Positions 1 to 64,000 of a stretch of 64,000 bases of DNA are shown here, in pieces (position 1 is the first letter of the stretch; each line of letters starts with the position of its first letter). The DNA is from Rosistilla carotiformis (GTDB lineage: Bacteria; Planctomycetota; Planctomycetia; Pirellulales; Pirellulaceae). Location: positions 992,001 through 1,056,000 of the forward strand of contig NZ_CP036348.1 of NCBI RefSeq assembly GCF_007753095.1, read 5' to 3'. Position numbers and translations under genes: made by a program. The notes under the pieces are model-generated. The model had not been told where the DNA came from and searched no databases. It saw only the letters and a program-made list of their open reading frames with translations.

Positions 1-85
1 CGTTTTCGCGGACCAATCGTCGCGACCAATCGAATCGGCGGACGCGTCGCATACGCGTGGTCGGATATTCACCGCGTGGAGACAT
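1..85 (-). CDS. hemB: Delta-aminolevulinic acid dehydratase (porphobilinogen synthase), N-terminal fragment
   Basis: Reading the minus strand from an ATG at 85 gives 28 residues that run off the window edge. They include YPTTRMRRVRR and then SRRLVREN, which is the usual N-terminal signature of HemB (a Pro-Thr-Thr-Arg-Met-Arg-Arg-x-Arg segment followed by R-x-L-V-R-E). HemB condenses two 5-aminolevulinate molecules into porphobilinogen in tetrapyrrole synthesis in the cytoplasm. A purine-rich AGGAAA lies just upstream of the ATG. Only the first 28 codons are visible, so zinc/magnesium ligands and active-site lysines cannot be checked. Confidence 0.75.
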   Translation of the reverse strand, partial: MSPRGEYPTTRMRRVRRFDWSRRLVREN

Positions 86-437
86 GATGGTTTCCTATGT
101 CTGCAATTTCAAAGTAGAGTATTATGGAGGGGGCCGATGCCGGCCGGATTGCGGAGCGAGTGGAATGAAATCTTATTTTCCTGCACTAGCTTGCCCAATC
201 TCAATTGATTGAGTTTCGCGATTCCGCAACATTGGAACAACAGGGCTTTTTCGTGTTTGTGCTGAGGCAAATTGGTCGGACGCTAGCGCGTGCTGGCGGA
301 TACATCAAACTGGAACACAGCGTTGCCCTGAAATTGGATCAACGATTGTGTGGGCATCGCCCGCAGCGATCCTTTAAGATGACAGGACAAACTTAATTCG
401 TCGACCGCTGAGTCGGCAACTTTGGAGCGGATCGTTT
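86..437. other. Divergent intergenic region between hemB and a DUF1080 gene
   Basis: No gene is supported here. A 63-codon open frame at 205-396 has no recognisable content and no clear ribosome-binding site. The stretch should hold the outward-facing promoters of hemB (minus) and the DUF1080 gene (plus), but I could not pick convincing -35/-10 pairs. Confidence 0.5.
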
Positions 438-1178
438 ATGTTTGGCTGGCGATTACTCACGATTGCTGCGATCGCAATCACAAGCTGTCTTCTTCCGCGC
501 CAGTTGAGTAGTGCGGGGACGGGCAGTCGGCCGGGCCAAAACAGTGGCAGCGATCTGCGGATCGCCTCCCCCGACATCAGCTCCGCCGGCTGGAAACCGA
601 TGGTTGAACTCGTCGGTCTGCTCGGCTGGGTGCCGCGCAACGGAACCGCAACCTACCACAATGACGGTGGGCAGATCGTCGGCCGGTCGGTTGTTGGCAG
701 CCCGACGTCGCTGCTGTGCACCGAAAAGGAATACGCCGATTTCGAACTGACGTTTGAAGTCCTGCTGGACGACAAATTGAACTCCGGCGTCCAGGTTCGC
801 TCGTTCAGCAAGAAGGATGTCAACGGCGGACGCGTTTGCGGGCCTCAGATCGAGATCGAAGCGTTGTCGGACGATCCGAACAACGCGTGCGAATCGGGCT
901 ACATCTACAGCGAAGGGACCGGCCGCGGTTGGCTGAGCGAAAATCGAATCATCGACGACGTGATGATCAACGGCCAGTGGAATCGATTTGTAATCCGTGT
1001 CGTTGGACCGCGAATTCAGACGTGGGTCAACGGCCGCAAAGTCGAAGATCTGTTGGACGAGAACTCACCCGCAACCGGCTTCATCGGCTTGCAAGTCCAC
1101 AGCGTCCCCAACGGCACTCCGCCGCTGGAAGTCCGCTGGCGCGATCTGCGAATCCGCGAACTGCCCACCGGCGGCTGA
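438..1178 (+). CDS. Secreted DUF1080 (3-keto-disaccharide hydrolase-type, LamG-like fold) protein
   Basis: This 246-residue protein begins with a signal-peptide-like segment (hydrophobic residues about 5-20, then a Ser/Gly-rich stretch). Its body has the DUF1080 pattern: W-x-N-D-G-like start (YHNDGGQIVG), a FELTFEVLLDDKLNSGVQVRS strand pair, a GPQIEIE segment, WNRFVIRVVGPRIQTWVNG, and a C-terminal GFIGLQVHS. DUF1080 domains are concanavalin-like beta-sandwiches; some members act on 3-keto-glycosides, and planctomycetes carry many copies. Substrate cannot be told from the sequence. A GGAG at about 424 gives a usable ribosome-binding site for the ATG at 438. It is divergent from hemB and probably monocistronic. 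Confidence 0.85.
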   Translation: MFGWRLLTIAAIAITSCLLPRQLSSAGTGSRPGQNSGSDLRIASPDISSAGWKPMVELVGLLGWVPRNGTATYHNDGGQIVGRSVVGSPTSLLCTEKEYADFELTFEVLLDDKLNSGVQVRSFSKKDVNGGRVCGPQIEIEALSDDPNNACESGYIYSEGTGRGWLSENRIIDDVMINGQWNRFVIRVVGPRIQTWVNGRKVEDLLDENSPATGFIGLQVHSVPNGTPPLEVRWRDLRIRELPTGG

Positions 1179-1285
1179 GTTTGCACGGGTGGCCACTCGA
1201 CTCCGCCGAGCGCCTTTTTTCAATAGCTTCGTAGACCAACAAACGGTCCACGCCACCAAAGCAGCAAGCAACAACTCAACCTCTC

Positions 1286-2248
1286 CTAAACAACCGACGT
1301 CGCGATTGCCGCATCTTCGTTGATCTGGCAGATCAATTCCTCTAGCACGCGAGCGGCGTCATCGTGAGCGACCTGGCAGGTTCCGGCAGCGGTGTGCCCG
1401 CCGCCGTTGTACTTCAGGCACAGCTCGCCAACATCGGTGCTGCAGCTGCGGTCGAAGATCGACTTGCCGATCGTAAAGACAGTATTCTGCTGCATCTTTC
1501 CCCACAGCACGTGCATCGAAATATTGCACTCGGGAAACAGCGAATAGATCGTAAAGCGGTTGGTCGCATAGATCGTCTTTTCATCGCGGAGATCCAAGAC
1601 GACGAGATTTCCATAGACGGTCGAACATCGTCGGATCTGCTTCTTCGCTTGCGATTCATGCGCGCGGTAAATGGTGATTCGCTCTTGGACATCGGGAAGC
1701 GCAAGGATTTGGTCGATTGAATAGCTTTTGCAACAATCGATCAAATCCATCATCAATTGATAGTTTGATATCCGGAAGTCGTGGAATCGTCCAAGCCCGG
1801 TACGGGCATCCATCAGGAACGACAGGAGTCCCCAACCGCTCGGATTCAAAACCTCCTCGAGATCAAATTTTGCCGAATCGGCTTTGTCGACCGCCTGCAT
1901 CATGTCTTCGCCAATTTCGGGAAAGCGTTGCTTGCCGCCGTAGTAGTCGTAGACGACGCGTGCCGCGGAATCGGCCCCAGGAATCAAAATGTAGTCGTCG
2001 CTTTCTAAATCCTCGTTTCGCGTGATTTCACTGGTGTGATGATCAAAGCACCGATGGCACCCTTTAACGTAGGGTAGGTTCGTCAAAATATCGTTTTCGG
2101 TGACATCGACGATCCCGTCCTGGACGTCTTTAGGATGGACAAATTTGATTTCGCCCAAAATCCCTAACTCTTTGAGCAGGATTGCACACACCAGCCCATC
2201 GAAGTCGCTGCGTGTCAATAAACGGTACTGTTTTGTCGTCGTTGCCAT
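1286..2248 (-). CDS. DHH-family phosphohydrolase (DHH plus DHHA1 domains)
   Basis: The 320-residue product starts at the ATG at 2248; an extension to 2329 is possible but that N-terminus (MAQCALSSLRATSH...) looks non-coding. Motifs in order: TRSDFDGLVCA near the start (metal-binding D-x-D), FDHHTS (the DHH signature) near residue 70, a GADSAARVVYDYY segment, and YNGGGHTAAG near the C-terminus (the GGGH of DHHA1). DHH/DHHA1 proteins hydrolyse phosphodiester or pyrophosphate bonds (oligonucleotides, cyclic dinucleotides, polyphosphate). The length is short compared with RecJ and lacks the OB domain, so a NrnA-like or exopolyphosphatase-like role is more likely than RecJ. It faces away from the PKS-side operon and is separated from it by 273 bp. 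Confidence 0.85.
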   Translation of the reverse strand: MATTTKQYRLLTRSDFDGLVCAILLKELGILGEIKFVHPKDVQDGIVDVTENDILTNLPYVKGCHRCFDHHTSEITRNEDLESDDYILIPGADSAARVVYDYYGGKQRFPEIGEDMMQAVDKADSAKFDLEEVLNPSGWGLLSFLMDARTGLGRFHDFRISNYQLMMDLIDCCKSYSIDQILALPDVQERITIYRAHESQAKKQIRRCSTVYGNLVVLDLRDEKTIYATNRFTIYSLFPECNISMHVLWGKMQQNTVFTIGKSIFDRSCSTDVGELCLKYNGGGHTAAGTCQVAHDDAARVLEELICQINEDAAIATSVV

Positions 2249-2521
2249 GTCAGGGTGCCTTCGGAATGAGTTGCTGTGGAATGCGTCATGACTTGTCGCG
2301 CGCAATGATGACAATGCGCACTGTGCCACTACTCATTCATAGAACACTCGGAGGCCTAGGAAAACGTGGCGTTCTCTGTGTCGGGGAAGAAAGGTTGCTG
2401 AAGGTCCGGTATTACCGATTGCACCTTAAACGCTGCGGGAAAATGATCTCTCTGGTGTGCACGTGTGCACCGATCCAGGAGTTGATCCATGTCGAGGATG
2501 GATGCGCGCCATCGACCAGGG

Positions 2522-3559
2522 CTAGAATAGCTTCAACGTCTTGATGATCGACAATAGTTCCCGGACTGAATTCCCCTGGGTGCAGCTGACGTAGACGGGC
2601 TTGGAATCCCCGCCAAACTTCTTCTTGTGAGACGCATTGCCTTGGAACGGATACAAGAAATTTAAGTGATCGTACGCAAAACGAAGAGAAAAGTTCGTGA
2701 TGCGACTGTGGGGAAAGACTTCTTGGAGATCATAAAGCGGTGAGAAGCCGAGTGTGACGTATTGGATCTCTTCCAATGCAAACAACTTGATTGCTTCTAA
2801 AATACAAAAAGCGCTCGTGCCATTAGGGGCGTCGGAAGCAATCCTGTCGATGTTGTGGTAGTAGGCAGATACCTTTCCAGCATCGTAAATCGGATCGAAA
2901 CTTGTCATGCCGATCAGTTTGCCGTGTTGTCGCGCGGTTAGGAAAAAGACATCCTCTTCGTCGCAAGCCTGAAACGGTCGGGTCAGCAACGTGAATTCTC
3001 GACCGCTGCGATTCTTAAGCCAAGCATTGGAAAGCGATTGGATTTCGTTTGGATCGAGATCGGAGATCTTGCAATGTTCAACAACGACCTCCTCGCGTTC
3101 ACATTTGTTTCGCCATTGCCGCAGTTTGCTACGGTGTTTGCCGTTCACGTTGAATCCGGCTAGCGGTATTTCTGTTTCGATACCAAAACAATTCACTTGG
3201 TAGCCCATCGATGCCAACACCGTTGCGTAATCATGGTCGATCTGCAGGAAGATCGCCTTAGGGTGTTGTGCCAAAAAACGTTGTGTCAACGCCTGATAGT
3301 TAGCGGGAGCACAGATGGGATTCGAAACGACAATTTTGCGGCCCGTGACTGCCAACAACGGATGGCGGAAGCTCTGGAATGCGATGTAACCCATTTCGTC
3401 GTCGATGAAATATTCCAAGCCTGGCTGAAGACTGGAGTATCCAAGGCAACGTTTGCCGTGCTGTCTTAAAAAACGAAACAGATCGTCTCGTGGTTCGACG
3501 GTCTTTCGTGGGATTGGGGCAACAGGGGCACTGCTCCGAGGCGATGTTAGAGAACTCAT
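2522..3559 (-). CDS. DUF2156 / phosphatidylglycerol lysyltransferase C-terminal-domain protein (GNAT fold)
   Basis: A soluble 345-residue protein with the layout of the catalytic part of LPG synthase (MprF C-terminal domain): HGKRCLGYSSLQPGLEYF near the N-terminus, HRSKLRQWRNKCEREE in the middle, LIGMTSFDPIYD, VSAYYHNIDR, then YVTLGFSPLYDL and HKKKFGGDSKPVYVSC at the end. Family members move an aminoacyl group from charged tRNA to a lipid headgroup or modify lipids in related ways. The N-terminal membrane flippase of MprF is absent, so it would act at the cytoplasmic side. It is the last gene of the minus-strand block, 70 nt after the FemAB-like gene, which suggests co-transcription with the PKS. 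The substrate is unknown; a plain N-acyltransferase role is the main alternative. Confidence 0.8.
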   Translation of the reverse strand: MSSLTSPRSSAPVAPIPRKTVEPRDDLFRFLRQHGKRCLGYSSLQPGLEYFIDDEMGYIAFQSFRHPLLAVTGRKIVVSNPICAPANYQALTQRFLAQHPKAIFLQIDHDYATVLASMGYQVNCFGIETEIPLAGFNVNGKHRSKLRQWRNKCEREEVVVEHCKISDLDPNEIQSLSNAWLKNRSGREFTLLTRPFQACDEEDVFFLTARQHGKLIGMTSFDPIYDAGKVSAYYHNIDRIASDAPNGTSAFCILEAIKLFALEEIQYVTLGFSPLYDLQEVFPHSRITNFSLRFAYDHLNFLYPFQGNASHKKKFGGDSKPVYVSCTQGNSVRELLSIIKTLKLF

Positions 3560-3629
3560 TGCAAATCGTCCGATACAACTCTTGCGAGTTGTGGTGTTTT
3601 AGGTTGACTTCCGATTGAAGCAAGTTTTC

Positions 3630-4955
3630 TCAAGGATGATCGCTGGGGCAATTGTTGAATGAGAGATCTTTGCTTTGATGGGACTTTTGGTCTCGCGGGC
3701 GTTGGTCTCTCGGCGAATTTTGTTCGCGCGGAGAGAGTTTGTTCCCTGAGCGCGGTTGATCCCTCGGTGTCTGTTTACTTGCGTTGGGCCGCTTCTTGCT
3801 GAAGGTTTCGATCGGAGGCAGCAGCGCTATGGGGGGTAAGACAAAGGGGCGGATCAACCAAAGTAAAGGCCGGAAGATACGTCTCCCCTTAACATAAATG
3901 TTTAGCGGCACCTGTTTGCAGCCGAGCCTTACCTTGAAGGAGTCCGAAGTCTGGCCAAAATTGATCCGAGCTACGTTTTGACGAAGGCCATAATCCATGT
4001 CGGCAAACATGACGTTGAAATACAAGTGTGCCTGATCGTTAATAGCGTAGTCGATACCACAGAACAAAAGTTGATAAGAATTTCCATATTTCAGAGAACA
4101 CGAGACGCCCACGATCCGTTCGGCTTGGTATATAAACGTGAAATGCGCTGAATCCCCCATTTGTCGCGACAGTTCGTGGAAGAACGCCACGGGGGCTGTT
4201 TCCAGTTTTGCCGGGGATTTTTCTCGAACCTCTAGGTACAAACGATGCGCTTCGTCGGTGAAGCGTTCGATCGCCTCGGGGCCTCCCGGAATCTGGACTA
4301 CGTGACAACCCGCCTCGCGGAGCTTCCGCAATGATTGCCGAATGCTGGAACGGCTTCGGGCGCTACGAGCAGCCAGATAGGCATCGAAGCTTTCAAACGC
4401 GGGTTCCAAACGGTTCATCGGTAGGCTGTCCGCTTTGTGATAGCGGAGTTCGCGACTGAATTGATCCGTCCATGAGGAGTCCGAATTTTCGAACTCCTTC
4501 AGAACGATCAGCGCGGCGGACTCGCGACCCGCAATGTCTTGCAACGCACAATCCATCATCTGGACCACCGCCTCGTGATCGGTGTCCTGAAGAATCAGCA
4601 GCCCCCGTTGTCCCGCGGAAATTGGCAATCCGGCAAACACGATCTTCAAATGCAGAAACGATGGTAGGAATTCTCGCACGGTTCCAATGAGTTTCTGGAC
4701 GATCCCTTCGGTCAAAATTCCCGCATCGGCGCGGTAACGCGTGATGCACGAGATCGCAACGGGACGGTCTCCATCGTAGAAGATAACCGGCCAACAACAG
4801 GTGTCGGCCGCCATTGTCGATTCCACAACGCGGATGAAACGAAGGTCGGAGAATGTATCACCGACGCACTGCTGGACCGAGTTCCATTCATTTTCAGGAA
4901 CCTCGGTTGTCGCATTGAAAATGCGATAGTGAAACGCTGTCGTTTCTGTTGTCAC
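3630..4955 (-). CDS. FemAB/Acetyltransf_6-like GNAT protein with a Pro/Arg/Gln-rich tail
   Basis: The 441-residue protein starts at a GTG only 9 nt after the PKS stop codon, so it is very likely translated from the same message. Residues 1-180 form a degenerate first acyltransferase-like half. Residues 190-358 match Acetyltransf_6 (BioF2/FemAB-like): SSIRQSLRKLREAG, ahead of ERFTDEAHRLY, HFTFIYQAERIVGVSCSL, and INFGQTSDSFKVRLGCK. This fold is used by tRNA-dependent peptidoglycan aminoacyltransferases and by many exopolysaccharide/lipid-associated acyltransferases. Residues 359-383 are hydrophobic and proline-rich and may bind the membrane. The last 55 residues are basic, low-complexity and repeat P-R-D/E-Q four times. 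Tailoring of the polyketide product is an inference from position. Confidence 0.75.
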   Translation of the reverse strand: MTTETTAFHYRIFNATTEVPENEWNSVQQCVGDTFSDLRFIRVVESTMAADTCCWPVIFYDGDRPVAISCITRYRADAGILTEGIVQKLIGTVREFLPSFLHLKIVFAGLPISAGQRGLLILQDTDHEAVVQMMDCALQDIAGRESAALIVLKEFENSDSSWTDQFSRELRYHKADSLPMNRLEPAFESFDAYLAARSARSRSSIRQSLRKLREAGCHVVQIPGGPEAIERFTDEAHRLYLEVREKSPAKLETAPVAFFHELSRQMGDSAHFTFIYQAERIVGVSCSLKYGNSYQLLFCGIDYAINDQAHLYFNVMFADMDYGLRQNVARINFGQTSDSFKVRLGCKQVPLNIYVKGRRIFRPLLWLIRPFVLPPIALLPPIETFSKKRPNASKQTPRDQPRSGNKLSPREQNSPRDQRPRDQKSHQSKDLSFNNCPSDHP

Positions 4956-4964
4956 GGGATTCGC

Positions 4965-7900
4965 CTATTGAACGCTATTGGCCGGATCGGATTCGAGCGA
5001 CGGGAAAGCACCGGTTCGCTTGAGGCATTCCAGATACAAATTCAACAGTCGTGTATCGACCTCGGCACAGCGGATTTCCAACTGACTCAGCATCCGTAAC
5101 GTGATTCGGCAGTCGTATTTGGGATGCAATGCCGGTGCAACGCCGTTGTTATCTGCCGCGTCGGGAACCATTGTCTTGACCAACGTTTGCATGGTTTCCA
5201 TTGGGACGCGCGCGGTCAACGCCAATAGTTCCGAACGCCATTGATCGTAGGGAACCGGACGGATTCCTGTCCCGTCGCGTTGCATCCATTCGACGAGGTA
5301 CCTGTAGTTCAATGGGTTGGGGTTCGTCAGGTGGAAGACTCCACCTAGCGATTCGGGTTGCTGCGAGATGCCTACGATTGCGTTGGCAACGTAATCGACC
5401 GGCGTCATGTCCAGTTCTCCGGAACGCAGTGGAGCCGATCCCATCCGCCAACATGTCAACATGATCGTATGCAGCAGGTCGTCGATGTTCGACGCCCCGG
5501 TCTCGCTGTGTCCGGTGACGTGTCCAGGACGGTAAATGGCCGCCGGAATACCGCGGGCTTGCGCCTGGCGGATCATCGTTTCGGAAACCCACTTGGACTG
5601 CGAGTATCCGTGCAACAAGGATTCGGGTGGCGGCAACGGATCGTTCTCGTTCACCGTTTCTCCGCGTGTTGCTTCACTGGCCATCACCGTGAAGGTCGAG
5701 ACAAAGTGAACCGGTTTCAATCGGGATTGCGCGGCGAGTCGCAAAACTTCTTGAGTTCCCAAAACGTTGGTGTTTTTCAATTGAGCGTAAGGTGCGCCCA
5801 AATTGACGTCGGCACCGTTATGGTAGATCCCGTCGAGCACCTCGGCCAATTCATCAAACTGCGACTGCGACATCCCGAGGAGTGGCTTGGAAAAGTCACC
5901 GCAAACCGGGATGACGCGCGCATCGAACTCCGGAAGCACCAAATCATATTTTCGAAGATTGTCTTGAAGTCGTGTCGCAGCGCGTTCGCGATCCTTGGCG
6001 CGAACCAAGCAATAGACCGTGGCGTCGGTCTGCAACAATAATTGCTCCAACACAAACGCCCCTACAAAACCGGTCGCTCCGGTCAGCAGGACCGCACGGG
6101 GGGCTGCAAATTCGTATTTAGCGTCGGTTGGCGGAACAATCGATGGATCGAGCATCGCTTCTTTGGCGAAATCGACATCGATGGCTTCGCGCCCCGCGCG
6201 ACTCAATAGACTCGCCTTCGACGGCGCCGAAGGCGACTCGGTTGAACCACTCGGAACCGTCGCCAAGCACCGGAAATCGGCAACGCGTCGATTGGGCTGC
6301 TGGACCACTTCTTCCAACAGTTGCTGGAAGAGTTCGTGCAGACCTGCGATCGTTTCGTCGCTATATCGGGTGGCGTCGAATTCCCAGCCACCAATCAAGG
6401 TCCCATTGGCGAACTGCAAACGCAGGCAGAGCGCGTTGGCCGATTGAGCGTGTTCAAAGTCGATCGACTGCAATGAGTTCTCCGCCACGTTGGCGACCAC
6501 GCCGGCAACTCCCAGACCCAACGCGGTGAGCCCTGCGGCATCTTCACCTGGGATCTCGTTCATTGAAAAACCAACCCCCAACGCGTTGTGGATCGGTTCG
6601 ACACCAGCATCCTGCTGCAGCAGCGCGAGCGAGATGGGGTAGTGTTCATCGGCGGCCATTTGCGCCGTCTGATTGCGTGTCAACAACTCCACAAACGTGG
6701 GGTCGTCACCGGTTTGGCTGCGTACCGGAACCGAGGTTGCAAACGGTCCCACCACGTTCCGCAGTTCAGCGTGTCGTCGACCGTGCATCGCAAGTTCCAA
6801 AACGATATCGGAACGGTTGGCGTAGCGGTGCAATAGGATCTGAAACGCGGTCAGCAACACGCGTTCTTGCGGTACGTCCTGTTCGGCCGCCAAGGTCACC
6901 AATTGCTGTGACAAGTCCGGTGGAAGGGTGAAACCTGCCGTTGCATGCCTCGCGGCGCGATCGTTGCAATCGTGATCGGCAGGCAACGCAAAGTCCCATG
7001 ACGCTTCCTTTAAAAGCGTGTTCCAGTAGTTCCGCGTATGTTCGGCGCGATCGCCCGAAAGCCATTTCGCTTGCCAAGCGGCAAAGTCTTCAAAGGTCAC
7101 ACTTGTCGCCGCGGCAGGGAGCGATTCACCCTGCTGTTGCAAGGTGTAATGTGTCAGCAATTCCCGCATCACAATCGTCAGCGATTGCGAATCCGCAACG
7201 GCTTGATGCGCGGTGATCGCAAGGATCGTCTCGTGTCGGCTGATAGGGAAAAGATCGACTCGCACACAAGGACCCGATTGCAGATCAAACGGGTGATCGA
7301 CGCATTCCTTTAAACGGCCTTGAATATCGCTGGCAACGTGCGAGTCGTGGACCGTCACGCAGCAGTTTGGTCCGTCGTTAGCACCGTAGCTTTGCACAAG
7401 ACGTCCGTCACGAGGATGGAAGCGAGCACGTAGCATTGGATGCCGCGATCGCAAATCATCGAATAATTGGATGATCGCGTTAGGATCCAAGTGGCTTGAA
7501 ACCTTTGCGATGGAAACGACATGTTGCGAGCTGTATTCGTCCATCGGTTGCAACGCGACAAACTGCTCGGCGGTCAATGCAAACGTATCCTCGCGATGTG
7601 CCAGGACTTCCAACGGCACGTTGTTCGAAACTTCCGCCGCTTCACCGGTTCCGTTGGATTCGGAAACGTTGGCCGATTCGAGCAACTGACGCAGTACCAC
7701 TTTGGAGAAGTCTTTGATGCTTGAACCGCCAAGCACGCTTCCCATTGCTATGGTCACGCCCAGTTCGGTTTCGATCCGATTCATCAGATCGATTGCCATC
7801 AACGAGTCGAGTCCCAGGGTGGTCAGCGACGCTTCACGGTCGACTTGCTTCGCTTCGATGCCAAACACATCCGCGACCTGGTCGGCGATCAAGTTTTCGA

Positions 7901-10900
7901 CGAGCGCAATCTGTTCTTGCGGCGACGCAGCGATAATCCGCGGGCCCAGCATGCTGCCAGATCCACTATCGCTTTGATCACCGATCACTTCGGCAAACGT
8001 CGGCGCGGTGGCGACCATCGGACTGAAACGAGCCAGGGCTGCCCAATCGGCGCGGCAGGCTCCCAGTTGAACCGGGTTTCGCGACAACATTTGACGATAG
8101 ACGCGGAACGCCTCGTCCATGCTGAACGCTTTCATTCCGATCTTGTCCAGATAGAGCGCGGTCTTCTCGTTGCGGTCGACAAAACCGGCTCCCGACAATG
8201 CGGTCCAGTTGTACGTCAGCGCGGGCAACCCCAATGCGTTGCGATAGTGTGCCAATGCGTCGAGGAAACAATTGCCGGCGTTGTAGTTCGATTGCTTCGC
8301 ACCACCGACGATATTCGAGAACGATGAGAAGCAAACGAAATGTTCCAGCGGGGCGTCGAGCGTCGCTTGATGCAGGTTCCACGCGCCCAGCAACTTCGGA
8401 TTCATGACTTTATTGAATCGTTCGTCGTTCAGTTCAACAATGAATTCATCGTCCAAAACCATCGCGCTGTGTATCACGCCACGCAGCGGAGGTAGCGTGG
8501 CGGTGATTTCGTCGACGACGCGTTGAACATCTTCGGGAGAAGTCACGTCGCCTCGGGCGTCGACAACCTCGATGCCCGACGCTCGCAGTTTTTCGATGTC
8601 CGCGATCGCCGCTTCATCGCGGGCCCCACTGCGACTCATCAAGACCAGATGTCGGGCCCCATGTTGGGCCATGAATTTCGCATGTTCGAGTCCAAATCCG
8701 CTGGCACCACCAACGATTAGGTAACTCGCTTCCTGGCGGAACAGGTTCGCGTCTTCGGTGCATGGACCGATCGCTAATTGATCGACTTCGAACGAAAGCA
8801 CGTTCTTGCCGATGTGTTTCCCTTGCGCCATGTAGCGGAAGGCGTCGACCACTTCGTTGATCGGGAAGACCGTATGCGGCAATGGTCGGAAATCGCGTGC
8901 TTCGAATCGTTCAGACAGCTCTGCAAACAGCGACGCGATAAATGCTGGCCGGTGCTCCAGATGCTGGGCCAAATCGATCACGAAGTAGGAGATGTTGTTC
9001 CGTAGTGCTTGTAGACCAATTTTGGAATTTCCGTAGACATCGATCTTGCCAATCTCTAGGAAGCGTCCAAACGGCGCCAGCACGGAGAAATTCTTAGGAA
9101 TAAAGTCGCCGGCCAACGAATTCAAAACCGCGTCGACACCGCGCCCCTTAGTGATCGCCATCACTTCGTCGGCAAAGTCCAACGAACGCGAATCCATCAC
9201 GTGAGGGACGCCCATGTCGCGTAAGAGTTGCCGTTTTTCTGGCGTTCCCGCGGTTGCGAAGATCTCCAGGCCCAGGTGCTGCGCAATCTGGATGGCTGCC
9301 TGTCCCACGCCACCGGTGCCGGCATGGATCAAGATGCTTTCGCCCGCTTGCATGTGAGCCAATCCGCAGATCGCGTACTGTGCCGTCAGGAAGACCGTTG
9401 AGAGGGTCGCTGCTTCTTGAAATGAAAGATGTTCGGGCATCTTGAAGCACAATCGACGATCGATCGTCGAGAACGAACGGAACGAATAGGGAGCCATTCC
9501 GGCCACCGAGTCGCCCACTTTCAGATCGGTCACTCCCTCGCCAACGCGAGTCACGGTTCCCGCGAAATCGTCGCCGAACCACAGCAGGTCGATCGGGTTG
9601 CCGGGGTACATTCCCAACGCCTTCATGACGTCGCGGAAGTTAATCCCCCCGGCTTTCATTTCGACCTCAATTTCGCCAGCACCAGGTGCGCGGCGACTGG
9701 TTTCGTTTAACGACAGGTTCGTCAAGATGCCCGGCTTTTCGGTCTGCAATCGGTACGCTGCCTTGCCATCGGGTTGGAATGCATCGCGTGTTCGTTTTCG
9801 CAGGTCATCCAATGGTACCCGCGACAAACGATTGACGAAGCGGGTTCCATTGCGGTAGGCAATTTCCAGTTCGGCATCGCCTGCCGTCACTTCATGCCGC
9901 AACGCGTCGTGTTCGGAAGTCGAGCCGGCAGGATCCAGGTCGATCACTGTCCAGCGGAATCCTGGATGTTCGTTGTTGGCAACGCGTGTGAACCCAACGA
10001 TCGGTGAAGAGGCGAGGTGGACACAGGTGTCGCTATCAAGAATGCTTTGCGCTCCGCGAGTCACGAAGCGGACGCGTGGAGGTTGTGCGAACGGACGACC
10101 TTCCAATAGGTGGACTAAACGTAACGCGTGCAGCGATCCGGTTGCTTGCGCGGCCTGCAAGTCGGAGGCCTGTAGTTTATCGGCCGCAGGATGGTCCAAG
10201 GACCAACAGTGCACGATCCCTGCCAAGTCGTCGATCCGGACCTCGGTATCGGCCATGATCCGACGCATGTCGTCGACCGATTCGGGGCGGATGGTGAATT
10301 GTTCCGCACTTTGCTTAGCGAACTCGTCACCCGCTCGAACCGCAACCGCTTGATGTCCTTCAGCGGTTAAGGATTGGCAAAGCGTCTCGCCGACACCTTG
10401 TTGATCGATGAAGACCAGGTAGGTCGCCGGAGTGGTGGTTGTCGCTGGGGCTGCCGCGATGGGAGCCGCGTCGATCGACTCCGTTTCGCCTTCAAGCGAT
10501 TCGGAGGTTCCCGCATCGCCGTCGTCCGATGCTGCCGGTTGCCAATGGAACTGGTAATATCCGTTTTCGATCGCATCGGCCGATTTCTTCTGTTCGGCGA
10601 GATCGGCGCGGAAGCCCAAAATGTCGGCGATCCGATTCCCTTCGTCGTCGTAAACGAAGATGTCCGCCTGCAAGCTCTTGCCATCGTCTGCGATCTGTTG
10701 AGCGTGTGCCCAGAATCGCGTGGGCGGATTTTCGCAATACATCCGCACGCGGCCAATGTACTGAGGCAGATAAAAATAGTCGGCTGCCTGCTTTTCGGGC
10801 GACAGTGTCTGAACGCCCTTAAAAATGTGGAAGCAGGCGTCCAAGACCGCTGGATGGATATGGTATTGGTCGACCGTTTGCTCGATCCCCGCGGGCACGA

Positions 10901-13900
10901 TCACTTCGGCCAAGGCTTCTCCGGTATCACGCCACACATGATGGATGTGTCGGAACAGCGGTCCAAATTCGTAACCTGCTTCGGCGAACTCCCCATAATA
11001 TTGTTCGTGTTCCATCTGGTTGGGCAATGCCGCCCGCAACTGCTGCAAATCGACAGCTGCTGGCTGCGGCGCGGACAACAACGTCAGTCGGCCTTCGGCA
11101 TGCAGTTTCCAGTCTTCGCGACGCCCTGTCGAACTGTAGACGCCATAGCTGCGGTCCTTCTCGTGGAACACGACACGCACACGAGGAATCCGTTCGGCGG
11201 AGACAAACAAGGCGTCTTTGATGTCGACGTTTTCGACGACGTAAGCCTCGTCGGGGAACAGATGGCGGGCCAATGCCAAACCAATTTCGCAATATCCGGC
11301 GCCGGGGAATACCACCGATCCCCAGAACGAATGGTCCGACAAGTAGTCGAAGACGTTGAGATCGAGCGCGGATTCCCAGGTCGGTTCGGGAGCGATCACG
11401 CGACGGCCCAACAGCGGATGGACATCGGTCTGCAGCCAAAGCAGATTCATGTCGTCGGGGCTCAGCCAATTCCGGGTGTGATGCCACGGGTAGCGCGGCA
11501 GTTTTACCAAGTGCCCCGGGGTTTGATTGACGGCGGCCCAATCGATCGCCATCCCGGAACAATGCAAACCGGCCACGTTGCTCAGCAGTTGTTCCGATTC
11601 GTCGGTCTTGCGACTCAACGAATGGAAGATCGTTCCCTGCTTGCCTTGGTCGGCTAAACATTGATTCAGCGAGCTCATTAGCGCGGGATGGGGACCAATT
11701 TCCAGGAACGAATCGGCGCCCGCGGCGATCATATGATTGATCGCGGTGCTGAACAGGACGGGGTAGCGAACGTTCCGCCACCAGTAATGCGCGTCTAGCA
11801 ACTCGCCCGACAATTCGCTGGCCGTGACGGTCGAAACGAGAGGGAGCTTGGCCGGACGAGGCTGGATGTCTGCCAGCGACTGCAGCAGTTCTTCCTTGAT
11901 CGGTTCCATTTGATGCGTGTGGAAGGCGTAATTGACACGCAACCACCGCAAGAATTTTCCTGTCTTTTCCAGCTCTTCGGCGATCTCCTCCAGCGGTTCG
12001 GTATCGCCGGCCAACGTAACTAAGTGGGAGCTGTTGATCGCCGCAACTTGGACGCGGTCATATCGATCCCCGATCCATTGCCGCGCTTCAGCAGCGGAGA
12101 TTCCAACGGCCAGCATCCGACCGGTGCCCGCCATCGTGTCTTGCAAACGGCTGCGGTGATAGATCACTTTGACCGCGTCGGCAAGGCTATAGACTCCGGC
12201 GCAATAAGCCGCCGCGACTTCGCCGACACTGTGACCAACGACCTTCGACGGGGTGACGCCCCAAGATTTCCAAAGCTCGACAAGTGCTACTTGCAACGCG
12301 AAGATCGCGGGCTGAGCAATCGCGGTTTGATTGATCTTCGAATCGGCTTCATCGCGTTGCATTTCGGTCAACAACGACCAACCGGCCAGTGGTTGCAACA
12401 GCGCATCGATGCGTTGGATCATCGCCCGGAAGATCGGTTCACGCGCAAGCAGTTCGCGGCCCATGCCCCACCATTGCGCACCTTGCCCTGTGAATACAAA
12501 CACCGGTTTATCGTGTTCGCCGGTTGCTTTGGCGTGCACAAATCCGCTGGCTTGGCTTGGATCTTCCAGCCAATCTCGCATTCGTTGTTGCATCGTTTCG
12601 CGGTCCGCGCCGGTGAACACCAAACGATCTGGGTGCTGTTCCTTGCGTGCGCCAGCTGAGTAACAAACGTCTCGCAGCGGAACCTCTGGACTGTCCAGCA
12701 AGTCGATAAACGAAGCGACATAGCTCTTCAACGCGACCTCATCGCGAGCCGAAATCGGCAGCAGGCACGGCCGCTGGGCCCGTTCGGGCGCGGCGTGATC
12801 CGGGGCTCCGTTGGTCGCACCATTGGCAGCGCCGTTGCTCGCCCCATTCTCTTTAGGTTTGTTGGTGAGTGACGCGATCGCGGTTTGCGATTGCAGACGC
12901 TGGCGAGGCTTCGCGGATGAAACATTCTGCGGGGCCGCTTCCAGGATGACGTGTGAATTGGTTCCACCGAAGCCAAACGAATTGACCGCCGCGACCGGCT
13001 GCTGCGAATCGTAGTGCGGAAGCGGTTGCAAATCGGTTGCAACTTGCAACTGCAGTTTGTCGAATGGAATGTTGGGGTTGGGGGTTTGGAAGTTTTGATT
13101 CGGTGGCACTTGATCCTTGTGCAACACCAACGCGGCTTTGATCAAACCCGCGATTCCCGAACCGGCTTCCAAGTGACCGATGTTCGTTTTGACCGATCCC
13201 AGCAGGCAGGGTTGGTCGACAGGGCGGCCTTGCGATAAGACGCTGCCCAACGCGGCAAGTTCGATCGGGTCACCGACCGAGGTGCCGGTGCCGTGCGCTT
13301 CCATGTAGGCGACTCGGCTGGGGGCTAAGCCCGCTTCTTGATACGCCTGCCGTAACATCGCCGATTGTCCATCGACGCCGGGGACCGTCATCGACGATGT
13401 GTGTCCATCTTGATTGACCACGGCGCCCCGAATCACCGCGTAGACCGAATCGCCATCGGCGATCGCTTGGCGAAGCGGCTTGATGTAAACCATGCCAGCG
13501 CCTTCGCCACGGACGTAGCCATTGGCGCGCGCATCAAACGCAAAGCATTGCCCGTCGGGGGAGAGCATCGATGCGCGGCTGAAGCCCATCGTCGCATGCG
13601 GGGTGAGGATCGAGTTGACGCCCCCCGCCAACGCACCGGTCGCTTTCCCCGACCAGATACTCTCGCAGGCTAAACTGACCGCCACCAGCGCCGACGAACA
13701 GGCGGTGTCGACCGAAACGCTGGGGCCTTTTAAATCGAGCAGATAGGAGACGCGGTTCGATGCGATACTCAACGTGCAACCGCTGTTGGTGTGCACGTCG
13801 GCGCTTACGTCTTCGGACATCTGGATGCTGGCGAAGTCGTGGCTTGCAACGCCGACGAAGACGCTGGTTTGCGTCCCTTTGAGTTTGCCAGGGGCAATGC

Positions 13901-14249
13901 CCGAATCCTCGATCGCTTCCCAGGCGGTTTCCAACAACCAGCGTTGTTGTGGATCCATCCGCGATGCTTCGCGAGGCGAAACTCCCCAGAAGAATGGATC
14001 GAAGTCTTCGATCCCATCGACGAAGCCACCCCATCGCGTCACCATGCGATTGGCAACGTCGTTTTTCGGATGGTAGTAGTGGTCTCGGTCCCATCGTGTT
14101 TCCGGGACCTCGACGATTCCTGAACGGCGTTCGGCCAGCAGGTTCCAGAAGCTTTCTGCATCAACCGCGCCACCAGGCAATCGGCAACCAATGCCTACAA
14201 TAGCTAGAGGTTCACCCTGGTGTGGGGCAGCCTTGGAATCAACATTCAT
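4965..14249 (-). CDS. Highly reducing type I polyketide synthase, KS-AT-DH-psiKR-ER-KR-ACP-C-thioester reductase
   Basis: 3094 residues, one full module plus two release-type domains. KS about 13-440 (Cys184 in DTACSSA, His319 in EAHGTGTS, His359 in NIGHLEAG). A Ser/Asn/Ala-rich linker 460-490. AT about 580-880 (Ser674 in GHSVGE; YAFH at 774-777, Phe favouring malonyl-CoA). DH about 940-1215 (His973 in HxxxGxxxxP; Asp1137 in HPAVLDACFH). Structural pseudo-KR about 1275-1475. ER about 1500-1820 (HAGTGGVGQ at 1642-1650). KR about 1840-2080 (GGASGFG; LDD at 1932; Tyr1989 in YNAGN; B-type by the LDD). ACP about 2115-2190 (Ser2149 in LGLDSL). Condensation-like domain about 2220-2660, with HQAVADS at 2348-2354 instead of HHxxxDG. 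SDR-type thioester reductase about 2717-3080 (GATGFVG; Tyr2882 and Lys2886 in YSQSK), implying NAD(P)H-dependent release as aldehyde or alcohol. All reductive sites look intact, so a saturated acyl chain is expected. No loading domain is seen; chain length and starter are unknown. Confidence 0.95.
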   Translation of the reverse strand: MNVDSKAAPHQGEPLAIVGIGCRLPGGAVDAESFWNLLAERRSGIVEVPETRWDRDHYYHPKNDVANRMVTRWGGFVDGIEDFDPFFWGVSPREASRMDPQQRWLLETAWEAIEDSGIAPGKLKGTQTSVFVGVASHDFASIQMSEDVSADVHTNSGCTLSIASNRVSYLLDLKGPSVSVDTACSSALVAVSLACESIWSGKATGALAGGVNSILTPHATMGFSRASMLSPDGQCFAFDARANGYVRGEGAGMVYIKPLRQAIADGDSVYAVIRGAVVNQDGHTSSMTVPGVDGQSAMLRQAYQEAGLAPSRVAYMEAHGTGTSVGDPIELAALGSVLSQGRPVDQPCLLGSVKTNIGHLEAGSGIAGLIKAALVLHKDQVPPNQNFQTPNPNIPFDKLQLQVATDLQPLPHYDSQQPVAAVNSFGFGGTNSHVILEAAPQNVSSAKPRQRLQSQTAIASLTNKPKENGASNGAANGATNGAPDHAAPERAQRPCLLPISARDEVALKSYVASFIDLLDSPEVPLRDVCYSAGARKEQHPDRLVFTGADRETMQQRMRDWLEDPSQASGFVHAKATGEHDKPVFVFTGQGAQWWGMGRELLAREPIFRAMIQRIDALLQPLAGWSLLTEMQRDEADSKINQTAIAQPAIFALQVALVELWKSWGVTPSKVVGHSVGEVAAAYCAGVYSLADAVKVIYHRSRLQDTMAGTGRMLAVGISAAEARQWIGDRYDRVQVAAINSSHLVTLAGDTEPLEEIAEELEKTGKFLRWLRVNYAFHTHQMEPIKEELLQSLADIQPRPAKLPLVSTVTASELSGELLDAHYWWRNVRYPVLFSTAINHMIAAGADSFLEIGPHPALMSSLNQCLADQGKQGTIFHSLSRKTDESEQLLSNVAGLHCSGMAIDWAAVNQTPGHLVKLPRYPWHHTRNWLSPDDMNLLWLQTDVHPLLGRRVIAPEPTWESALDLNVFDYLSDHSFWGSVVFPGAGYCEIGLALARHLFPDEAYVVENVDIKDALFVSAERIPRVRVVFHEKDRSYGVYSSTGRREDWKLHAEGRLTLLSAPQPAAVDLQQLRAALPNQMEHEQYYGEFAEAGYEFGPLFRHIHHVWRDTGEALAEVIVPAGIEQTVDQYHIHPAVLDACFHIFKGVQTLSPEKQAADYFYLPQYIGRVRMYCENPPTRFWAHAQQIADDGKSLQADIFVYDDEGNRIADILGFRADLAEQKKSADAIENGYYQFHWQPAASDDGDAGTSESLEGETESIDAAPIAAAPATTTTPATYLVFIDQQGVGETLCQSLTAEGHQAVAVRAGDEFAKQSAEQFTIRPESVDDMRRIMADTEVRIDDLAGIVHCWSLDHPAADKLQASDLQAAQATGSLHALRLVHLLEGRPFAQPPRVRFVTRGAQSILDSDTCVHLASSPIVGFTRVANNEHPGFRWTVIDLDPAGSTSEHDALRHEVTAGDAELEIAYRNGTRFVNRLSRVPLDDLRKRTRDAFQPDGKAAYRLQTEKPGILTNLSLNETSRRAPGAGEIEVEMKAGGINFRDVMKALGMYPGNPIDLLWFGDDFAGTVTRVGEGVTDLKVGDSVAGMAPYSFRSFSTIDRRLCFKMPEHLSFQEAATLSTVFLTAQYAICGLAHMQAGESILIHAGTGGVGQAAIQIAQHLGLEIFATAGTPEKRQLLRDMGVPHVMDSRSLDFADEVMAITKGRGVDAVLNSLAGDFIPKNFSVLAPFGRFLEIGKIDVYGNSKIGLQALRNNISYFVIDLAQHLEHRPAFIASLFAELSERFEARDFRPLPHTVFPINEVVDAFRYMAQGKHIGKNVLSFEVDQLAIGPCTEDANLFRQEASYLIVGGASGFGLEHAKFMAQHGARHLVLMSRSGARDEAAIADIEKLRASGIEVVDARGDVTSPEDVQRVVDEITATLPPLRGVIHSAMVLDDEFIVELNDERFNKVMNPKLLGAWNLHQATLDAPLEHFVCFSSFSNIVGGAKQSNYNAGNCFLDALAHYRNALGLPALTYNWTALSGAGFVDRNEKTALYLDKIGMKAFSMDEAFRVYRQMLSRNPVQLGACRADWAALARFSPMVATAPTFAEVIGDQSDSGSGSMLGPRIIAASPQEQIALVENLIADQVADVFGIEAKQVDREASLTTLGLDSLMAIDLMNRIETELGVTIAMGSVLGGSSIKDFSKVVLRQLLESANVSESNGTGEAAEVSNNVPLEVLAHREDTFALTAEQFVALQPMDEYSSQHVVSIAKVSSHLDPNAIIQLFDDLRSRHPMLRARFHPRDGRLVQSYGANDGPNCCVTVHDSHVASDIQGRLKECVDHPFDLQSGPCVRVDLFPISRHETILAITAHQAVADSQSLTIVMRELLTHYTLQQQGESLPAAATSVTFEDFAAWQAKWLSGDRAEHTRNYWNTLLKEASWDFALPADHDCNDRAARHATAGFTLPPDLSQQLVTLAAEQDVPQERVLLTAFQILLHRYANRSDIVLELAMHGRRHAELRNVVGPFATSVPVRSQTGDDPTFVELLTRNQTAQMAADEHYPISLALLQQDAGVEPIHNALGVGFSMNEIPGEDAAGLTALGLGVAGVVANVAENSLQSIDFEHAQSANALCLRLQFANGTLIGGWEFDATRYSDETIAGLHELFQQLLEEVVQQPNRRVADFRCLATVPSGSTESPSAPSKASLLSRAGREAIDVDFAKEAMLDPSIVPPTDAKYEFAAPRAVLLTGATGFVGAFVLEQLLLQTDATVYCLVRAKDRERAATRLQDNLRKYDLVLPEFDARVIPVCGDFSKPLLGMSQSQFDELAEVLDGIYHNGADVNLGAPYAQLKNTNVLGTQEVLRLAAQSRLKPVHFVSTFTVMASEATRGETVNENDPLPPPESLLHGYSQSKWVSETMIRQAQARGIPAAIYRPGHVTGHSETGASNIDDLLHTIMLTCWRMGSAPLRSGELDMTPVDYVANAIVGISQQPESLGGVFHLTNPNPLNYRYLVEWMQRDGTGIRPVPYDQWRSELLALTARVPMETMQTLVKTMVPDAADNNGVAPALHPKYDCRITLRMLSQLEIRCAEVDTRLLNLYLECLKRTGAFPSLESDPANSVQ

Positions 14250-14363
14250 ACTTAAAAAACCTGCCGTTTTGTATCGCAGCCCAAAGAAATTTATTCGCTA
14301 ACGGATGGTGCGGTGAAAGTGGAAGCCAACTAAGAATTCACGCACGCCCCCCCTATCTTTCCC

Positions 14364-14392
14364 ATTTTAATCACGTGGGGAGTGCCGTTCAA
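14364..14392 (-). promoter_or_regulatory. Predicted sigma70-type promoter of the PKS operon
   Basis: On the minus strand there is TTGAAC (14392-14387), a 17-nt spacer, and TAAAAT (14369-14364). This is close to the housekeeping consensus with ideal spacing. It sits about 115 nt upstream of the PKS ATG at 14249, so the PKS and the two GNAT genes could be transcribed independently of the exporter upstream. Found by eye only; such boxes also occur by chance in AT-richer intergenic DNA. Confidence 0.45.
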
Positions 14393-14542
14393 TTGGCAAT
14401 TATTGTTTTGCCCATGCAGGTGTCCCTGGGGTGGCTTGGGGCATGGCGCCGCGTCGGTGGATCGCGAGAGAACAGCCAGTAGACGGTACGAAGGGGGGCA
14501 AGGTCCCCTTCTTTTGCTCTTCCGTTATGGAGGGGCTGTGTT

Positions 14543-16828
14543 CTAGCGTCGCGGCAGAAAAGAATTGCCCAGGCGACTGCTGATGATCGCCGGCAGGACG
14601 ATCAGGTCTCCGATCAAGGCGACGCCCAACATGCTTGACATTAACCACGCAAACCGCGCGATCGGAGTGAATGGACTGAACGCATAGACCAACAGTCCCA
14701 GTCCGCAGATCATCGACGTCTGCAGCATCGCGCGACTGCAATGCCGGAAGGCGTAGACGAGCGCGTCGTGTTTGATCAGCCCCGCCGCGGCCCCGCGCCG
14801 GAACCAGGTCACGAAATGCAAGGTGTCGTCGACAGCGATTCCCATCGCCGCAGTGATCGTCATCATCGATCCGATTTCCACCTTAATGCCTAACCATCCA
14901 AGCAGGCCAAAGAGGATCACCGAGGGGAGGACATTCGAAACCATCGCCATCAACCCCGCGCCGATGCTCCGCAGGGTGACCATCATCGCCACGGCGATTA
15001 AGGCAAACGCGGTAATGAAGCTGCGGGCCATGTCGTCCAGCAATTGTTCCTGCGCTTTTTGGATCAGCGGCATGCTGCCGCAGACAACGCTACGAACGCC
15101 CTGCTGTGGTGCGAGTTCTTCAATCACGGAATCGATTGCTACTTGCAGCTGATCGCCCACTCTTCCCAAATCGATCTCTTCGGAAGTCGGAACCCGCGCG
15201 CTGATTCGCCACAGTTCTTCCGTATCATCATCTTGGAAATACTGCATCTCGCGAAACATCTCGCGTAGATCTGTAAAACGTTGTTCTAGAACAATGCGTT
15301 GAGCGATCTGGCCGATGCCTCGCGAACCCGATCGAAACGTGTCGGGGAAGGAGGGCGAAAAGTTCACGGCCGACACGGTTCCGCCAATGTCGTCAACTCG
15401 CATCGCAGCATGTTGAACTTGGCGGACCAGATTCATCCGGTCGAGCATCGGTGTCCGGCTGGTGCTTTCCGCGATCGTGGCCTTGGGGATCCGAAGCACG
15501 ATTTCCACGGGAGTCAGTGGACCGACATGCGATTCAAACCATTCGTAGTCTTGTAGGATCTTGGCCCCGGGGGCGAACAGATCGTGCACGCGGGCGGTGG
15601 ATTGAAGTCTCGTGATTCCGATCACCCCAATCGTCATCGCAATGGCGGTGCTCAGCAAGATCAACGGCCACCAACGTGCGATCGAATCGACCATGCGTTG
15701 GGAAATCGCATTGCGGAGGTCAGCGCCTCCGCCGGCCAAACGGGATGCCCAGCGTCGTGGGGGCCATTGTTCCAGCTGGCAAGGAAATAATAGAAACAGA
15801 ACCGCGGTCCCCAGCAGTACGCCTATGGCTGCGAAAAGCCCGAACTTCTGAATCGGCAACAAGAAGCTGCTGATCAATGAAATCAACCCTAGACTGGTCG
15901 TGAACGACGACAGCCAACACGGGGCAAACGCGTTTCGAATCGCCTTGCGTGGGGCCTCGGTGAGACCGTCGGCAAGGACCACGTCTTGGTAGTTATTGAC
16001 GAGGTGAACGCCCGCGGAAATGCTAAGCACAAAGACTAGCGAAGGGACCATCAGCATCACGCTGTCCATCGTTTGACCGCCGAAGGAGATCATCGCAAGA
16101 CTGATCGTTTGGCAATAAACCGCGTTTAGGAATACAAACGCGCTCAGCTTGATGCTGCGGAAACTGAGATACAGAACGATACAACAAATCACGTAGCAAA
16201 CCGCGGTGAACCAGCCCATGTCTTTCTGACTCGCTTCATCGATGGCGAGTCCGTCATACGTTGTTCCTGCGATATGGATCTGATCGCGCGACACGCCAAC
16301 AATCTGCTGGGCGGTGGCTTGGACGTGTTGAATGGTTGCGTCGCGCAACCGCCAACCTTCGTCGGTCAGCATCATGACAACCGAACTGGTGACCGGTTGG
16401 CCTGCGGCATGGGGAGCGCCTACCAACCAGCCATTCAAACGAGCGATCGCTTGAGATTTTTTCAGCGACAACGGTTCACTGGTCAATTGAGCGACGAGGT
16501 CACTGCCCGAGGTGACGAACCGAAACAATTGCACATTTTGTTCGCCAGCAAGATCCACCGGTTGTTGCAGTTGCTGCGTGAGTTCTGTTTGCCGTGGATC
16601 GTCCAGGTGGCATCCGTCCCAGCTGAGGATCAATACATCATCACTGACAAATTTCTCCGAGAACCAGTTGAGATCTTGGGTCTCTTGAAACCGCTCGGGC
16701 AACCAATCTTCGGGGCGGTTTGAGTTCGTGGACAGCGCGTCGATGGCGCCACGAACAATGGGCAGCGCGCAGAATAATGCCAGGAGCAGGATCGCGATTC
16801 GGTAGCGGAATATGGTAAGAGACCCCAT
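14543..16828 (-). CDS. MMPL/RND-family membrane transporter
   Basis: The 761-residue protein has the two-fold RND layout: a first transmembrane helix (about 8-28), a large extracytoplasmic loop, a bundle of about five helices (roughly 200-350), a helix near 390, a second loop and a final bundle (roughly 610-750). GIAVDDTLHF in the last bundle is the MMPL proton-relay signature; the matching helix in the first half (SISAGVHLVNN) lacks the acidic pair. MMPL proteins use the proton gradient to move lipids, hopanoids or polyketide lipids across the inner membrane, and mycobacterial MmpL genes sit beside PKS genes. It lies 293 nt upstream of the PKS on the same strand, which makes the PKS product a likely cargo (inference). 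Hopanoid transport (HpnN-like) is the alternative. Confidence 0.85.
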   Translation of the reverse strand: MGSLTIFRYRIAILLLALFCALPIVRGAIDALSTNSNRPEDWLPERFQETQDLNWFSEKFVSDDVLILSWDGCHLDDPRQTELTQQLQQPVDLAGEQNVQLFRFVTSGSDLVAQLTSEPLSLKKSQAIARLNGWLVGAPHAAGQPVTSSVVMMLTDEGWRLRDATIQHVQATAQQIVGVSRDQIHIAGTTYDGLAIDEASQKDMGWFTAVCYVICCIVLYLSFRSIKLSAFVFLNAVYCQTISLAMISFGGQTMDSVMLMVPSLVFVLSISAGVHLVNNYQDVVLADGLTEAPRKAIRNAFAPCWLSSFTTSLGLISLISSFLLPIQKFGLFAAIGVLLGTAVLFLLFPCQLEQWPPRRWASRLAGGGADLRNAISQRMVDSIARWWPLILLSTAIAMTIGVIGITRLQSTARVHDLFAPGAKILQDYEWFESHVGPLTPVEIVLRIPKATIAESTSRTPMLDRMNLVRQVQHAAMRVDDIGGTVSAVNFSPSFPDTFRSGSRGIGQIAQRIVLEQRFTDLREMFREMQYFQDDDTEELWRISARVPTSEEIDLGRVGDQLQVAIDSVIEELAPQQGVRSVVCGSMPLIQKAQEQLLDDMARSFITAFALIAVAMMVTLRSIGAGLMAMVSNVLPSVILFGLLGWLGIKVEIGSMMTITAAMGIAVDDTLHFVTWFRRGAAAGLIKHDALVYAFRHCSRAMLQTSMICGLGLLVYAFSPFTPIARFAWLMSSMLGVALIGDLIVLPAIISSRLGNSFLPRR

Positions 16829-16948
16829 GGTGCCCTATACTGGATTTGCAGGTTGGCCATACGAACAAGTCTGAAATCATAGTGATAATTTCAGGCAGAG
16901 AAAGCACGTGCGATGCGATCGAGGCCGGCAAGACCCGTTCGGAGACCG

Positions 16949-17632
16949 CTATTGCGGATTTCCCAAAAACGGATCGACCAAATGCCGCAGTCCGATTTCT
17001 GATAGTTCCACGTTGACATCTTCTGTGGTGGGTGATTCCAGCGTGTCGGTGACTTCGTCGGCGATCAATTGTGCAAAACGAAGCTGCGCCGCCCGCAGGG
17101 CGTCACTGAACTGTTGCGGTGTGATCGCAATGTTCCGCAGCTTGGAAACACGCACTGCCAACATCGCCGTCGTATCGCTTGGGTGATCGGTTGCCATCCG
17201 CAACGCGCTGTATTCGATCTGCGTTGGATTGGCGTGTTCAAACCGTTCCAATCCACGCCAGACGCGCGCCAACAAACATTCCTGCCAGTTTTGAATCCAA
17301 GCCGGATCGTCGACCTGCATCTGATCCACCGGAGGCACGACGGCTGTTGGTTCGCGACGGTATTGCGCCGTCGCCGCCGCGCGCGCCGAACGCAACAGGT
17401 AGTCGCGAAGGCGACCCTTTTCCGACTCGCCAAATCCCTTCGACGCAAGATGTCCCAACAAAAGGACCAGCGATTTGTCGGCCGCTTCGCCATCGCCCCA
17501 TAGATCGATCAAGTAGTTTCGCATCGCGGTGATGTAGCGCATCGTGTAGCCGCCGGCGCTGTCGGCCTGCGACCAACGGGTCGATTGCCGCGCCAACTGG
17601 ATCGTTCGATCGGGGGGCTGCGAGGAGTTCAT
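16949..17632 (-). CDS. Divergent sigma-70/ECF-like protein paired with a Ser/Thr kinase
   Basis: The 227-residue product resembles planctomycete ECF-type proteins. Near the start it has a W-x-x-A-D-x-x-G-G-Y segment and MRNYLIDLWGDGEAADKS, followed by ESEKGRLRDYLLRSARAAA, like the K-G-R-F-R-x-Y-L segment of region 2. The C-terminal half (TQIEYSALRMATDHPSD..., then SDALRAAQLRFAQLIADEV) looks like a reduced region 4 without a clear helix-turn-helix. It starts 8 nt after the kinase stop codon, so the two are co-transcribed. Such pairs suggest a signal-transduction unit in which the kinase controls the sigma-like partner; promoter recognition by this divergent protein is not proven. Confidence 0.6.
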   Translation of the reverse strand: MNSSQPPDRTIQLARQSTRWSQADSAGGYTMRYITAMRNYLIDLWGDGEAADKSLVLLLGHLASKGFGESEKGRLRDYLLRSARAAATAQYRREPTAVVPPVDQMQVDDPAWIQNWQECLLARVWRGLERFEHANPTQIEYSALRMATDHPSDTTAMLAVRVSKLRNIAITPQQFSDALRAAQLRFAQLIADEVTDTLESPTTEDVNVELSEIGLRHLVDPFLGNPQ

Positions 17633-17640
17633 GCTGTGAG

Positions 17641-19785
17641 TTATTGAACCTTCAAGTGAAGGCTTGGAACTTTGTCGACTTGGTCGGACTCTTTGGAGAA
17701 GAACATTGTATTCTGCGCCGCCTTGCTGTGGCTGACCACGACAAAAGTAACCTCAGAATCGGGGAATCCGGTCAGGAACGCATCGAGTTCGTCTCCAAAG
17801 AAACGGACGTTGTCGTTGGACTCGTTGGCCATTCGACCTTCGGTGTTGTCGATGACCGTGCTACATAAATACTTCGCTTTGCCAAGATTGTTGGCCGTCG
17901 GTGCATTTTTCCAATTTAAAGCCCCCTCCCCTTTTTCCACCCATGAAACGGCCTGTGACGCGTCGAAACCGTAGAGACGCAATTCTTGCTTCGCTGTAGC
18001 GCCCCCTTTTAACGCCAAACTAACGACCGCGTCTTGCAGACTGTTCATCGGATGTTGCCATTGACTGAGGTCAAATCTTAGATAAACGTACTGCAGCGGG
18101 CCGTCGGATTTCTCGGGCAGCAGCGTCGACAATGAATCCAGTTCGCCGCGCGGCGTGTCGTCGCCGCGTACCACGGTTGTGTCCGCGCCATTTCCGGTTC
18201 GGGTTGTGATCTGTTGGAATCCGGATAAGGAACCATTGGAGTAATTGGCGGCAATCGAAATCTGAGACTCCGCTTGCGAGACCTGTTTGTCATCGACGGT
18301 CGTCAAACGCAGGAACACGGCGTAGCGTCCCGGGGTCAGATCTTCGCTTCCAAACCGAGCCAACATCTCCAATGATTTTCCCGATTGAGGAATTCGCACG
18401 CCCGCGATCCGCATCGGAAACATCGTCGCCGGACGTTCGTTGCCACCCGATTCGGGCTTCAAGAAGACGCGGATCTGAGCAGCGATCGCGGCTTTACCCG
18501 CTAGGATTGCTGGATTCTTCGCACGGCTGGAGGCTGTGTTGACAAGGCGGAATCGGACCAATGCCGGTTCGCCCGCCAGAATGCGCGTCGACTCCAACGT
18601 GACCGCTTCGATTTGCAAGGGCTGCAGCATCTCCGCCGTTACGACAACCGGTGCCGTGCGATCGGGAGTCGTTGGGGCAACGGCAACGTTCGGTTCAGGA
18701 AGCGGTTCTTCCGGTTGGGGACGGAAGATAAAGATTCCAGCGACGAGCGCGAGTATTCCCGTAGCGATCGCCGCCGCGATCAGGGGAGTTCGCGAGCGAC
18801 GTTGTTTTTTCGTTCGCAGTGTGCGTGTCGGTGGTTCAGGTTGAAAATCGATCGCGATTTCTAACGACGGACTGTCCGTTTCCTGGGCATGCGTTGCCGG
18901 ACCCGGCGGCGGCGATTCGTCGGCCAGTAATTTCAGTTCTTCCAACAGCGCGTCGGCGCTTGCCGGTCGATCTTTGGGTTCTTTGGAGAGCAGACGGTCG
19001 ATCAGGTCGGACAGTCCAGGCGGGACATGTTCGGCAAATTCCGACAGCGGACGCGGCGAATGCGCCGTGATCGCAATCAGCATCATTCCTACGTTGGAAT
19101 ATCGGAAGGGCAGCATCCCGCCACACATCTCGTATAGCACGATCCCTAGACTGTAAAGGTCGGATCGGTCATCGACAGGTTCATCGGCAGCCTGTTCGGG
19201 GGAAAGATAGCCCGGCGTACCCACGACCGCGCCGCGCCGCGACAGCGTGTCGACCGGACCGGTCATCGCTGCTAAGCCGAAGTCCAAGATCTTCGGACGT
19301 CCCTTTTCCGATTCGATCCAGATGTTCGCCGGCTTGATATCGCGGTGCACGATTCCTTGCTTGTGCGCGGCGCCGAGCCCGCGTGCGATCTGGCGTCCGA
19401 GCGCGATGATCTGTTTGATGTTGAACTTGTAGCCTTTTCGTAACACCTGTTCCAGCGATTGCCCCTTCAATAACTCCATCGCTAAGAAAGGGGTGTTGTT
19501 CTGTTCATCGACTTCGAAGATCGTCGCCACATTGTCGTGATGAACGGCTGCCTGAGCGCGGGCCTCGCGGACAAATCGCTCGCGGGCGTTCTTGGATGCT
19601 GCGATCCGTTGGCTCATCACTTTTAAAGCGACTTTACGTCGTAAACGCTGATCCTCCGCTAGAAAGACCTTTCCCATCCCTCCCTCGCCGATCAGCTCCA
19701 AGATGCGATACGACCCTAGCCGACCAATCTCATCGGGCAGTTCGGGAGGCGACAAAAATGAGTAATCTTGGGAGCGCGTGCTCAT
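17641..19785 (-). CDS. Membrane Ser/Thr protein kinase with an extracytoplasmic sensor/carbohydrate-binding-like region
   Basis: 714 residues. Kinase domain about 26-288: glycine loop GEGGMGKV (33-40), Lys55 in VALK, catalytic loop HRDIKPAN (147-154, Asp149), DFG at 168-170, PGYLSPEQ at 191-198. All catalytic residues are present. A proline-rich linker and a basic stop-transfer-like stretch (RTKKQRRSR) precede one transmembrane helix at about 334-354. Residues 360-714 are outside: a beta-rich segment with RFRLVNTASS, then a DNRLRE/carbohydrate-binding-module-like domain (YVYLRFDLSQW, AVVSLALKGG, WVEKGEGALNWKNAP, VTFVVVSHSKA). The kinase likely senses a surface ligand and phosphorylates cytoplasmic partners. 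It is the first gene of a pair with the sigma-like protein and lies just upstream of the MMPL-PKS block. Confidence 0.9.
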   Translation of the reverse strand: MSTRSQDYSFLSPPELPDEIGRLGSYRILELIGEGGMGKVFLAEDQRLRRKVALKVMSQRIAASKNARERFVREARAQAAVHHDNVATIFEVDEQNNTPFLAMELLKGQSLEQVLRKGYKFNIKQIIALGRQIARGLGAAHKQGIVHRDIKPANIWIESEKGRPKILDFGLAAMTGPVDTLSRRGAVVGTPGYLSPEQAADEPVDDRSDLYSLGIVLYEMCGGMLPFRYSNVGMMLIAITAHSPRPLSEFAEHVPPGLSDLIDRLLSKEPKDRPASADALLEELKLLADESPPPGPATHAQETDSPSLEIAIDFQPEPPTRTLRTKKQRRSRTPLIAAAIATGILALVAGIFIFRPQPEEPLPEPNVAVAPTTPDRTAPVVVTAEMLQPLQIEAVTLESTRILAGEPALVRFRLVNTASSRAKNPAILAGKAAIAAQIRVFLKPESGGNERPATMFPMRIAGVRIPQSGKSLEMLARFGSEDLTPGRYAVFLRLTTVDDKQVSQAESQISIAANYSNGSLSGFQQITTRTGNGADTTVVRGDDTPRGELDSLSTLLPEKSDGPLQYVYLRFDLSQWQHPMNSLQDAVVSLALKGGATAKQELRLYGFDASQAVSWVEKGEGALNWKNAPTANNLGKAKYLCSTVIDNTEGRMANESNDNVRFFGDELDAFLTGFPDSEVTFVVVSHSKAAQNTMFFSKESDQVDKVPSLHLKVQ

Positions 19786-20235
19786 CCGCGTTTTAGGTTG
19801 ATCGAGATCGGGACGCTTGCCGTTGCGTAGGGCATCAAATCACCAGACTAAGCCCCGCACCTGCCCTGTTCAACGGTAGAGATGCTCTGCCGGAGTAATT
19901 CTTCCGGTGGCCTCCCTCTTGATTGGACTCCGCTCGATCGTTCTCCTCTCGTAATCGGCTGGGCATCGTCGATCCGATCATCACGGCAGCGTCTGGACCG
20001 GTGTCGTCGGGCGAGCTCTTCGGGCGTGCCAGTTAGATCGCTCAGGCGGCTCGTTCAACCTGCGGTAATCCAGCCAGCCAAGCCTAAATGTGTGTCGCTT
20101 TAAGAAAACGTTGTTGTTTGGTCGGCATGGATTATGGCAATATCTCCCGTCCCGGTCGCGATCGTTGGAAACGTTGGTTCAGCCGACCGTCGCACCGCTC
20201 GACTACTTGCGTCTTCGGCCGCAGCCGAGAATTTC
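19786..20235. other. 450-bp gap without a supported gene
   Basis: Lies between the MocR-type gene (ending at 20236, minus) and the kinase start (19785, minus), so it should carry the kinase promoter. Open frames starting near 20088-20134 run into and across the MocR gene and are shadows of it. I see no RNA gene and no strong hairpin. Confidence 0.5.
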
Positions 20236-21633
20236 TCAAATCGCATTGGGCTCGGTTTGCAGGGCGCCCCAGAGCGCTTGGATCGCAAGCTCTGTCTCCT
20301 GCAAACTCGCCGCTCCGCCAAGGCAGACTCGGAGCGCTTCGGGAGCTTCGATATCGACGCAGAAGCGATCCGATGCCACCACGCCCAACGCATAGCCGCG
20401 CATCCAATCGACAAGGTGGGCCCGAGTCCAGGGTTTTTCCAGACGGATCCAGGCGTGAAAAGCATGTTCATCGGTTTGCACGATATCGGCCGGCAGGTAG
20501 CGTTTGAGCAACCGCTGTCGCGCCCGGGTCGACGATCGCACCGATGCCAGAACGGCGTCGGCCAGTCCCGATTCAATCCAATGAGTTGCCAAGGTGGCGC
20601 AGACCGGCGACGCCATCACGGAAACCGCTCGCAGCGCCGACAGCACGCCGCTGGCCCGTTGGTCGCGTGGGGCAACCAGATACGCGATCCGCAACCCCGG
20701 TGCCAAACACTTGGCTAACGTCGTCACGTAGAATGTGATCTCGGGGGCTAGCGCGGCAAACGGCGGTGGACCGGCTGTCGGCAGCATCCCGTAAGCATCG
20801 TCTTCGATAATTGCGATCCCATGTTTGCGAGCGACCTGCACGATCTCGCTGCGGCGCTGGATCGGCATCGTTTCAACCGTTGGATTGCGAAGCGTTGGAT
20901 TGAGGTAAACCACACGCACCCGATTTTCCCGGGCCGCTCGATCGAGCGCCGCTGGCAACATCCCGTGAGCATCTCCAGGCAGCCCCATCAAGCGGCGGCG
21001 CAGCGTCGATGCGACTTCTTTGATTCCCGAATACGTGATCTGATCGCACCCGATCACGTCGTCGGGCGATCCGATCTTAGCGACAATCGCTCCCAGCGCA
21101 ACATGCGCTCCTGCCGTCACGTAGACAGCTTCGGGACCGGCATCGATCCCACGATTCGACAGCCACCGGATCGCTGCGGCGCGATCGCGCATCGATCCGC
21201 CCAGCGGTTGGTATCGTAACACCGAAGGCATCGATTCGGAAACCACGTGAAATGAATCGGCGATCGCCGTCAGCACATCGGGATCGGCGACATCGGGCGG
21301 TTGATTCATCGATCGATCCGCGAGATCAAATTGTCGGCCGACACGGGTCGGTTGCGGCGAACTGCGGCGGACAAACGTCCCCGCCCCGACTCGAGCTTCG
21401 ACCAGCCCGCGTCGCGCCGCTTCGGAGTACCCGCGGGCGACTGTGGTCACGTCCAAATTCAAGCGTTTGGCAAGCGTCCGTTGCGTCGGTAAATGGTCGC
21501 CACCTCGCAACCTCCCGTCTTGAATATCGGCAGCGATCGCTTCGGCCACAGCCAAATAGATCGGGATGTCTGCGCGCTCGACATCGGGCAACCAGTCGTC
21601 TCGTCGCTGCGATGTTTTGTTCTTCACAACCAT
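20236..21633 (-). CDS. MocR-type (GntR-HTH plus class I aminotransferase) regulator or aminotransferase
   Basis: The ATG at 21633 gives a 465-residue protein; a start at 21705 would add 24 residues of doubtful value, and a GAGAGAGG stretch sits close to the inner ATG. Residues about 20-85 form a winged helix: IPIYLAVAEAIAADIQDG, GDHLPTQRTLAKRLN, DVTTVARGYSEAARRGLVE and GAGTFV, typical of GntR. The rest is a PLP fold type I domain: VYLNPTLRNPT, IIEDDAYGML (PLP-ring Asp), and TLAKCLAPGLRIAYL (Schiff-base Lys). MocR proteins are mostly PLP/amino-acid-responsive transcription factors. It is divergent from cysI, which is the usual arrangement for a regulator and its target; control of the PKS locus is less likely given the kinase genes between. 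Confidence 0.85.
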   Translation of the reverse strand: MVVKNKTSQRRDDWLPDVERADIPIYLAVAEAIAADIQDGRLRGGDHLPTQRTLAKRLNLDVTTVARGYSEAARRGLVEARVGAGTFVRRSSPQPTRVGRQFDLADRSMNQPPDVADPDVLTAIADSFHVVSESMPSVLRYQPLGGSMRDRAAAIRWLSNRGIDAGPEAVYVTAGAHVALGAIVAKIGSPDDVIGCDQITYSGIKEVASTLRRRLMGLPGDAHGMLPAALDRAARENRVRVVYLNPTLRNPTVETMPIQRRSEIVQVARKHGIAIIEDDAYGMLPTAGPPPFAALAPEITFYVTTLAKCLAPGLRIAYLVAPRDQRASGVLSALRAVSVMASPVCATLATHWIESGLADAVLASVRSSTRARQRLLKRYLPADIVQTDEHAFHAWIRLEKPWTRAHLVDWMRGYALGVVASDRFCVDIEAPEALRVCLGGAASLQETELAIQALWGALQTEPNAI

Positions 21634-21884
21634 CCCTCTCTCGAACCCGTGAACGCCAATTGGCCAGAATTGCGTGGCTCCTAGACTAGATGAATAGCCA
21701 TTCAATCGCTAGCAGATTCTGTGTTGTAAATCGCAACCAAAGTGAACGTTTCACCGATTAAGTTACAATTGCGCGGTTGATTTGCCTATTGATTGACTGC
21801 ATCCAAAAGGTCGATTGAATGGATTGCTAACGATCTGCCAAAGCTAGATTGACGGGGCGGCTGCGGTGGGGCATTACTACTTTC

Positions 21885-23693
21885 ATGAGCACCCATTCAC
21901 CCGATCCGACTGCGACTTCCAAGCCCAAACTGACCCGCGATGAACAGATCAAGGCGGACAGCCAATATCTCGCTGGAGAGATCGCCCAAGAGTTGGCCGA
22001 CGAATCACCGAGCTTTGGGACCGAGACGCTGAAGCTGCTGAAGTTCCACGGCACCTACCAACAGGACGACCGCGATCAACGCAGCGTGCTCCGCAAACAG
22101 GGAAAGGAGAAGGCGTTCTCGATGATGGTCCGCTGCCGGATTCCTGGCGGTCGGTTGACGGCGCGACAGTTTCTTGCACATCTGGATATCTGTGACCTTC
22201 TGGGCAATTCGACCATGAAGATCACCACGCGTCAGACGATCCAATTGCATGGTGTCGTGCGACGTGACTTGCAGCAAACCATTCGCAAGATCAACGCAAT
22301 CGGATTATCGACACTCGCTGCCTGCGGCGATGTCAATCGCAACGTGATGTGCTGCCCTCGCAAGCAAAACGATCCCGTCCATCGCGAACTCCAACGCCTT
22401 GCGGATGCCTTGGCTGTCTCGCTCGCTCCGCAAACATCCGCTTATCACGAACTGTGGGTCACCGACGTACAAACGGGGGAACGCATGTTCGCATCCCATA
22501 CTCCCAGCGATCCGTCGGGGGATGAAAGCGATGGCGGAGCGGAGGCAACATCAAATGTCGAGCCGCTGTATGGGCCGACCTATCTGCCGCGAAAATTCAA
22601 ATGTGGGATCGCATTGCCAGCGGACAACTGCATCGATATCTACACCCAAGACCTTGGCTTCCTGGCAGTCGTTCGCGACGGACGCGTGATCGGATACAAC
22701 GTGTTGGTCGGGGGCGGCATGGGGACCACGCCCAGCCAAAAGAAGACCTATCCAGCGGTTGCCAAACGGCTGGCGTTCTGCACCGCGGAACAAGCTGTCG
22801 ACGTAGCGAAAGCTGTTTTGATCGTGCAACGCGACAATGGGGATCGAAGCGATCGAAAGGTTGCCAGGATGAAATATCTTGTCGACCGCTGGGGAATCGA
22901 AACGTTTCGCCAGCATGTCCAGCGTCTGCTCAACTTCCCGTTGGGCGATTGCACCGAGGATGATGTCCAGGACGTCGACGATCACATGGGCTGGCAAGCT
23001 CAAGACGATGGGCTCTTCTCTTACGGGTTGAGCATCGAAAACGGGCGAGTCAAAGATCAAGCCGCCAAGCAACTGAAAACCGGGCTGCGAGAGATCGTCA
23101 ACTATCTAGGAACGGAGGTTCGTTTGGCGGGGAACCAGAGCCTGATCTTCTGCGACATCCGCACCGACCAACGCCAACGCATCGCCGAGATCCTGGTTGC
23201 CAATGGGATTCGCCCGACCGAAGAGGTAAGCATGGCGCGACGGTACGCGATGGCTTGCGTGGCACTTCCGTCGTGTGGTTTGGCGATTACCGAAGCCGAA
23301 CGGCGACTGCCTAGATTGATCGACGACCTGGAACGCGAACTCGCACGTCTGGGGCTGTGTGCCAAGCGGTTCACGATCCGCATGACCGGTTGCCCCAATG
23401 GATGTGCCCGCCCCTACGTCGCCGATATCGGCTTGGTTGGCAAAGCGGTCGATCGCTACACGATCTACGTTGGCGGAACCTTGCTTGGAACGCGGTTGGC
23501 TTTCAGCTATCGCGACATGGTCGCCGCCTCGGACCTGGTGCCTCAGTTGGTCCAGCTGTTCACCGCCTACAAACATCACGCCAGCGATGGCGAAAGCTTG
23601 GGCGATTTCTGTAATCGATTCGGTGATGGGCTCGCGGCGATCGTTGACGACACCGCGGCGGGGCCAACTGTCGACGGGCCTACATCGATTTAA
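21885..23693 (+). CDS. cysI: Assimilatory sulfite reductase hemoprotein subunit
   Basis: I chose the ATG at 21885 (602 residues); a TTG at 21849 would add an unlikely dozen residues. The protein has both ferredoxin-like and siroheme/Fe4S4 halves. LKFHGTYQQDDRD and MVRCRIPGGRLT near the N-terminus and TTRQTIQLHGV are typical sulfite reductase segments. The cluster ligands are Cys458 and Cys464 (CVALPSC) and Cys503 and Cys507 (CPNGC). The enzyme reduces sulfite to sulfide for cysteine synthesis, with siroheme and a [4Fe-4S] cluster. A nitrite reductase role is less likely because of the length and the LKFHGTYQQDDRD segment. No flavoprotein partner (cysJ) is in the window, so electrons may come from ferredoxin. 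Divergent from the MocR-type gene. Confidence 0.9.
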   Translation: MSTHSPDPTATSKPKLTRDEQIKADSQYLAGEIAQELADESPSFGTETLKLLKFHGTYQQDDRDQRSVLRKQGKEKAFSMMVRCRIPGGRLTARQFLAHLDICDLLGNSTMKITTRQTIQLHGVVRRDLQQTIRKINAIGLSTLAACGDVNRNVMCCPRKQNDPVHRELQRLADALAVSLAPQTSAYHELWVTDVQTGERMFASHTPSDPSGDESDGGAEATSNVEPLYGPTYLPRKFKCGIALPADNCIDIYTQDLGFLAVVRDGRVIGYNVLVGGGMGTTPSQKKTYPAVAKRLAFCTAEQAVDVAKAVLIVQRDNGDRSDRKVARMKYLVDRWGIETFRQHVQRLLNFPLGDCTEDDVQDVDDHMGWQAQDDGLFSYGLSIENGRVKDQAAKQLKTGLREIVNYLGTEVRLAGNQSLIFCDIRTDQRQRIAEILVANGIRPTEEVSMARRYAMACVALPSCGLAITEAERRLPRLIDDLERELARLGLCAKRFTIRMTGCPNGCARPYVADIGLVGKAVDRYTIYVGGTLLGTRLAFSYRDMVAASDLVPQLVQLFTAYKHHASDGESLGDFCNRFGDGLAAIVDDTAAGPTVDGPTSI

Positions 23694-23759
23694 TGCAGCA
23701 GTAAACGGCAGCAAGTCTCTCCACGGCTCGCTTCCTTTCGGATAACTCAGGAGCAAACA

Positions 23760-23963
23760 ATGGAACAACTAAAAGGTTTGTGGCGCGACACGAAATACTT
23801 GTGGCTCGGGTTTGCGTTTGCCAGCGTCGCATTTGCTGCGTTCGGATCCTGGTACCACCTGGCCCTGATCCCCTGCCTGCCCGTCTGTTTCACCTATTTC
23901 GCATGGATGCGGTACGACGAAAACGGCAAACCCAAAAACGATTTCAACGGCGCCGACCATTAA
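23760..23963 (+). CDS. Small two-helix membrane protein following cysI
   Basis: 67 residues with an AGGAG ribosome-binding site about 8 nt before the ATG. Two hydrophobic segments (about 14-31 and 33-50) are separated by a short turn with GSWYH; the N-terminus is WRDTKY and the C-terminal tail (RYDENGKPKNDFNG) is hydrophilic. I do not recognise a family. It starts 66 nt after cysI on the same strand, so it may be co-transcribed with it and act at the membrane, but no function can be assigned. Confidence 0.6.
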   Translation: MEQLKGLWRDTKYLWLGFAFASVAFAAFGSWYHLALIPCLPVCFTYFAWMRYDENGKPKNDFNGADH

Positions 23964-24098
23964 CCAGTGGTTGATAGCCCGCGGAATGGCGTCGACGCTC
24001 GCTTCGTGGGAGCGTCCGGATGCCTGGCGATGCCGTTATTCGCAGTTCTCCGTCGCGTGGGCGTTTCGGACCGACCGAGCGGCAGTTATTATCGATAC

Positions 24099-26387
24099 AT
24101 GGAAGTATCATCAGAACTCGCAGATGCGATCGTACGTTATGTTCACAGTCCCGAATATCGACCCTGCAAGGCGAAGCAGATCATGCAGGCGTTGGAGTTG
24201 GAGGACGAGCAGTATCGCGAAGTCCGCCGCACGGTGAAGTGGCTCGTCCTGCAAGGACAACTCGACTACGCATCGAACCATCTCGTGATTCCCCCCGGTG
24301 AGGCGCATGCGGCGAAGCGGCGGCAGAGTTCTCCGATGGTCCGGGGGATCTTTCGACTCGCTCAAGCTGGCTTTGGCTTTATCCGCCAAGAGGGGACCGG
24401 CGAACAAGCGGCTCCGCTGGAGGACGTCTTTGTTCCCGAACCTTATGTCGCCGACGCCTTCGACGGCGACTTTGTCGAAGCTCGCTTGATGACGAACCGT
24501 TCGCGATCGCGCGGTGGGATGGAAGGCCACATCGAACGGGTGATCAAACGCGCCACGCGGCAGTTTTCAGGAACGTTCCGCAAAAGCGGGGAAGAGAATC
24601 TCGTCCTCTTGGACGGCACGCATCTGAAGCATCCGATCTCGGTCGGCGACACTCGAGGGCTGCCGCTGAAGAACGAGGACAAAGTGGTTGTCGAAGTCGT
24701 TCAGTTCCCCGAACGCGATGGCAGCGGCGGCCAGGGCGTGATCATGGAGGTGTTGGGAAGCAGCAAAAATCCGGCTGTCGATACGATGGCGGTGATGCGG
24801 CAATACGGTTTGCCCGAAGAGTTCCCCGAAGAAGTGATGGCCGCGGCGCGGGAACAAGCCGACAAGTTCGACGAATCGATTCCGGCCGACCGCCGCGATC
24901 TCACCGGTCTACTGACGTTGACGATCGATCCGTTTGATGCTCGCGATTTCGACGATGCGATCTCGCTGCAGGAGATCGAAAACGATCACTGGCTGCTGTC
25001 GGTTCATATCGCCGACGTTTCGCACTTCATTCCTGAAGGATCGATCCTGGACCAGGACGCCAAGCAACGCGCGACCAGCGTCTATCTGCCCGACCGCGTC
25101 GTGCCGATGATCCCCGAGATCATCAGCAACCACTTGGCCAGCCTGCAGCCCGATCGGGTTCGGTATGCGAAGACTGTCGAAATCGAATTCACATCCGGCG
25201 GTGCGGTTGTCGCCACGCAGGTCTACAACAGCGCGATCCGCAGCGATTGCCGTCTGACCTACGAACAGGTCGATCAGTTCTTAGAAACCCCCGATGTGAT
25301 GCGGCAAAAGCTGGGGGATTCGATCTGCGATCTGTTGCAGCGGATGCACACGTTGGCGATGAAGTTACGCGCTCGCCGCATGGAACAGGGCTCTCTGGAA
25401 ATGGACCTGCCCGAGATCAAGATCGATCTCGATTCCAACGGCAAGGTCCGCGGTGCGCATCTGGTCGTCAACACCGAAAGCCACCAGGTGATCGAAGAGT
25501 TTATGCTCGCGGCAAACCAAGGCGTTGCGACTTGGTTCGACGACATGAAGCTGGATTTCCTGCGCCGCATCCACCCCGCTCCCGAGCGCCGCAAGTTGCG
25601 ACAGTTGGCTCAATTCCTGAAAGAGCTCGGCATTCCTGGGGACGACTTGGAGAACCGCCACGCGGTCCGCCGAGTCTTGAAGTCGGTGAAGAAAACGCCG
25701 CTGGACTACGCGGTGAATTACGCCGTCCTTAAAGCAACCAACAAAGCGATCTACGGTCCGCATCGCGAAGGGCACTACGCCTTGGCGATGGATCACTATT
25801 GCCACTTCACCAGCCCGATTCGCCGTTATCCCGACCTCACGATCCATCGGATGGTGCAGAAGCTAACCGAAGGGAACAAAAATCCCAGCGATCCGATGCC
25901 GGTGCTGATCCGCATGGGCCACCACTGTAGCGATCAAGAGAAGAATGCCGAGGCCGCGGAACGCGAATTGATCCGCATCAAGCTGCTGCATCATATGAAT
26001 AAGAACATCGGGCAAACGTTTGAGGCGGTGGTGACGCGCGTGCATCCCGACGGACTGTATGCCCGCGGGATCAAGATGCCCGCCGAAGGTTACATCTCGA
26101 TCGATAAACTGCCACCGGACAACTATCGTTTCGAACGCAAGGGGCACCGCTTGGAAGGCTTCCGCGAAGGGAACCAGTTCCGGCTGGGCGATCGAATCGT
26201 GGTCAAGATCGATAAAGTCGACATGCAGGCCCGCGAGCTGTTTTATGGACTGGTCGGCAGAGAGGCTGGCAAGGCACCCAAACACCAGTTGAAAAACAGA
26301 GCCAAACCCAAGACTGCCGCAGGAAAGCGATACGACAAAGCTCGCGTGAAAAAGAAACTGAAACAGAATCAAAAACGAAAGCGTTAA
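24099..26387 (+). CDS. rnr: Ribonuclease R (RNB-family 3'-5' exoribonuclease)
   Basis: The ATG at 24099 (MEVSSELADAIVRYVHSPEY) gives 762 residues; the open frame extends upstream to 23967 but that part reads as intergenic DNA. Domains in order: winged-helix N-terminal domain (PCKAKQIMQALELE, YREVRRTVKWLV), cold-shock domains (RGIFRLAQAGFGFIR), the RNB catalytic domain with TIDPFDARDFDDAISL (metal-binding aspartates) and SPIRRYPDLTIHRM, then an S1 domain (FEAVVTRVHPDGLYARG) and a Lys-rich tail, as is usual for RNase R. It degrades structured RNA in mRNA turnover and rRNA/tmRNA quality control. RNase II is less likely because of the winged-helix domain and basic tail. Confidence 0.93.
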   Translation: MEVSSELADAIVRYVHSPEYRPCKAKQIMQALELEDEQYREVRRTVKWLVLQGQLDYASNHLVIPPGEAHAAKRRQSSPMVRGIFRLAQAGFGFIRQEGTGEQAAPLEDVFVPEPYVADAFDGDFVEARLMTNRSRSRGGMEGHIERVIKRATRQFSGTFRKSGEENLVLLDGTHLKHPISVGDTRGLPLKNEDKVVVEVVQFPERDGSGGQGVIMEVLGSSKNPAVDTMAVMRQYGLPEEFPEEVMAAAREQADKFDESIPADRRDLTGLLTLTIDPFDARDFDDAISLQEIENDHWLLSVHIADVSHFIPEGSILDQDAKQRATSVYLPDRVVPMIPEIISNHLASLQPDRVRYAKTVEIEFTSGGAVVATQVYNSAIRSDCRLTYEQVDQFLETPDVMRQKLGDSICDLLQRMHTLAMKLRARRMEQGSLEMDLPEIKIDLDSNGKVRGAHLVVNTESHQVIEEFMLAANQGVATWFDDMKLDFLRRIHPAPERRKLRQLAQFLKELGIPGDDLENRHAVRRVLKSVKKTPLDYAVNYAVLKATNKAIYGPHREGHYALAMDHYCHFTSPIRRYPDLTIHRMVQKLTEGNKNPSDPMPVLIRMGHHCSDQEKNAEAAERELIRIKLLHHMNKNIGQTFEAVVTRVHPDGLYARGIKMPAEGYISIDKLPPDNYRFERKGHRLEGFREGNQFRLGDRIVVKIDKVDMQARELFYGLVGREAGKAPKHQLKNRAKPKTAAGKRYDKARVKKKLKQNQKRKR

Positions 26388-26616
26388 CCGCATCGACCTT
26401 GGCAAATCCGCGATTCCTTGGGAGATGTCATTCGGCGTGCGATCGCGCGGAGGTTTCCTTGGGATGGTGAACCATCACAGCAAGGTGGACTTGTCGAAAC
26501 GCAAAAACTGATTCGCCCTGCGGCATCGATGTAATTGCATCGGGACCGCGGAGGATGCATGATAGGTTTCCCGCCTTTCCTGCTTTCCTCCGTTTTCTCG
26601 ATTGAAGAGTGCTGTG

Positions 26617-28743
26617 ATGGAACCCCGCCGCTTTGTTGCCTGCCTGTTTGCACTGAGTCTATTGGTTACGAGTCACCAGGTTGTTGGCCAATCGGCCACG
26701 CCTGAATTGACGACGCTCGATTCCCACTTTCCGATGCAGGTCCCTGCCAGCAAGCAGGCGATCGAAACGCAGAACGAACATGTTCGCACGATGCTGCGAT
26801 TGGCGAACGGATTGATTCCGATGCCCGGGTTGGCCGATCCGCAGCCGACGATTTACGGCCGCCGTGAAATGGACGGCTACAGCATCGAAAAGATCTATTT
26901 CGAGAGCCTGCCCGGTTTTTATGTGACCGGCAATTTGTACCGCCCCGCGGGTGCGACGGATGCTGCCCCGATCGTATTGAGCGCGCACGGCCACTGGACC
27001 GACGGTCGATTCTACGATGCCGGTGACAAAGCGGCACGAGCGGCGATCGCAATGGGGGCCGAGCGTTTCGAATCGGCAGCTCATAACGTTATCCAAGCTC
27101 GCTGCGTGCAGTTCGCGCGGATGGGATGTGTCGTCTTGAACTGGGACATGGTCGGGCATGCCGACAGCCAACAGATTTCGATCGACCGAATTCACGGTTT
27201 CCGCACCCAGCCCGCCGAGATCGAGAATACCGCCGACGGTTGGTTGCTGTTCAGCCCGCAGGCCGAAAGCCATCTGCAATCGCCGATGGGGTTGCAGACG
27301 ATCAACACGTTGCAGGCGGTCCGCGTCGCCCAGATGTTGCCGGGCGTCGATGCGTCGCGAATCGCAATGACCGGTGCCAGTGGTGGCGGAACGCAGACGT
27401 TTGTCGCTGCCGCGATCCAACCGGCGATCACCGCCGCCTTTCCCGCCGTGATGGTCAGCACCGGGATGCAGGGGGGCTGCACCTGCGAAAACGCTTGCTA
27501 TCTGCGCATCGATGGCGGAAACATCCACATCGCTTCGTGTATCGCACCGCGATGGCTGGGGATGACCGCTGCGGACGATTGGACCCGCACGATGCCAACC
27601 GACGGATTTCCCGAGCTGCAACGCGTCTACGAATTGTTTGGCGCCAAGAACCGCGTTAGCCTCGCCCCGGCGGTCCACTTCAGGCACAACTACAATCACG
27701 TCAGCCGCGTCGCCTGTTACGCGATGCTGAACAAAGCGTTTGGGCTGGGGCTGGAAGAACCGATCCTCGAATCCGATTTCCAGCGGCTGACTGCGGAGGA
27801 GCTGACCGTTTGGGATGATCAGCACCCTGCCCCGCCGGCTGGCTTGGACTTTGAACGGAAGCTGCTGAAGGATTGGCACCAGTCGACGCAGCGAAAACTT
27901 CAGCGGTCGCTAGCGCTTGCTGAGGACAAGGGAGCGGAATTCCGCGATGTCGCCGGGCCCGCGGTCGAAGCGATGGTTGGATACCGTGCCGATGAAGCCG
28001 TTTCAAAAGCTGAATTCGATTTAGCGTCGAAGCAGGAAGTCGATGGCAGCCTCGTGATGACGGGAGACCTGACGTCGGCCGGCGATGCGGACAAGTTGCC
28101 CGTCTACTTCAACTATCCCGATCAATGGAACGGTAACGTCACGCTGGTCGCCGACGTCGGCGGAATCGCGGCAGTGGAAAAACGCTTGGCCGATCCCGAG
28201 TCGGAATATGCGAAACTGCTGGCGTCGGGAACCTGCATCGCCACGTGCGATCTGCCGGCAGCCCAAGGGGATGAAGCGGGGACGAAGCAGAAGCTGGTCC
28301 GCCAGGATCGGCTGGCCGCTTGTTTTACCTACGGATACAACCGCGCACTGTTGCTGCGCCGCGCCAAGTCGCTGCTCGCGTTGGCTCAGTTCATGCGAAA
28401 CCACGAGCGGACGCCAAAGCAGATCCAAATGGATGGTCTGGGGGAAGCGGGGCCGATCGTCGCGGTAGCCGGTGCTGTCGCGGGGCCGTTGGTCGACGGT
28501 TGCCGCATCGAACGCGGAGACTTCCGCTTCCAGGAGGTTGCCAACATCGCCGATGCCAACTTTGTCCCTGGTGGAGCTCGCTATTTGGACCTGCCAGGAA
28601 TCTTGGCCCTCCATGCCCCGCGCCCGTTGGAAGTGCACGGTGGGGCAAAGGGAGCGTTTTCCGCAACGGAAGCTCAATACGGGAAGATGGGGGCACTGGG
28701 CAGCTTGTCGTTTGCAGAAGACAAGTCGGCCGCAGGTCAATGA
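26617..28743 (+). CDS. Large secreted alpha/beta-hydrolase (acetyl xylan esterase-like)
   Basis: The ATG at 26617 gives 708 residues with a clear signal peptide (EPRRFVACLFALSLLVTS). The hydrolase core shows YGRREMDGYSIEKIYFESLPG, a GHWTDGR oxyanion-side segment, VLNWDMVGHADS, and the nucleophile elbow MTGASGGGTQTF. This is the planctomycete type of acetyl xylan esterase/peptidase-like hydrolase. The C-terminal 250 residues form a second, less clear hydrolase-like half (VTLVADVGGIAAVEKR, VAVAGAVAGPLVDG). It probably removes acyl groups from polysaccharides or sulfated glycans in the periplasm. Substrate is not predictable. Confidence 0.75.
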   Translation: MEPRRFVACLFALSLLVTSHQVVGQSATPELTTLDSHFPMQVPASKQAIETQNEHVRTMLRLANGLIPMPGLADPQPTIYGRREMDGYSIEKIYFESLPGFYVTGNLYRPAGATDAAPIVLSAHGHWTDGRFYDAGDKAARAAIAMGAERFESAAHNVIQARCVQFARMGCVVLNWDMVGHADSQQISIDRIHGFRTQPAEIENTADGWLLFSPQAESHLQSPMGLQTINTLQAVRVAQMLPGVDASRIAMTGASGGGTQTFVAAAIQPAITAAFPAVMVSTGMQGGCTCENACYLRIDGGNIHIASCIAPRWLGMTAADDWTRTMPTDGFPELQRVYELFGAKNRVSLAPAVHFRHNYNHVSRVACYAMLNKAFGLGLEEPILESDFQRLTAEELTVWDDQHPAPPAGLDFERKLLKDWHQSTQRKLQRSLALAEDKGAEFRDVAGPAVEAMVGYRADEAVSKAEFDLASKQEVDGSLVMTGDLTSAGDADKLPVYFNYPDQWNGNVTLVADVGGIAAVEKRLADPESEYAKLLASGTCIATCDLPAAQGDEAGTKQKLVRQDRLAACFTYGYNRALLLRRAKSLLALAQFMRNHERTPKQIQMDGLGEAGPIVAVAGAVAGPLVDGCRIERGDFRFQEVANIADANFVPGGARYLDLPGILALHAPRPLEVHGGAKGAFSATEAQYGKMGALGSLSFAEDKSAAGQ

Positions 28744-29106
28744 TGCGCAAGTGTCTTGCGACTTGAAGCGACTTTTGAACAGGGGAATGTTTGCGGATTG
28801 ATCGATTGCCCTTGTTCCGATTTTTCCGTCGCGATAGAGTTGGCAGCGGAGAGTTATCCGTTGCCGCAGATGATTTGATTTTTTGCTAACGCACCGCTGA
28901 CCGTTCCCCCGATAGTGTAGGTGGACAGTCATTCTGAACGCTAGCAAAGTCGCTTATTTCTGCTACGGATTGCATTTCCCAACGACACGGAATGCGGCGT
29001 ATTGGATTGTCCTGATGCGGGTTTTCCACATCACTGATACTGCCGCATGGCCTGTCGCAATACTGCGGCCAGGTTGCATCTTCACCGTACAGGGAGCCTT
29101 CTACCG
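28744..29106. other. 363-bp gap upstream of flgM, no gene seen
   Basis: Non-coding by appearance in both directions; an 84-codon minus-strand frame (28886-29140) overlaps the flgM start and has no recognisable content. It should contain the flgM promoter, but no clear sigma28, sigma54 or sigma70 boxes were found by eye. Confidence 0.45.
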
Positions 29107-29406
29107 ATGCAGATTTTTGGTCCATACCGTGTGAGTACACCTCAGCCGACCAATAATGTTTCGCGCACCAACCAAGTTGTCGAGAATCGTGCCACCAGCG
29201 GCTCCAGCCAACCGATCGATCAATTGGACTTGTCTTCCGAGGCTCAGGGGATCAATCGCCTCTCGGGGGCCAGCGAGACTGGCGTGGTCGACGGGATTCG
29301 TTTCGACAAGGTCGCGGATATTCGTCGTCAGATCGCCGATGGCAGTTATGACACCGACGACAAATTGAGTGCTGCTTTGGACCGCTTGTTGGACGAAGTC
29401 GGTTAG
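29107..29406 (+). CDS. flgM: FlgM-like flagellar anti-sigma28 factor
   Basis: 99 residues from the ATG at 29107, preceded by CAGGGAG. The N-terminal half is Ser/Thr/Asn-rich and presumably disordered, as in FlgM. The C-terminal part, VDGIRFDKVADIRRQIADGSY followed by DTDDKLSAALDRLLDEV, fits the helical FliA-binding region (R-x-x-K-V-x-x-I-R-x-x-I-x-x-G-x-Y). FlgM holds sigma28 inactive until the hook is complete and FlgM is exported. No other flagellar gene is in the window. Length matches the family. Confidence 0.85.
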   Translation: MQIFGPYRVSTPQPTNNVSRTNQVVENRATSGSSQPIDQLDLSSEAQGINRLSGASETGVVDGIRFDKVADIRRQIADGSYDTDDKLSAALDRLLDEVG

Positions 29407-29637
29407 CCGTTTGGGGGCGATCCTTAGCGAGTCAACTGAAACCGGCGAATGATCGTCTGCCATTGGTCCCCGCTTGCCAAAGGCTTATACTTCTTCGCAT
29501 GACGCCTCCAATGCCACACGCGTTCACTTTTCGGGGACGCGGTGTCGTTTTCTCTCGCGTTCGGTTTAAACTGGAAGGGGCTTCCAGCATCATGCGTTGC
29601 CTCCGATTTCCCCTGTCGTGCTTTGAGTTACGTAGTT

Positions 29638-30135
29638 GTGTCCGATTCAGCCCCACTTGGAAAAGTCTCCGTTTCGCTAACTCCTCAAGAGAGATTTGAG
29701 GAGTTTTTGCAGAGTCGTGGACAGCGGAACACCGAACAGCGTCGCTTTCTCGTCGATCGGGTGTTCAGTAACCACGAACACTTTGACGTCGATTCGCTGA
29801 TCGAACAATTGCCGCGTAAGGGGCAGGAAAACTACGTCAGCCGGCCGACGGTCTACCGGGCGCTCAAGGAATTTGTCGATGCCGGGCTGTTGCGTTGCTT
29901 TCAGTTGGAAGGACGTTCGGTCTACGAACACGATTACGGCTACCCGCAGCATGATCATCTGTACTGCACCCGCTGTCAGAAATTGATCGAATTCACCAGT
30001 GACGAAATCATGAAGATTCGTGCTCAGGTTGCGGCCCAGCACAGCTTCCGCGTGACCAGCCACCGCTTGATCATTCAAGGGGTCTGCCAAGATTGCTCAC
30101 GCCGTCGGAAGAAACGCAAGCAGGATTTAATCTAG
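29638..30135 (+). CDS. Fur-family metalloregulator
   Basis: The likely start is a GTG at 29638 (about 165 residues); a longer frame begins at 29542. The winged helix is seen in RGQRNTEQRRFLVDRVF, and SRPTVYRALKEFVDAGLLRC is the recognition region. The metal and dimerisation part has HDHLYCTRCQKLIEF (His plus CxxC) and IIQGVCQDCSRRR (second CxxC), the structural zinc site of Fur proteins. It represses genes when bound to Fe, Zn, Mn or peroxide-sensing metal; which metal cannot be told. The basic tail RRRKKRKQ is unusual. The start codon is uncertain because ribosome-binding signals are weak. Confidence 0.88.
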   Translation: MSDSAPLGKVSVSLTPQERFEEFLQSRGQRNTEQRRFLVDRVFSNHEHFDVDSLIEQLPRKGQENYVSRPTVYRALKEFVDAGLLRCFQLEGRSVYEHDYGYPQHDHLYCTRCQKLIEFTSDEIMKIRAQVAAQHSFRVTSHRLIIQGVCQDCSRRRKKRKQDLI

Positions 30136-30362
30136 GTCTTGATCCCCCAAATTGGAGTGCTGTAGCGGTGGCGACGTTGCCACTACTGGCAATTAAATGG
30201 GTTGCTTGGGTAACATGAGGGTGTTCAACGGGGAAACGTCTTGCGGTAAGGCTCACGCACTGCCGACACTAAATGGGGTTCCGTGCTGCTGATGTCCTTC
30301 AGAATCGATCTGCAGGCATCGGCTCAGCAAGTCAATTCTTCACTAAACTTGGACGAAGGCTC

Positions 30363-32297
30363 GTGAATTCAACAATTCGGATTTGTACGACAGCTCTGCT
30401 TGGGCTGACCGTTGTATTTTACAGCGCGTCTCCCAGGATCGTGTCCGCTGCCGAGGCCTTCCCCGCGAACCGCACTTTGTTGTCGAACGAGACCCAAGCG
30501 GTTTTTGAAGTGTTGGACGTGCCGCGATCGGAAACCCGATGGGAGCATTCGTTTGCCGGAGCTTTGTCCGAATCAAACGTCTTCAAGCCGTTCTTCGATT
30601 CGCAGGTGGAAACGATTCGGCAGCAATTGTCTGAGTCGGGGTTGGCGTTTAATTTCACGCTGAAGGATATCCGTGCAATCGCCTCGGGCGAAGTCACCAT
30701 CGGTTGGTTGCAATTGCGTACCACCAACGCGGTCTGCGTTTTGATCGATACCCGTGGTCGTGACGCTCAGACTGCGGAAGTGCTGCAAAGAATCGACGCT
30801 GAATTGAAGCAGCATCGTGGGGCGACGATGACCGAATTGACCTACCGAGGTCATCTGATTTCGACTTACCTATTGAAGAAGAAGCTTGGGCAAATCAAGG
30901 TCGAACAATTCAGTTACGTTCGGATCGATGGACGGTTGATCGCAGCGGATCAATTGGATGCCGTCAAAGGTTTTGTCGATCGCATCGATGGCTCGGGCGA
31001 CCTGATCAAGGCGAGCGACTATGAGGCGGTCGAAGCGAAAATCGGCGAAGGTGGCGAGCAAGATATCCGTTGGTTTGTGCGACCGCTTGGATTCGCGCGG
31101 GTGTTGGAAGCACGCAGTGGCGGTTTGAAGAAGCAGCAGCTCGATACGATTCAATTGCTGCAGGAACAAGGCTTTGACGCCATCTTGTCGGCTGGTGGGC
31201 ACGTGCGGTTGGACGACGGCAAGTTTGATGTCCGGCACCAAACCTATATCAACGCGCCACCGACCACGGCACTGCCTAGCAAGTACAAATTGGCGGGGCG
31301 GATGTTGCAGTTCCCCAACTCGGACGCACAGGATCCACCCGCTTGGGTTCTGCCTACCGTGGCGACCTATCTGGACGGAAATTGGAAATTGGAAGAAGCC
31401 TTTTGGGCTGCCGAGACATTGGTCAACCAAGCCGTCGGCGATGAGATCTTCCGCCGCGTTGTCGATGGTATCAAAAAGGATAAAGACGGTCCGCAGATCG
31501 ACTTGGCGAACAATATCATCGCCAACTTTCGCGAACGTGTGATCATGTTGACCGACAATGTCCAACCGGTCTCGATCGACAGTGAACGGATGCTGATCGG
31601 TGTTTCATTGAAAAATGAAGCGGTTGTCAAAGCGGCGATCGACAAGGCGATGAAGAGCGACCCCAACGCAAAAGAATTCCCCTATCCCCATCACAGTTGG
31701 ATTTGGCAGGTCACCCAACCCGACGTGAGCGATGACGAGATCGAGCTCGAAGGTTTTGAGGACTTTGAAGAGTTCATCGACGAATCCGAAGGTAAGCGGG
31801 CGCCGCCCCTTTTGAACCAGTGGGCGATCACGGTCTACGACGGTTATCTGTTGTTCTCGAGCCATGCACAGATGTTGGTCGATTCGATCGAACATCATCG
31901 TCAAAGCGAGCGAGAGGCGTTGCAAGGGCAGGCCGATTTCGAGCGGATGCGAGCAGCGTTGCTGGATCAGCACGGTCCCGATCGCGCGATTTGGCGCGTG
32001 CTGCGATCCGATCGTGCCTTTCGTGCAAAATACGAATTGTTGCAGCGTGGTGAATTGAAACAATCGGATTCGGTTTTGGCCGCTATCGTCCGTCGGATGT
32101 TCAAAGAGTCTGGGCAGGAGGGCGATGACGAAGAACTGAAAGTGGACGGGGCAAAGCTTCCCGACTTTGAAGTTGTCAAGCAACATTTGCAGCCATCCGG
32201 CGTGACCTTGAAAACCGAACCCGATGGTTGGTTCGTGCGAGGTCTGATGCTGAAACCCACCGAAGCCCCTGCCCGCGCCGTCGCTGCCCAGCGCTAG
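30363..32297 (+). CDS. Secreted planctomycete protein of unknown function
   Basis: A GTG at 30363 with GAAGG just upstream gives 644 residues beginning with a signal peptide (NSTIRICTTALLGLTVVFYS, cut near SA-A). The open frame extends to 30273 but the added residues would bury the signal. The body is alpha/beta with no motif I recognise: repeated segments such as FNFTLKDIRAIASGEVTIGW, VEQFSYVRIDGRLIAADQL and DGYLLFSSHAQMLVDSI resemble the tandem halves of periplasmic DUF3352-like proteins, an alignment that is only suggestive. An acidic stretch (EIELEGFEDFEEFIDESEG) lies in the C-terminal half. Neighbours give no hint. Confidence 0.7.
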   Translation: MNSTIRICTTALLGLTVVFYSASPRIVSAAEAFPANRTLLSNETQAVFEVLDVPRSETRWEHSFAGALSESNVFKPFFDSQVETIRQQLSESGLAFNFTLKDIRAIASGEVTIGWLQLRTTNAVCVLIDTRGRDAQTAEVLQRIDAELKQHRGATMTELTYRGHLISTYLLKKKLGQIKVEQFSYVRIDGRLIAADQLDAVKGFVDRIDGSGDLIKASDYEAVEAKIGEGGEQDIRWFVRPLGFARVLEARSGGLKKQQLDTIQLLQEQGFDAILSAGGHVRLDDGKFDVRHQTYINAPPTTALPSKYKLAGRMLQFPNSDAQDPPAWVLPTVATYLDGNWKLEEAFWAAETLVNQAVGDEIFRRVVDGIKKDKDGPQIDLANNIIANFRERVIMLTDNVQPVSIDSERMLIGVSLKNEAVVKAAIDKAMKSDPNAKEFPYPHHSWIWQVTQPDVSDDEIELEGFEDFEEFIDESEGKRAPPLLNQWAITVYDGYLLFSSHAQMLVDSIEHHRQSEREALQGQADFERMRAALLDQHGPDRAIWRVLRSDRAFRAKYELLQRGELKQSDSVLAAIVRRMFKESGQEGDDEELKVDGAKLPDFEVVKQHLQPSGVTLKTEPDGWFVRGLMLKPTEAPARAVAAQR

Positions 32298-32368
32298 GTT
32301 CGTGCCCGCGTCGCGTTGGCGTTGCGCATCGAGTCTCTGGGGGCCGGATTAATTAGGAATGGACAGTT

Positions 32369-32935
32369 ATGGCAAACGAAGCGATCGATCTGTTGCAACC
32401 TGGGCTTCGCGGTTGGCTGATCGCCGATCGCTTTGATTTTGCTGAGCGAGGGGAGATTGCGTTCGACTCCGGAACGCTCTCGATCGGCAAGGGGCGGCCT
32501 GCCAGTGGGCTCAGCTATCGCGGGCCGCAACCCGGTGACTACTACCGCATCTCTTGGGAGGCTCGCCGCACCGCCGGCAGCGACTTCTTCTGCGGCCTGA
32601 CGTTTCCGATTCGCGGCAGCCACGCGACGCTGATCGTCGGCGGCTGGGGGGGCGGAGTGATCGGGATCTCGAACATCGACAACATGTCGGCTGTCGAAAA
32701 CCCGACGACTGAATATCGCGAGTTCGAGCTGAACCGCTGGTATCGGTTTGAGATGGAGGTCAACAAAACGGCGGTGCTGTTTGCGATCGATGGCGATCGC
32801 GTGATCGATCTCGATCACGACGAACACAAATATTCGGTCTGGTGGGAACAGGAGCAGATGGCGCCGATCGGGCTGGCCACCTGGGATACCGCCAGCGAGA
32901 TCCGCAAGCTGACGCTGGCGAATCTCGACGGCTAA
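32369..32935 (+). CDS. DUF1080/LamG-like beta-sandwich protein
   Basis: 188 residues, no signal peptide. It has a concanavalin-like strand pattern: FDSGTLSIGKG, YYRISWEARRTAGSDFFCGL, TLIVGGWGGGVIGISNID, NRWYRFEMEVNKTAVLFAID and a final IGLATWDTASEIRKLTL. It resembles cytoplasmic relatives of DUF1080 domains common in planctomycetes. No catalytic residues can be named. It is 71 nt downstream of the secreted protein at 30363 and may share its transcript; a strong terminator follows at 33003. Confidence 0.7.
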   Translation: MANEAIDLLQPGLRGWLIADRFDFAERGEIAFDSGTLSIGKGRPASGLSYRGPQPGDYYRISWEARRTAGSDFFCGLTFPIRGSHATLIVGGWGGGVIGISNIDNMSAVENPTTEYREFELNRWYRFEMEVNKTAVLFAIDGDRVIDLDHDEHKYSVWWEQEQMAPIGLATWDTASEIRKLTLANLDG

Positions 32936-33002
32936 GCCTTCGCTGCGACGCGGGGAATTCTTGTCGCGCGGCCGACACAAATCAAAACAGAACGGAAGAA
33001 TG

Positions 33003-33043
33003 AAAAAGAGCCTGGCCGGAAAGTTTCCGGTCAGGCTCTTTTT
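33003..33043. terminator. Bidirectional intrinsic terminator
   Basis: A 20-nt stem (33003-33022 pairing with 33024-33043) with one G-U position and a one-base formal loop. It is flanked by A5 on the left and T5 on the right, so it can end transcription in both directions. It lies between the convergent genes at 32369-32935 (plus) and 33072-33350 (minus), where such an element is expected. Confidence 0.85.
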
Positions 33044-33071
33044 GTTTGAGTTGTATGAACTCGCGGCGATC

Positions 33072-33350
33072 CTATTGGTCGGCCAGCGGTTCTTTCTTCT
33101 CGGTGATCACTTCACACTTCTCCGCTTCGTCCGCGTTCATCTGAGTGTATTCCGTCCATTCGTCGGGAACGTTGTCTTCGTGGAAGATCGCTTCGACGGG
33201 GCATTCGGGGACACACGCTTCACAGTCGATGCATTCTTCGGGGTGGATGTAAAGCATCTTCTCACCCTCGTAAAAGCATTCGACGGGGCAGACGACAACG
33301 CAATCTGTATATTTGCAACCGAAACAAGGTTGGGCTACTACATGAGTCAT
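33072..33350 (-). CDS. fdxA: 7Fe ferredoxin, [3Fe-4S][4Fe-4S] type
   Basis: 92 residues. The cysteines match the Azotobacter ferredoxin I pattern: Cys9, Cys17 and Cys50 for the [3Fe-4S] cluster; Cys21, Cys40, Cys43 and Cys46 for the [4Fe-4S] cluster, with extra Cys12 and Cys25. The sequence [18 protein letters not shown] and [17 protein letters not shown] is characteristic of FdxA. A long acidic C-terminal tail ([14 protein letters not shown]...) is usual in this subgroup. It carries single electrons in the cytoplasm; partners are unknown. It ends at the shared terminator. Confidence 0.93.
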
Positions 33351-33661
33351 TCTTGAAAACCTTTCTGGATCTTTTCTTACGCGAATCTGGATGGGGCCTT
33401 GGGGAGCCAGCCGACCAGAAAACTCACATCCCTGAATTCAGTTGATCGGTAACGTACCTATCACAGCACCAATCTTTTCCAATTTCCCCGCAGACACAAG
33501 ACGACAAACGGCACTAAAAAGGTTCGCGCTTACATCTGTCGGAATCGTATAGCTCCAAACGACTTATGTCAACGAAACCGAAGCTCCAAATCGCGCGATC
33601 GGCCTAACATTTTGCAGACGCTCTATTGAGATCCGATCTCGCTAAGCGAACGCGGATTTCA
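33351..33661. other. 311-bp gap between fdxA and aroC, no gene seen
   Basis: Both flanking genes are on the minus strand. The stretch is less GC-rich than the coding DNA and presumably carries the fdxA promoter and the 3' end of aroC transcripts. No RNA or hairpin stood out. Confidence 0.45.
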
Positions 33662-34786
33662 TCACTCGGTTGCTGCCGACCAAGCGTTCTGTGCACGCCA
33701 TCGCAACCAGTGGTCGGCGATCACGATCGCAACCATCGCTTCGGCCATCGGGATGAACCGCGGCAGCAGGCAGGGGTCGTGGCGACCGCGCGTGCGGATC
33801 GTCGTCGCTTCGCCCGAACTGGTCACCGTCGCCTGTTCGATCGGCAGGCTGCTGGTCGGTTTGACCGCCGCGCGAAGCACGATCGGCAACCCCGTCGAGA
33901 TCCCTCCCAACATGCCGCCGTGCCGGTTCGACTTGGTTGTGATCTGGCCATCTTCGCCGGTGGTAAACAGGTCGTTGTGTTCGCTGCCACGCATCGTCAC
34001 ACACCCAAACCCGATCCCGTATTCAACTCCCAAGACCGCCGGCAGGCTGAACAACGCCTTGGCCAGATCGGCTTTCAATTTATCGAACACCGGTTCGCCC
34101 AGTCCCGCCGGGATGTTGGCCGCCACGATCTCCGCCGCACCTCCGATCGAATCGCCCGCTTTGCGAACCTCTTCGATCTTGGCGATCATCTGCTGGGCGA
34201 CCGCTTCGTCGGGACAGCGGACGATGTTCGGTTGCCCGTCGGCGAACTCTTCGACCTGCTGCAGCGTGACGCTTGCCGGATCGGCGATCTCCGCTTTCAG
34301 GTCCCCTACCTGCGTCACGTAGCCGATCACGCGGCCGCCAAACGCTTCGGCGAGGATCTTCTTCGCTAGCGCTCCGGCCGCCACGCGGGCCGTCGTTTCG
34401 CGAGCGCTCGAACGTCCGCCGCCGCGGTAGTCGCGGAACCCGTACTTTTGATCGAAGGTGAAATCGGCGTGCCCCGGCCGATATTTGTCTTTGATGTCGG
34501 AGTAGTCTTTGCTACGTTGATCCTGGTTGCGGATCAAGATCGCTACGCTGGTCCCGGTGGTCCGCCCTTCGAAGACGCCGGCGAGGATCTCCGGTTCATC
34601 GGACTCCTTCCGCTGCGTCACGATCTTACTTTGGCCGGGCCGGCGGCGGGCCAGATCGGGCAGCAGGTCGTCGACTGAAAACGGGATCCCAGCGGGGACG
34701 CCGTCGATGATCACGACGTTACCGGGACCGTGGCTCTCGCCAGCTGTCGTAATTCGCAGTGCCTGTCCGAACGAGTTGCCTGTCAT
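33662..34786 (-). CDS. aroC: Chorismate synthase
   Basis: 374 residues, normal length. Signatures: [19 protein letters not shown] at the N-terminus, [57 protein letters not shown], and [19 protein letters not shown]. It converts 5-enolpyruvylshikimate 3-phosphate to chorismate with reduced FMN, the last step of the shikimate pathway. All conserved basic FMN/EPSP-binding segments are visible. It stands alone; no other aro gene is in the window. Confidence 0.96.
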
Positions 34787-35055
34787 GGGGATCCGTTTCG
34801 TAGCTTGAAGTCAAACTGTCCCCAGTCGCAAAAATTGACGCAGAAACCAGGGATTCCTGCCGGGAATCGTCAAATGCAGCCCCGAAACGCGTGCCAAAGG
34901 GCCTTATTTCGGTCAAAATCTTCGAGTGCAAAGGTTTCACTTGCGGGACGCTAATACCGTACCTAAGATGAAATTGAACGCCAACCGACGGCAATTCATC
35001 CGGCTTATACCGGTATTTTGTCAGAAATCTTCTCCTCCGAACAGAGACGCAATTC

Positions 35056-35619
35056 TTGACACTCTCGGACATCGATCGACAACTGCTGGATCGTTGCTTG
35101 GACAACGAGCCTCAATCTTGGGAAGCGTTTATCGATCGCTTCTTGGGGCTGGTGGTGCACGTCGTCAACCACACCGCCACATCACGCGGCGTTACGCTCC
35201 CCGTTGCGGAACGAGACGACATGGTTGCGGAAGTCTTCCTGACCCTGGTCAACAACGATCGAGCGGTGCTGCGTCGCTTCCGGCGTCAGAGCAGTCTGGC
35301 GACCTATCTTACGGTCATTGCCCGCCGCGTGATCGTGCATCAACTGGCAACCGCTCAGCGGAATGCGGCTCAGAAAAATCGCATCGCCAGCGAAGAGACG
35401 CTGATCAGTCCAGTGGAACAACAGGTCGAGGATCGCGATCAGCTGGAACAGATGCTCGCTCGGCTCGATCCCAAAGAAGCTGACATCGTGCGGATGCATC
35501 ATCTGGAAGGGAAGAGCTACCGCGAGATCGGCCATCATCTCGGCTTGCCCGAAAACAGCGTCGGCCCGATGCTCAGCCGCGCCCGCGACAAGATGCGTCA
35601 AAGCCAGCCAGGCGTCTAG
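35056..35619 (+). CDS. ECF-type sigma-70 family RNA polymerase sigma factor
   Basis: 187 residues, starting at a TTG at 35056 since the next in-frame Met is inside region 2. Region 2: WEAFIDRFLGLVVHVVNHTA, ERDDMVAEVFLTLVNND, RRFRRQSSLATYLTVIARRV. Region 4: LARLDPKEADIVRMHHLEGKS and YREIGHHLGLPENSVGPMLSRARDKM, a clear helix-turn-helix. No anti-sigma gene is adjacent, so it may be controlled transcriptionally or by a kinase, both common in planctomycetes. The ribosome-binding site is weak. Confidence 0.88.
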   Translation: MTLSDIDRQLLDRCLDNEPQSWEAFIDRFLGLVVHVVNHTATSRGVTLPVAERDDMVAEVFLTLVNNDRAVLRRFRRQSSLATYLTVIARRVIVHQLATAQRNAAQKNRIASEETLISPVEQQVEDRDQLEQMLARLDPKEADIVRMHHLEGKSYREIGHHLGLPENSVGPMLSRARDKMRQSQPGV

Positions 35620-35680
35620 CCGGCTGCGATGAACGCCTCAACATTCTTTTCTTGAACGCGCTCGCTGCCAAAATGATTGA

Positions 35681-35744
35681 GCCACCGAGGTCATCGAGCA
35701 CACAGAGAGAATCAATCCTCCGTGGCCTCGGAGCCCTCTGTGGC
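35681..35744. repeat. Imperfect inverted repeat of a dispersed planctomycete type
   Basis: GCCACCGAGGTCATCGAGCA at the left is roughly mirrored by TCCGTGGCCTCGGAGCC and TCTGTGGC at the right. Similar 'rules of CCGAGG/CTCTGTGGC' intergenic elements recur in planctomycete genomes from memory. Short open frames inside are not real genes. Confidence 0.4.
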
Positions 35745-35804
35745 AAAAACATCCCGAATGGGATTGGACACGCTAACCGGTGGTTTGAGCGTAGCGAACT
35801 CTTT

Positions 35805-36382
35805 GCGGATGCAGGGCCGAAGGCCAGGCGATTTGCCTAGCCCAGGCCATCGGCCTGGGTGATCGGGCCGCAGCGCAAAACGGTTAGGGGCGAAGGCCCG
35901 GCAGGGTGTCCCGGGGCCGAAGGCTCGACAATTTGCCTAGCCCAGGCCATCGGCCTGGGTAATCGGACCGCAGCGCAAAGAGGCTAGGGCTGAAGGCCCG
36001 GCAGGGTGTCCCAGGGCCGAAGGCTCGACAATTTGCCTAGCCCAGGCCATCGGCCTGGGTAATCGGACCGCAGCGTAAAGAGGCAAGGGCTGAAGGCCCG
36101 GCAATTGGGAAGAGGCCTACAAATCGCCGGACCTTCGGTCCTCAATTCGTGTGTCTTCTTGTCGGGAGGTCCGGCCCCCAGGCCGATGGCCTGGGCTATG
36201 CAAATTGCTGGAGCTTCGCTCCGCCAAACCAAATCGGCTCCCGAAACGAGAGGCCCGATGGACCGCGAAGCGGCCCCAAATGGTAGCCGGTGGTTTGAGC
36301 GTAGCGAACACCACCGGAACAAATCGCGAATTCAAACGCCGCCCCCGACGGGGTCGCAGGCCGATCTGCGATCTCTTCGGGA
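35805..36382 (+). repeat. Repeat cassette A: three 100-bp tandem units plus an inverted core and hairpins
   Basis: Three units of exactly 100 bp start at 35814, 35914 and 36014 (each begins GGGCCGAAGG). Each holds a perfect hairpin CCCAGGCC-atc-GGCCTGGG. An inverted copy of the core lies around 36177-36205, and another hairpin (CCGGTGGT...ACCACCGG) at 36287-36317. The whole is closely matched, in the same orientation, by cassette B at 39344-39918. Open frames inside are repeat-derived. The remaining DNA from 35620 to 36650 outside the cassette shows no gene; 36383-36545 has further short repeat-like pieces. Confidence 0.85.
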
Positions 36383-36650
36383 ACGCCTAGCTGAACACAA
36401 CCGCAACACCGGAGCACGATCCCGACAGGGATCGCAGAGAGTCGCCGGTGGTTTGAACGCAACCAATTCCACCGGGGCCGGCCCCCGATCACTGACTCCA
36501 GCTCGCTGGGTTGCGGGCATTTCATTTGCTACCGCACACTCATAGGGTATACTGGCCCCCGCCCAAGCGAGTGGTCTGCTGTCAGGGGTGACTGGCGCAC
36601 AACGCCAGTGAAAACACCTTTAACGCCCACAATAGGGGCTGGAGTCCCGC

Positions 36651-37727
36651 ATGACACCCCTCGAAGAGACACCTAACGCTTTGCGATCGGTGCATACCTC
36701 GAATCTGCCTGAGATCTTGAATCAGCTGGGGATTTCGATCCTGGTGACCACTTACCAGTCGGGCAAGCTGGTGATGTTGCGGCCAGAGATGGGCGTCCTG
36801 AACACGCACTTCCGCGTGTTCGAGAAACCGATGGGGTTGGCTGTGGAGCCGAACCGACTGGCGATCGGGACGTCGATGCAGGTCTGGGAATTCCACAACA
36901 TTCCCGCCGCCGGTGCCAAGCTGGACCCACCCGTCAACGATGCGTGCTTTCTGCCTCGCGTTGCGCACTGGACCGGCGATATTCAGATTCATGAGATGGC
37001 TTGGATCGACGACGACGTCGTGTTCATCAACACGTTGTTCTCCTGTTTGGCTCGCCGCAGCGGCACCTACAACTTTGAACCCGTTTGGCGTCCTTCCTTC
37101 ATCACGAAATACATTCCGGGAGACTGTTGTCATTTGAACGGTCTGGCCGTCCGCGATAACCGCATTCGTTATGTAACCGCGCTTGGTGAAACCGATGAGC
37201 CCGATGGTTGGCGTGCGAACAAGAAGGATGGCGGACTGCTGATCGATCTGGACAGCAACGAGATCATCGCCCGTGGGCTCTCGATGCCCCATTCGCCCCG
37301 TTGGTACGACGGCAAGCTGTTCGTCCTGCATTCCGGAACTGGCGGGTTTGGCACGATCGACTTGGACACCGGCAAATACGAATCGATCGTCGAACTGCCA
37401 GGGTTCACGCGCGGTCTGTCATTCCACGGTCCGCTGGCCTTCATTGGTCTGTCGCAAGTTCGCGAGACGGCGGTGTTTGGTGGGGTGCCGATTGCCGAAC
37501 GCGATCTGTCCGAACGGATCTGCGGAGTCTGGGTGGTGAATATCCACACCGGCGAGATCGTTGCGTTTGTCAAGTTCGAAGACGCCGTGCAAGAGATCTT
37601 TGCCGTCGAGGTATTAGTCGGGTCCCGTTACCCCGAGCTTGTCAACGAAGACCGCCAGTTGCTTGCCGGTTCGTTTGAGTTACCCGATCACGCCCTGGCC
37701 GATGTTCCCCCGGAACTTCGCAAGTAA
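36651..37727 (+). CDS. TIGR03032/DUF4915-family protein
   Basis: 358 residues, ATG at 36651 with AGGGGCTGGAG upstream. It matches the TIGR03032 pattern: LGISILVTTYQSGKLVMLR at the start, NTHFRVFEKPMGLAV, WEFHNIPA, HEMAWIDDDVVFINTLFSCL, PSFITKYIPGDCCHLNGLAV, GLSMPHSPRWYDGKLFVLHS and GLSFHGPLAFIGLSQVRE. The family is a soluble beta-propeller-like protein without known function, sometimes near peptide or sugar modification genes. Here it lies between two copies of the same repeat cassette, which suggests a movable segment. Confidence 0.85.
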   Translation: MTPLEETPNALRSVHTSNLPEILNQLGISILVTTYQSGKLVMLRPEMGVLNTHFRVFEKPMGLAVEPNRLAIGTSMQVWEFHNIPAAGAKLDPPVNDACFLPRVAHWTGDIQIHEMAWIDDDVVFINTLFSCLARRSGTYNFEPVWRPSFITKYIPGDCCHLNGLAVRDNRIRYVTALGETDEPDGWRANKKDGGLLIDLDSNEIIARGLSMPHSPRWYDGKLFVLHSGTGGFGTIDLDTGKYESIVELPGFTRGLSFHGPLAFIGLSQVRETAVFGGVPIAERDLSERICGVWVVNIHTGEIVAFVKFEDAVQEIFAVEVLVGSRYPELVNEDRQLLAGSFELPDHALADVPPELRK

Positions 37728-37817
37728 ATAGCGACAGCGGTGACGCCAATCAAGACGTCTCACTGTCACAACTAAAAAATGTCGTTTTTATCAACGCCGA
37801 GATAGTTGATACCTGCT

Positions 37818-39202
37818 ATGAAAAAAAACGACGAAATCCCAAACGCAAGTCTCTCCTATCATCACGTCGTTTACGCGTTGAGGCATTGGAGAGTCGGCGT
37901 TTGTTGGCAGTCTTCCATGTCACCACTTTCGATGATGTCGTCGCAGCGTCCGACGGAGTTCTTAGCCTGCGGGAAGCGATCTCGCTGGCCAATGGTTCGC
38001 CTGGTGCAGACGAGATCACATTTTTCGAAACCGTCACCCAACCGATCGTGCTGGGGCTTGGCGAATTAAGCATCACCGACAGCGTGACGATCACTGGCGC
38101 CGGACGAGGGACGACCGTGATCGATGCAAATCAGCAATCGCGCGTTCTGAATGTCGCCGGTGAATCGGTCGATGTGACGCTGCTGCAATTAACCCTGACC
38201 GATGGCCGCACCACCGGTTCCAACGGTTTTGGCGAAACGACGCACAGCAGAGTTGGGATCCGATTCGATTCGGCGGGTACGCTTGCGTTGATCGACAGCA
38301 CGTTGAGCGGCAACAGCACCGTCAATGTGACATCGATTACTCCCGGAACCGTCACGATCGAAGAGAGTGGCAGCGACGTGGTGGTTCGCGAAGGGAGTAC
38401 GATCCTATTCCAAGGCCCCGCCGTCAGCCTTGCCGTACTGGACTTCACCGGCACCAACGGCGACGACACGCTTTTGTTAAACGCCAGCTTCGTCGATTTC
38501 CCAGGAACCGTTGGATTCCATGGCGGCACGGGACGCGACACGTTGCAGATCGGCGGCAGCGGCCAATCGATCAACACAAGCGATCTGCCTGCCGGTAGCA
38601 TCAACGGACTGGAGGTGATCGATTTGCGAGGGACCGGCGACAACCAACTCTCCCTGAGCGAACAGGATGTTTCGGCGATCCGCGACGCCGGGCAAACGCT
38701 CAGGATCGTCAAGGACTTCGGCGACACGATCCGCTTCCGCAGCGGGACCTTTAAGGTCGACAGTTCTCGAGTGGAGGATGATCAATTGATCATCACGGCA
38801 AAATCGGGTTCCAATACGATCGAATTTGTCGGTGCCGGTTGGACCAATCCATTGAATCACTTGGATGTTAACGGTTCGGGAACAATTGAACCGATTGATG
38901 CCTTGCAGATTTTGAACGAACTAGGGCGCAAGGCTTACGTTCAGCCAGGCACCTCGGCGCTGGTTGCTCCCGAATCGTTAGGTGCCTCGTTCCCGAAGAA
39001 GTTCTACGACACGTCGGGAGATAACCAGGTCTCTCCCATCGACGCGCTGCGGATTATCAATGCCCTCGGACGCGGCGAAGGCGAAGCACCAGCGGGCGAA
39101 GCCTATGTGTTTGCTGCATCACCGGTAAACCAAGACGCCGACGAAGAGGACCAACACGAAGCGGTGGACCTGGCGATCCTGCAATGGTTGGGGGAACGTT
39201 GA
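37818..39202 (+). CDS. Secreted dockerin-type surface protein with a frameshift at its start (A8 run)
   Basis: The coding frame runs to 39202 and ends in two dockerin/EF-hand-like repeats (DVNGSGTIEPIDALQILNEL and DTSGDNQVSPIDALRIINAL). Before them are parallel beta-helix-like segments (LREAISLANG, GLGELSITDSVTITGAGRGT) as in planctomycete adhesins/cell-surface proteins. In this frame the DNA from 37820 encodes a basic N-terminus (KKRRNPKRKSLLSSRRLRVE) followed by ALESRRLLAVF, the conserved planctomycete export region, but there is no start codon in frame. The natural ATG at 37818 is followed by eight A and leads into the wrong frame; nine A would join ATG to the correct frame. So this is a one-base deletion, a sequencing error, or slippage-dependent expression. 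The first in-frame alternative start is a TTG at 37886 inside the motif. Confidence 0.7.
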
Positions 39203-39343
39203 ACGAGTTTACCCGGAACGGTTTCTGGTACCGTTTCGTGCGACCGTTACCGGTTCGTGCCGCGGGATTTAGCGTTGGATTGGACGGGGACAGGCCTGGC
39301 CTTAAGGCTGCCTCCTATCGACCGCGACGCGGTCGCATCCGCT

Positions 39344-39918
39344 GCGGATTCAGGGCCGAAGGCCAGGCGATTTGCCTAGCCCAGGCCAGCGGCCTGGGTG
39401 ATCGGGCCGCAGCGCAAAACGGTTAGGGGCGAAGGCCCGGCAGGGTGTCCCAGGGCCGAAGGCTCGACAATTTGCCTAGCCCAGGCCATCGGCCTGGGTA
39501 AAATCGGACCGGAGCGCAAAACGGTTAGGGGCGAAGGCCCGGCAGGGTGTCCCAGGGCCGAAGGCTCGACAATTTGCCTAGCCCAGGCCATCGGCCTGGG
39601 TAATCGAACCGCAGCGTAAAGAGGTTAGGGCTGAAGGCCCGGCAATTGGGAAGAGGCGGACAAATCGCCGGACCTTTGGTCCTCGACTCGGGGGAATTCG
39701 TGTGGGACGCCATTCCCAGGCCGATGGCCTGGGCTAGGCAAATTGCTGGAGCTTCGCCCCGCCAAAACAAATCGGCTCCCGAAACGAGCCCCATGGACCG
39801 CGAAGCGGCCCCAGAAGGTAGCCGGTGGTTTGAGCGTAGCGAACACCACCGGACCCCAACCGCGAAATCAAACGCCGCCCCCGACGGGGGCGCACGTCGA
39901 TCTGCGATCCCTCCGGGA
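39344..39918 (+). repeat. Repeat cassette B: second copy of the 100-bp unit block
   Basis: Three units begin at 39353, 39453 and 39555 (the middle one is 102 bp because of a two-base insertion). The first unit carries the same variant start (GGCCAGGCG) as the first unit of cassette A, and units 2 and 3 carry GGCTCGAC, so the order of variants is conserved. The inverted core is at 39717-39747. Cassette A matches over about 570 bp. The rest of 39203-40032 contains only short repeat-like hairpins and no gene. Confidence 0.85.
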
Positions 39919-40032
39919 GCGCCACGCGTGTGGGCATCGTGTTCCGGAGGTGCGCCGCTGCGCGACGACCTCCGGCTACCATCTGTGATCCCTGCGGGAA
40001 CGTTGCGCTCGGTGCCCTCTGCAGCATCTTGC

Positions 40033-41877
40033 TCATTCGCCGACTGCGGCAGCTTGGCGTGACAGAGGCGCGGGCGTCTGTTCCAGAGCTTCCGCTGTGC
40101 CTCCACGTCGCCAATCGGCGACGCCTGTCGCTTCACCTGTCTCCAGATCGATCATGATGCTGTGAGCCGATCCCTGGCGACGGGTGGGAGACAGATCGAC
40201 GTGATGGCCGCGGGCTTCCAGATCGGTCTTCATCGATTCGAATAATCCACGGCTAGTCGATTCGAAACGGATCTCGTCGGGGAACCACTGGTGATGAAAC
40301 CGCGGGGCATCGATCGCTTCTTCGAGCGAACGATTCAAGAACAATGTCTGTACAAGGATCTCCGTCACGGTGTTGATGATTGTCCGGCCGCCGGGGCTTC
40401 CAACCAACAGTTTCGCCTGGCCATCGACGCGGACAATCGTTGGCGATTGGGAACTGAGCATCCGTTTTCCAGGAGCCAGCAGATTGGCGGCGGTTCCGAT
40501 CTTCCCTTCCTTGTTGGTGTAACCGGGGTACCAATTGAAGTCTCCCATCTCGTTGTTCAGCAGGAACCCGGTTCCGGGGACGACGATCCGGCATCCGAAA
40601 GTCCCCTCCAGGGTGTAGGTGTTGCTGACGGCGAGTCCATCGGCATCGATCACCGAGAAGTGGGTCGTCTCGGGGCTCTCGTAGGGCCCTTCGCTCAACG
40701 GGATCGATCCGGCGATCGCTTCGCTGGGCGTTGCGACGTCGGGGCGAATCGTTTTGGCAAGCTCGACGGCATGTTCTGTCGTGAGCAGATGTTCTGGGAT
40801 CTCGACAAAGTTGGGATCGCCCAGCCAAGCTGCTCGTTCGCGAAAACCACGTCGCATCGCTTCGACCAGATAGTGGACCTGGTCGGTCGTCCAGAGGGCG
40901 TCCGTCGCCGCGGGCAGCGGAATCGCCGCGAGCATCCGCAAATGCATCAACACGGTGATTCCACCCGAGGATGGTGGAGCGGCACCAAAGATTTCATACT
41001 GGCCGATCTTGCCAGCGATCGCTGGTTGGATCTCGGCGGTGTAGTTCTTTAAGTCGCTCTTGGTGATCAGGCCGCCGCTGCGAGTCATCTCGGCCGCAAG
41101 CTTGTCGGCGATCGCTCCTTCATAGAAGGCACTGGGGCCCTGATCCGCGATCAATTCCAGCGTGTCTGCCAAGTCGGGCTGGACCAACAGGTCGCCCGCT
41201 TTCCAGAACTTGCCCGTGGGAGGGCCGTAGACGCGACGAAATTCGGCGAACCGCGGCTCGGTCTGAATCGACTGCAGCTTCAGCACCGCGTTCAGGGAAT
41301 AGGCCAAGTATTCGTCGACAACAAATCCTTCGCGAGCCAGTGCAATACACGGTTTAAGGATCTCGTCCCACGGCAATTTGCCAAACTTTTCGTGAGCCAA
41401 CGCCATGCCGCGGACGGTTCCGGGGACGCCTGCCATGCGGCTGTGGTGCCGTTGTGTCCATTTGTCAAAACTGTATTCGTCGACGCTTGCCGGAGCCGTT
41501 TCGCGATAGTTGACGCAGACGACCTCTTCGTCGGGAGGAGCGATCATCATGAACCCGCCGCCGCCGATATTGCCCGCTTCCGGCCAAGTGACCTGCAATC
41601 CGAAGGCGACTCCAATTGCCGCGTCGACCGCGTTACCGCCTTTGGCAAGTATCTCGCGCCCCACCTTGGACGCGCCAGCAGTGTTCGAGACGACAACCCC
41701 GCTCTTTCCCTTCGCAACATCGACGGGCATGCGAGCCGGCATCGTGAACTTCATTTGCGCATTGGCAACGCCGCTGAATAGAAATGCTGCGAAAAAAGTT
41801 GCAATGACGACCGGCAACGGGAACTTTCGGGATGACCTGGAACCTGAGGAGAGCGGTAAAAGCATTGTCTTCATCAT
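40033..41877 (-). CDS. ggt: Secreted gamma-glutamyltransferase
   Basis: 614 residues with a signal peptide (basic start, hydrophobic 20-38, ANA cleavage near 40). The large-subunit part shows GGNAVDAAIGVAFGLQVTWPE and GNIGGGGFM. Autoprocessing is expected before Thr404 in PETTHFSVID, the N-terminal nucleophile of the small subunit. Downstream are LLNNEMGDF, SSQSPTIV, LLVGSPGGRTIINTV and DAPRFHHQWFPDE, all conserved. It hydrolyses or transfers the gamma-glutamyl group of glutathione and related peptides in the periplasm. Length is normal and no key residue is missing. Confidence 0.95.
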   Translation of the reverse strand: MMKTMLLPLSSGSRSSRKFPLPVVIATFFAAFLFSGVANAQMKFTMPARMPVDVAKGKSGVVVSNTAGASKVGREILAKGGNAVDAAIGVAFGLQVTWPEAGNIGGGGFMMIAPPDEEVVCVNYRETAPASVDEYSFDKWTQRHHSRMAGVPGTVRGMALAHEKFGKLPWDEILKPCIALAREGFVVDEYLAYSLNAVLKLQSIQTEPRFAEFRRVYGPPTGKFWKAGDLLVQPDLADTLELIADQGPSAFYEGAIADKLAAEMTRSGGLITKSDLKNYTAEIQPAIAGKIGQYEIFGAAPPSSGGITVLMHLRMLAAIPLPAATDALWTTDQVHYLVEAMRRGFRERAAWLGDPNFVEIPEHLLTTEHAVELAKTIRPDVATPSEAIAGSIPLSEGPYESPETTHFSVIDADGLAVSNTYTLEGTFGCRIVVPGTGFLLNNEMGDFNWYPGYTNKEGKIGTAANLLAPGKRMLSSQSPTIVRVDGQAKLLVGSPGGRTIINTVTEILVQTLFLNRSLEEAIDAPRFHHQWFPDEIRFESTSRGLFESMKTDLEARGHHVDLSPTRRQGSAHSIMIDLETGEATGVADWRRGGTAEALEQTPAPLSRQAAAVGE

Positions 41878-42148
41878 CTTCAGAGGTAGGACGGAAAGGA
41901 GAGCTAAATGATGTGGAGCATTTGCTTCACTTCAAATGCATCGGCAGGGAAGTCTAATGAACGGTGGGGGATACTCAAGTTTTCACGCCGTCACCGGGCG
42001 GTGTTGGCTTTGTAAGTTGTTTTTGCTTTTTGTTCTCTATTATGTATCTATCTCAATCGGCAGGCTGTTCAAATTCATCGCCTTGCGGCATAAATAAACA
42101 AACATTTGTTAATCAAACGATTTAAGGTTCACCGTATTGGAGATAATG

Positions 42149-42631
42149 ATGACGGAAGGTTCTGTATCAAGTAGCGGTTCTCATCAATCAAACAATAACT
42201 CATCGCAAGCATCGCTCTCTCCGTTCCACTTGGCGGTTCAAGTAAATGACTTGGCGGAAGCTCGTGAATTCTATGGTGAACTGCTCGGTTGCAGCGAAGG
42301 ACGCAGTGCAAACACTTGGGTCGACTTCGACTTTTTTGGACACCAATTTGTGTGTCATCTCAATCCCGACAAAACGCCCAGTGAAGTTCACTGCAACGAA
42401 GTCGATGGGCATGGGGTCCCGGTTCCGCATTTTGGCATTGTTCTCGACATGCCGCGTTGGAACGAACTCGCCGAACGACTCAAGTCAAAAGGTGTGGAGT
42501 TTGTGATTTCTCCCTATATCCGATTTCAAGGTGAGCCTGGCGAACAGGGGACGATGTTCTTCTACGATCCGTCGGGAAACGCTGTCGAAATGAAAGGTTT
42601 CAACGACATGGGCGCGTTGTTCGCAAAGTAG
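42149..42631 (+). CDS. VOC-family (glyoxalase/dioxygenase-like) protein
   Basis: 160 residues from the ATG at 42149; a GGAG lies six bases upstream, favouring this ATG over the one at 42146. A Ser/Asn-rich N-terminus precedes the fold: [38 protein letters not shown], and a second half with [19 protein letters not shown] and [17 protein letters not shown]. His at the first strand, His in the middle and Glu in AVEMK are in the positions of the metal ligands. Function may be a dioxygenase or isomerase of small molecules. A 14-bp palindrome AACAAA-ca-TTTGTT at 42097-42110 lies upstream and might be an operator. Confidence 0.85.
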
Positions 42632-42661
42632 TTTCTTGTTGTTGTCCTTCGCTACCACGTG

Positions 42662-43381
42662 TTAGAGCTGCGAAGCGGGGGGAGGAGTGGTGGCGTCGCG
42701 AGCCAATGTTTCGGCGACGTCGCTCACTCGAGCTTCTCGAACCCAAGTGCTTCGGCGGAATGCTTTGAGGAAATCCGAAGAGACGTCGCGACAGCCCTCT
42801 TCACAGATGGCGTGATAGTTTGGGTGGGGCAGCAATTGCGAGTCGAGCAGCTGCCGGCCTTCATGCGTTTCGGTGCGGCAGGAGAGGAAATAGCCGATCT
42901 GTGGAGCGGAGTTTTTCACGCCCCAGGGAATGGTCCACGCTGGCACCAGGTCGTAAGCGGATTCTCGATCGGCCAACGCCATGATATCGGTAGCGTTTAA
43001 TTGGTACTGGATTCCATTGAACCATTCGTTGGAATCTTCACTCGCTCTCGCATTGAGAACGCCGAAGCGCTCCTCCGCTACCTGATCGCCATAGATCTTT
43101 CGTCCGCGGGGACTCATCACATATTCGTAGACCCGGCGAGCCCCCATCACGAGCACGGGGCGGGCTGACGAGACGCTCTGTTCGCTCAGCGTGCGAAGGG
43201 CGGAACTGCGGTTCATCAGACTGCCATATCCGACCAGAGGCAGTCGGACCGGGCTGTCGGGAACCATTTCGATGGTGTTCCATGGGTAGAAGTGTTCTTC
43301 GGCAACCTCCCATGGGTCGCCCAATGCCAAACTCCAAGAGGCTGCGCCTGAAGATAAAGTGGCGAGTCGATCGATAATCAA
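42662..43381 (-). CDS. Gamma-glutamylcyclotransferase-like protein
   Basis: 239 residues. LPLVGYGSLMNRSSALRTLS at about 47-66 carries the YGSL signature of the GGCT/AIG2 fold (Tyr52-Leu55). Further along are RPVLVMGARRVYEY, RFGVLNARA, WFNGIQYQLNATDIMALADRE (typical strand-helix of the fold, with the acidic residue of the active site) and IGYFLSCR. GGCTs release 5-oxoproline from gamma-glutamyl peptides. It is near the gamma-glutamyltransferase gene but convergent with the VOC gene and separated from ggt by it, so a common pathway is suggestive only. Confidence 0.65.
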   Translation of the reverse strand: MIIDRLATLSSGAASWSLALGDPWEVAEEHFYPWNTIEMVPDSPVRLPLVGYGSLMNRSSALRTLSEQSVSSARPVLVMGARRVYEYVMSPRGRKIYGDQVAEERFGVLNARASEDSNEWFNGIQYQLNATDIMALADRESAYDLVPAWTIPWGVKNSAPQIGYFLSCRTETHEGRQLLDSQLLPHPNYHAICEEGCRDVSSDFLKAFRRSTWVREARVSDVAETLARDATTPPPASQL

Positions 43382-43462
43382 GAAACATCCCCTCGCAGTA
43401 GCTTTCGTCCCCGGGAGTCGTCAGTTCTCACCGGTCTAGATCGTTCACGGCGATGCGAAACA

Positions 43463-44284
43463 TCAGTTCTGCGGCTTGCTGCCGGCCCAACGGATTCCTT
43501 CTACCATAATCGAATTTGGGCCACCGGATGATTCGGGGTGTGGGCTGTAACAAAGGACTCGCCCGTCGTGGAACTTCGTTCGCACGATGGCGTGAGTGCC
43601 AACCATGGCACCTTCGGGAGCTCCCTTCTTCGCAACTTCGGTCACATAAGTCGCCAGGACTTCATAGCCTGGAAGCTCTGGATTGTCGTGAGGGACCAAC
43701 AGCGGGCCTTGTCCGTAATAGACATCCAATTCGGATGCTTTCGATTTGAGCACTTTGCGTCCGCTTGGGGTGAGCCCCAGCGATACAGTTCCTGTTCCAC
43801 GAGCCCAGTGGCTGCGATCCCAAACCCTTGCGTTGACGATCCCCAACGACCAATCGTACTGAGACGATGCAAGGTAGGATCCGGCGCAGATTCCGACATA
43901 GCCACCACCGGACCGGACGAAGCTCTTCACCACCTCGCGTCCTTCTTCGCCCAGCTTTTCGGCCTGCTTGCTGCCCGATCCGCCCGGCATGATCAAGACG
44001 TCGAACTTCTCCAAGATGCCTTTCTGGATCTCTTCCGGAGTCACGCGGACCGCATCGAATCCAGCGTCGCGGACCAGGATTCGTTTGAGGTTTTTGGGGC
44101 CGTTGGCAGAGCCATCGGAATGGTCATAAATTGCGACGCGAATCAACGTGTCGCGATCCGTCCCCGGTAGAGATTCGGCGCGGGTGATTCCGGTAGCGAC
44201 AAGTCCGCAGAAAAGCAGCAACTGGCAGAGAGTCGCGATCGAACCAGGGAGAGCTTTTGGGATGGTAGTGGTTGAACGTTTCAT
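43463..44284 (-). CDS. Exported BPL_N-type (DJ-1/PfpI, class I amidotransferase-like) protein
   Basis: 273 residues from the ATG at 44284, with a signal peptide (ALPGSIATLCQLLLFCGLV). The body: IRVAIYDHSDG, FDVLIMPGGSGSKQAE, SFVRSGGGYVGICAGSYLAS (nucleophile elbow with Cys in ICAGSY), YYGQGPLLV, and RVLCYSPHPESSGG with a possible His-Glu pair. This matches the biotin-protein-ligase N-terminal-like (BPL_N) family of glutaminase-type fold. Substrate unknown. It lies 61 nt downstream of the Ntn hydrolase gene and may be in one transcript. Confidence 0.75.
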   Translation of the reverse strand: MKRSTTTIPKALPGSIATLCQLLLFCGLVATGITRAESLPGTDRDTLIRVAIYDHSDGSANGPKNLKRILVRDAGFDAVRVTPEEIQKGILEKFDVLIMPGGSGSKQAEKLGEEGREVVKSFVRSGGGYVGICAGSYLASSQYDWSLGIVNARVWDRSHWARGTGTVSLGLTPSGRKVLKSKASELDVYYGQGPLLVPHDNPELPGYEVLATYVTEVAKKGAPEGAMVGTHAIVRTKFHDGRVLCYSPHPESSGGPNSIMVEGIRWAGSKPQN

Positions 44285-44345
44285 GAGAGATGACTTTATT
44301 AGATTGCAAGTAGTCGGAGAGCGTCGATCAAATTGGCGACGAGAA

Positions 44346-45656
44346 CTAATTTGAGGATGTGGCGAAGCTTGAATCGTCAAACACGGGCGGCTTGGGGGCG
44401 GGTTTCGCCAAGGCGATGGTTTTCGCTTCTTGCAATTCTTTTGACATCGCTTGCATCGCGGCTTGGGCTGCTTCGGTGTGCAGCTTCTTGATCTCCTGCA
44501 CGGGGGCCTTTCCTTGGGACCATCGTTGCTTAGCGCGAAGCGTGGTCGTCAGTAGACGATCTTCGAGCGCCCACAGGTCGCTCCAGATACCGGGCAGCAA
44601 GTCACTGTAGATCGCTTCTTTGTCCGGTGTTAGGCTCCATTCGCGAAGCGTGATTGCGATCTCTCCAATTTCTCCACCACGCTCGTCCGTCAGATCATCG
44701 GCGACGCCCCCGACAACAAACGATGGGACCGCGATGGTGAATTTGGGATCGCCCAGCATCGTCCACATCGTGGTCAGGCGAGGATCTTCGCCGGGGCGGA
44801 CGCCATGGAACACCGCAGCCGATACCGTGGTCGTGCGGCTGATCGTGTTTTTGGTTGCGATTCGCGTGGGGAGGGTTCCCGGCTTGCCGTTGACCGAACC
44901 TGGCAGCGGGTTGCCCTGTTCGTCGCTCAAGTCTCGAGCGCATTGCCGAAGGACTTCCTCTACCGAGATGCCATCCGAAGCTGTCAGTTCGAGGATCCCA
45001 CATGCTCGTAGGTAGCGATCGCTCGACGAGACATCGCTCAGTTCAACGGGACTCGGATTTGCATCGAGCTCTTGAGCGGTTGTCGAGAAATTGGAGCGAA
45101 CGATGTAGCCGCGTGGGGCGACCTTGGGATCGTTGGCGTCAAACATCTTGTACTGCTTGGGCCCGGTTTCAAACAACGTAGCTCCGCCTTGAGCATCGAT
45201 GACACCAAAGTTTGCGATCGTCGCCCGTCCGCTGGTGTTGGTCTCTTTCAGTAAGTTCTCGAAGTCGGCCACGGTCGCACATGTCTGCAACGCCATCCGC
45301 ATCAAGGTGCCGTTGCCGGGGCCGGACGTTTTTCCTTCGATCTTCAGGTCTTTGCTGAGCGAATTTTCGATGCAGAATCCTACCTCGTTGACACCCATCC
45401 AAACCGACGACCGGCTGCCCGCATTCACGACGGCGATCGCTTTGAATTTCCCACCGGTGATCTCCGCCATTTCATTGTGTAGCCGACTGCCGTAGTCGCG
45501 ATTCTTCCACAAGATCGGACGGCCATCAGGGGTCGCACTGCCGCTGATTACAGCCGTTGTGCAAGCCAATGCTTGGGCAATCATGCCGTTTTCGGTGAGT
45601 AGTACCAAGAGCGGAAGCATCACTGTCAGAAGGCGGGATCGCATCATGATTTTCAT
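44346..45656 (-). CDS. Exported Ntn-hydrolase of C45/linear-amide C-N hydrolase type
   Basis: 436 residues. A signal peptide (RLLTVMLPLLVLL) ends at ALA, and the next residue is Cys32 in CTTAVISGSATPDG, followed by ILWKNRDYGSR, the pattern of penicillin acylase/bile-salt-hydrolase-like Ntn hydrolases (C45/C59). Signal-peptide cleavage would itself expose the nucleophilic N-terminal Cys. Other family segments: AIAVVNAGSRSSVWMGVNEVGFCIENSLS, ATIANFGVIDAQGGATLFETG, YIVRSNFS. It probably cleaves amide bonds of N-acyl amino acids or similar molecules in the periplasm. A lipoprotein reading of ALAC is less likely because the lipobox is poor. Confidence 0.8.
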   Translation of the reverse strand: MKIMMRSRLLTVMLPLLVLLTENGMIAQALACTTAVISGSATPDGRPILWKNRDYGSRLHNEMAEITGGKFKAIAVVNAGSRSSVWMGVNEVGFCIENSLSKDLKIEGKTSGPGNGTLMRMALQTCATVADFENLLKETNTSGRATIANFGVIDAQGGATLFETGPKQYKMFDANDPKVAPRGYIVRSNFSTTAQELDANPSPVELSDVSSSDRYLRACGILELTASDGISVEEVLRQCARDLSDEQGNPLPGSVNGKPGTLPTRIATKNTISRTTTVSAAVFHGVRPGEDPRLTTMWTMLGDPKFTIAVPSFVVGGVADDLTDERGGEIGEIAITLREWSLTPDKEAIYSDLLPGIWSDLWALEDRLLTTTLRAKQRWSQGKAPVQEIKKLHTEAAQAAMQAMSKELQEAKTIALAKPAPKPPVFDDSSFATSSN

Positions 45657-46001
45657 CGTTGCGTTCTTCTTGTGCTGAGGTGGGGGAGTTTCAGGTGGGG
45701 AGGCGCGGAGCTGCCTGTTATTTGAGCAACAGTTGCCTAGGGTCTAGGAAATATCATCGAGTTGCCTCGCCACATCAATGCTGTAATGCGCAAAAAAAGT
45801 TCCATTTCTTCCAGCTTCGAAGGCGTCTGGCCCCTTCCTTGCGAACAGACGCAGAAACTTGTCGGCGAAAACGGTCTATATGAAGTTTTGGTCCCAAAGT
45901 TGCATTTGGAAGAGTTCTTCCCTCCACCTCCCGCCCAAATCGAACGGCTCGGTTTCCCTCCCACCTATCCCGCCTGAAGCTCTCCTGCTTTTGCACCAAA
46001 C
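45657..46001. other. 345-bp divergent intergenic region
   Basis: Between the Ntn hydrolase (minus) and the XylR-like regulator (plus); it probably holds both promoters and a regulator-binding site. A 71-codon frame at 45762-45977 (with a Pro-rich PPPP segment) looks non-coding. No direct repeat typical of AraC operators was certain by eye. Confidence 0.45.
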
Positions 46002-47204
46002 ATGATCCAACGAATTCCTGCCTTCCTGGACCGCTGTCGAATTGCGCTGTTGATTCTCAACGAGAGCCACTGGAGTCGCTCGGTGTTGGACGGAATTGCC
46101 CGCTATGCAGGCGAGCATTGTGGATGGGACTTCTGGTTGCAACCACGTGGCCTGAAAGAGCCGCCGAAGCTTCCCGAGGATTGGTGCGGCGATGGGGTGA
46201 TTGCCAGGATTTCCAACGAACCGCTACGGGAATCGATAGCGCGTCACGGACTGCCGACTGTCAATGTTTCCTGGCACGGAACCCATTGTCGTGAGTTTCC
46301 GAAAGTCATCTCGGACCCTCAAGCTTGCGGTCGACTGGCCGCCGAGTTCTTTATCGGACGCGGCTTTGAGCAGGTCGGATATATCGGTCCGCCCGATTGT
46401 TACAACTATCGGGATGAAGTCTGGCCGGAGGTCGACCGGGTTGCTGAAGAAGCTGGATGCCAGGCATATAAATTCGACCCCGACCCCAATTCACCCCAAC
46501 CCGATTACGACTTCCAACGTTTGCGTCTGGTCCAGTGGATCCGTTCGCTTCCCAAGCCGGTTGGGATTGTTGCATGGAACACGACGCTCGCTCGCGAGAT
46601 CATGTTGACCTGTGGAGCGGAGGGTATCTGCGTTCCTGACGAAGTCGCAATCCTCGCCGTAGAGAGTGATCCACTGGTGTCAAATTTGTCACCAATGCCG
46701 ATCTCACAAATCGAGCAGCGGATGGAACAGGTTGGGTACGAAGCGGCTCAAGAACTACAGCGACTCATCGCCGGAGGCGAACCGCACGAGAAGCCTATAC
46801 TGATCGCCCCTGCCGGTGTGATCGAAAAACCGTCGACCGACACTGAGTTTGCGACCGATGTTTTGGTGCAACAGGCTGTCTCATTTATTAAGAGGCACTG
46901 CGATGAAGCGATCACGGTCAGCGACATCACCGACCATCTGGATATCTCCAGGCGATCGCTGGAGGAACGCTTCCGCAAGGCGTTGAAACGTTCCCCCGCC
47001 GAAGAGATCCGGTTTGCACGCGTCCGCGTTTTGAAGGATTTGTTGCGGCGGACGACGATGACCCATGCGGAGATCAGCGTCGAGGCGAGCTTCAGTTGTG
47101 AGAACGCGATGTTTCGTTTCTTCAAGCGAATGACTGGCCTGACGCCGGGCGAGTTTCGTCGTAACCAATCGATCGATCTGCCGATGTTTCCCGAAACGCT
47201 CTGA
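46002..47204 (+). CDS. XylR-type AraC-family regulator with a periplasmic-binding-protein-like sugar sensor domain
   Basis: 400 residues. Residues about 10-290 form a LacI/periplasmic-binding-like domain (RIALLILNESHWSRSVLDG, VISDPQACGRLAAEFFIGRG, VGYIGPPDCY, VGIVAWNTTLAREIM, VAILAVESDPLVSNLSPMPIS). Residues about 300-390 are an AraC-type HTH pair (VSFIKRHCDEAITVSDITDHL, SRRSLEERFRKAL, ASFSCENAMFRFFKRMTGLTPGEF). Such regulators sense a sugar and activate nearby genes. It precedes a DUF1559 protein and a lipoprotein on the same strand and is divergent from the Ntn hydrolase, so either set may be its target. Confidence 0.9.
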   Translation: MIQRIPAFLDRCRIALLILNESHWSRSVLDGIARYAGEHCGWDFWLQPRGLKEPPKLPEDWCGDGVIARISNEPLRESIARHGLPTVNVSWHGTHCREFPKVISDPQACGRLAAEFFIGRGFEQVGYIGPPDCYNYRDEVWPEVDRVAEEAGCQAYKFDPDPNSPQPDYDFQRLRLVQWIRSLPKPVGIVAWNTTLAREIMLTCGAEGICVPDEVAILAVESDPLVSNLSPMPISQIEQRMEQVGYEAAQELQRLIAGGEPHEKPILIAPAGVIEKPSTDTEFATDVLVQQAVSFIKRHCDEAITVSDITDHLDISRRSLEERFRKALKRSPAEEIRFARVRVLKDLLRRTTMTHAEISVEASFSCENAMFRFFKRMTGLTPGEFRRNQSIDLPMFPETL

Positions 47205-47442
47205 GTCCCGCGATTGTCTAGCGACAGTTTGTCGCGTCGCGCATCGGTCGACTGGTGTCGATAGTTTTCGCGTCCGAATGGGGGCGATGGCTCGAGTGCA
47301 AAAACGGTTAAGTATTTTGCGCGAACGTCCCTGGGGATCTCTGGGCGACTTGCTTAAAGTGCATACGAGCATGCACAAGGGGTGCTGCCCCCCAACATTC
47401 GTTACTCATGAATTCATCACTTAGACCTAAAGAGAACATCCG

Positions 47443-48429
47443 ATGACTACACTGACGGCACGAGCATCAAAGATTCAACGAAGCGCATTTACGCTTGTTG
47501 AACTGTTGGTGGTGATTGCGATTATTGGAATCCTGGTCGGCCTGCTGTTGCCGGCTGTCCAGCAGGCTCGGGAGGCTGCCCGGCGAATGCAATGCAGCAA
47601 CAACCTGAAGCAGATGGGGTTGGCAATGCACAACTACCACGACACGTATGGTTGCTTCCCCGCTGGCTTCTATCGCCGCAGCTACTCTTATTCCACCTTC
47701 TCCGGACCAGGTTGGGGTTGGGGAACGATGATTCTTCCTCAGATCGAAGAAAACAATCGCTACGAAGCGCTTCAAGTGAACGACCAGTTCGCCAGCGACG
47801 ATCCAACGATTTTGGAATACTCGCAGCCATTGGTTTCCGCTTTTGTCTGCCCAAGTGCACCTGCCAAAGAGGATCTCAACCCTGAGTTCAAGAACTCAAG
47901 CTCCGAACCATCCCACGGACTATCGACCTACAAAGGTGTGTTTGGCGATCTGAACACCCAATACAACTACAGTGGCGACGACTGCAGCTACTATCAGGGA
48001 AGCTGTATCAAAGGTGGCAATGGTATTTTCTCCGCGAACAGCTCCACCAAGTTTCGCGACGTCACCGATGGGACGACGCACACGGTGATGATCGGCGAAG
48101 TCCCCTTCGGCGCCAATGGAACCCGCGACTCTGCGGGAGACTTGATTCAATATCGCGGAGCCGTTTGGATCGGCGTGACCACTGGAGGTGCCAGCAGTAA
48201 CGTTGCCACGCATCAAACGCTGCGTGGCGTCACCGCAAGTGGCTCGCAAAGTTCGCTTTATGGGATCAACGGTTCGAGCTCCTACGCATTTGGATCGCAC
48301 CATCCCGGCGGAGCTCAGTTTGTCGTAAGCGACGGTAGCACTCGCTTCTTTGCAGAGACGATGGATGGCGTGACCATCAACCGTATCGCAAACAAAGAAG
48401 ACGGTGAAGTCACCGGCGACGACTACTAA
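47443..48429 (+). CDS. DUF1559 protein with prepilin-type N-terminus
   Basis: 328 residues. The N-terminus (SAFTLVELLVVIAIIGILVG) is a prepilin cleavage/methylation motif, followed by LLLPAVQQAREAARRMQC and NLKQMGLAMHNYHDTYGCFP, the DUF1559 hallmark. The C-terminus has the H-x-G-G-A-x-F-x-x-x-D-G segment (SHHPGGAQFVVSDGS). It is a pseudopilin-like cell-surface protein; planctomycetes carry dozens, often next to regulators and lipoproteins as here. Function unknown. Confidence 0.95.
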   Translation: MTTLTARASKIQRSAFTLVELLVVIAIIGILVGLLLPAVQQAREAARRMQCSNNLKQMGLAMHNYHDTYGCFPAGFYRRSYSYSTFSGPGWGWGTMILPQIEENNRYEALQVNDQFASDDPTILEYSQPLVSAFVCPSAPAKEDLNPEFKNSSSEPSHGLSTYKGVFGDLNTQYNYSGDDCSYYQGSCIKGGNGIFSANSSTKFRDVTDGTTHTVMIGEVPFGANGTRDSAGDLIQYRGAVWIGVTTGGASSNVATHQTLRGVTASGSQSSLYGINGSSSYAFGSHHPGGAQFVVSDGSTRFFAETMDGVTINRIANKEDGEVTGDDY

Positions 48430-48579
48430 TCCGATCGTCGCGCGATTAAGCGATGTATTAAATATAGAAGCTGCCGGCGGTCTGTACTGCTCGCAGCTTC
48501 TGACTTTAAGTCTCTCTTTTGTTTCCATCTCTCGACGCTACGCCCCTTCCCTTCTTGTAGCGAGGAGCCAACGAAGATC

Positions 48580-49056
48580 ATGCCCACCTCTCATCCCGCC
48601 TCGTGTATCCCCGCGTTTACCAATACCGCTGCTGCGTTTCTACTGCTGATCACGGCGATCGGCTGTGGCGATTCGCTGCCAAGTTATGAGATGGTCCCGG
48701 TATCGGGTGTCGTGAACCTGGACGGTTCACCGGTCGCTAATGCGAGTCTCGTCTTTTACAGCGAAACGTTACCGCGTGCATTTGCTACGACCGACAATTC
48801 GGGAACCTTCAAATTGGAGACCCCGCAATACGGTGAAGGGATTGCCGCAGGAAACTATCTGGTTCAAATTCAATCGACCGACCAGACGACCGATTCGCAG
48901 TCGGGCAAAAGTGTATCGATTCCAATTGTCTATGGAGAGAATGGAATCGAAGTCATCTCGATCTCGAACGATGGCGAAAAGACTTACACGTTTGATTTGA
49001 AAAGTCGCCCGAAGAATGGTGACTACGTTTCCGAAAACTCCATGGCGGAAGCCTGA
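48580..49056 (+). CDS. Lipoprotein with a carboxypeptidase-regulatory-like domain
   Basis: 158 residues. A hydrophobic stretch (AAAFLLLITAIG) ends in Cys29 followed by GDS, a fair lipobox. The rest is a beta-sandwich of the carboxypeptidase-regulatory-like type: VPVSGVVNLDGSPVANASLVFY, TTDNSGTFKLETP, GIAAGNYLVQIQST. It is in the usual position after a DUF1559 gene and probably stands at the cell surface or periplasm with it. No catalytic role. Confidence 0.8.
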   Translation: MPTSHPASCIPAFTNTAAAFLLLITAIGCGDSLPSYEMVPVSGVVNLDGSPVANASLVFYSETLPRAFATTDNSGTFKLETPQYGEGIAAGNYLVQIQSTDQTTDSQSGKSVSIPIVYGENGIEVISISNDGEKTYTFDLKSRPKNGDYVSENSMAEA

Positions 49057-49075
49057 TTTCGGTCGCGGATCAAAA

Positions 49076-49103
49076 TCAATCAGCCATATCGATGGCTGAT
49101 TGA
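49076..49103 (-). terminator. Intrinsic terminator of the HExxH gene, between convergent genes
   Basis: A perfect 12-bp stem (TCAATCAGCCAT pairing with ATGGCTGATTGA) with loop ATCG. On the minus strand it is followed by TTTT (from AAAA at 49072-49075), fitting termination of the 49108-49527 gene; it may help end the plus-strand lipoprotein transcript too. Confidence 0.75.
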
Positions 49104-49107
49104 GGTG

Positions 49108-49527
49108 CTATTGCAGCCACGCCCAGCCGGTCTGTTCCGGCCGATCAAAGCCCCATGAAGCGGCGAGGGCGTCGGCGGCTTGCTCGATGTCGGTGATCTC
49201 TCCCCAGCCCCCGTTGTGCAGATGTGCGTGCGCAAATTCGTGAGCGATCACGTATTTTGCAAACGCTTCGGATGCCCGATCCAGCTTCGGCCGCAGCACG
49301 ACACAGCGGCTTCCTTTGCCAACCGCTCCAGGGCTGGCGATGAACAGCCGCGATCCCTTGCCGGGCTGGTAGTCTTCGATTGCGACATCGAACCGTGGAT
49401 CGCTGGCGAAATCCAACTGCACGTCCGCTGGCAGAGATTCCAACACATCCAGCACGCGCTGTTGCAGCGCCGGAAATTCGGCAAACGGTTTGATGAAAGT
49501 CGCAAAAGCCTCGCGGTGGTCTGACAT
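49108..49527 (-). CDS. Small zincin-like protein with HEFAH motif
   Basis: 139 residues. YVIAHEFAHAHLHNGGWGE contains HExxH (zinc-binding histidines and catalytic Glu) near residue 90-105, followed by ITDIEQAADALAASWGF, where Glu in DIEQAAD may be the third ligand (gluzincin-like). The N-terminal half (FATFIKPFAEFPALQQRVLDVL) is helical. It resembles short ImmA/IrrE or SprT-like metalloprotease domains but no DNA-binding part is seen. Cytoplasmic; function unknown. It has its own terminator and is divergent from the EEP nuclease gene. Confidence 0.7.
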   Translation of the reverse strand: MSDHREAFATFIKPFAEFPALQQRVLDVLESLPADVQLDFASDPRFDVAIEDYQPGKGSRLFIASPGAVGKGSRCVVLRPKLDRASEAFAKYVIAHEFAHAHLHNGGWGEITDIEQAADALAASWGFDRPEQTGWAWLQ

Positions 49528-49816
49528 AGTCGTATTGCATCAACCGGCGATTCAAAGGATCCAAGACGCGGAAACACGAGGCTAGCCGATTTCGATTGCC
49601 CGCGTCTTCCAAACAGCAAAATATAACGGTTCGCCCTGCGGTTCCCAACGGCCCCCTGTTTAGAGTTGGTATCGCAAGTCGCGTTGCCGTCGCGGATCAT
49701 TAATATTCGACGATCGTGCGATTGATCGGCGCTTTGGTTGTCTCTAGCTTAGGGAGTCGCAGCTACGAAAACGGAACCGCCTGTCAGCCAATTGGCAACG
49801 CATCGAGGAGACGCCG

Positions 49817-50896
49817 ATGAACCACACAGCCCAGCCAGCAATCCCGCGATCGACGCCACACGCAGTCCTAGGCCTCCGCCGGAGGATTTCGTTTGCCGGT
49901 AGGACATTTGCATTGCGGATGTTTGTCGGAGCCGCGGTCGCTACCGTGCTGACCAGTATGATGACCATAACCGCAGCCGAGGAGACGCCGTCGCCGGCTG
50001 AGTTTCGAATTGGATTTTTCAATATCTATTTGGGGCTGGCCAATGCATCGCATCGGGCTGCGGTTGTGCGTCAGATCCAACGCACCGCCCCGGATATCAT
50101 GGGGCTCAGCGAGATCAATGACGCGGACCATGCATTGCTGCCGACGCTGGTCCCCGGGCTGCCCAACGTGGTCACTCAGCCGGGCGGCTTGCAGCCGGCG
50201 TTGCTCACGCGTTATCCGGTACTGTCGTCGGGCTCGCTTGGCTCCACCGCACCAGCGAATGAATTCCGACGTAAGCACTTGTGGGCTGTGCTCGATGTGG
50301 GGCATGAGAGTCGGAACTTGTTGGTCTACGTCGTTCACACCGAATCGTGGTGTTACAAGGGGCCATGTGCAAACGTCAAAAGGCCTGCGTTGGAGTTCCC
50401 GCGAGCGATCGAATGGATTCGGCTGAAGCAAGACATCCACGCGAAGCGGAAGCAAGATCCTAATCTCGATGTCGTCGTGATGGGAGATTGGAACGACGAT
50501 AACCGCAGCCCGCAAACCGACGCGTTTGCGGCTCAGCCCGATGGAGTGTTCAGCGGGTTTGTGTTAGGTGCTGATATCGACTTTCCCGTGCAGCACGTCC
50601 CCTATCCCAATCTTCAGTGCGAGCAAGCTGGTCTACGGTTGCTGGAGTCGACCGACACCGATGGCAACCGGAACACGGTTTGGGCAGGCACGCCCAATCC
50701 GGCGCTACAGACCGCTGTAAAGATCGACTACATCGCTCACAGCGAGGGGATCGAAGTTGTAGGCCACGAAGTCCTCAATTCCGAAGTCAGCGACCCCGAT
50801 GCGGGACTGCCGAAATACGGAGAGCGGTTAAACGTCGGTGATTCTCGCGCCGCCAGCGATCACTTGATGGTCTTCGCCGACATGGCTATCGAATAG
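49817..50896 (+). CDS. Secreted endonuclease/exonuclease/phosphatase (EEP) family protein
   Basis: 359 residues, ATG at 49817 with GAGGAG upstream. A long N-terminal region includes a signal-anchor-like stretch (FVGAAVATVLTSMMTITAA, about 34-52). The EEP core shows FRIGFFNIYLG, DIMGLSEINDAD (metal-binding Glu), VVMGDWNDDNR (D-x-N), VKIDYIAHS and ASDHLMVFADM (catalytic Asp-His). It cleaves phosphodiesters of nucleic acid or lipid headgroups outside the cytoplasm. All catalytic positions are present. Confidence 0.88.
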   Translation: MNHTAQPAIPRSTPHAVLGLRRRISFAGRTFALRMFVGAAVATVLTSMMTITAAEETPSPAEFRIGFFNIYLGLANASHRAAVVRQIQRTAPDIMGLSEINDADHALLPTLVPGLPNVVTQPGGLQPALLTRYPVLSSGSLGSTAPANEFRRKHLWAVLDVGHESRNLLVYVVHTESWCYKGPCANVKRPALEFPRAIEWIRLKQDIHAKRKQDPNLDVVVMGDWNDDNRSPQTDAFAAQPDGVFSGFVLGADIDFPVQHVPYPNLQCEQAGLRLLESTDTDGNRNTVWAGTPNPALQTAVKIDYIAHSEGIEVVGHEVLNSEVSDPDAGLPKYGERLNVGDSRAASDHLMVFADMAIE

Positions 50897-50985
50897 TCTT
50901 CGTGGCAGCTGGGAACGGAAGGCATCGACCAAACGAGATCACCCTCGCGGCATGTCGCGTTGAAATCGGTTGATTCGTTTATGGA

Positions 50986-52161
50986 TCAACGATAAACGCC
51001 GCGATAGGTTGTCCCTTGGCTAACCTGCGGGACGTAACCGCTAGCCGGTGCGTAGGGTGGCTGCTGCGGGGCGTATTGCGCTTGCGGCGGCGGATAGCTG
51101 GCGGCCGGCATCGCAGCTTGGGCCTGCGGCGGCGGATAGTTTGTCTGCGGGTAATTCGCTGGTGGCGGACTAACGGTTGGCGGCGGGAAACCTTGCAGCG
51201 GCGCGTAACTGGCTTGCGGTGGTGGGACGTTGTAGGTCGGCGGCACCGGACTCATCGGCGGCTGGCCGATCGTGGTTAGATCGATCGGCCGTTCGTTGCC
51301 ATCTTGTGGCATCGCAAACAGACGCGGATCGTCCGACAGCAATTGGTTCACCGAATACGATCCGACTTCGATCTTTAGCGCCAGCGGTTCGCCTCCGTTG
51401 GGCGTCAGCCGCAGTTGGACATCGTGCGGCAGACTGCATTGCACTTCCTCAAAGTAACGGAAGTCCTCGCCCGAGGCGTTTGCCAGCAAGCGACCATCGG
51501 GACCGTACAGCAGCAATTCGGTGACCACACCCTGCCGCTGGTCGATCACCATCACACGGCGATACGTCCCGTCGACCATCGGTTGCGACAGCTTCAGTTC
51601 CAGCTTGCCGTCAGCTCGCACCGTCGGCCCTTCTTCGATTTGATTGACGTCGATGTGAGCCATCCCCAAGGCGTCAACCAACCACGTCGGGTCGACCGGC
51701 AGAATCGCTCGCTGCAATTGCCGTTGGTAATCTTCGTGTCGAGCGAAATAGAGACTGGTCCCCATCCCTTCGGGAATCTTCATCCAGAACAGCTCTTCAT
51801 TGCTCCCCAGATCCATCCCGCTTCCCATCACCACGGGCAGGCTGGCTCGCATCCGAATCCGCCGCGGCCGTTCCAACGCCAAGTTCGCGCGCAGGCTTGG
51901 CAGCGCCGGCATGCTCAAGACCTTGATCGATGCGGAGGTGCTTTGCAGTTTTTCGATCCGATCGGTTCGATTGACAGCTGCCGCCAATTCTTCGCGCGAC
52001 GGCGTTCCTTCGAAGATCTCCGGCGGCGGACTGAAATCGGTGACCGCTTTGCCACGATAACAGGTTGCACCACCGGCGACCCAGGTCACGGACAGTGTCA
52101 GCAAAATCTGCAGCCAGCGTTGGCGATGCGATGGTTCCGAGTTGGGGCCCCGTGGATTCAT
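50986..52161 (-). CDS. LolA-fold-like lipoprotein with Pro/Gln-rich tail
   Basis: 391 residues from the ATG at 52161, whose ATGA overlaps the stop codon of the gene before, a sign of translational coupling. Signal-like segment RWLQILLTLSVTWVAGG followed by ATCYRG, possibly lipidated at this Cys. The middle part resembles LolA/DUF4292-type beta-sheet carriers: LQSTSASIKVLSM, LRANLALERPRRIRMRASLP, DLGSNEELFWMKIPE, VIDQRQGVVTELLLYG. The last 90 residues are low-complexity PPP/QAQY repeats. It likely binds a hydrophobic ligand in the periplasm; specific role unknown. Confidence 0.7.
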   Translation of the reverse strand: MNPRGPNSEPSHRQRWLQILLTLSVTWVAGGATCYRGKAVTDFSPPPEIFEGTPSREELAAAVNRTDRIEKLQSTSASIKVLSMPALPSLRANLALERPRRIRMRASLPVVMGSGMDLGSNEELFWMKIPEGMGTSLYFARHEDYQRQLQRAILPVDPTWLVDALGMAHIDVNQIEEGPTVRADGKLELKLSQPMVDGTYRRVMVIDQRQGVVTELLLYGPDGRLLANASGEDFRYFEEVQCSLPHDVQLRLTPNGGEPLALKIEVGSYSVNQLLSDDPRLFAMPQDGNERPIDLTTIGQPPMSPVPPTYNVPPPQASYAPLQGFPPPTVSPPPANYPQTNYPPPQAQAAMPAASYPPPQAQYAPQQPPYAPASGYVPQVSQGTTYRGVYR

Positions 52162-52652
52162 GATTCCTCGACTTCGCAGTAGAGCAGTTCGGTCAATTCG
52201 TCGCGGATCTGATCCCGCTCTTCCCGAGGGATCTCGCACTCGGCGACTTCGATTTGCGAGTTGTCGGCGAGCACTTGGACCACCAACATCCCATCGACTG
52301 CCCCTTCCTCATGGTCCAACGGGCGGACGACCCGCTTCCGCATCAACATCAGTGCCAGCAGATAGCGAACCGCTTCACGATGCGGTTGTTCGGACATTTG
52401 TTTCAGCAGGTCCAACAGCACATGGTTGGGAGCCAGCTTCATCCGACCAGCTCCAGCCTCGGGCATCTTGCCCTGCCACCAACCGATCGCCTCTTCGGGC
52501 GGTCCTTCCCAAGCCTCGGCGGAGATGTCCTTGCGCGCGAAATCCTCGTCGTCTTCGAAGACGACCGAATAAAACGTTTCGCCAGGCTTCAGCGGCCGAT
52601 CCAGGACGCTGCAGCGTCGCGAGCAACGGCTGACTTTATATTCCGACAACAA
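52158..52652 (-). CDS. Conserved planctomycete hypothetical protein
   Basis: 164 residues starting at TTG (52652 or 52649). The N-terminus has CSRRC (Cys10 and Cys14) and RPLKPGETFYSVVFED, which looks like half of a zinc ribbon; then EGPPEEAIGWWQGKMPEAG, a helical HVLLDLLKQMSE, YLLALMLMRKRVVR and a C-terminal acidic region. I do not know a function. It is coupled (4-nt overlap) to the lipoprotein gene downstream, so both probably work together or are simply co-expressed. Confidence 0.65.
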   Translation of the reverse strand: MLSEYKVSRCSRRCSVLDRPLKPGETFYSVVFEDDEDFARKDISAEAWEGPPEEAIGWWQGKMPEAGAGRMKLAPNHVLLDLLKQMSEQPHREAVRYLLALMLMRKRVVRPLDHEEGAVDGMLVVQVLADNSQIEVAECEIPREERDQIRDELTELLYCEVEES

Positions 52653-52790
52653 GACAGGGGTGCCTCAAGCAACGGCCGATTCCCGCGGCCGGAAAGGTCG
52701 TCCCTCCCGGCCAATAGCAAATGGTCAACGACCTGGCTTCTACCACATCGGAATCGGCCAAAGCAATAGATATGAAAGGCATCCCTCCGC

Positions 52791-52848
52791 GCTGGAGTCG
52801 AGGCTTCAGCCGAACGATGCGCACCGTCGGCTGAAGCCTCCACTCCAA
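52791..52848. repeat. Inverted repeat of a dispersed element (stem about 22 bp, two mismatches)
   Basis: The left arm (52791-52813, GCTGGAGTCGAGGCTTCAGC plus CGA) pairs with the right arm (52827-52848, TCGGCTGAAGCCTCCACTCC plus AA). A second copy of the left arm sits at 55402-55426. It lies just after the 3' end of the small zinc-ribbon gene and may also act as its transcription stop. Confidence 0.65.
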
Positions 52849-52862
52849 CGCACCGCAAGACA

Positions 52863-53108
52863 TTACCCCTGCGTCCGGAAGAACGTATCGCGGCGGCCGC
52901 CGTTGCCTTCGACGAAGCGGATTTTTGCGAAACATTGCGGGCAGCGTCCCTCGTAAAACGCTCCCCCCTTGCGGTCGCGATAGACCCGCACGTAGATGTT
53001 GCAGCAAGAGAAAACCACGCCCAAAAACGGTTTGGCTTTGCTGTCGCCGCCGCGGCTGGCCGAACCGTTGGGATCACTCGTTAGATCAAGCTGTTCGGAA
53101 GGCTCCAT
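52863..53108 (-). CDS. Small Cys-rich (zinc-ribbon-like) hypothetical protein
   Basis: 81 residues from the ATG at 53108 (an in-frame ATG at 53144 is less likely). Cys35-Cys36 in VVFSCCNIYVRVYRD and Cys56-Cys59 in EGRCPQCFAKIRF form a probable zinc site of rubredoxin/zinc-ribbon type. The N-terminal 25 residues are polar. It lies 73 nt after gltX on the same strand. Function unknown; structural zinc suggests binding of nucleic acid or protein. Confidence 0.65.
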   Translation of the reverse strand: MEPSEQLDLTSDPNGSASRGGDSKAKPFLGVVFSCCNIYVRVYRDRKGGAFYEGRCPQCFAKIRFVEGNGGRRDTFFRTQG

Positions 53109-53180
53109 CCTGGCAACCCTGCTAGCAATACAAGGAAACGTCACGCATCGACTCAGCCGTCTATTTCGGCCGACGGCTAT

Positions 53181-54734
53181 CTATCGATTAACCGCGATTT
53201 CGATCCGCTGCAAGACTTCTTCACGTCCCAGAATTGCTAGCGTTTCAAACATCCCAAACCCGACAGCCTGACCGGTCGTCGCAACACGCAGCGCGTGGAT
53301 GATCTGACCGATCTTGATCTCCTTCGCCTCGACAAACGCCTTCACGGCGACTTCGGTTCCGGCGACGCTGAAGTCGTCGGCCTTGGCGAGTTCAACGGCC
53401 AGGTCTTTCAGCAGCCCCACGGCCTCTTCGGGCTTGCGGATTCGTTTTTCGAAATCCTTCTCGACGTAGGTCAGTCGATCGGCCGGAATGAAACAGAATT
53501 CGTAATCGATGATGTCACCAGCAACTTTCAAGCGATCGCCAACCGCCGCCACGATTTGCCGCACGCGCGACCGCGTCGCGTCGTCGGCTTCCGCAACCCA
53601 GCCCGCTTTGAGCAGAAACGGCAACGCCATTTCGACCTTCCGATCGACGTCGAAGTCGGCCATGTGATCGGCTTCGAAAGCCAACAGCTTCTGTGGATCG
53701 AAACTGGCCGGACTCTTGTTGACCCGAGCCAAAGTGAAGTGCTTGATCATCTCTTCGCGCGTGAACCGTTCGGTCGAACCGTCCAGCGACCATCCCAGCA
53801 GCATCAGATAGTTCAAGATCGCATCGGGCAGGAAACCGATCTCGCGATAGAAGTCGACGATCACAGGATTAAACGTGTTGGCATCGGTATCCATCCCGAT
53901 CCGGTCGGCGATCCGTTTGCCGTAGTCGGTCAGCGCCGCGAAGTCGCGTTGCTTCAGATATTTGTCCAGCTTCCGTTTGCTCAGCTTCGCCGATCCGCCC
54001 GGTTCGGCTACGTAAGGCAGGTGCGCGAACTGTGGCAGTTCGAACCCAAGCGATTGGGCGATGAAGATCTGCCGCGGCGTGTTAGGCAGGTGCTCGGCCG
54101 CGCGAACGACGTGAGTGATTTCAAAATCGTGGTCGTCGACAACGGTCGCCAAGTGATACAGGCACGAACCATCGGCTCGTTGGATCACGTGGTCCTGTTC
54201 AGCCGCCCAGTCGACGCGGACCTCGCCACGGACCAGGTCGTCGATTTGGCAAACTCCCTCGCGAGGCATCTTCAACCGCACCACGCCGGCTCGCCCTTCG
54301 GCTTCGAACGCCGCTGCTTGCTCTTCGGTTTCCGCCATCCAACGTCGGTCGTAGACGAATGCGCCTCCCGCCTTCTCCGCCGCCTCACGCTGCTGCTGCA
54401 GTTCTTCCGGCTTGGCAAAGTCGCGGTAGGCGTGGCCTGATTTCAGCAATTGATCGACCGCTTCGCGGTGGCGATCGGCTCGCTGCGACTGGTAATAGGG
54501 AGCGTGTGGGCCGTCGACTTCGGGGCCTTCGTCCCAGTCCATTCCCAACCAGCGGAAGCCATCCAAAATCGGCTGCAACGCTTCTTCGACGTTCCGTTGT
54601 TGATCGGTGTCGTCGATCCGCAAGATGAACTGGCCTCCCGCCTGCCGTGCCAGCAGCCAGTTGAACAGCGCCGTGCGAACGCCGCCGATGTGAAGGTAAC
54701 CTGTCGGACTGGGGGCAAAGCGAGTGCGGATCAT
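53181..54734 (-). CDS. gltX: Glutamyl-tRNA synthetase
   Basis: 517 residues from the ATG at 54734 ([18 protein letters not shown]); the frame continues upstream to 54779 but this is the family start. HIGG is the class I HIGH-type motif and [10 protein letters not shown] is the KMSKS-type loop. Other family segments: [61 protein letters not shown]. It charges tRNA-Glu (and possibly tRNA-Gln, in organisms using GatCAB). Complete by length, with a normal C-terminal anticodon-binding half. Confidence 0.95.
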
Positions 54735-54967
54735 AGAACTGGGGTGTCGATGGAAACGAGAATCAAAAGCGAACGTCAAATAACATTAATATGGTGAAGC
54801 GAAGCTCACGCCGCTGGGCGTTGCCACGACCACCGGCATCGGCGTCGATTCCAAGCCGATTCGCCCCATTAGCCTGATCGATTGGACGAAGATCCGCTAG
54901 TCCACCCAGCGTCCCGCGGCCGATCAAGCCAACGTCTCGCATCGAGATCCTCGGAGAATCACGTCCC

Positions 54968-55378
54968 ATGGCCGAAAACAAAACTCAGCCGACCGACGCC
55001 AGCGTCGACGATTTTATCGCAGCGATCGACAACTCGCGACGGCGGGCGGACGCTTTGACAGCTTTGGCGATCTACAAGGAAATCACTCGCCTGCCAGCGG
55101 TGATGTGGGGGCCGTCGATCATTGGGTTCGGAACATATCACTACGTTTACGCGACGGGGCGCGAAGGGGACATGCCGGCGGCCGCCTTCTCGCCACGCAA
55201 GTCGAACATGACCTTCTACGTCAGCGACACCTTTGACGGTGCCGATTCGCTGTACCAACGACTGGGAAAATACAAACGATCGGTCGCCTGTCTGTACATC
55301 AACAAGCTTGACGACGTCGACTTGGAGGTCCTACGCGAGATCATCGCCCGGCAATACACCCACGGATACGCCTGCTGA
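54968..55378 (+). CDS. DUF1801-domain protein
   Basis: 136 residues. The fold is seen in SVDDFIAAIDNSRRRADALT, IYKEITRLPAVMWGPSIIGFG, YHYVYATGREGDMPAAAFSPR, NMTFYVSDTF and KYKRSVACLYINKLDDVD. DUF1801 (YdhG-like) is a small iron-chaperone-like/SufE-like fold with unknown physiology. Complete by length. Alone on the plus strand between gltX and ispH; the intergenic sequence after it is repeat-rich. Confidence 0.88.
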   Translation: MAENKTQPTDASVDDFIAAIDNSRRRADALTALAIYKEITRLPAVMWGPSIIGFGTYHYVYATGREGDMPAAAFSPRKSNMTFYVSDTFDGADSLYQRLGKYKRSVACLYINKLDDVDLEVLREIIARQYTHGYAC

Positions 55379-55401
55379 TGCAGGATGGAGACGAATCCCC
55401 C

Positions 55402-55426
55402 GCGCTGGAGTCGAGGCTTCAGCCGA
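55402..55426 (+). repeat. Half copy of the repeat at 52791
   Basis: GCGCTGGAGTCGAGGCTTCA followed by GCCGA matches the left arm of the inverted repeat at 52791-52813. No right arm follows; instead another element (55445-55593) begins a few bases later. Confidence 0.65.
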
Positions 55427-55444
55427 TCGCCTTCGTCGTTTAGC

Positions 55445-55593
55445 CGCAATACCGTTCAACGAAGGAGCCTCGGACCGTCGCAAGAATTAGCGGCGTGATG
55501 TAGTGGACGAGGTTACGAGTCCCAGCGATTTGGTCTGATGCATGCAGAAGGACTCGTAGCCTCGTCCACTACGCTTCGTTGAACGGTATTGCG
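55445..55593. repeat. Nested palindromic element, about 149 bp
   Basis: Outer arms of 20 bp are perfect inverted copies (55445-55464 CGCAATACCGTTCAACGAAG; 55574-55593). Inner arms of 22 bp (55500-55521 and 55551-55572; core GTAGTGGACGAGG) match with one mismatch. The two stems are in order and would form one long hairpin with an interior bulge. No coding capacity. The ispH 3' end lies 30 bp further on. Confidence 0.8.
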
Positions 55594-55622
55594 CGGTTAA
55601 TCGAAGCGGTGAAGTATAAAAA

Positions 55623-56558
55623 CTACTTCTTCGCGTACTGACGCAGCGGTTTGGGCAGCGGGAAGGAGACCTTTTCCTCGCGGACGGTTTTCAGTTCGAC
55701 TTCGGCGGCAAAGTTCTCTTCGAGCCACTGGATCGTGGCGTTGACGACCGATTCGGGAGCGCTGGCACCGGCGGTGACCAAGACGGTCCAATCGGCTTGG
55801 AACTGGTCGACCGAAAGGTCTTCGGGACCGTCGATCAAGAAGGCGGGGCGATCGGGCGATTCGGCCAGCTCGCGCAGGCGTTGGCTGTTGCTACTGTTCT
55901 GGCTCCCCAACACGATCACCGCATCCGCGGCGTCGCTCAACAATCGTACTGCCTCCTGGCGGTTCTGCGTCGCGTAGCAGATGTCATCTTTGGGAGGCCC
56001 CTTGAGTTCGGGGAAGCGAGCCTTCAAGCGGTTGATGATCCGCGTCGCGTCGTCGACACTCAAGGTGGTCTGCGTCAGATAAGCCAGCTTCGATTCGTCC
56101 GACACGTCCAACTTGTCGACATCCTCTTCGGTTTCGACAAGGATAATCGCCTCGGGAGCTTCCCCCATCGTGCCGATCACTTCGTCGTGGCCGTCGTGGC
56201 CGATCAAGAAGATCGTATAGCCCTGCTTGGCGTATCGGATCGCTTCGAGATGGACTTTGGTCACCAGGGGGCAGGTGGCATCGATCGCCGTCAAGTTCCG
56301 CTGTTTCGCTAGTTCACGCGTCGCGGGGGCGACTCCGTGAGCGGAGAAGAGGACGGTGGCCCCTTCGGGAACGTCGGTCAATTCGTTGACAAAGACGGCC
56401 CCTTTGGAACGGAAGGTACGGACGACGTATTGGTTGTGGACGATCTCGTGATAGACATAGACCGGCGGCCCCATCGCTTCCAACGCGATCTCCAGGCTCT
56501 CGACCGCCATGTTGACGCCCGCACAGAACCCACGCGGCGCGGCAAGGTGAATTTTCAT
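55623..56558 (-). CDS. ispH: 4-Hydroxy-3-methylbut-2-enyl diphosphate reductase
   Basis: 311 residues. The three [4Fe-4S] ligands are Cys12 (APRGFCAGV), Cys96 (DATCPLVTKVH) and Cys194 (DDICYATQNRQ). Glu126 in the GHDGHDEV segment is the proton donor; SQNSSNSQRLRE is the substrate phosphate-binding segment. It makes IPP and DMAPP in the last step of the MEP pathway and so feeds the hpnCDE squalene genes 4 kb away. Complete by length. Confidence 0.96.
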   Translation of the reverse strand: MKIHLAAPRGFCAGVNMAVESLEIALEAMGPPVYVYHEIVHNQYVVRTFRSKGAVFVNELTDVPEGATVLFSAHGVAPATRELAKQRNLTAIDATCPLVTKVHLEAIRYAKQGYTIFLIGHDGHDEVIGTMGEAPEAIILVETEEDVDKLDVSDESKLAYLTQTTLSVDDATRIINRLKARFPELKGPPKDDICYATQNRQEAVRLLSDAADAVIVLGSQNSSNSQRLRELAESPDRPAFLIDGPEDLSVDQFQADWTVLVTAGASAPESVVNATIQWLEENFAAEVELKTVREEKVSFPLPKPLRQYAKK

Positions 56559-56762
56559 AGTAGAATCGTCTTTATCCCGAGGTCATCAATTTCGTCGAAG
56601 TTCCGCTACCGATAGGATAACCGGACAACGATTTTCTGCCTAACGCCCTTTTCGCGTTCTGCTTAGGCGAATCGGTCGTTGATTTGCAGCCGGCCGCCGC
56701 AGTCGCTGCCACCACCGATTCGCTCCTTCGCAGTCCCCCTTCATATTAAATAGGTCCTCGCC

Positions 56763-57714
56763 ATGCCAGCCTATCGTGTCGAGCGTTCGATCCTGATCGA
56801 TGCGGACGCTGAAACCGTATTTGATACCGTCGCCGATTTCAGCACCTGGAGTACCTGGTCCCCCTGGTTTGTGATCGCCCACGAAGCTGTCGTGACCGTG
56901 ACCGATGACCCCAAGAGCGTCGGATCGATCTATCGCTGGAGCGGCGAATTCGTCGGGCGGGGGGAGATCGAACACCGCCAATTGGATCGCCCTCGCAAAA
57001 TCGTCGACACGCTGCGATTCGAAAAGCCGTTCAAATCAACGTCGCAGGTCGAATTCAGCGTGCAAAGCGAAGCTGGCCAGACGCGGCTCTCCTGGGCGAT
57101 GGATGGCACCCTCCCCTGGTTCCTGTTCTGGATGCGACGCAACATGGAGACCTTTATCGGTATGGATTACCAACGCGGCCTCAAAATGCTCCGCGAATAC
57201 ATCCAGACCGGCCGCGTGTTGTCGAAGAGTACGGTCGAAGGAATCGAAAAAATTCCGCCTCGCCGCGTTATCGGGCTCCGCGAGTCGTGCCAACTGGCCG
57301 AGATCGGTCCGGTGATGGAGAAGACCTTCGCTCGCGTTGGAGAAGACCTTCGCTCGCGTTGGGGAAGAGTTCTCGCGACGCAATATGCCGTTGGACGGGG
57401 AGATGTTGAGCGTTTACCACCCCAGCGACATGATGCGTGGCCAGTTCGAATTCACTTGCGGATTTGTCGTCGATCCAAGCGTCTCACTGCCGGCGGGGCT
57501 CGTCGAGTGCTCGATCCCGGCAGCCAAGGCGTTGCACGTCAAGCATGTCGGCAGTTACGAAAACCTTGGCAATGCGTGGAGTGGTGCTCACCAGTTTGCC
57601 AATTACCGAAAACGTAAACTCGCAAAGACCGAGACGCTGGAGATCTACCGCAACACGCCGGAGGATACGGCCGATGAAGACCTTGTCACCGACATCTATC
57701 TGCCGTTGCGATAG
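56763..57714 (+). pseudogene. SRPBCC-plus-GyrI-like protein broken by a 22-bp tandem duplication
   Basis: The first 190 codons read as an SRPBCC (polyketide cyclase/START-like) domain (YRVERSILIDADAETVFDTV, FSTWSTWSPWF, RWSGEFVGRGEIE) followed by the start of a GyrI/AraC-effector-binding domain (RRVIGLRESCQLAEIGPVME). At 57319 the 22 bp AGAAGACCTTCGCTCGCGTT plus GG are repeated directly (57341-57362). This shifts the frame and the first frame then runs on in nonsense to 57617. The rest of the GyrI-like domain continues in the other frame (RVGEEFSRRNMPLDGEMLSV, FTCGFVVDPSVSLPAGLVEC, YENLGNAWSGAHQF) to the stop at 57714. Removing one copy restores one 309-residue protein. Real inactivation or assembly artefact. 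Confidence 0.85.
57319..57362 (+). repeat. 22-bp perfect tandem duplication
   Basis: Two identical adjacent 22-bp units (57319-57340 and 57341-57362). The unit length is not a multiple of three, so it disrupts the surrounding reading frame. Confidence 0.95.
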
Positions 57715-57963
57715 CTTTCCGTTTTTAAAACGCCAACGGGCAACCGATTTTCGCGAGCCGACCGCCCCCCGGGCCAAGATCCGATCCCCGCGTGCGAACC
57801 CCTTGGGGACGCCGCGTTTAAATGAACCCGTCGATTCCTGGTCGGGCCCAAAAAACGAAGTTGGCCACCCAGTGCAAATCTGCGATTCGATGTAAGGTAT
57901 CAACTTGGCACGCGATAGCGTCCGGTTCTCCCGTAAGAAAAAACACCTAACGAGCGAAGTCCC

Positions 57964-59703
57964 ATGTCCGACGATGTCACTCCCGAAAACGAACCGGCTG
58001 CCACCGATGCGTCCACCCCGCCGGCACGCAAGCCGGGGCGGAAACCGGTGATCCTGGTCGCGCTGACGCTGTTGTTCGCCGCCTTCACCATTGGCGGTCG
58101 CTACTTCATCATCGAACTGGAAGACTTGGCTGGCATCAGCATGGATGTGCTGAATGTGATCACCTTGTTCGGCACCGGGGCGTTGTTGTTGGGATGGGCT
58201 GGCTGGGCGTTGCTGTTGAGCGGTTGGAACTGGCCGCAGCGGATCGCCGTGGCGGGCCTGTTGATCGGACTGCCGCTCGGATTTCTGAGTCTGTTTCGCC
58301 CGGTCGGCGGCGGCGATATCGATTTCCTGCGGTTCGAGCCGGTCTGGACCGAGCGAGCCCAACCGGCGGCGCTGGCCGACGACGCCGCAGTTGTGACCGT
58401 CGATCTGAAAACCGAAACGCCGGCCGATTTCGCTCAGTTCCTGGGACGCGAGCAGACCGGCAGCGTCGACGCTCAGATCGATCCCGAGAAATTCGCCGAC
58501 AGTCCAATCCTGTGGAAGAAAACGATCGGCCTCGGTTGGCCGGGCTTCGTCGCTCGCAATGGCTTTGCCGTCACGATGGAACAGCGTGGCGTCAACGAAT
58601 GCGTCAGTTGTTATAAGATCGACGATGGCACGCTGGTCTGGTTGTACGAGCATCCGGCCCGGCACCGCGACGCGATGAACCTCGGACACGTCGGTCCGCG
58701 GTCGACGCCCGTCATCCACGACGGGCGGGTTTACGCCGTCGGCGCGGTCGGCAACTTCGTCTGCTTGGACGGCGCCGATGGAACGCCGCTCTGGCAGGTG
58801 GATCTGAACGAACTGTTGGATATCGAGCTGGCGGAAACGACCGACAACGATGGGCTGACGGTTCAATACGAAGAGAACACGTCGCTGGCGTGGGGCCGCA
58901 GCAATTCTCCGTTGATCGTCGACGACAGCGTGATCATCGCCGGCGGTGGGCCGCGCGACGGAACGAAGGCGACGTTGATGGCCTTCGATCTGCAGACGGG
59001 CGAACTGAAGTGGCGCGGCGGCGACGAGATGATCGCTTACGGATCGCCCACGATCGCAACGGTCTCTGGCATCCGGCAGATTCTGATGACCGCGGAGAGC
59101 CAGGCGATGGGATTCAATCCCGAAACGGGCGACGTGTTGTGGACGTTCGAACGCAGCGGCGACAGCGACGGCGGCGCGAACACCTCGCAGTTGTCGGTCG
59201 TTTCGGAGACCGACGTGATGACGACTAAAGGCTATCCCGGCGGCGGTGGCGAACGGATTCGATTGAATGTCGACGGCGAAAAGATCACGCCCGAATCGGT
59301 CTGGTATAACGCCAGCGTTCTGAAAACGAAACTGACCAGCCCCGTGATCTACGACGGGCACGGCTACTCGCTTTCCAACGGGTTTATGGAATCGACCGAC
59401 CTCAGCGACGGAACGCGAAACTGGAAACAGCGCGGCCGGTTTGGGCACGGTCAGATCCTGTTGGTCGGCGACAAAATTTTGATCCACAGCGAATCGGGAA
59501 CGCTGCATTTGATCGACGCTTCGCCCGAAGAGTATCACGAATACGGCGAGATCAAAACGATCGACGGCATCTGCTGGAACACGCTCTGTTTGTACGGATC
59601 GAAGCTGTTGGTCCGCAGCGATTTGGAAGCCGCTTGCATCGACCTGCCGATGCTGAGTCAACCCGCTGCGGATCCCGTAGCGTCGGAAAATTCCGAGCCC
59701 TAG
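57964..59703 (+). CDS. Membrane-anchored PQQ-binding-like beta-propeller protein
   Basis: 579 residues. Three hydrophobic helices (about residues 29-50, 61-83 and 93-110) form an N-terminal membrane part after a polar, Pro-rich 25-residue start. Residues about 170-579 form a PQQ-like propeller with W-x-W-type blades: WKKTIGLGWPGFVARNGFAV, CYKIDDGTLVWLYEHPARHR, VCLDGADGTPLWQVDLN, AFDLQTGELKWRGGDEM and FNPETGDVLWTFERSG. Such planctomycete proteins resemble outer-membrane assembly or alcohol-dehydrogenase propellers without the catalytic residues. Function unknown, likely periplasmic protein or ligand binding. Confidence 0.85.
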   Translation: MSDDVTPENEPAATDASTPPARKPGRKPVILVALTLLFAAFTIGGRYFIIELEDLAGISMDVLNVITLFGTGALLLGWAGWALLLSGWNWPQRIAVAGLLIGLPLGFLSLFRPVGGGDIDFLRFEPVWTERAQPAALADDAAVVTVDLKTETPADFAQFLGREQTGSVDAQIDPEKFADSPILWKKTIGLGWPGFVARNGFAVTMEQRGVNECVSCYKIDDGTLVWLYEHPARHRDAMNLGHVGPRSTPVIHDGRVYAVGAVGNFVCLDGADGTPLWQVDLNELLDIELAETTDNDGLTVQYEENTSLAWGRSNSPLIVDDSVIIAGGGPRDGTKATLMAFDLQTGELKWRGGDEMIAYGSPTIATVSGIRQILMTAESQAMGFNPETGDVLWTFERSGDSDGGANTSQLSVVSETDVMTTKGYPGGGGERIRLNVDGEKITPESVWYNASVLKTKLTSPVIYDGHGYSLSNGFMESTDLSDGTRNWKQRGRFGHGQILLVGDKILIHSESGTLHLIDASPEEYHEYGEIKTIDGICWNTLCLYGSKLLVRSDLEAACIDLPMLSQPAADPVASENSEP

Positions 59704-59902
59704 GCACAGCGGCCCAAAGGTTGGAATTGCCTCGCATTTGCACTACGCTCATTCAGTGAAATCCGCATCGTGCCCTCCCCGAAAAACTCGCTGAAGGCTC
59801 GTTTCTCAACCCTCCCAGCTCCGCCGGGCGGGTGAAGTTGCCAGTCGAACGCCCCCGTCCCCCGCAGACATCACCCTTCCGGGCTGTGACCTGAAACCCT
59901 CC

Positions 59903-60802
59903 ATGCCTTCCCCCGCCAGCCCGCTCGAAAATCCGAACGCCGCGCCGCCAAGCCTCGCAGAGAGCCAGGCCTACTGCCGACGGTATGCGCGCTCGCGGCG
60001 AGAGAATTTTGTCGTCGCCAGTTGCTGTCTGCCGCGCGATCTCCGCCAGGACTTCTACAACCTCTACACCTACTGTCGCACCGCGGACGATCTCGCCGAC
60101 GAGATCGCTTCGCCAGCCGAGAGTCTTTACCTGTTGGATCTTTGGCAACAGCAACTCGAGCGCTGTTACGACGGTCAACCGACGCACATCGCTTTTGTGG
60201 CGTTGCAGTCGACGCTCGAGCGGTTTGCGATTCCGCGAGAACCTTTTCTGGATCTGTTGGTTGCCTTTCGCCGCGACCAAGACCAATCGCGATACGCGAC
60301 TCAAGAAGAGCTGGCGGATTACTGCCGCGGTTCGGCTAACCCCGTCGGACATCTGATCCTGCATTTGGCGGAGGCGTTCGATCCGTCGCGGGCGCTACTG
60401 TCCGATTCGATCTGCACCGGTCTGCAGCTGGCCAATCATTGGCAGGACGTTGGTGAGGACTTTCGTCGCGGGCGAGTCTATCTGCCGCAAGACCGCTGCG
60501 AGGCGTGGGGCGTTACCGATGCGATGCTCTCTGCGCCGACAGCATCTGCGGAATTGAAGTCGCTCGTTTCCGAACAGGTCGAAATCGCAAGCCGCTTGTT
60601 TGACGAGGGCCGCCCGTTATTGAAACAGGTGCCTCGCTGGCTGCGGTTGGATTTGGAGTTGATCCTTGCGGGCGGCGAAGCGGCACTGCAAGCGATCCGC
60701 GACGCCGATTTTGATATCCTGGGCAAACGGTGCAAAGTGCCGTTGAAGACGCGGCTCGCCTGGGTCGCGCGTACCGCTTGGCTGCATTGGTCTGCCCGAT
60801 GA
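59903..60802 (+). CDS. hpnC: Squalene synthesis protein HpnC (presqualene/hydroxysqualene route)
   Basis: 299 residues. The trans-isoprenyl diphosphate synthase signatures are TYCRTADDLADE (first aspartate-rich motif) and HWQDVGEDFRRGRVYLPQ (second). HpnC converts presqualene diphosphate to hydroxysqualene. Its stop overlaps the start of hpnD by 4 nt (ATGA at 60799), so the two are translationally coupled. All catalytic Asp positions are present. Alternative name phytoene/squalene synthase-like; the three-gene context settles HpnC. Confidence 0.93.
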   Translation: MPSPASPLENPNAAPPSLAESQAYCRRYARSRRENFVVASCCLPRDLRQDFYNLYTYCRTADDLADEIASPAESLYLLDLWQQQLERCYDGQPTHIAFVALQSTLERFAIPREPFLDLLVAFRRDQDQSRYATQEELADYCRGSANPVGHLILHLAEAFDPSRALLSDSICTGLQLANHWQDVGEDFRRGRVYLPQDRCEAWGVTDAMLSAPTASAELKSLVSEQVEIASRLFDEGRPLLKQVPRWLRLDLELILAGGEAALQAIRDADFDILGKRCKVPLKTRLAWVARTAWLHWSAR

Positions 60803-61761
60803 ACAACGCTCCCGCTTCGATCAACGCCAGCTATGCCGTAGCCGCTCGCGTGGCTCGGCAAGCAGCCAGCAGCTTCTATCCTTCGTTCTGGCTGCTGCCG
60901 CGAGCCAAACGACAAGCGATGTGCGCGTTCTACGCTTTTGCTCGACTGACCGACGACGCCGCTGATGCGGCGGGCGAGATCGCTGGAAAACGTCGCTGGC
61001 TCGATGCCTGGCGGCAGACGATCGAAGCGACCTTCGCGGGCGATCTGATCCCTCCCGCGTCGACGTTGCATTCCGCCGGACCGGAATCTCGCAAGCGATC
61101 CGAACTCGCGATGCAAATCCTGCCCGCGCTGCAACACGCGCAGAAGCGATACGCGATCGACCCGACGCTGCTTCTCGAAATCATCGACGGCGCGCTCGCC
61201 GACCAGCTGGATCGCTCGATCACAACGCAACAGGAACTGGACACCTATTGTTACCAAGTCGCATCGACGGTTGGGCTGGTCTGTTTGCAGATTTGGGAGT
61301 TTCATGGGGAAGCAACTCGGCAGGCTGCGATCGATTGTGGCAAAGCGTTCCAGTTAACGAACATCTTGCGCGACGTCCGCGAAGACCTGCAGCGTGGGCG
61401 ATGTTATCTGCCGCAGTCCGATCTGCAGCGGTTTGGCGTCGATCCGCAGCGGCCCACCGACGATCAACAGGCAGCTTGGCTAGAACTGCTGAGTTATTAC
61501 GGTGACCGCGCCGAGTCGTACTACCAGCAGGGTTGGCTCGCTTGGGATGGCATCCATGCCGACGGGCGACCGATGTTCAGTATGATGTGGCACAGCTATC
61601 ACGCGTTGTTGAAGAAGATCCGCCAGCAACCGCTGCAGGTTTTGCAGCGACGCGTGCGACTGACCTGGCGGCAGAAAATGAACATCGCCGCTAGCCACTT
61701 TGTCCCCGGCTATCCGCGGCGGCTTGCCGTCGTGTCGCCTCGCCGCGATCAAGAGGGTTGA
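60799..61761 (+). CDS. hpnD: Presqualene diphosphate synthase HpnD
   Basis: 320 residues from the ATG at 60799. Motifs YAFARLTDDAADA and NILRDVREDLQRGRCYLPQ are the two Asp-rich motifs; SSFYPSFWLLPRAKRQAM near the N-terminus is family-typical. HpnD couples two farnesyl diphosphates into presqualene diphosphate. It is the middle gene of hpnC-hpnD-hpnE; hpnE starts 3 nt after it. A longer in-frame start at 60730 lies inside hpnC and is not needed. Confidence 0.93.
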   Translation: MNNAPASINASYAVAARVARQAASSFYPSFWLLPRAKRQAMCAFYAFARLTDDAADAAGEIAGKRRWLDAWRQTIEATFAGDLIPPASTLHSAGPESRKRSELAMQILPALQHAQKRYAIDPTLLLEIIDGALADQLDRSITTQQELDTYCYQVASTVGLVCLQIWEFHGEATRQAAIDCGKAFQLTNILRDVREDLQRGRCYLPQSDLQRFGVDPQRPTDDQQAAWLELLSYYGDRAESYYQQGWLAWDGIHADGRPMFSMMWHSYHALLKKIRQQPLQVLQRRVRLTWRQKMNIAASHFVPGYPRRLAVVSPRRDQEG

Positions 61762-61764
61762 TCG

Positions 61765-63162
61765 ATGGAGACGGCACCGCCACGCGTTGCGATCGTCGGA
61801 GGAGGATTGGCCGGGATGGCCGCTGCGCTGGGACTGTCGCAGGCCGGATTGAAGGTGACGCTGATCGAAGCTCGCAGCAAAACCGGCGGCCGCGCGGGTT
61901 CCTTCATCGATCCGACTACGGGGGCGGAGATCGATTATTGCCAACACGTCGGCATGGGCTGCTGCACGAACCTGTTGGATCTTTTGAAGCGGACGGGCCA
62001 GTTGGACGCTTGGCGGCGTTATCGATCACTGACGTTCATCGGTCCGGCGGGAGAAGTCTGTCCGTTTGCGGGCTCGCGTTGGTTGCCCGCTCCGCTGCAT
62101 CTGATGAAGGCTTTTTCGGGCTTAAGCTACCTGTCGCAAGACCTTCGCAAAACGATCGCTCAGGGAATTTGGAAGTTGATGCGTCTGCGTCCGGAAGACC
62201 AAGCGAACTGGCCGACGATGCAGGATTGGTTGACCGCTGCGGGGCAATCCGAAGCGGCGATCCGGGAATTTTGGGACGTGATTTTGGTCAGCGCCCTCGG
62301 GGAGGCGACCGATCGCGTCGCTGTCGCTCCGGCGCGGAAGGTCTTGGTTGACGGCTTCCTTTCGCACCGCGATGCTGGCGACGTCTGGGTGCCTCAGTTG
62401 CCTCTTTCGGTCTTGTTTGGTCAACGCTTGCCCGACGACTTAACCCGGCGCGGCGTCGAGATCCGATTGTCGGCGCGGGCGGTCGGGATCGAGAGTCACG
62501 GCGGACGCGCGACCGGCGTGCGGTTGAGCGATGGCTCGACGATCGCCGCAGATTATCTGCTGATCGCGACGCCGTGGCATCAATTGCAAAACGTTTTAGG
62601 TGATGCCAGCGATGCGGTCGACGATGGCGACGCGATCGCATCGATCCCCGCCTCGCCGATCACGGGGATCCATTTGTGGTGCGACCGGACGCTGACCGAT
62701 GCGGATCACTTAGCCTTTGTCGGCCGCACGATCCAGTGGTTGTTTCGTCCCACGTTTGCAAGCGATCAACCGGGTAGGATCTATCATCAAATCGTGATCA
62801 GTGGATCGCGCGACTTGCCGCCGCGGCAACAACTGTTGGACCAAGTCGTCGGCGAACTTCGCGAATTGCTGCCCGCAGCCCGCGAGGCAAACGTTGTCGC
62901 TTCGCGGATCGTGACCGATCCCAAATCGGTCTACTCGGTTTCGCTGGCGACTGAAAAACGTCGGCCCGCCGCGACAACACGGTTACCCAACCTGTGGCTT
63001 GCTGGCGACTGGACCGCCACCGGTTGGCCCGCGACGATGGAATCGGCCGTGATCAGCGGCTATCGCGCGGCCGACCAGATCGCCGACAACTTGGGGCGGT
63101 CGAGCGGGAATGAGCGGCCGGCGTTGGCGAAATCGTGGCTCGCCCGGTTGTTGGTTCGTTAG
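61765..63162 (+). CDS. hpnE: Hydroxysqualene dehydroxylase HpnE (FAD-dependent)
   Basis: 465 residues. The FAD-binding Rossmann start is VAIVGGGLAGMAAALGLSQA, then IEARSKTGGRAGSF. Mid-protein motifs YCQHVGMGCCTNLLDLLKR and the C-terminal LWLAGDWTATGWPATMESAV (FAD-binding GD motif) fit squalene-associated amine-oxidase/phytoene-desaturase relatives. It removes the hydroxyl of hydroxysqualene to give squalene. The final gene of the operon; a hairpin at 63286-63314 may end the transcript. Confidence 0.93.
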   Translation: METAPPRVAIVGGGLAGMAAALGLSQAGLKVTLIEARSKTGGRAGSFIDPTTGAEIDYCQHVGMGCCTNLLDLLKRTGQLDAWRRYRSLTFIGPAGEVCPFAGSRWLPAPLHLMKAFSGLSYLSQDLRKTIAQGIWKLMRLRPEDQANWPTMQDWLTAAGQSEAAIREFWDVILVSALGEATDRVAVAPARKVLVDGFLSHRDAGDVWVPQLPLSVLFGQRLPDDLTRRGVEIRLSARAVGIESHGGRATGVRLSDGSTIAADYLLIATPWHQLQNVLGDASDAVDDGDAIASIPASPITGIHLWCDRTLTDADHLAFVGRTIQWLFRPTFASDQPGRIYHQIVISGSRDLPPRQQLLDQVVGELRELLPAAREANVVASRIVTDPKSVYSVSLATEKRRPAATTRLPNLWLAGDWTATGWPATMESAVISGYRAADQIADNLGRSSGNERPALAKSWLARLLVR

Positions 63163-63672
63163 GTGCAGTGGGCCAGAAACCGCAGGACATTGCTCTCGCG
63201 GTTGAACAAAGCCCCCCGCATCGTGGTCGCGGCTTCGTTTAACCGCGTGCCCCGCGTGCTGCGCGGCGATCGCGTAACGACCGACACCGTCGGGCCTGGC
63301 GTTGCCCCGACGGTCAAACGATCGGAACGCGACTTTCGCCAACTCTTAGCATTCCAGCGTCGATACAATGGACCCCGGGGATACTTCGTCACGAAAAAAA
63401 TTCGCTGACTTGTTCCCCATTAAACCGAGCGGATTGGCTGCAGTGGCGGCATGGTTGCCGGTGGGGTTGTTGCAGGGGGAGGTATCGCGTCCTTGGATGG
63501 CTTGCCCCCTCGACGGCCACTCAATCTGAGGTAAATTCTTGAGCAAACGTAACGGCCTTGCCGCTTCGGGGCAGCAGGCGATTTCGTTGCGTTGCTCGCT
63601 TTCCCCTACACGATCGCTTCAACGCGGCGTGCTACCCCAGCACGTAGACAACTGAGACAAAGGAAGTCAGCA
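63163..63672. other. 510-bp gap with a hairpin but no supported gene
   Basis: Contains a 9-bp perfect stem (63286-63294 ACCGTCGGG with 63306-63314) and an 11-nt loop but no T run. Short frames near 63163-63408 show no recognisable content. The right part should hold the hppA promoter. Confidence 0.5.
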
Positions 63673-64000
63673 ATGAACGCAGGCATTGTATGGTTGGTTT
63701 GTTTTGCATCGGCCATCGCAGCCCTGGTTTGGGCTCGCCGCTTTTACAAGGCGATGATGGAGGCGGACGAAGGAACCGATCTGATGCGAGAAATCGCAGA
63801 GAGCGTTCGCCAGGGGGCCGATGCCTATCTGAAGCAACAGTACCGGTGGGTCACGATCGTCTTTATTGTTGTCGCGGCGCTGTTGTCGGTGGCGGCGTAT
63901 GGCTTCGGTTTGCAGAGCGGTTTTGTGCCGATCGCGTTTGTCACCGGCGGCTTCTTCTCCGGGCTGTGCGGTTGGTTTGGGATGAAGACGGCGACGCAGG
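63673..64000 (+). CDS. hppA: Membrane-bound proton- or sodium-translocating pyrophosphatase, N-terminal part
   Basis: The window ends inside the gene after about 109 residues. ATG at 63673 with AGGAAG upstream. Two membrane helices are visible (about 2-20 and 56-80), then a third. The segment KAMMEADEGTDLMREIAESVR followed by QGADAYLKQQYRWVTIVF is the H+-PPase hallmark (I-x-x-G-A-x-A-Y-L-x-x-Q-Y). The enzyme hydrolyses pyrophosphate and pumps protons or sodium. The coupling-ion type cannot be told from this fragment. Confidence 0.9.
   Translation, partial: MNAGIVWLVCFASAIAALVWARRFYKAMMEADEGTDLMREIAESVRQGADAYLKQQYRWVTIVFIVVAALLSVAAYGFGLQSGFVPIAFVTGGFFSGLCGWFGMKTATQ

Follow-up and report, generated by a model that had tools for sequence, protein, structure and literature searches.

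What might a reducing polyketide synthase (PKS), an MMPL-family transporter and two GNAT-fold proteins produce when they are encoded side by side in the planctomycete Rosistilla carotiformis? A locus of this kind lies within a 64,000-nucleotide stretch of its genome, here called the window, and was originally predicted to specify an exported, modified polyketide lipid. We consider it plausible, and hold tentatively, that a block of six genes builds and exports a PKS-derived lipid with a modified head group. In this scheme a degenerate condensation domain (C*) would act as a spacer or docking site, the DUF2156 protein would aminoacylate, the FemAB-like protein would contribute to the head group and the MMPL protein would export the product. 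Release and export are assigned from protein family and gene neighborhood, and the aminoacyl step is one that we infer.

The gene block and its divergence within the genus

An ORF and Pfam scan of the window places six minus-strand genes in a row, encoding a kinase, protein P0005, the MMPL transporter, the PKS, the FemAB-like protein and the DUF2156 protein (Table 1). The last four are located exactly as in the original prediction, with Pfam families in agreement, and the measured PKS-FemAB gap has the predicted length of 9 nt. That prediction overlooked the kinase and P0005 genes, which precede the MMPL gene on the same strand. Across the genus genomes the PKS-FemAB gap is 9-10 nt, and the FemAB and DUF2156 genes overlap by 4 nt in both sister species, G006 and G072. 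The kinase and P0005 genes are 8 nt apart. Just outside the six genes lies P0009 (20236-21705), a GntR/aminotransferase-fold protein.

Table 1. Features of the locus, with positions in the window
Feature	Position	Strand	Evidence or remark
Ser/Thr protein kinase P0006	17641..19785	-	Pkinase 1e-50; likely membrane anchor (judged by eye) and C-terminal extension
P0005, 227 aa, possibly regulatory	16949..17632	-	no recognised family
MMPL/RND transporter P0004, proposed exporter	14543..16828	-	Pfam MMPL 2.9e-19
MMPL-PKS intergenic stretch	14250..14542	-	weak promoter-like site 14392-14364, partly conserved
Type I reducing PKS P0001, 3094 aa, KS-AT-DH-ER-KR-ACP-C*-R	4965..14249	-	full Pfam PKS domain set
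C*, degenerate condensation domain, residues 2220-2665	6255..7592	-	Condensation 3.7e-59; HQAVADS replacing HHxxxDG
R, thioester reductase, about residues 2719-3070	5040..6095	-	NAD_binding_4 2.9e-68; TIGR01746
FemAB-like GNAT protein P0002, GTG start	3630..4955	-	Acetyltransf_6 2.6e-13, FemAB_like 3e-9
Stand-alone DUF2156/LPG_synthase_C protein P0003, 345 aa	2522..3559	-	PF09924 1.1e-37

Gene order is identical in all three genus genomes (G000, G006 and G072), and the kinase gene adjoins those for P0005 and the MMPL protein in both sisters as well. A methyltransferase gene follows the DUF2156 gene in G006 and G072 and is absent from that position in the window. Relative to G006, the six genes have pS values of 0.52-0.76, whereas 15 of the 18 flanking ORFs with a partner fall at 0.03-0.40 (15 further ORFs, partnerless in the 70 kb compared, were dropped). 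The conserved order and this block of divergence rule out chance adjacency. The expectation of a conserved neighborhood thus holds within the genus, although other loci with the same PKS architecture are surrounded by different genes.

The block is not uniform between G006 and G072, where pS rises from 0.12 (FemAB, PKS) through 0.26 (MMPL) and 0.31 (P0005) to 0.44 (kinase), which ties the kinase end more loosely to the other genes. The kinase gene lies inside the divergent block when compared with G006, yet is the least like the other block genes in the G006-G072 comparison. P0005, which has no Pfam match even at an E-value of 5, retains 80.6% identity in G006 and 80.2% in G072. The kinase and P0005 probably regulate the pathway.

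The PKS had also been credited with its own predicted promoter. Promoter-like sites do exist between the MMPL and PKS genes, at 14426-14399 and 14392-14364. They are weak, however; the region 1200-20300 contains four such sites, fewer than in shuffled sequences (mean 7.9, sd 2.6), and both sister species retain the downstream site only in part. In G072 a Tn5-type transposase gene is located between the MMPL and PKS genes, and thus the PKS of that species probably has a promoter of its own.

Predicted chain synthesis and release by the PKS

The PKS had been described as a complete reducing enzyme. Its domain set is present, but a Condensation domain between the ACP and the reductase (Table 1) had escaped notice. 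Alignment identifies the KS Cys/His/His, AT Ser, ER, KR and ACP Ser motifs and the YxxxK of R; the DH domain is assigned by Pfam, its first motif not being picked up by the pattern used. The AT motifs GHSVGE and YAFH presumably indicate a malonyl extender. Family knowledge suggests that the PKS would be used iteratively, and malonyl extension with full reduction would then yield an unbranched, largely saturated chain. The PKS also obtains high scores from the Pks2 and Pks13 models, though below their cut-offs.

The predicted reductive release agrees with the R domain, which scores 334.2 bits with TIGR01746 (cut-off 213.35) and carries GATGF and YxxxK. In a PDB sequence search its closest solved relative is the R domain of MxaA (2.2e-96). 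The myxalamid MxaA-type PKS/NRPS likewise ends in an R domain that follows a carrier protein. MxaA, however, is part of a multimodular hybrid assembly line, whereas the present locus has only one reducing PKS, in which C* separates ACP from R. The title of a 2015 study by Barajas, listed among the references of PMC13303079, names the production of primary alcohols. By NADPH reduction, R would release the chain as a primary alcohol, unless reduction ends at the aldehyde stage.

The HHxxxDG motif of catalytic NRPS condensation domains is missing from C* in the window and in relatives. In all eight readable copies, either the second His has been lost or the whole N-lobe is gone: the motif begins with HQ in the window, G006 and G072, with HP in KLAP164 and G008, and with HR in G065, and the N-lobe is absent in L084 and L085. 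All seven separate C-like neighbor proteins examined have the motif. A condensation fold with a broken motif is also a sequence feature of X domains, and the top condensation-type PDB match of C* is 4tx2 (1e-30, against 2e-28 for ordinary C domains), which we take to be the teicoplanin X domain. The predicted structure of C* (mean pLDDT 46) is too poor for use. The X domain of glycopeptide NRPSs is described as carrying HRxxxDD and recruiting P450s (PMC11546977). C* resembles it in fold, broken motif and position after a carrier protein, but the margin over ordinary C domains is small and no P450 is encoded among the six genes. In our reading C* may have no catalytic role and serve as a spacer or docking domain, offering the chain to R and perhaps, like the X domain, recruiting tailoring enzymes.

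It is quite improbable that C* has kept its activity and, like a terminal condensation domain, frees the chain or converts it to an ester, with R as a minor route. HQ-type C domains can be active, as reported for streptothricin ORF18 (PMC11546977), so the window's copy of C* could in principle be functional. It is also under purifying selection, with dN/dS of 0.13-0.15 against G006 and G072, a comparison in which synonymous sites are nearly saturated and the DH-ER linker is higher (0.18-0.20). However, the variety of HQ, HP, HR and lost N-lobes among relatives argues against catalysis, as does the contrast with R, whose motifs are intact in all eight aligned PKSs and which is 92% identical between species, compared with 62-70% for C*, the lowest of the PKS domains.

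A similarly slim prospect is that the DUF2156 protein works on the chain while this is still attached to ACP, much as has been suggested for the DUF domain of leinamycin-type PKSs (thiocysteine conjugate addition), with C* as its docking site. In the leinamycin-type PKSs described in passages of PMC3870968 and PMC7618002, DUF2156 is embedded behind a carrier protein, and C* is suitably placed between ACP and R. Against this, no PLP enzyme is among the six genes, aminotransferase-fold P0009 being just outside, and locus L085 keeps a DUF2156 neighbor even though its C* is without an N-lobe.

The transporter

The MMPL domain (PF03176) scores 69.6 bits, above its cut-off of 20.5. The best NCBIfam model, TIGR00921 (HAE3), reaches 108.8 bits, below its cut-off of 351.9. 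The proposed link between transporter and PKS is strengthened by MMPL genes that lie close to a PKS outside the genus (KLAP164, g18 and g43). Of the 11 best-scoring MMPLs, nine have a PKS no more than 2 kb away: the three from the genus itself, and six from two genera (g18 and g43) that have one common arrangement. Among the 114 best matches of a longer MMPL list, 69 are in genomes with a listed KS (127 matches at E 1e-70), and for 9 of these the distance to such a KS is under 20 kb, as a raw count with a KS set from which split KS domains like those of L071/L080 are absent. The MMPL tree was built mostly from MMPLs chosen for PKS adjacency and thus speaks to kinship, not enrichment.

A merely hopanoid-type transporter would have counted against the original prediction. 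The hopanoid transporter HpnN was rejected as an identification, since its model gives only 48.4 bits (cut-off 751.85) and the two are far apart in the MMPL tree; HpnN has no match at 1e-20 in G000, G006 or G072. In mycobacteria, an MMPL protein is encoded beside a reducing PKS, and release is by Pap transfer. The present locus resembles the sulfolipid and PDIM loci in this adjacency, but its transporter scores 77 bits against an actII/MMPL cut-off of 875, release would be by R, and no acyl-activating enzyme is among the six genes. The MMPL protein would export the finished lipid.

The proposed head group and its possible exchange among relatives

The DUF2156 protein scores 130 bits with LPG_synthase_C (Pfam cut-off 27.5), and its residues 70-330 align with lysyl-PG synthase 4v36 (2.5e-12), including the G..PL and K.K stretches. 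It shares this domain with the MprF/ErdS aminoacyl-lipid synthases, but stands alone, with neither flippase nor tRNA synthetase part. A bifunctional MprF was rejected on its 345-aa length, the missing flippase part and a score (91.6 bits) below the curated cut-off of 600. DUF2156 enzymes are described as aminoacylating glycerolipids and ergosterol from tRNA (PMC9437257), and MprF as lysylating a neutral glycolipid (PMC11630815). In the scheme favored here, the DUF2156 protein would use aminoacyl-tRNA to attach an amino acid to the released chain at its hydroxyl.

The FemAB-like protein, which would add or extend the head group, exceeds the FemAB_like cut-off (36.9 bits against 27) and is 68% identical in G006 and G072. 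Among 119 family genomes, close FemAB relatives are confined to the genus; the others contain only three matches, at 22-24%. Its predicted structure (mean pLDDT 38) is too poor for use. A single-sequence phmmer search, which a remote match may escape, retrieved nothing from the PDB at E-values up to 1, FemA and FemX included. This result, and the better match to Acetyltransf_6 than to FemAB_like (Table 1), would suit GNATs that use acyl-CoA or acyl-ACP on the same PKS-R-MMPL route, giving an exported ester or amide without amino acids. An acyltransferase-3 (AT3) gene directly behind the PKS at L086 fits as well. We regard this version as doubtful, because the alignment with 4v36 speaks for an aminoacyl donor.

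Alternatively, PKS and MMPL might form a lipid pathway while the DUF2156 and FemAB-like proteins modify ordinary membrane lipids or peptidoglycan, linked to it by regulation only. Each of the three genus genomes has this DUF2156 gene as its sole PF09924 match at 1e-10, which would allow for a general part in PG aminoacylation. Moreover, 18 of 20 DUF2156-B sites in Planctomycetaceae have no large type I PKS alongside, although 4 of these are on contigs shorter than 11 kb and some are therefore blind; adjacency of DUF2156 and PKS can thus be incidental. At two DUF2156-B sites a short FabF-like KS lies within 5 kb. This separation of functions is nevertheless unlikely, given that PKS, FemAB and DUF2156 genes diverge together and are tightly spaced in the sisters. 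In addition, two families of the class show DUF2156 next to a PKS, through two DUF2156 types only 24% alike, although PF09924 is scarce (36 matches in 33 of the 119 family genomes). The second type is a different DUF2156, placed divergently beside the PKS in another genus, g408, at the remaining two sites (L231, which is L085, and L232), a separate pairing.

The PKS-C*-R architecture occurs complete in at least 5 of the 119 family genomes, with at most seven candidates scored per genome; wider scoring took two candidates per genome from 392 phylum and 387 class genomes, so that its counts are lower bounds, and the list of relatives kept 80 of 300. Outside the genus, the FemAB position is occupied by GT2, AT3 or no obvious enzyme. 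In KLAP164, PKS-C*-R, GT2 and MMPL genes are arranged as an operon with 4-nt overlaps at each junction, and Rhodopirellula relatives pair PKS-R with a protein resembling GT2. The PKS-C*-R of G008 has no obvious tailoring enzyme or MMPL alongside. Because different enzymes accompany the same core, this core resembles a platform for lipid alcohols whose head group can be exchanged. Sequence comparison leaves room for a broader, rather speculative idea: a planctomycete platform of reducing PKS, retired condensation domain and reductase, with swappable head-group enzymes (GT2, two DUF2156 kinds, AT3, FemAB and methyltransferase) that perhaps dock on the retired domain, the head group being tRNA-derived in this genus.

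The GT2 pairings recall cyanobacterial heterocyte glycolipid (hgl) islands, in which a PKS and thioester reductase are accompanied by a glycosyltransferase that attaches glucose last (PMC11804610). The islands differ in PKS organization and include an ABC transporter, and the passages describing them in that paper do not mention FemAB or DUF2156. No paper joining FemAB, polyketide synthase and MMPL was found in the open-licence PMC literature. We know of no characterized pathway for aminoacylated polyketide alcohols as a lipid class. For targeted work on predicted planctomycetal biosynthetic clusters, PMC12078418 gives a single example, which concerns a type III PKS.

If our preferred reading of the six genes is correct, the locus would encode a small pathway, open to experiment, for a lipid that planctomycetes export, and its PKS would be suited to direct study of the role of a condensation domain that has lost its motif. 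A tRNA-derived head group would give aminoacylated polyketide alcohols in this genus, and would tie translation, through aminoacyl-tRNA, to polyketide lipid chemistry.

Gene layout and PKS domains

The original prediction placed MMPL, PKS, FemAB-like and DUF2156 genes in a row, and ORF positions and Pfam matches bear out both the locations and the families named. The window spans bases 992001-1056000 of a source genome of 7.44 Mb in one contig. Along the direction of transcription, its six genes are kinase, P0005, MMPL, PKS, FemAB-like, and DUF2156, with gaps of 8, 120, 293, 9, and 70 nt. P0005 matches no family; going by the look of its sequence, it could be a degraded sigma-factor-like protein that partners the kinase. 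The two sister species (G006 and G072) have 10 nt between PKS and FemAB and a 4-nt overlap of FemAB with DUF2156, with starts chosen to match those of the window. Both carry a methyltransferase gene directly after DUF2156; the window has none there, its DUF2156 and the left-edge gene P0007 lying 192 nt apart. The C-terminal tail of the FemAB-like protein is charged, repetitive, PRDQ-like, and longer in the window; the sister-species proteins stop about 20 residues past the matched part.

Pfam gives the PKS the domains KS-AT-DH-ER-KR-ACP-C*-R and no methyltransferase, where C* is a degenerate condensation domain and R a thioester reductase. Alignment finds intact motifs in KS, AT, ER, KR, ACP, and R; R scores above its curated cut-off and has MxaA as its best solved relative. 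The AT motifs suggest malonyl as the extender.

Features and loci discussed in the text
Feature	Position	Context	Details
Six-gene block	window 2522-19785	kinase to DUF2156
FemAB-like C-terminal tail	window 3630-3770		about residues 396-441
P0005	window 16949-17632		227 aa
Divergent flanking gene	window 30273-32297	outside block
Short flanking ORF	window 32294-32980
Methyltransferase gene, 220 aa	L061:4840-5502 and L063:15415-16077	directly after DUF2156	Methyltransf_25 8e-17
Tn5-type transposase gene	L063:2040-3485	between MMPL and PKS, antisense to both	G072
Second PKS-R of own genome	G000:C1:6990001-7010000 (L069)		KS-AT-DH-MT-ER-KR-ACP-R, no C*
MMPL, metallo-beta-lactamase-like gene, large PKS	L071, L080, L192, L193, L194, L195	genera g18 and g43	six genomes, two genera; metallo-beta-lactamase-like by Pfam on L071 only

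The degenerate condensation domain

At the HHxxxDG position of condensation domains, the C* of the window reads HQAVADS; relatives read HPVIADA (KLAP164, locus L083), HRIVGDK (genome G065), and HPLVADQ (genome G008). The motif is kept in none of the eight readable copies, namely those three, the three genus members, and L084 and L085 from genus g408, which have the C-terminal lobe only (the profile match begins at 191 and 193, respectively, out of 456); a further g408 locus, L086, ends before the motif. HHxxxDG is present in all seven separate condensation-like proteins inspected near related PKSs (L067, L068, L069, L085, L087, L088, L232). Their Condensation scores are low, and L068, L087, and L232 fall short of the Pfam cut-off. 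Two of the seven match PapA_C weakly.

Identity is lowest in C* among the PKS domains (62-70%, versus 92% for R). Comparisons with the window give it a dN/dS of 0.13-0.15, and G006 compared with G072 gives 0.30-0.36. The DH-ER linker varies almost as much (70-72%; dN/dS 0.18-0.20). C* is retained for some role, probably one other than condensation. However, because an active HQ-type domain is described in an excerpt of PMC11546977, the window's own HQ-type C* could conceivably catalyze condensation.

The second PKS-R of the window's genome is flanked by a GT2 gene and, on its other side, by a separate condensation-like protein whose HHACCDG is intact; it looks like a glycosylated-alcohol pathway. 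Rhodopirellula rubra and Aporhodopirellula (L087, L088) have comparable sets, with GT2 assigned there by resemblance.

History, distribution and neighbours of the locus

Against G006, the six genes are 67-85% identical with a synonymous difference (pS) of 0.52-0.76, and 15 of 18 flanking ORFs with a G006 partner show 94-99% identity and pS of 0.03-0.40. The exceptions are P0007 (88%, pS 0.49), a gene whose neighbours are mostly conserved (85% amino acid identity, pS 0.58), and a short ORF (80%, pS 0.07). DNA identity drops within P0007 near base 1,600 and recovers near 19,900, just upstream of the kinase. The simplest reading is that the block may have been swapped in one lineage, with the locus itself staying fixed. 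Between G006 and G072, however, pS is uneven (FemAB and PKS 0.12, MMPL 0.26, P0005 0.31, kinase 0.44), which argues against a strict six-gene unit; because it climbs from 0.12 to 0.44, the history of the kinase end is partly its own. G072 keeps the right-hand neighbours from 23967 onward, and lacks the left flank and P0009 and P0010, beyond the kinase, within the 70 kb compared.

Full-length C*-R matches occur in 5 of 119 genomes of the window's family (G000, the window's own, G006, G072, G065, G008). With two candidates scored per genome, a phylum search (392 genomes) matched the own genome alone across C*-R, and a class search (387) recovered the genus in full and g408 genomes G801 and G790 partially. 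Named contigs among the best 80 of 300 relatives added L083, L084, L085, and L086. Among the open-licence PMC papers listed, titles and abstract openings yielded no study of this gene arrangement; Rosistilla ulvae, according to an excerpt of PMC8303584, has four PKS/NRPS clusters with <10% antiSMASH similarity to known clusters.

FemAB, DUF2156, and MMPL lie beside PKS-C*-R in all three genus members. KLAP164 instead has PKS-C*-R, GT2, and an MMPL 44% identical to that of the window, with a 4-nt overlap at each junction. DUF2156 is upstream and divergent in two g408 genomes, G801 and G855, the latter holding L085; it adjoins the PKS start in G790, where the C*-R end (L086), followed directly by an acyltransferase-3, is on another contig and is taken as the same gene. 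A fourth g408 genome, G612, shows only a DUF2156 set apart from any large PKS in the stretch read. In G008 a kinase lies upstream of PKS-C*-R and a CobW-type gene follows it, with no obvious tailoring enzyme alongside; the G065 contig is too short to show neighbours.

The g408 DUF2156 is 23-24% identical to P0003, the DUF2156 of the window. Its type occurs in 44 genomes out of the 170 that represent its family (taken as Planctomycetaceae), and a large PKS is absent at 18 of the 20 such places read, second copies included. DUF2156 thus appears to have been recruited to this kind of PKS on two occasions, each time from a separate source. Matches to PF09924 (DUF2156) are few in the family of the window, numbering 36 across 33 of its 119 genomes, two being pieces of one place, and each genus genome has the locus copy only. 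Close relatives of the FemAB-like protein (68%) are confined to the genus among the 119 genomes, with distant matches (22-24%) in three others.

Residues 70-330 of P0003 align with lysyl-PG synthase and, more weakly, alanyl-PG synthase; its score rules out MprF itself. DUF2156 enzymes aminoacylate glycerolipids and, in the case of ErdS, ergosterol (excerpt of PMC9437257), and MprF can lysylate a neutral glycolipid (excerpt of PMC11630815), which gives precedent for hydroxyl acceptors besides PG. DUF2156 also occurs within the PKSs of leinamycin-type lines, where another role is proposed for it.

Proposed exporter and product

The MMPL scores far from HpnN, which is ruled out, and an HpnN search at 1e-20 found no match in the three genus genomes. 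In a tree, it groups with middling support (87/88) with the MMPLs of KLAP164 and genome G061, the latter near a GT2 gene, inside a well-supported 12-row clade (99/99). A PKS lies within 2 kb of 9 of the 11 best-scoring MMPLs, three of them the genus's own and six belonging to genera g18 and g43; the G061 and G054:C100 MMPLs have none within 2 kb in the stretch read. The g18/g43 MMPLs are one gene away from a PKS different from PKS-C*-R, read as PUFA-synthase-like from domains in L071 (KS-AT-three ACP-KR) and by similarity in the other five; this set is read as another MMPL-linked lipid locus. More distant members lie near PKSs (L186-L191) or are paired with an R-domain protein (L185). Of the 114 best listed MMPL matches, 69 come from genomes that also have a listed KS; for 9 of the 69, a KS is found within 20 kb.

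Position suggests that the kinase and P0005 might regulate the locus. C* could serve as a spacer or dock. Homology argues strongly that the PKS would build a chain that is then released by reduction. DUF2156 and FemAB would plausibly add a head group, perhaps using tRNA, and the neighbourhood gives good grounds for expecting the MMPL to export the product.
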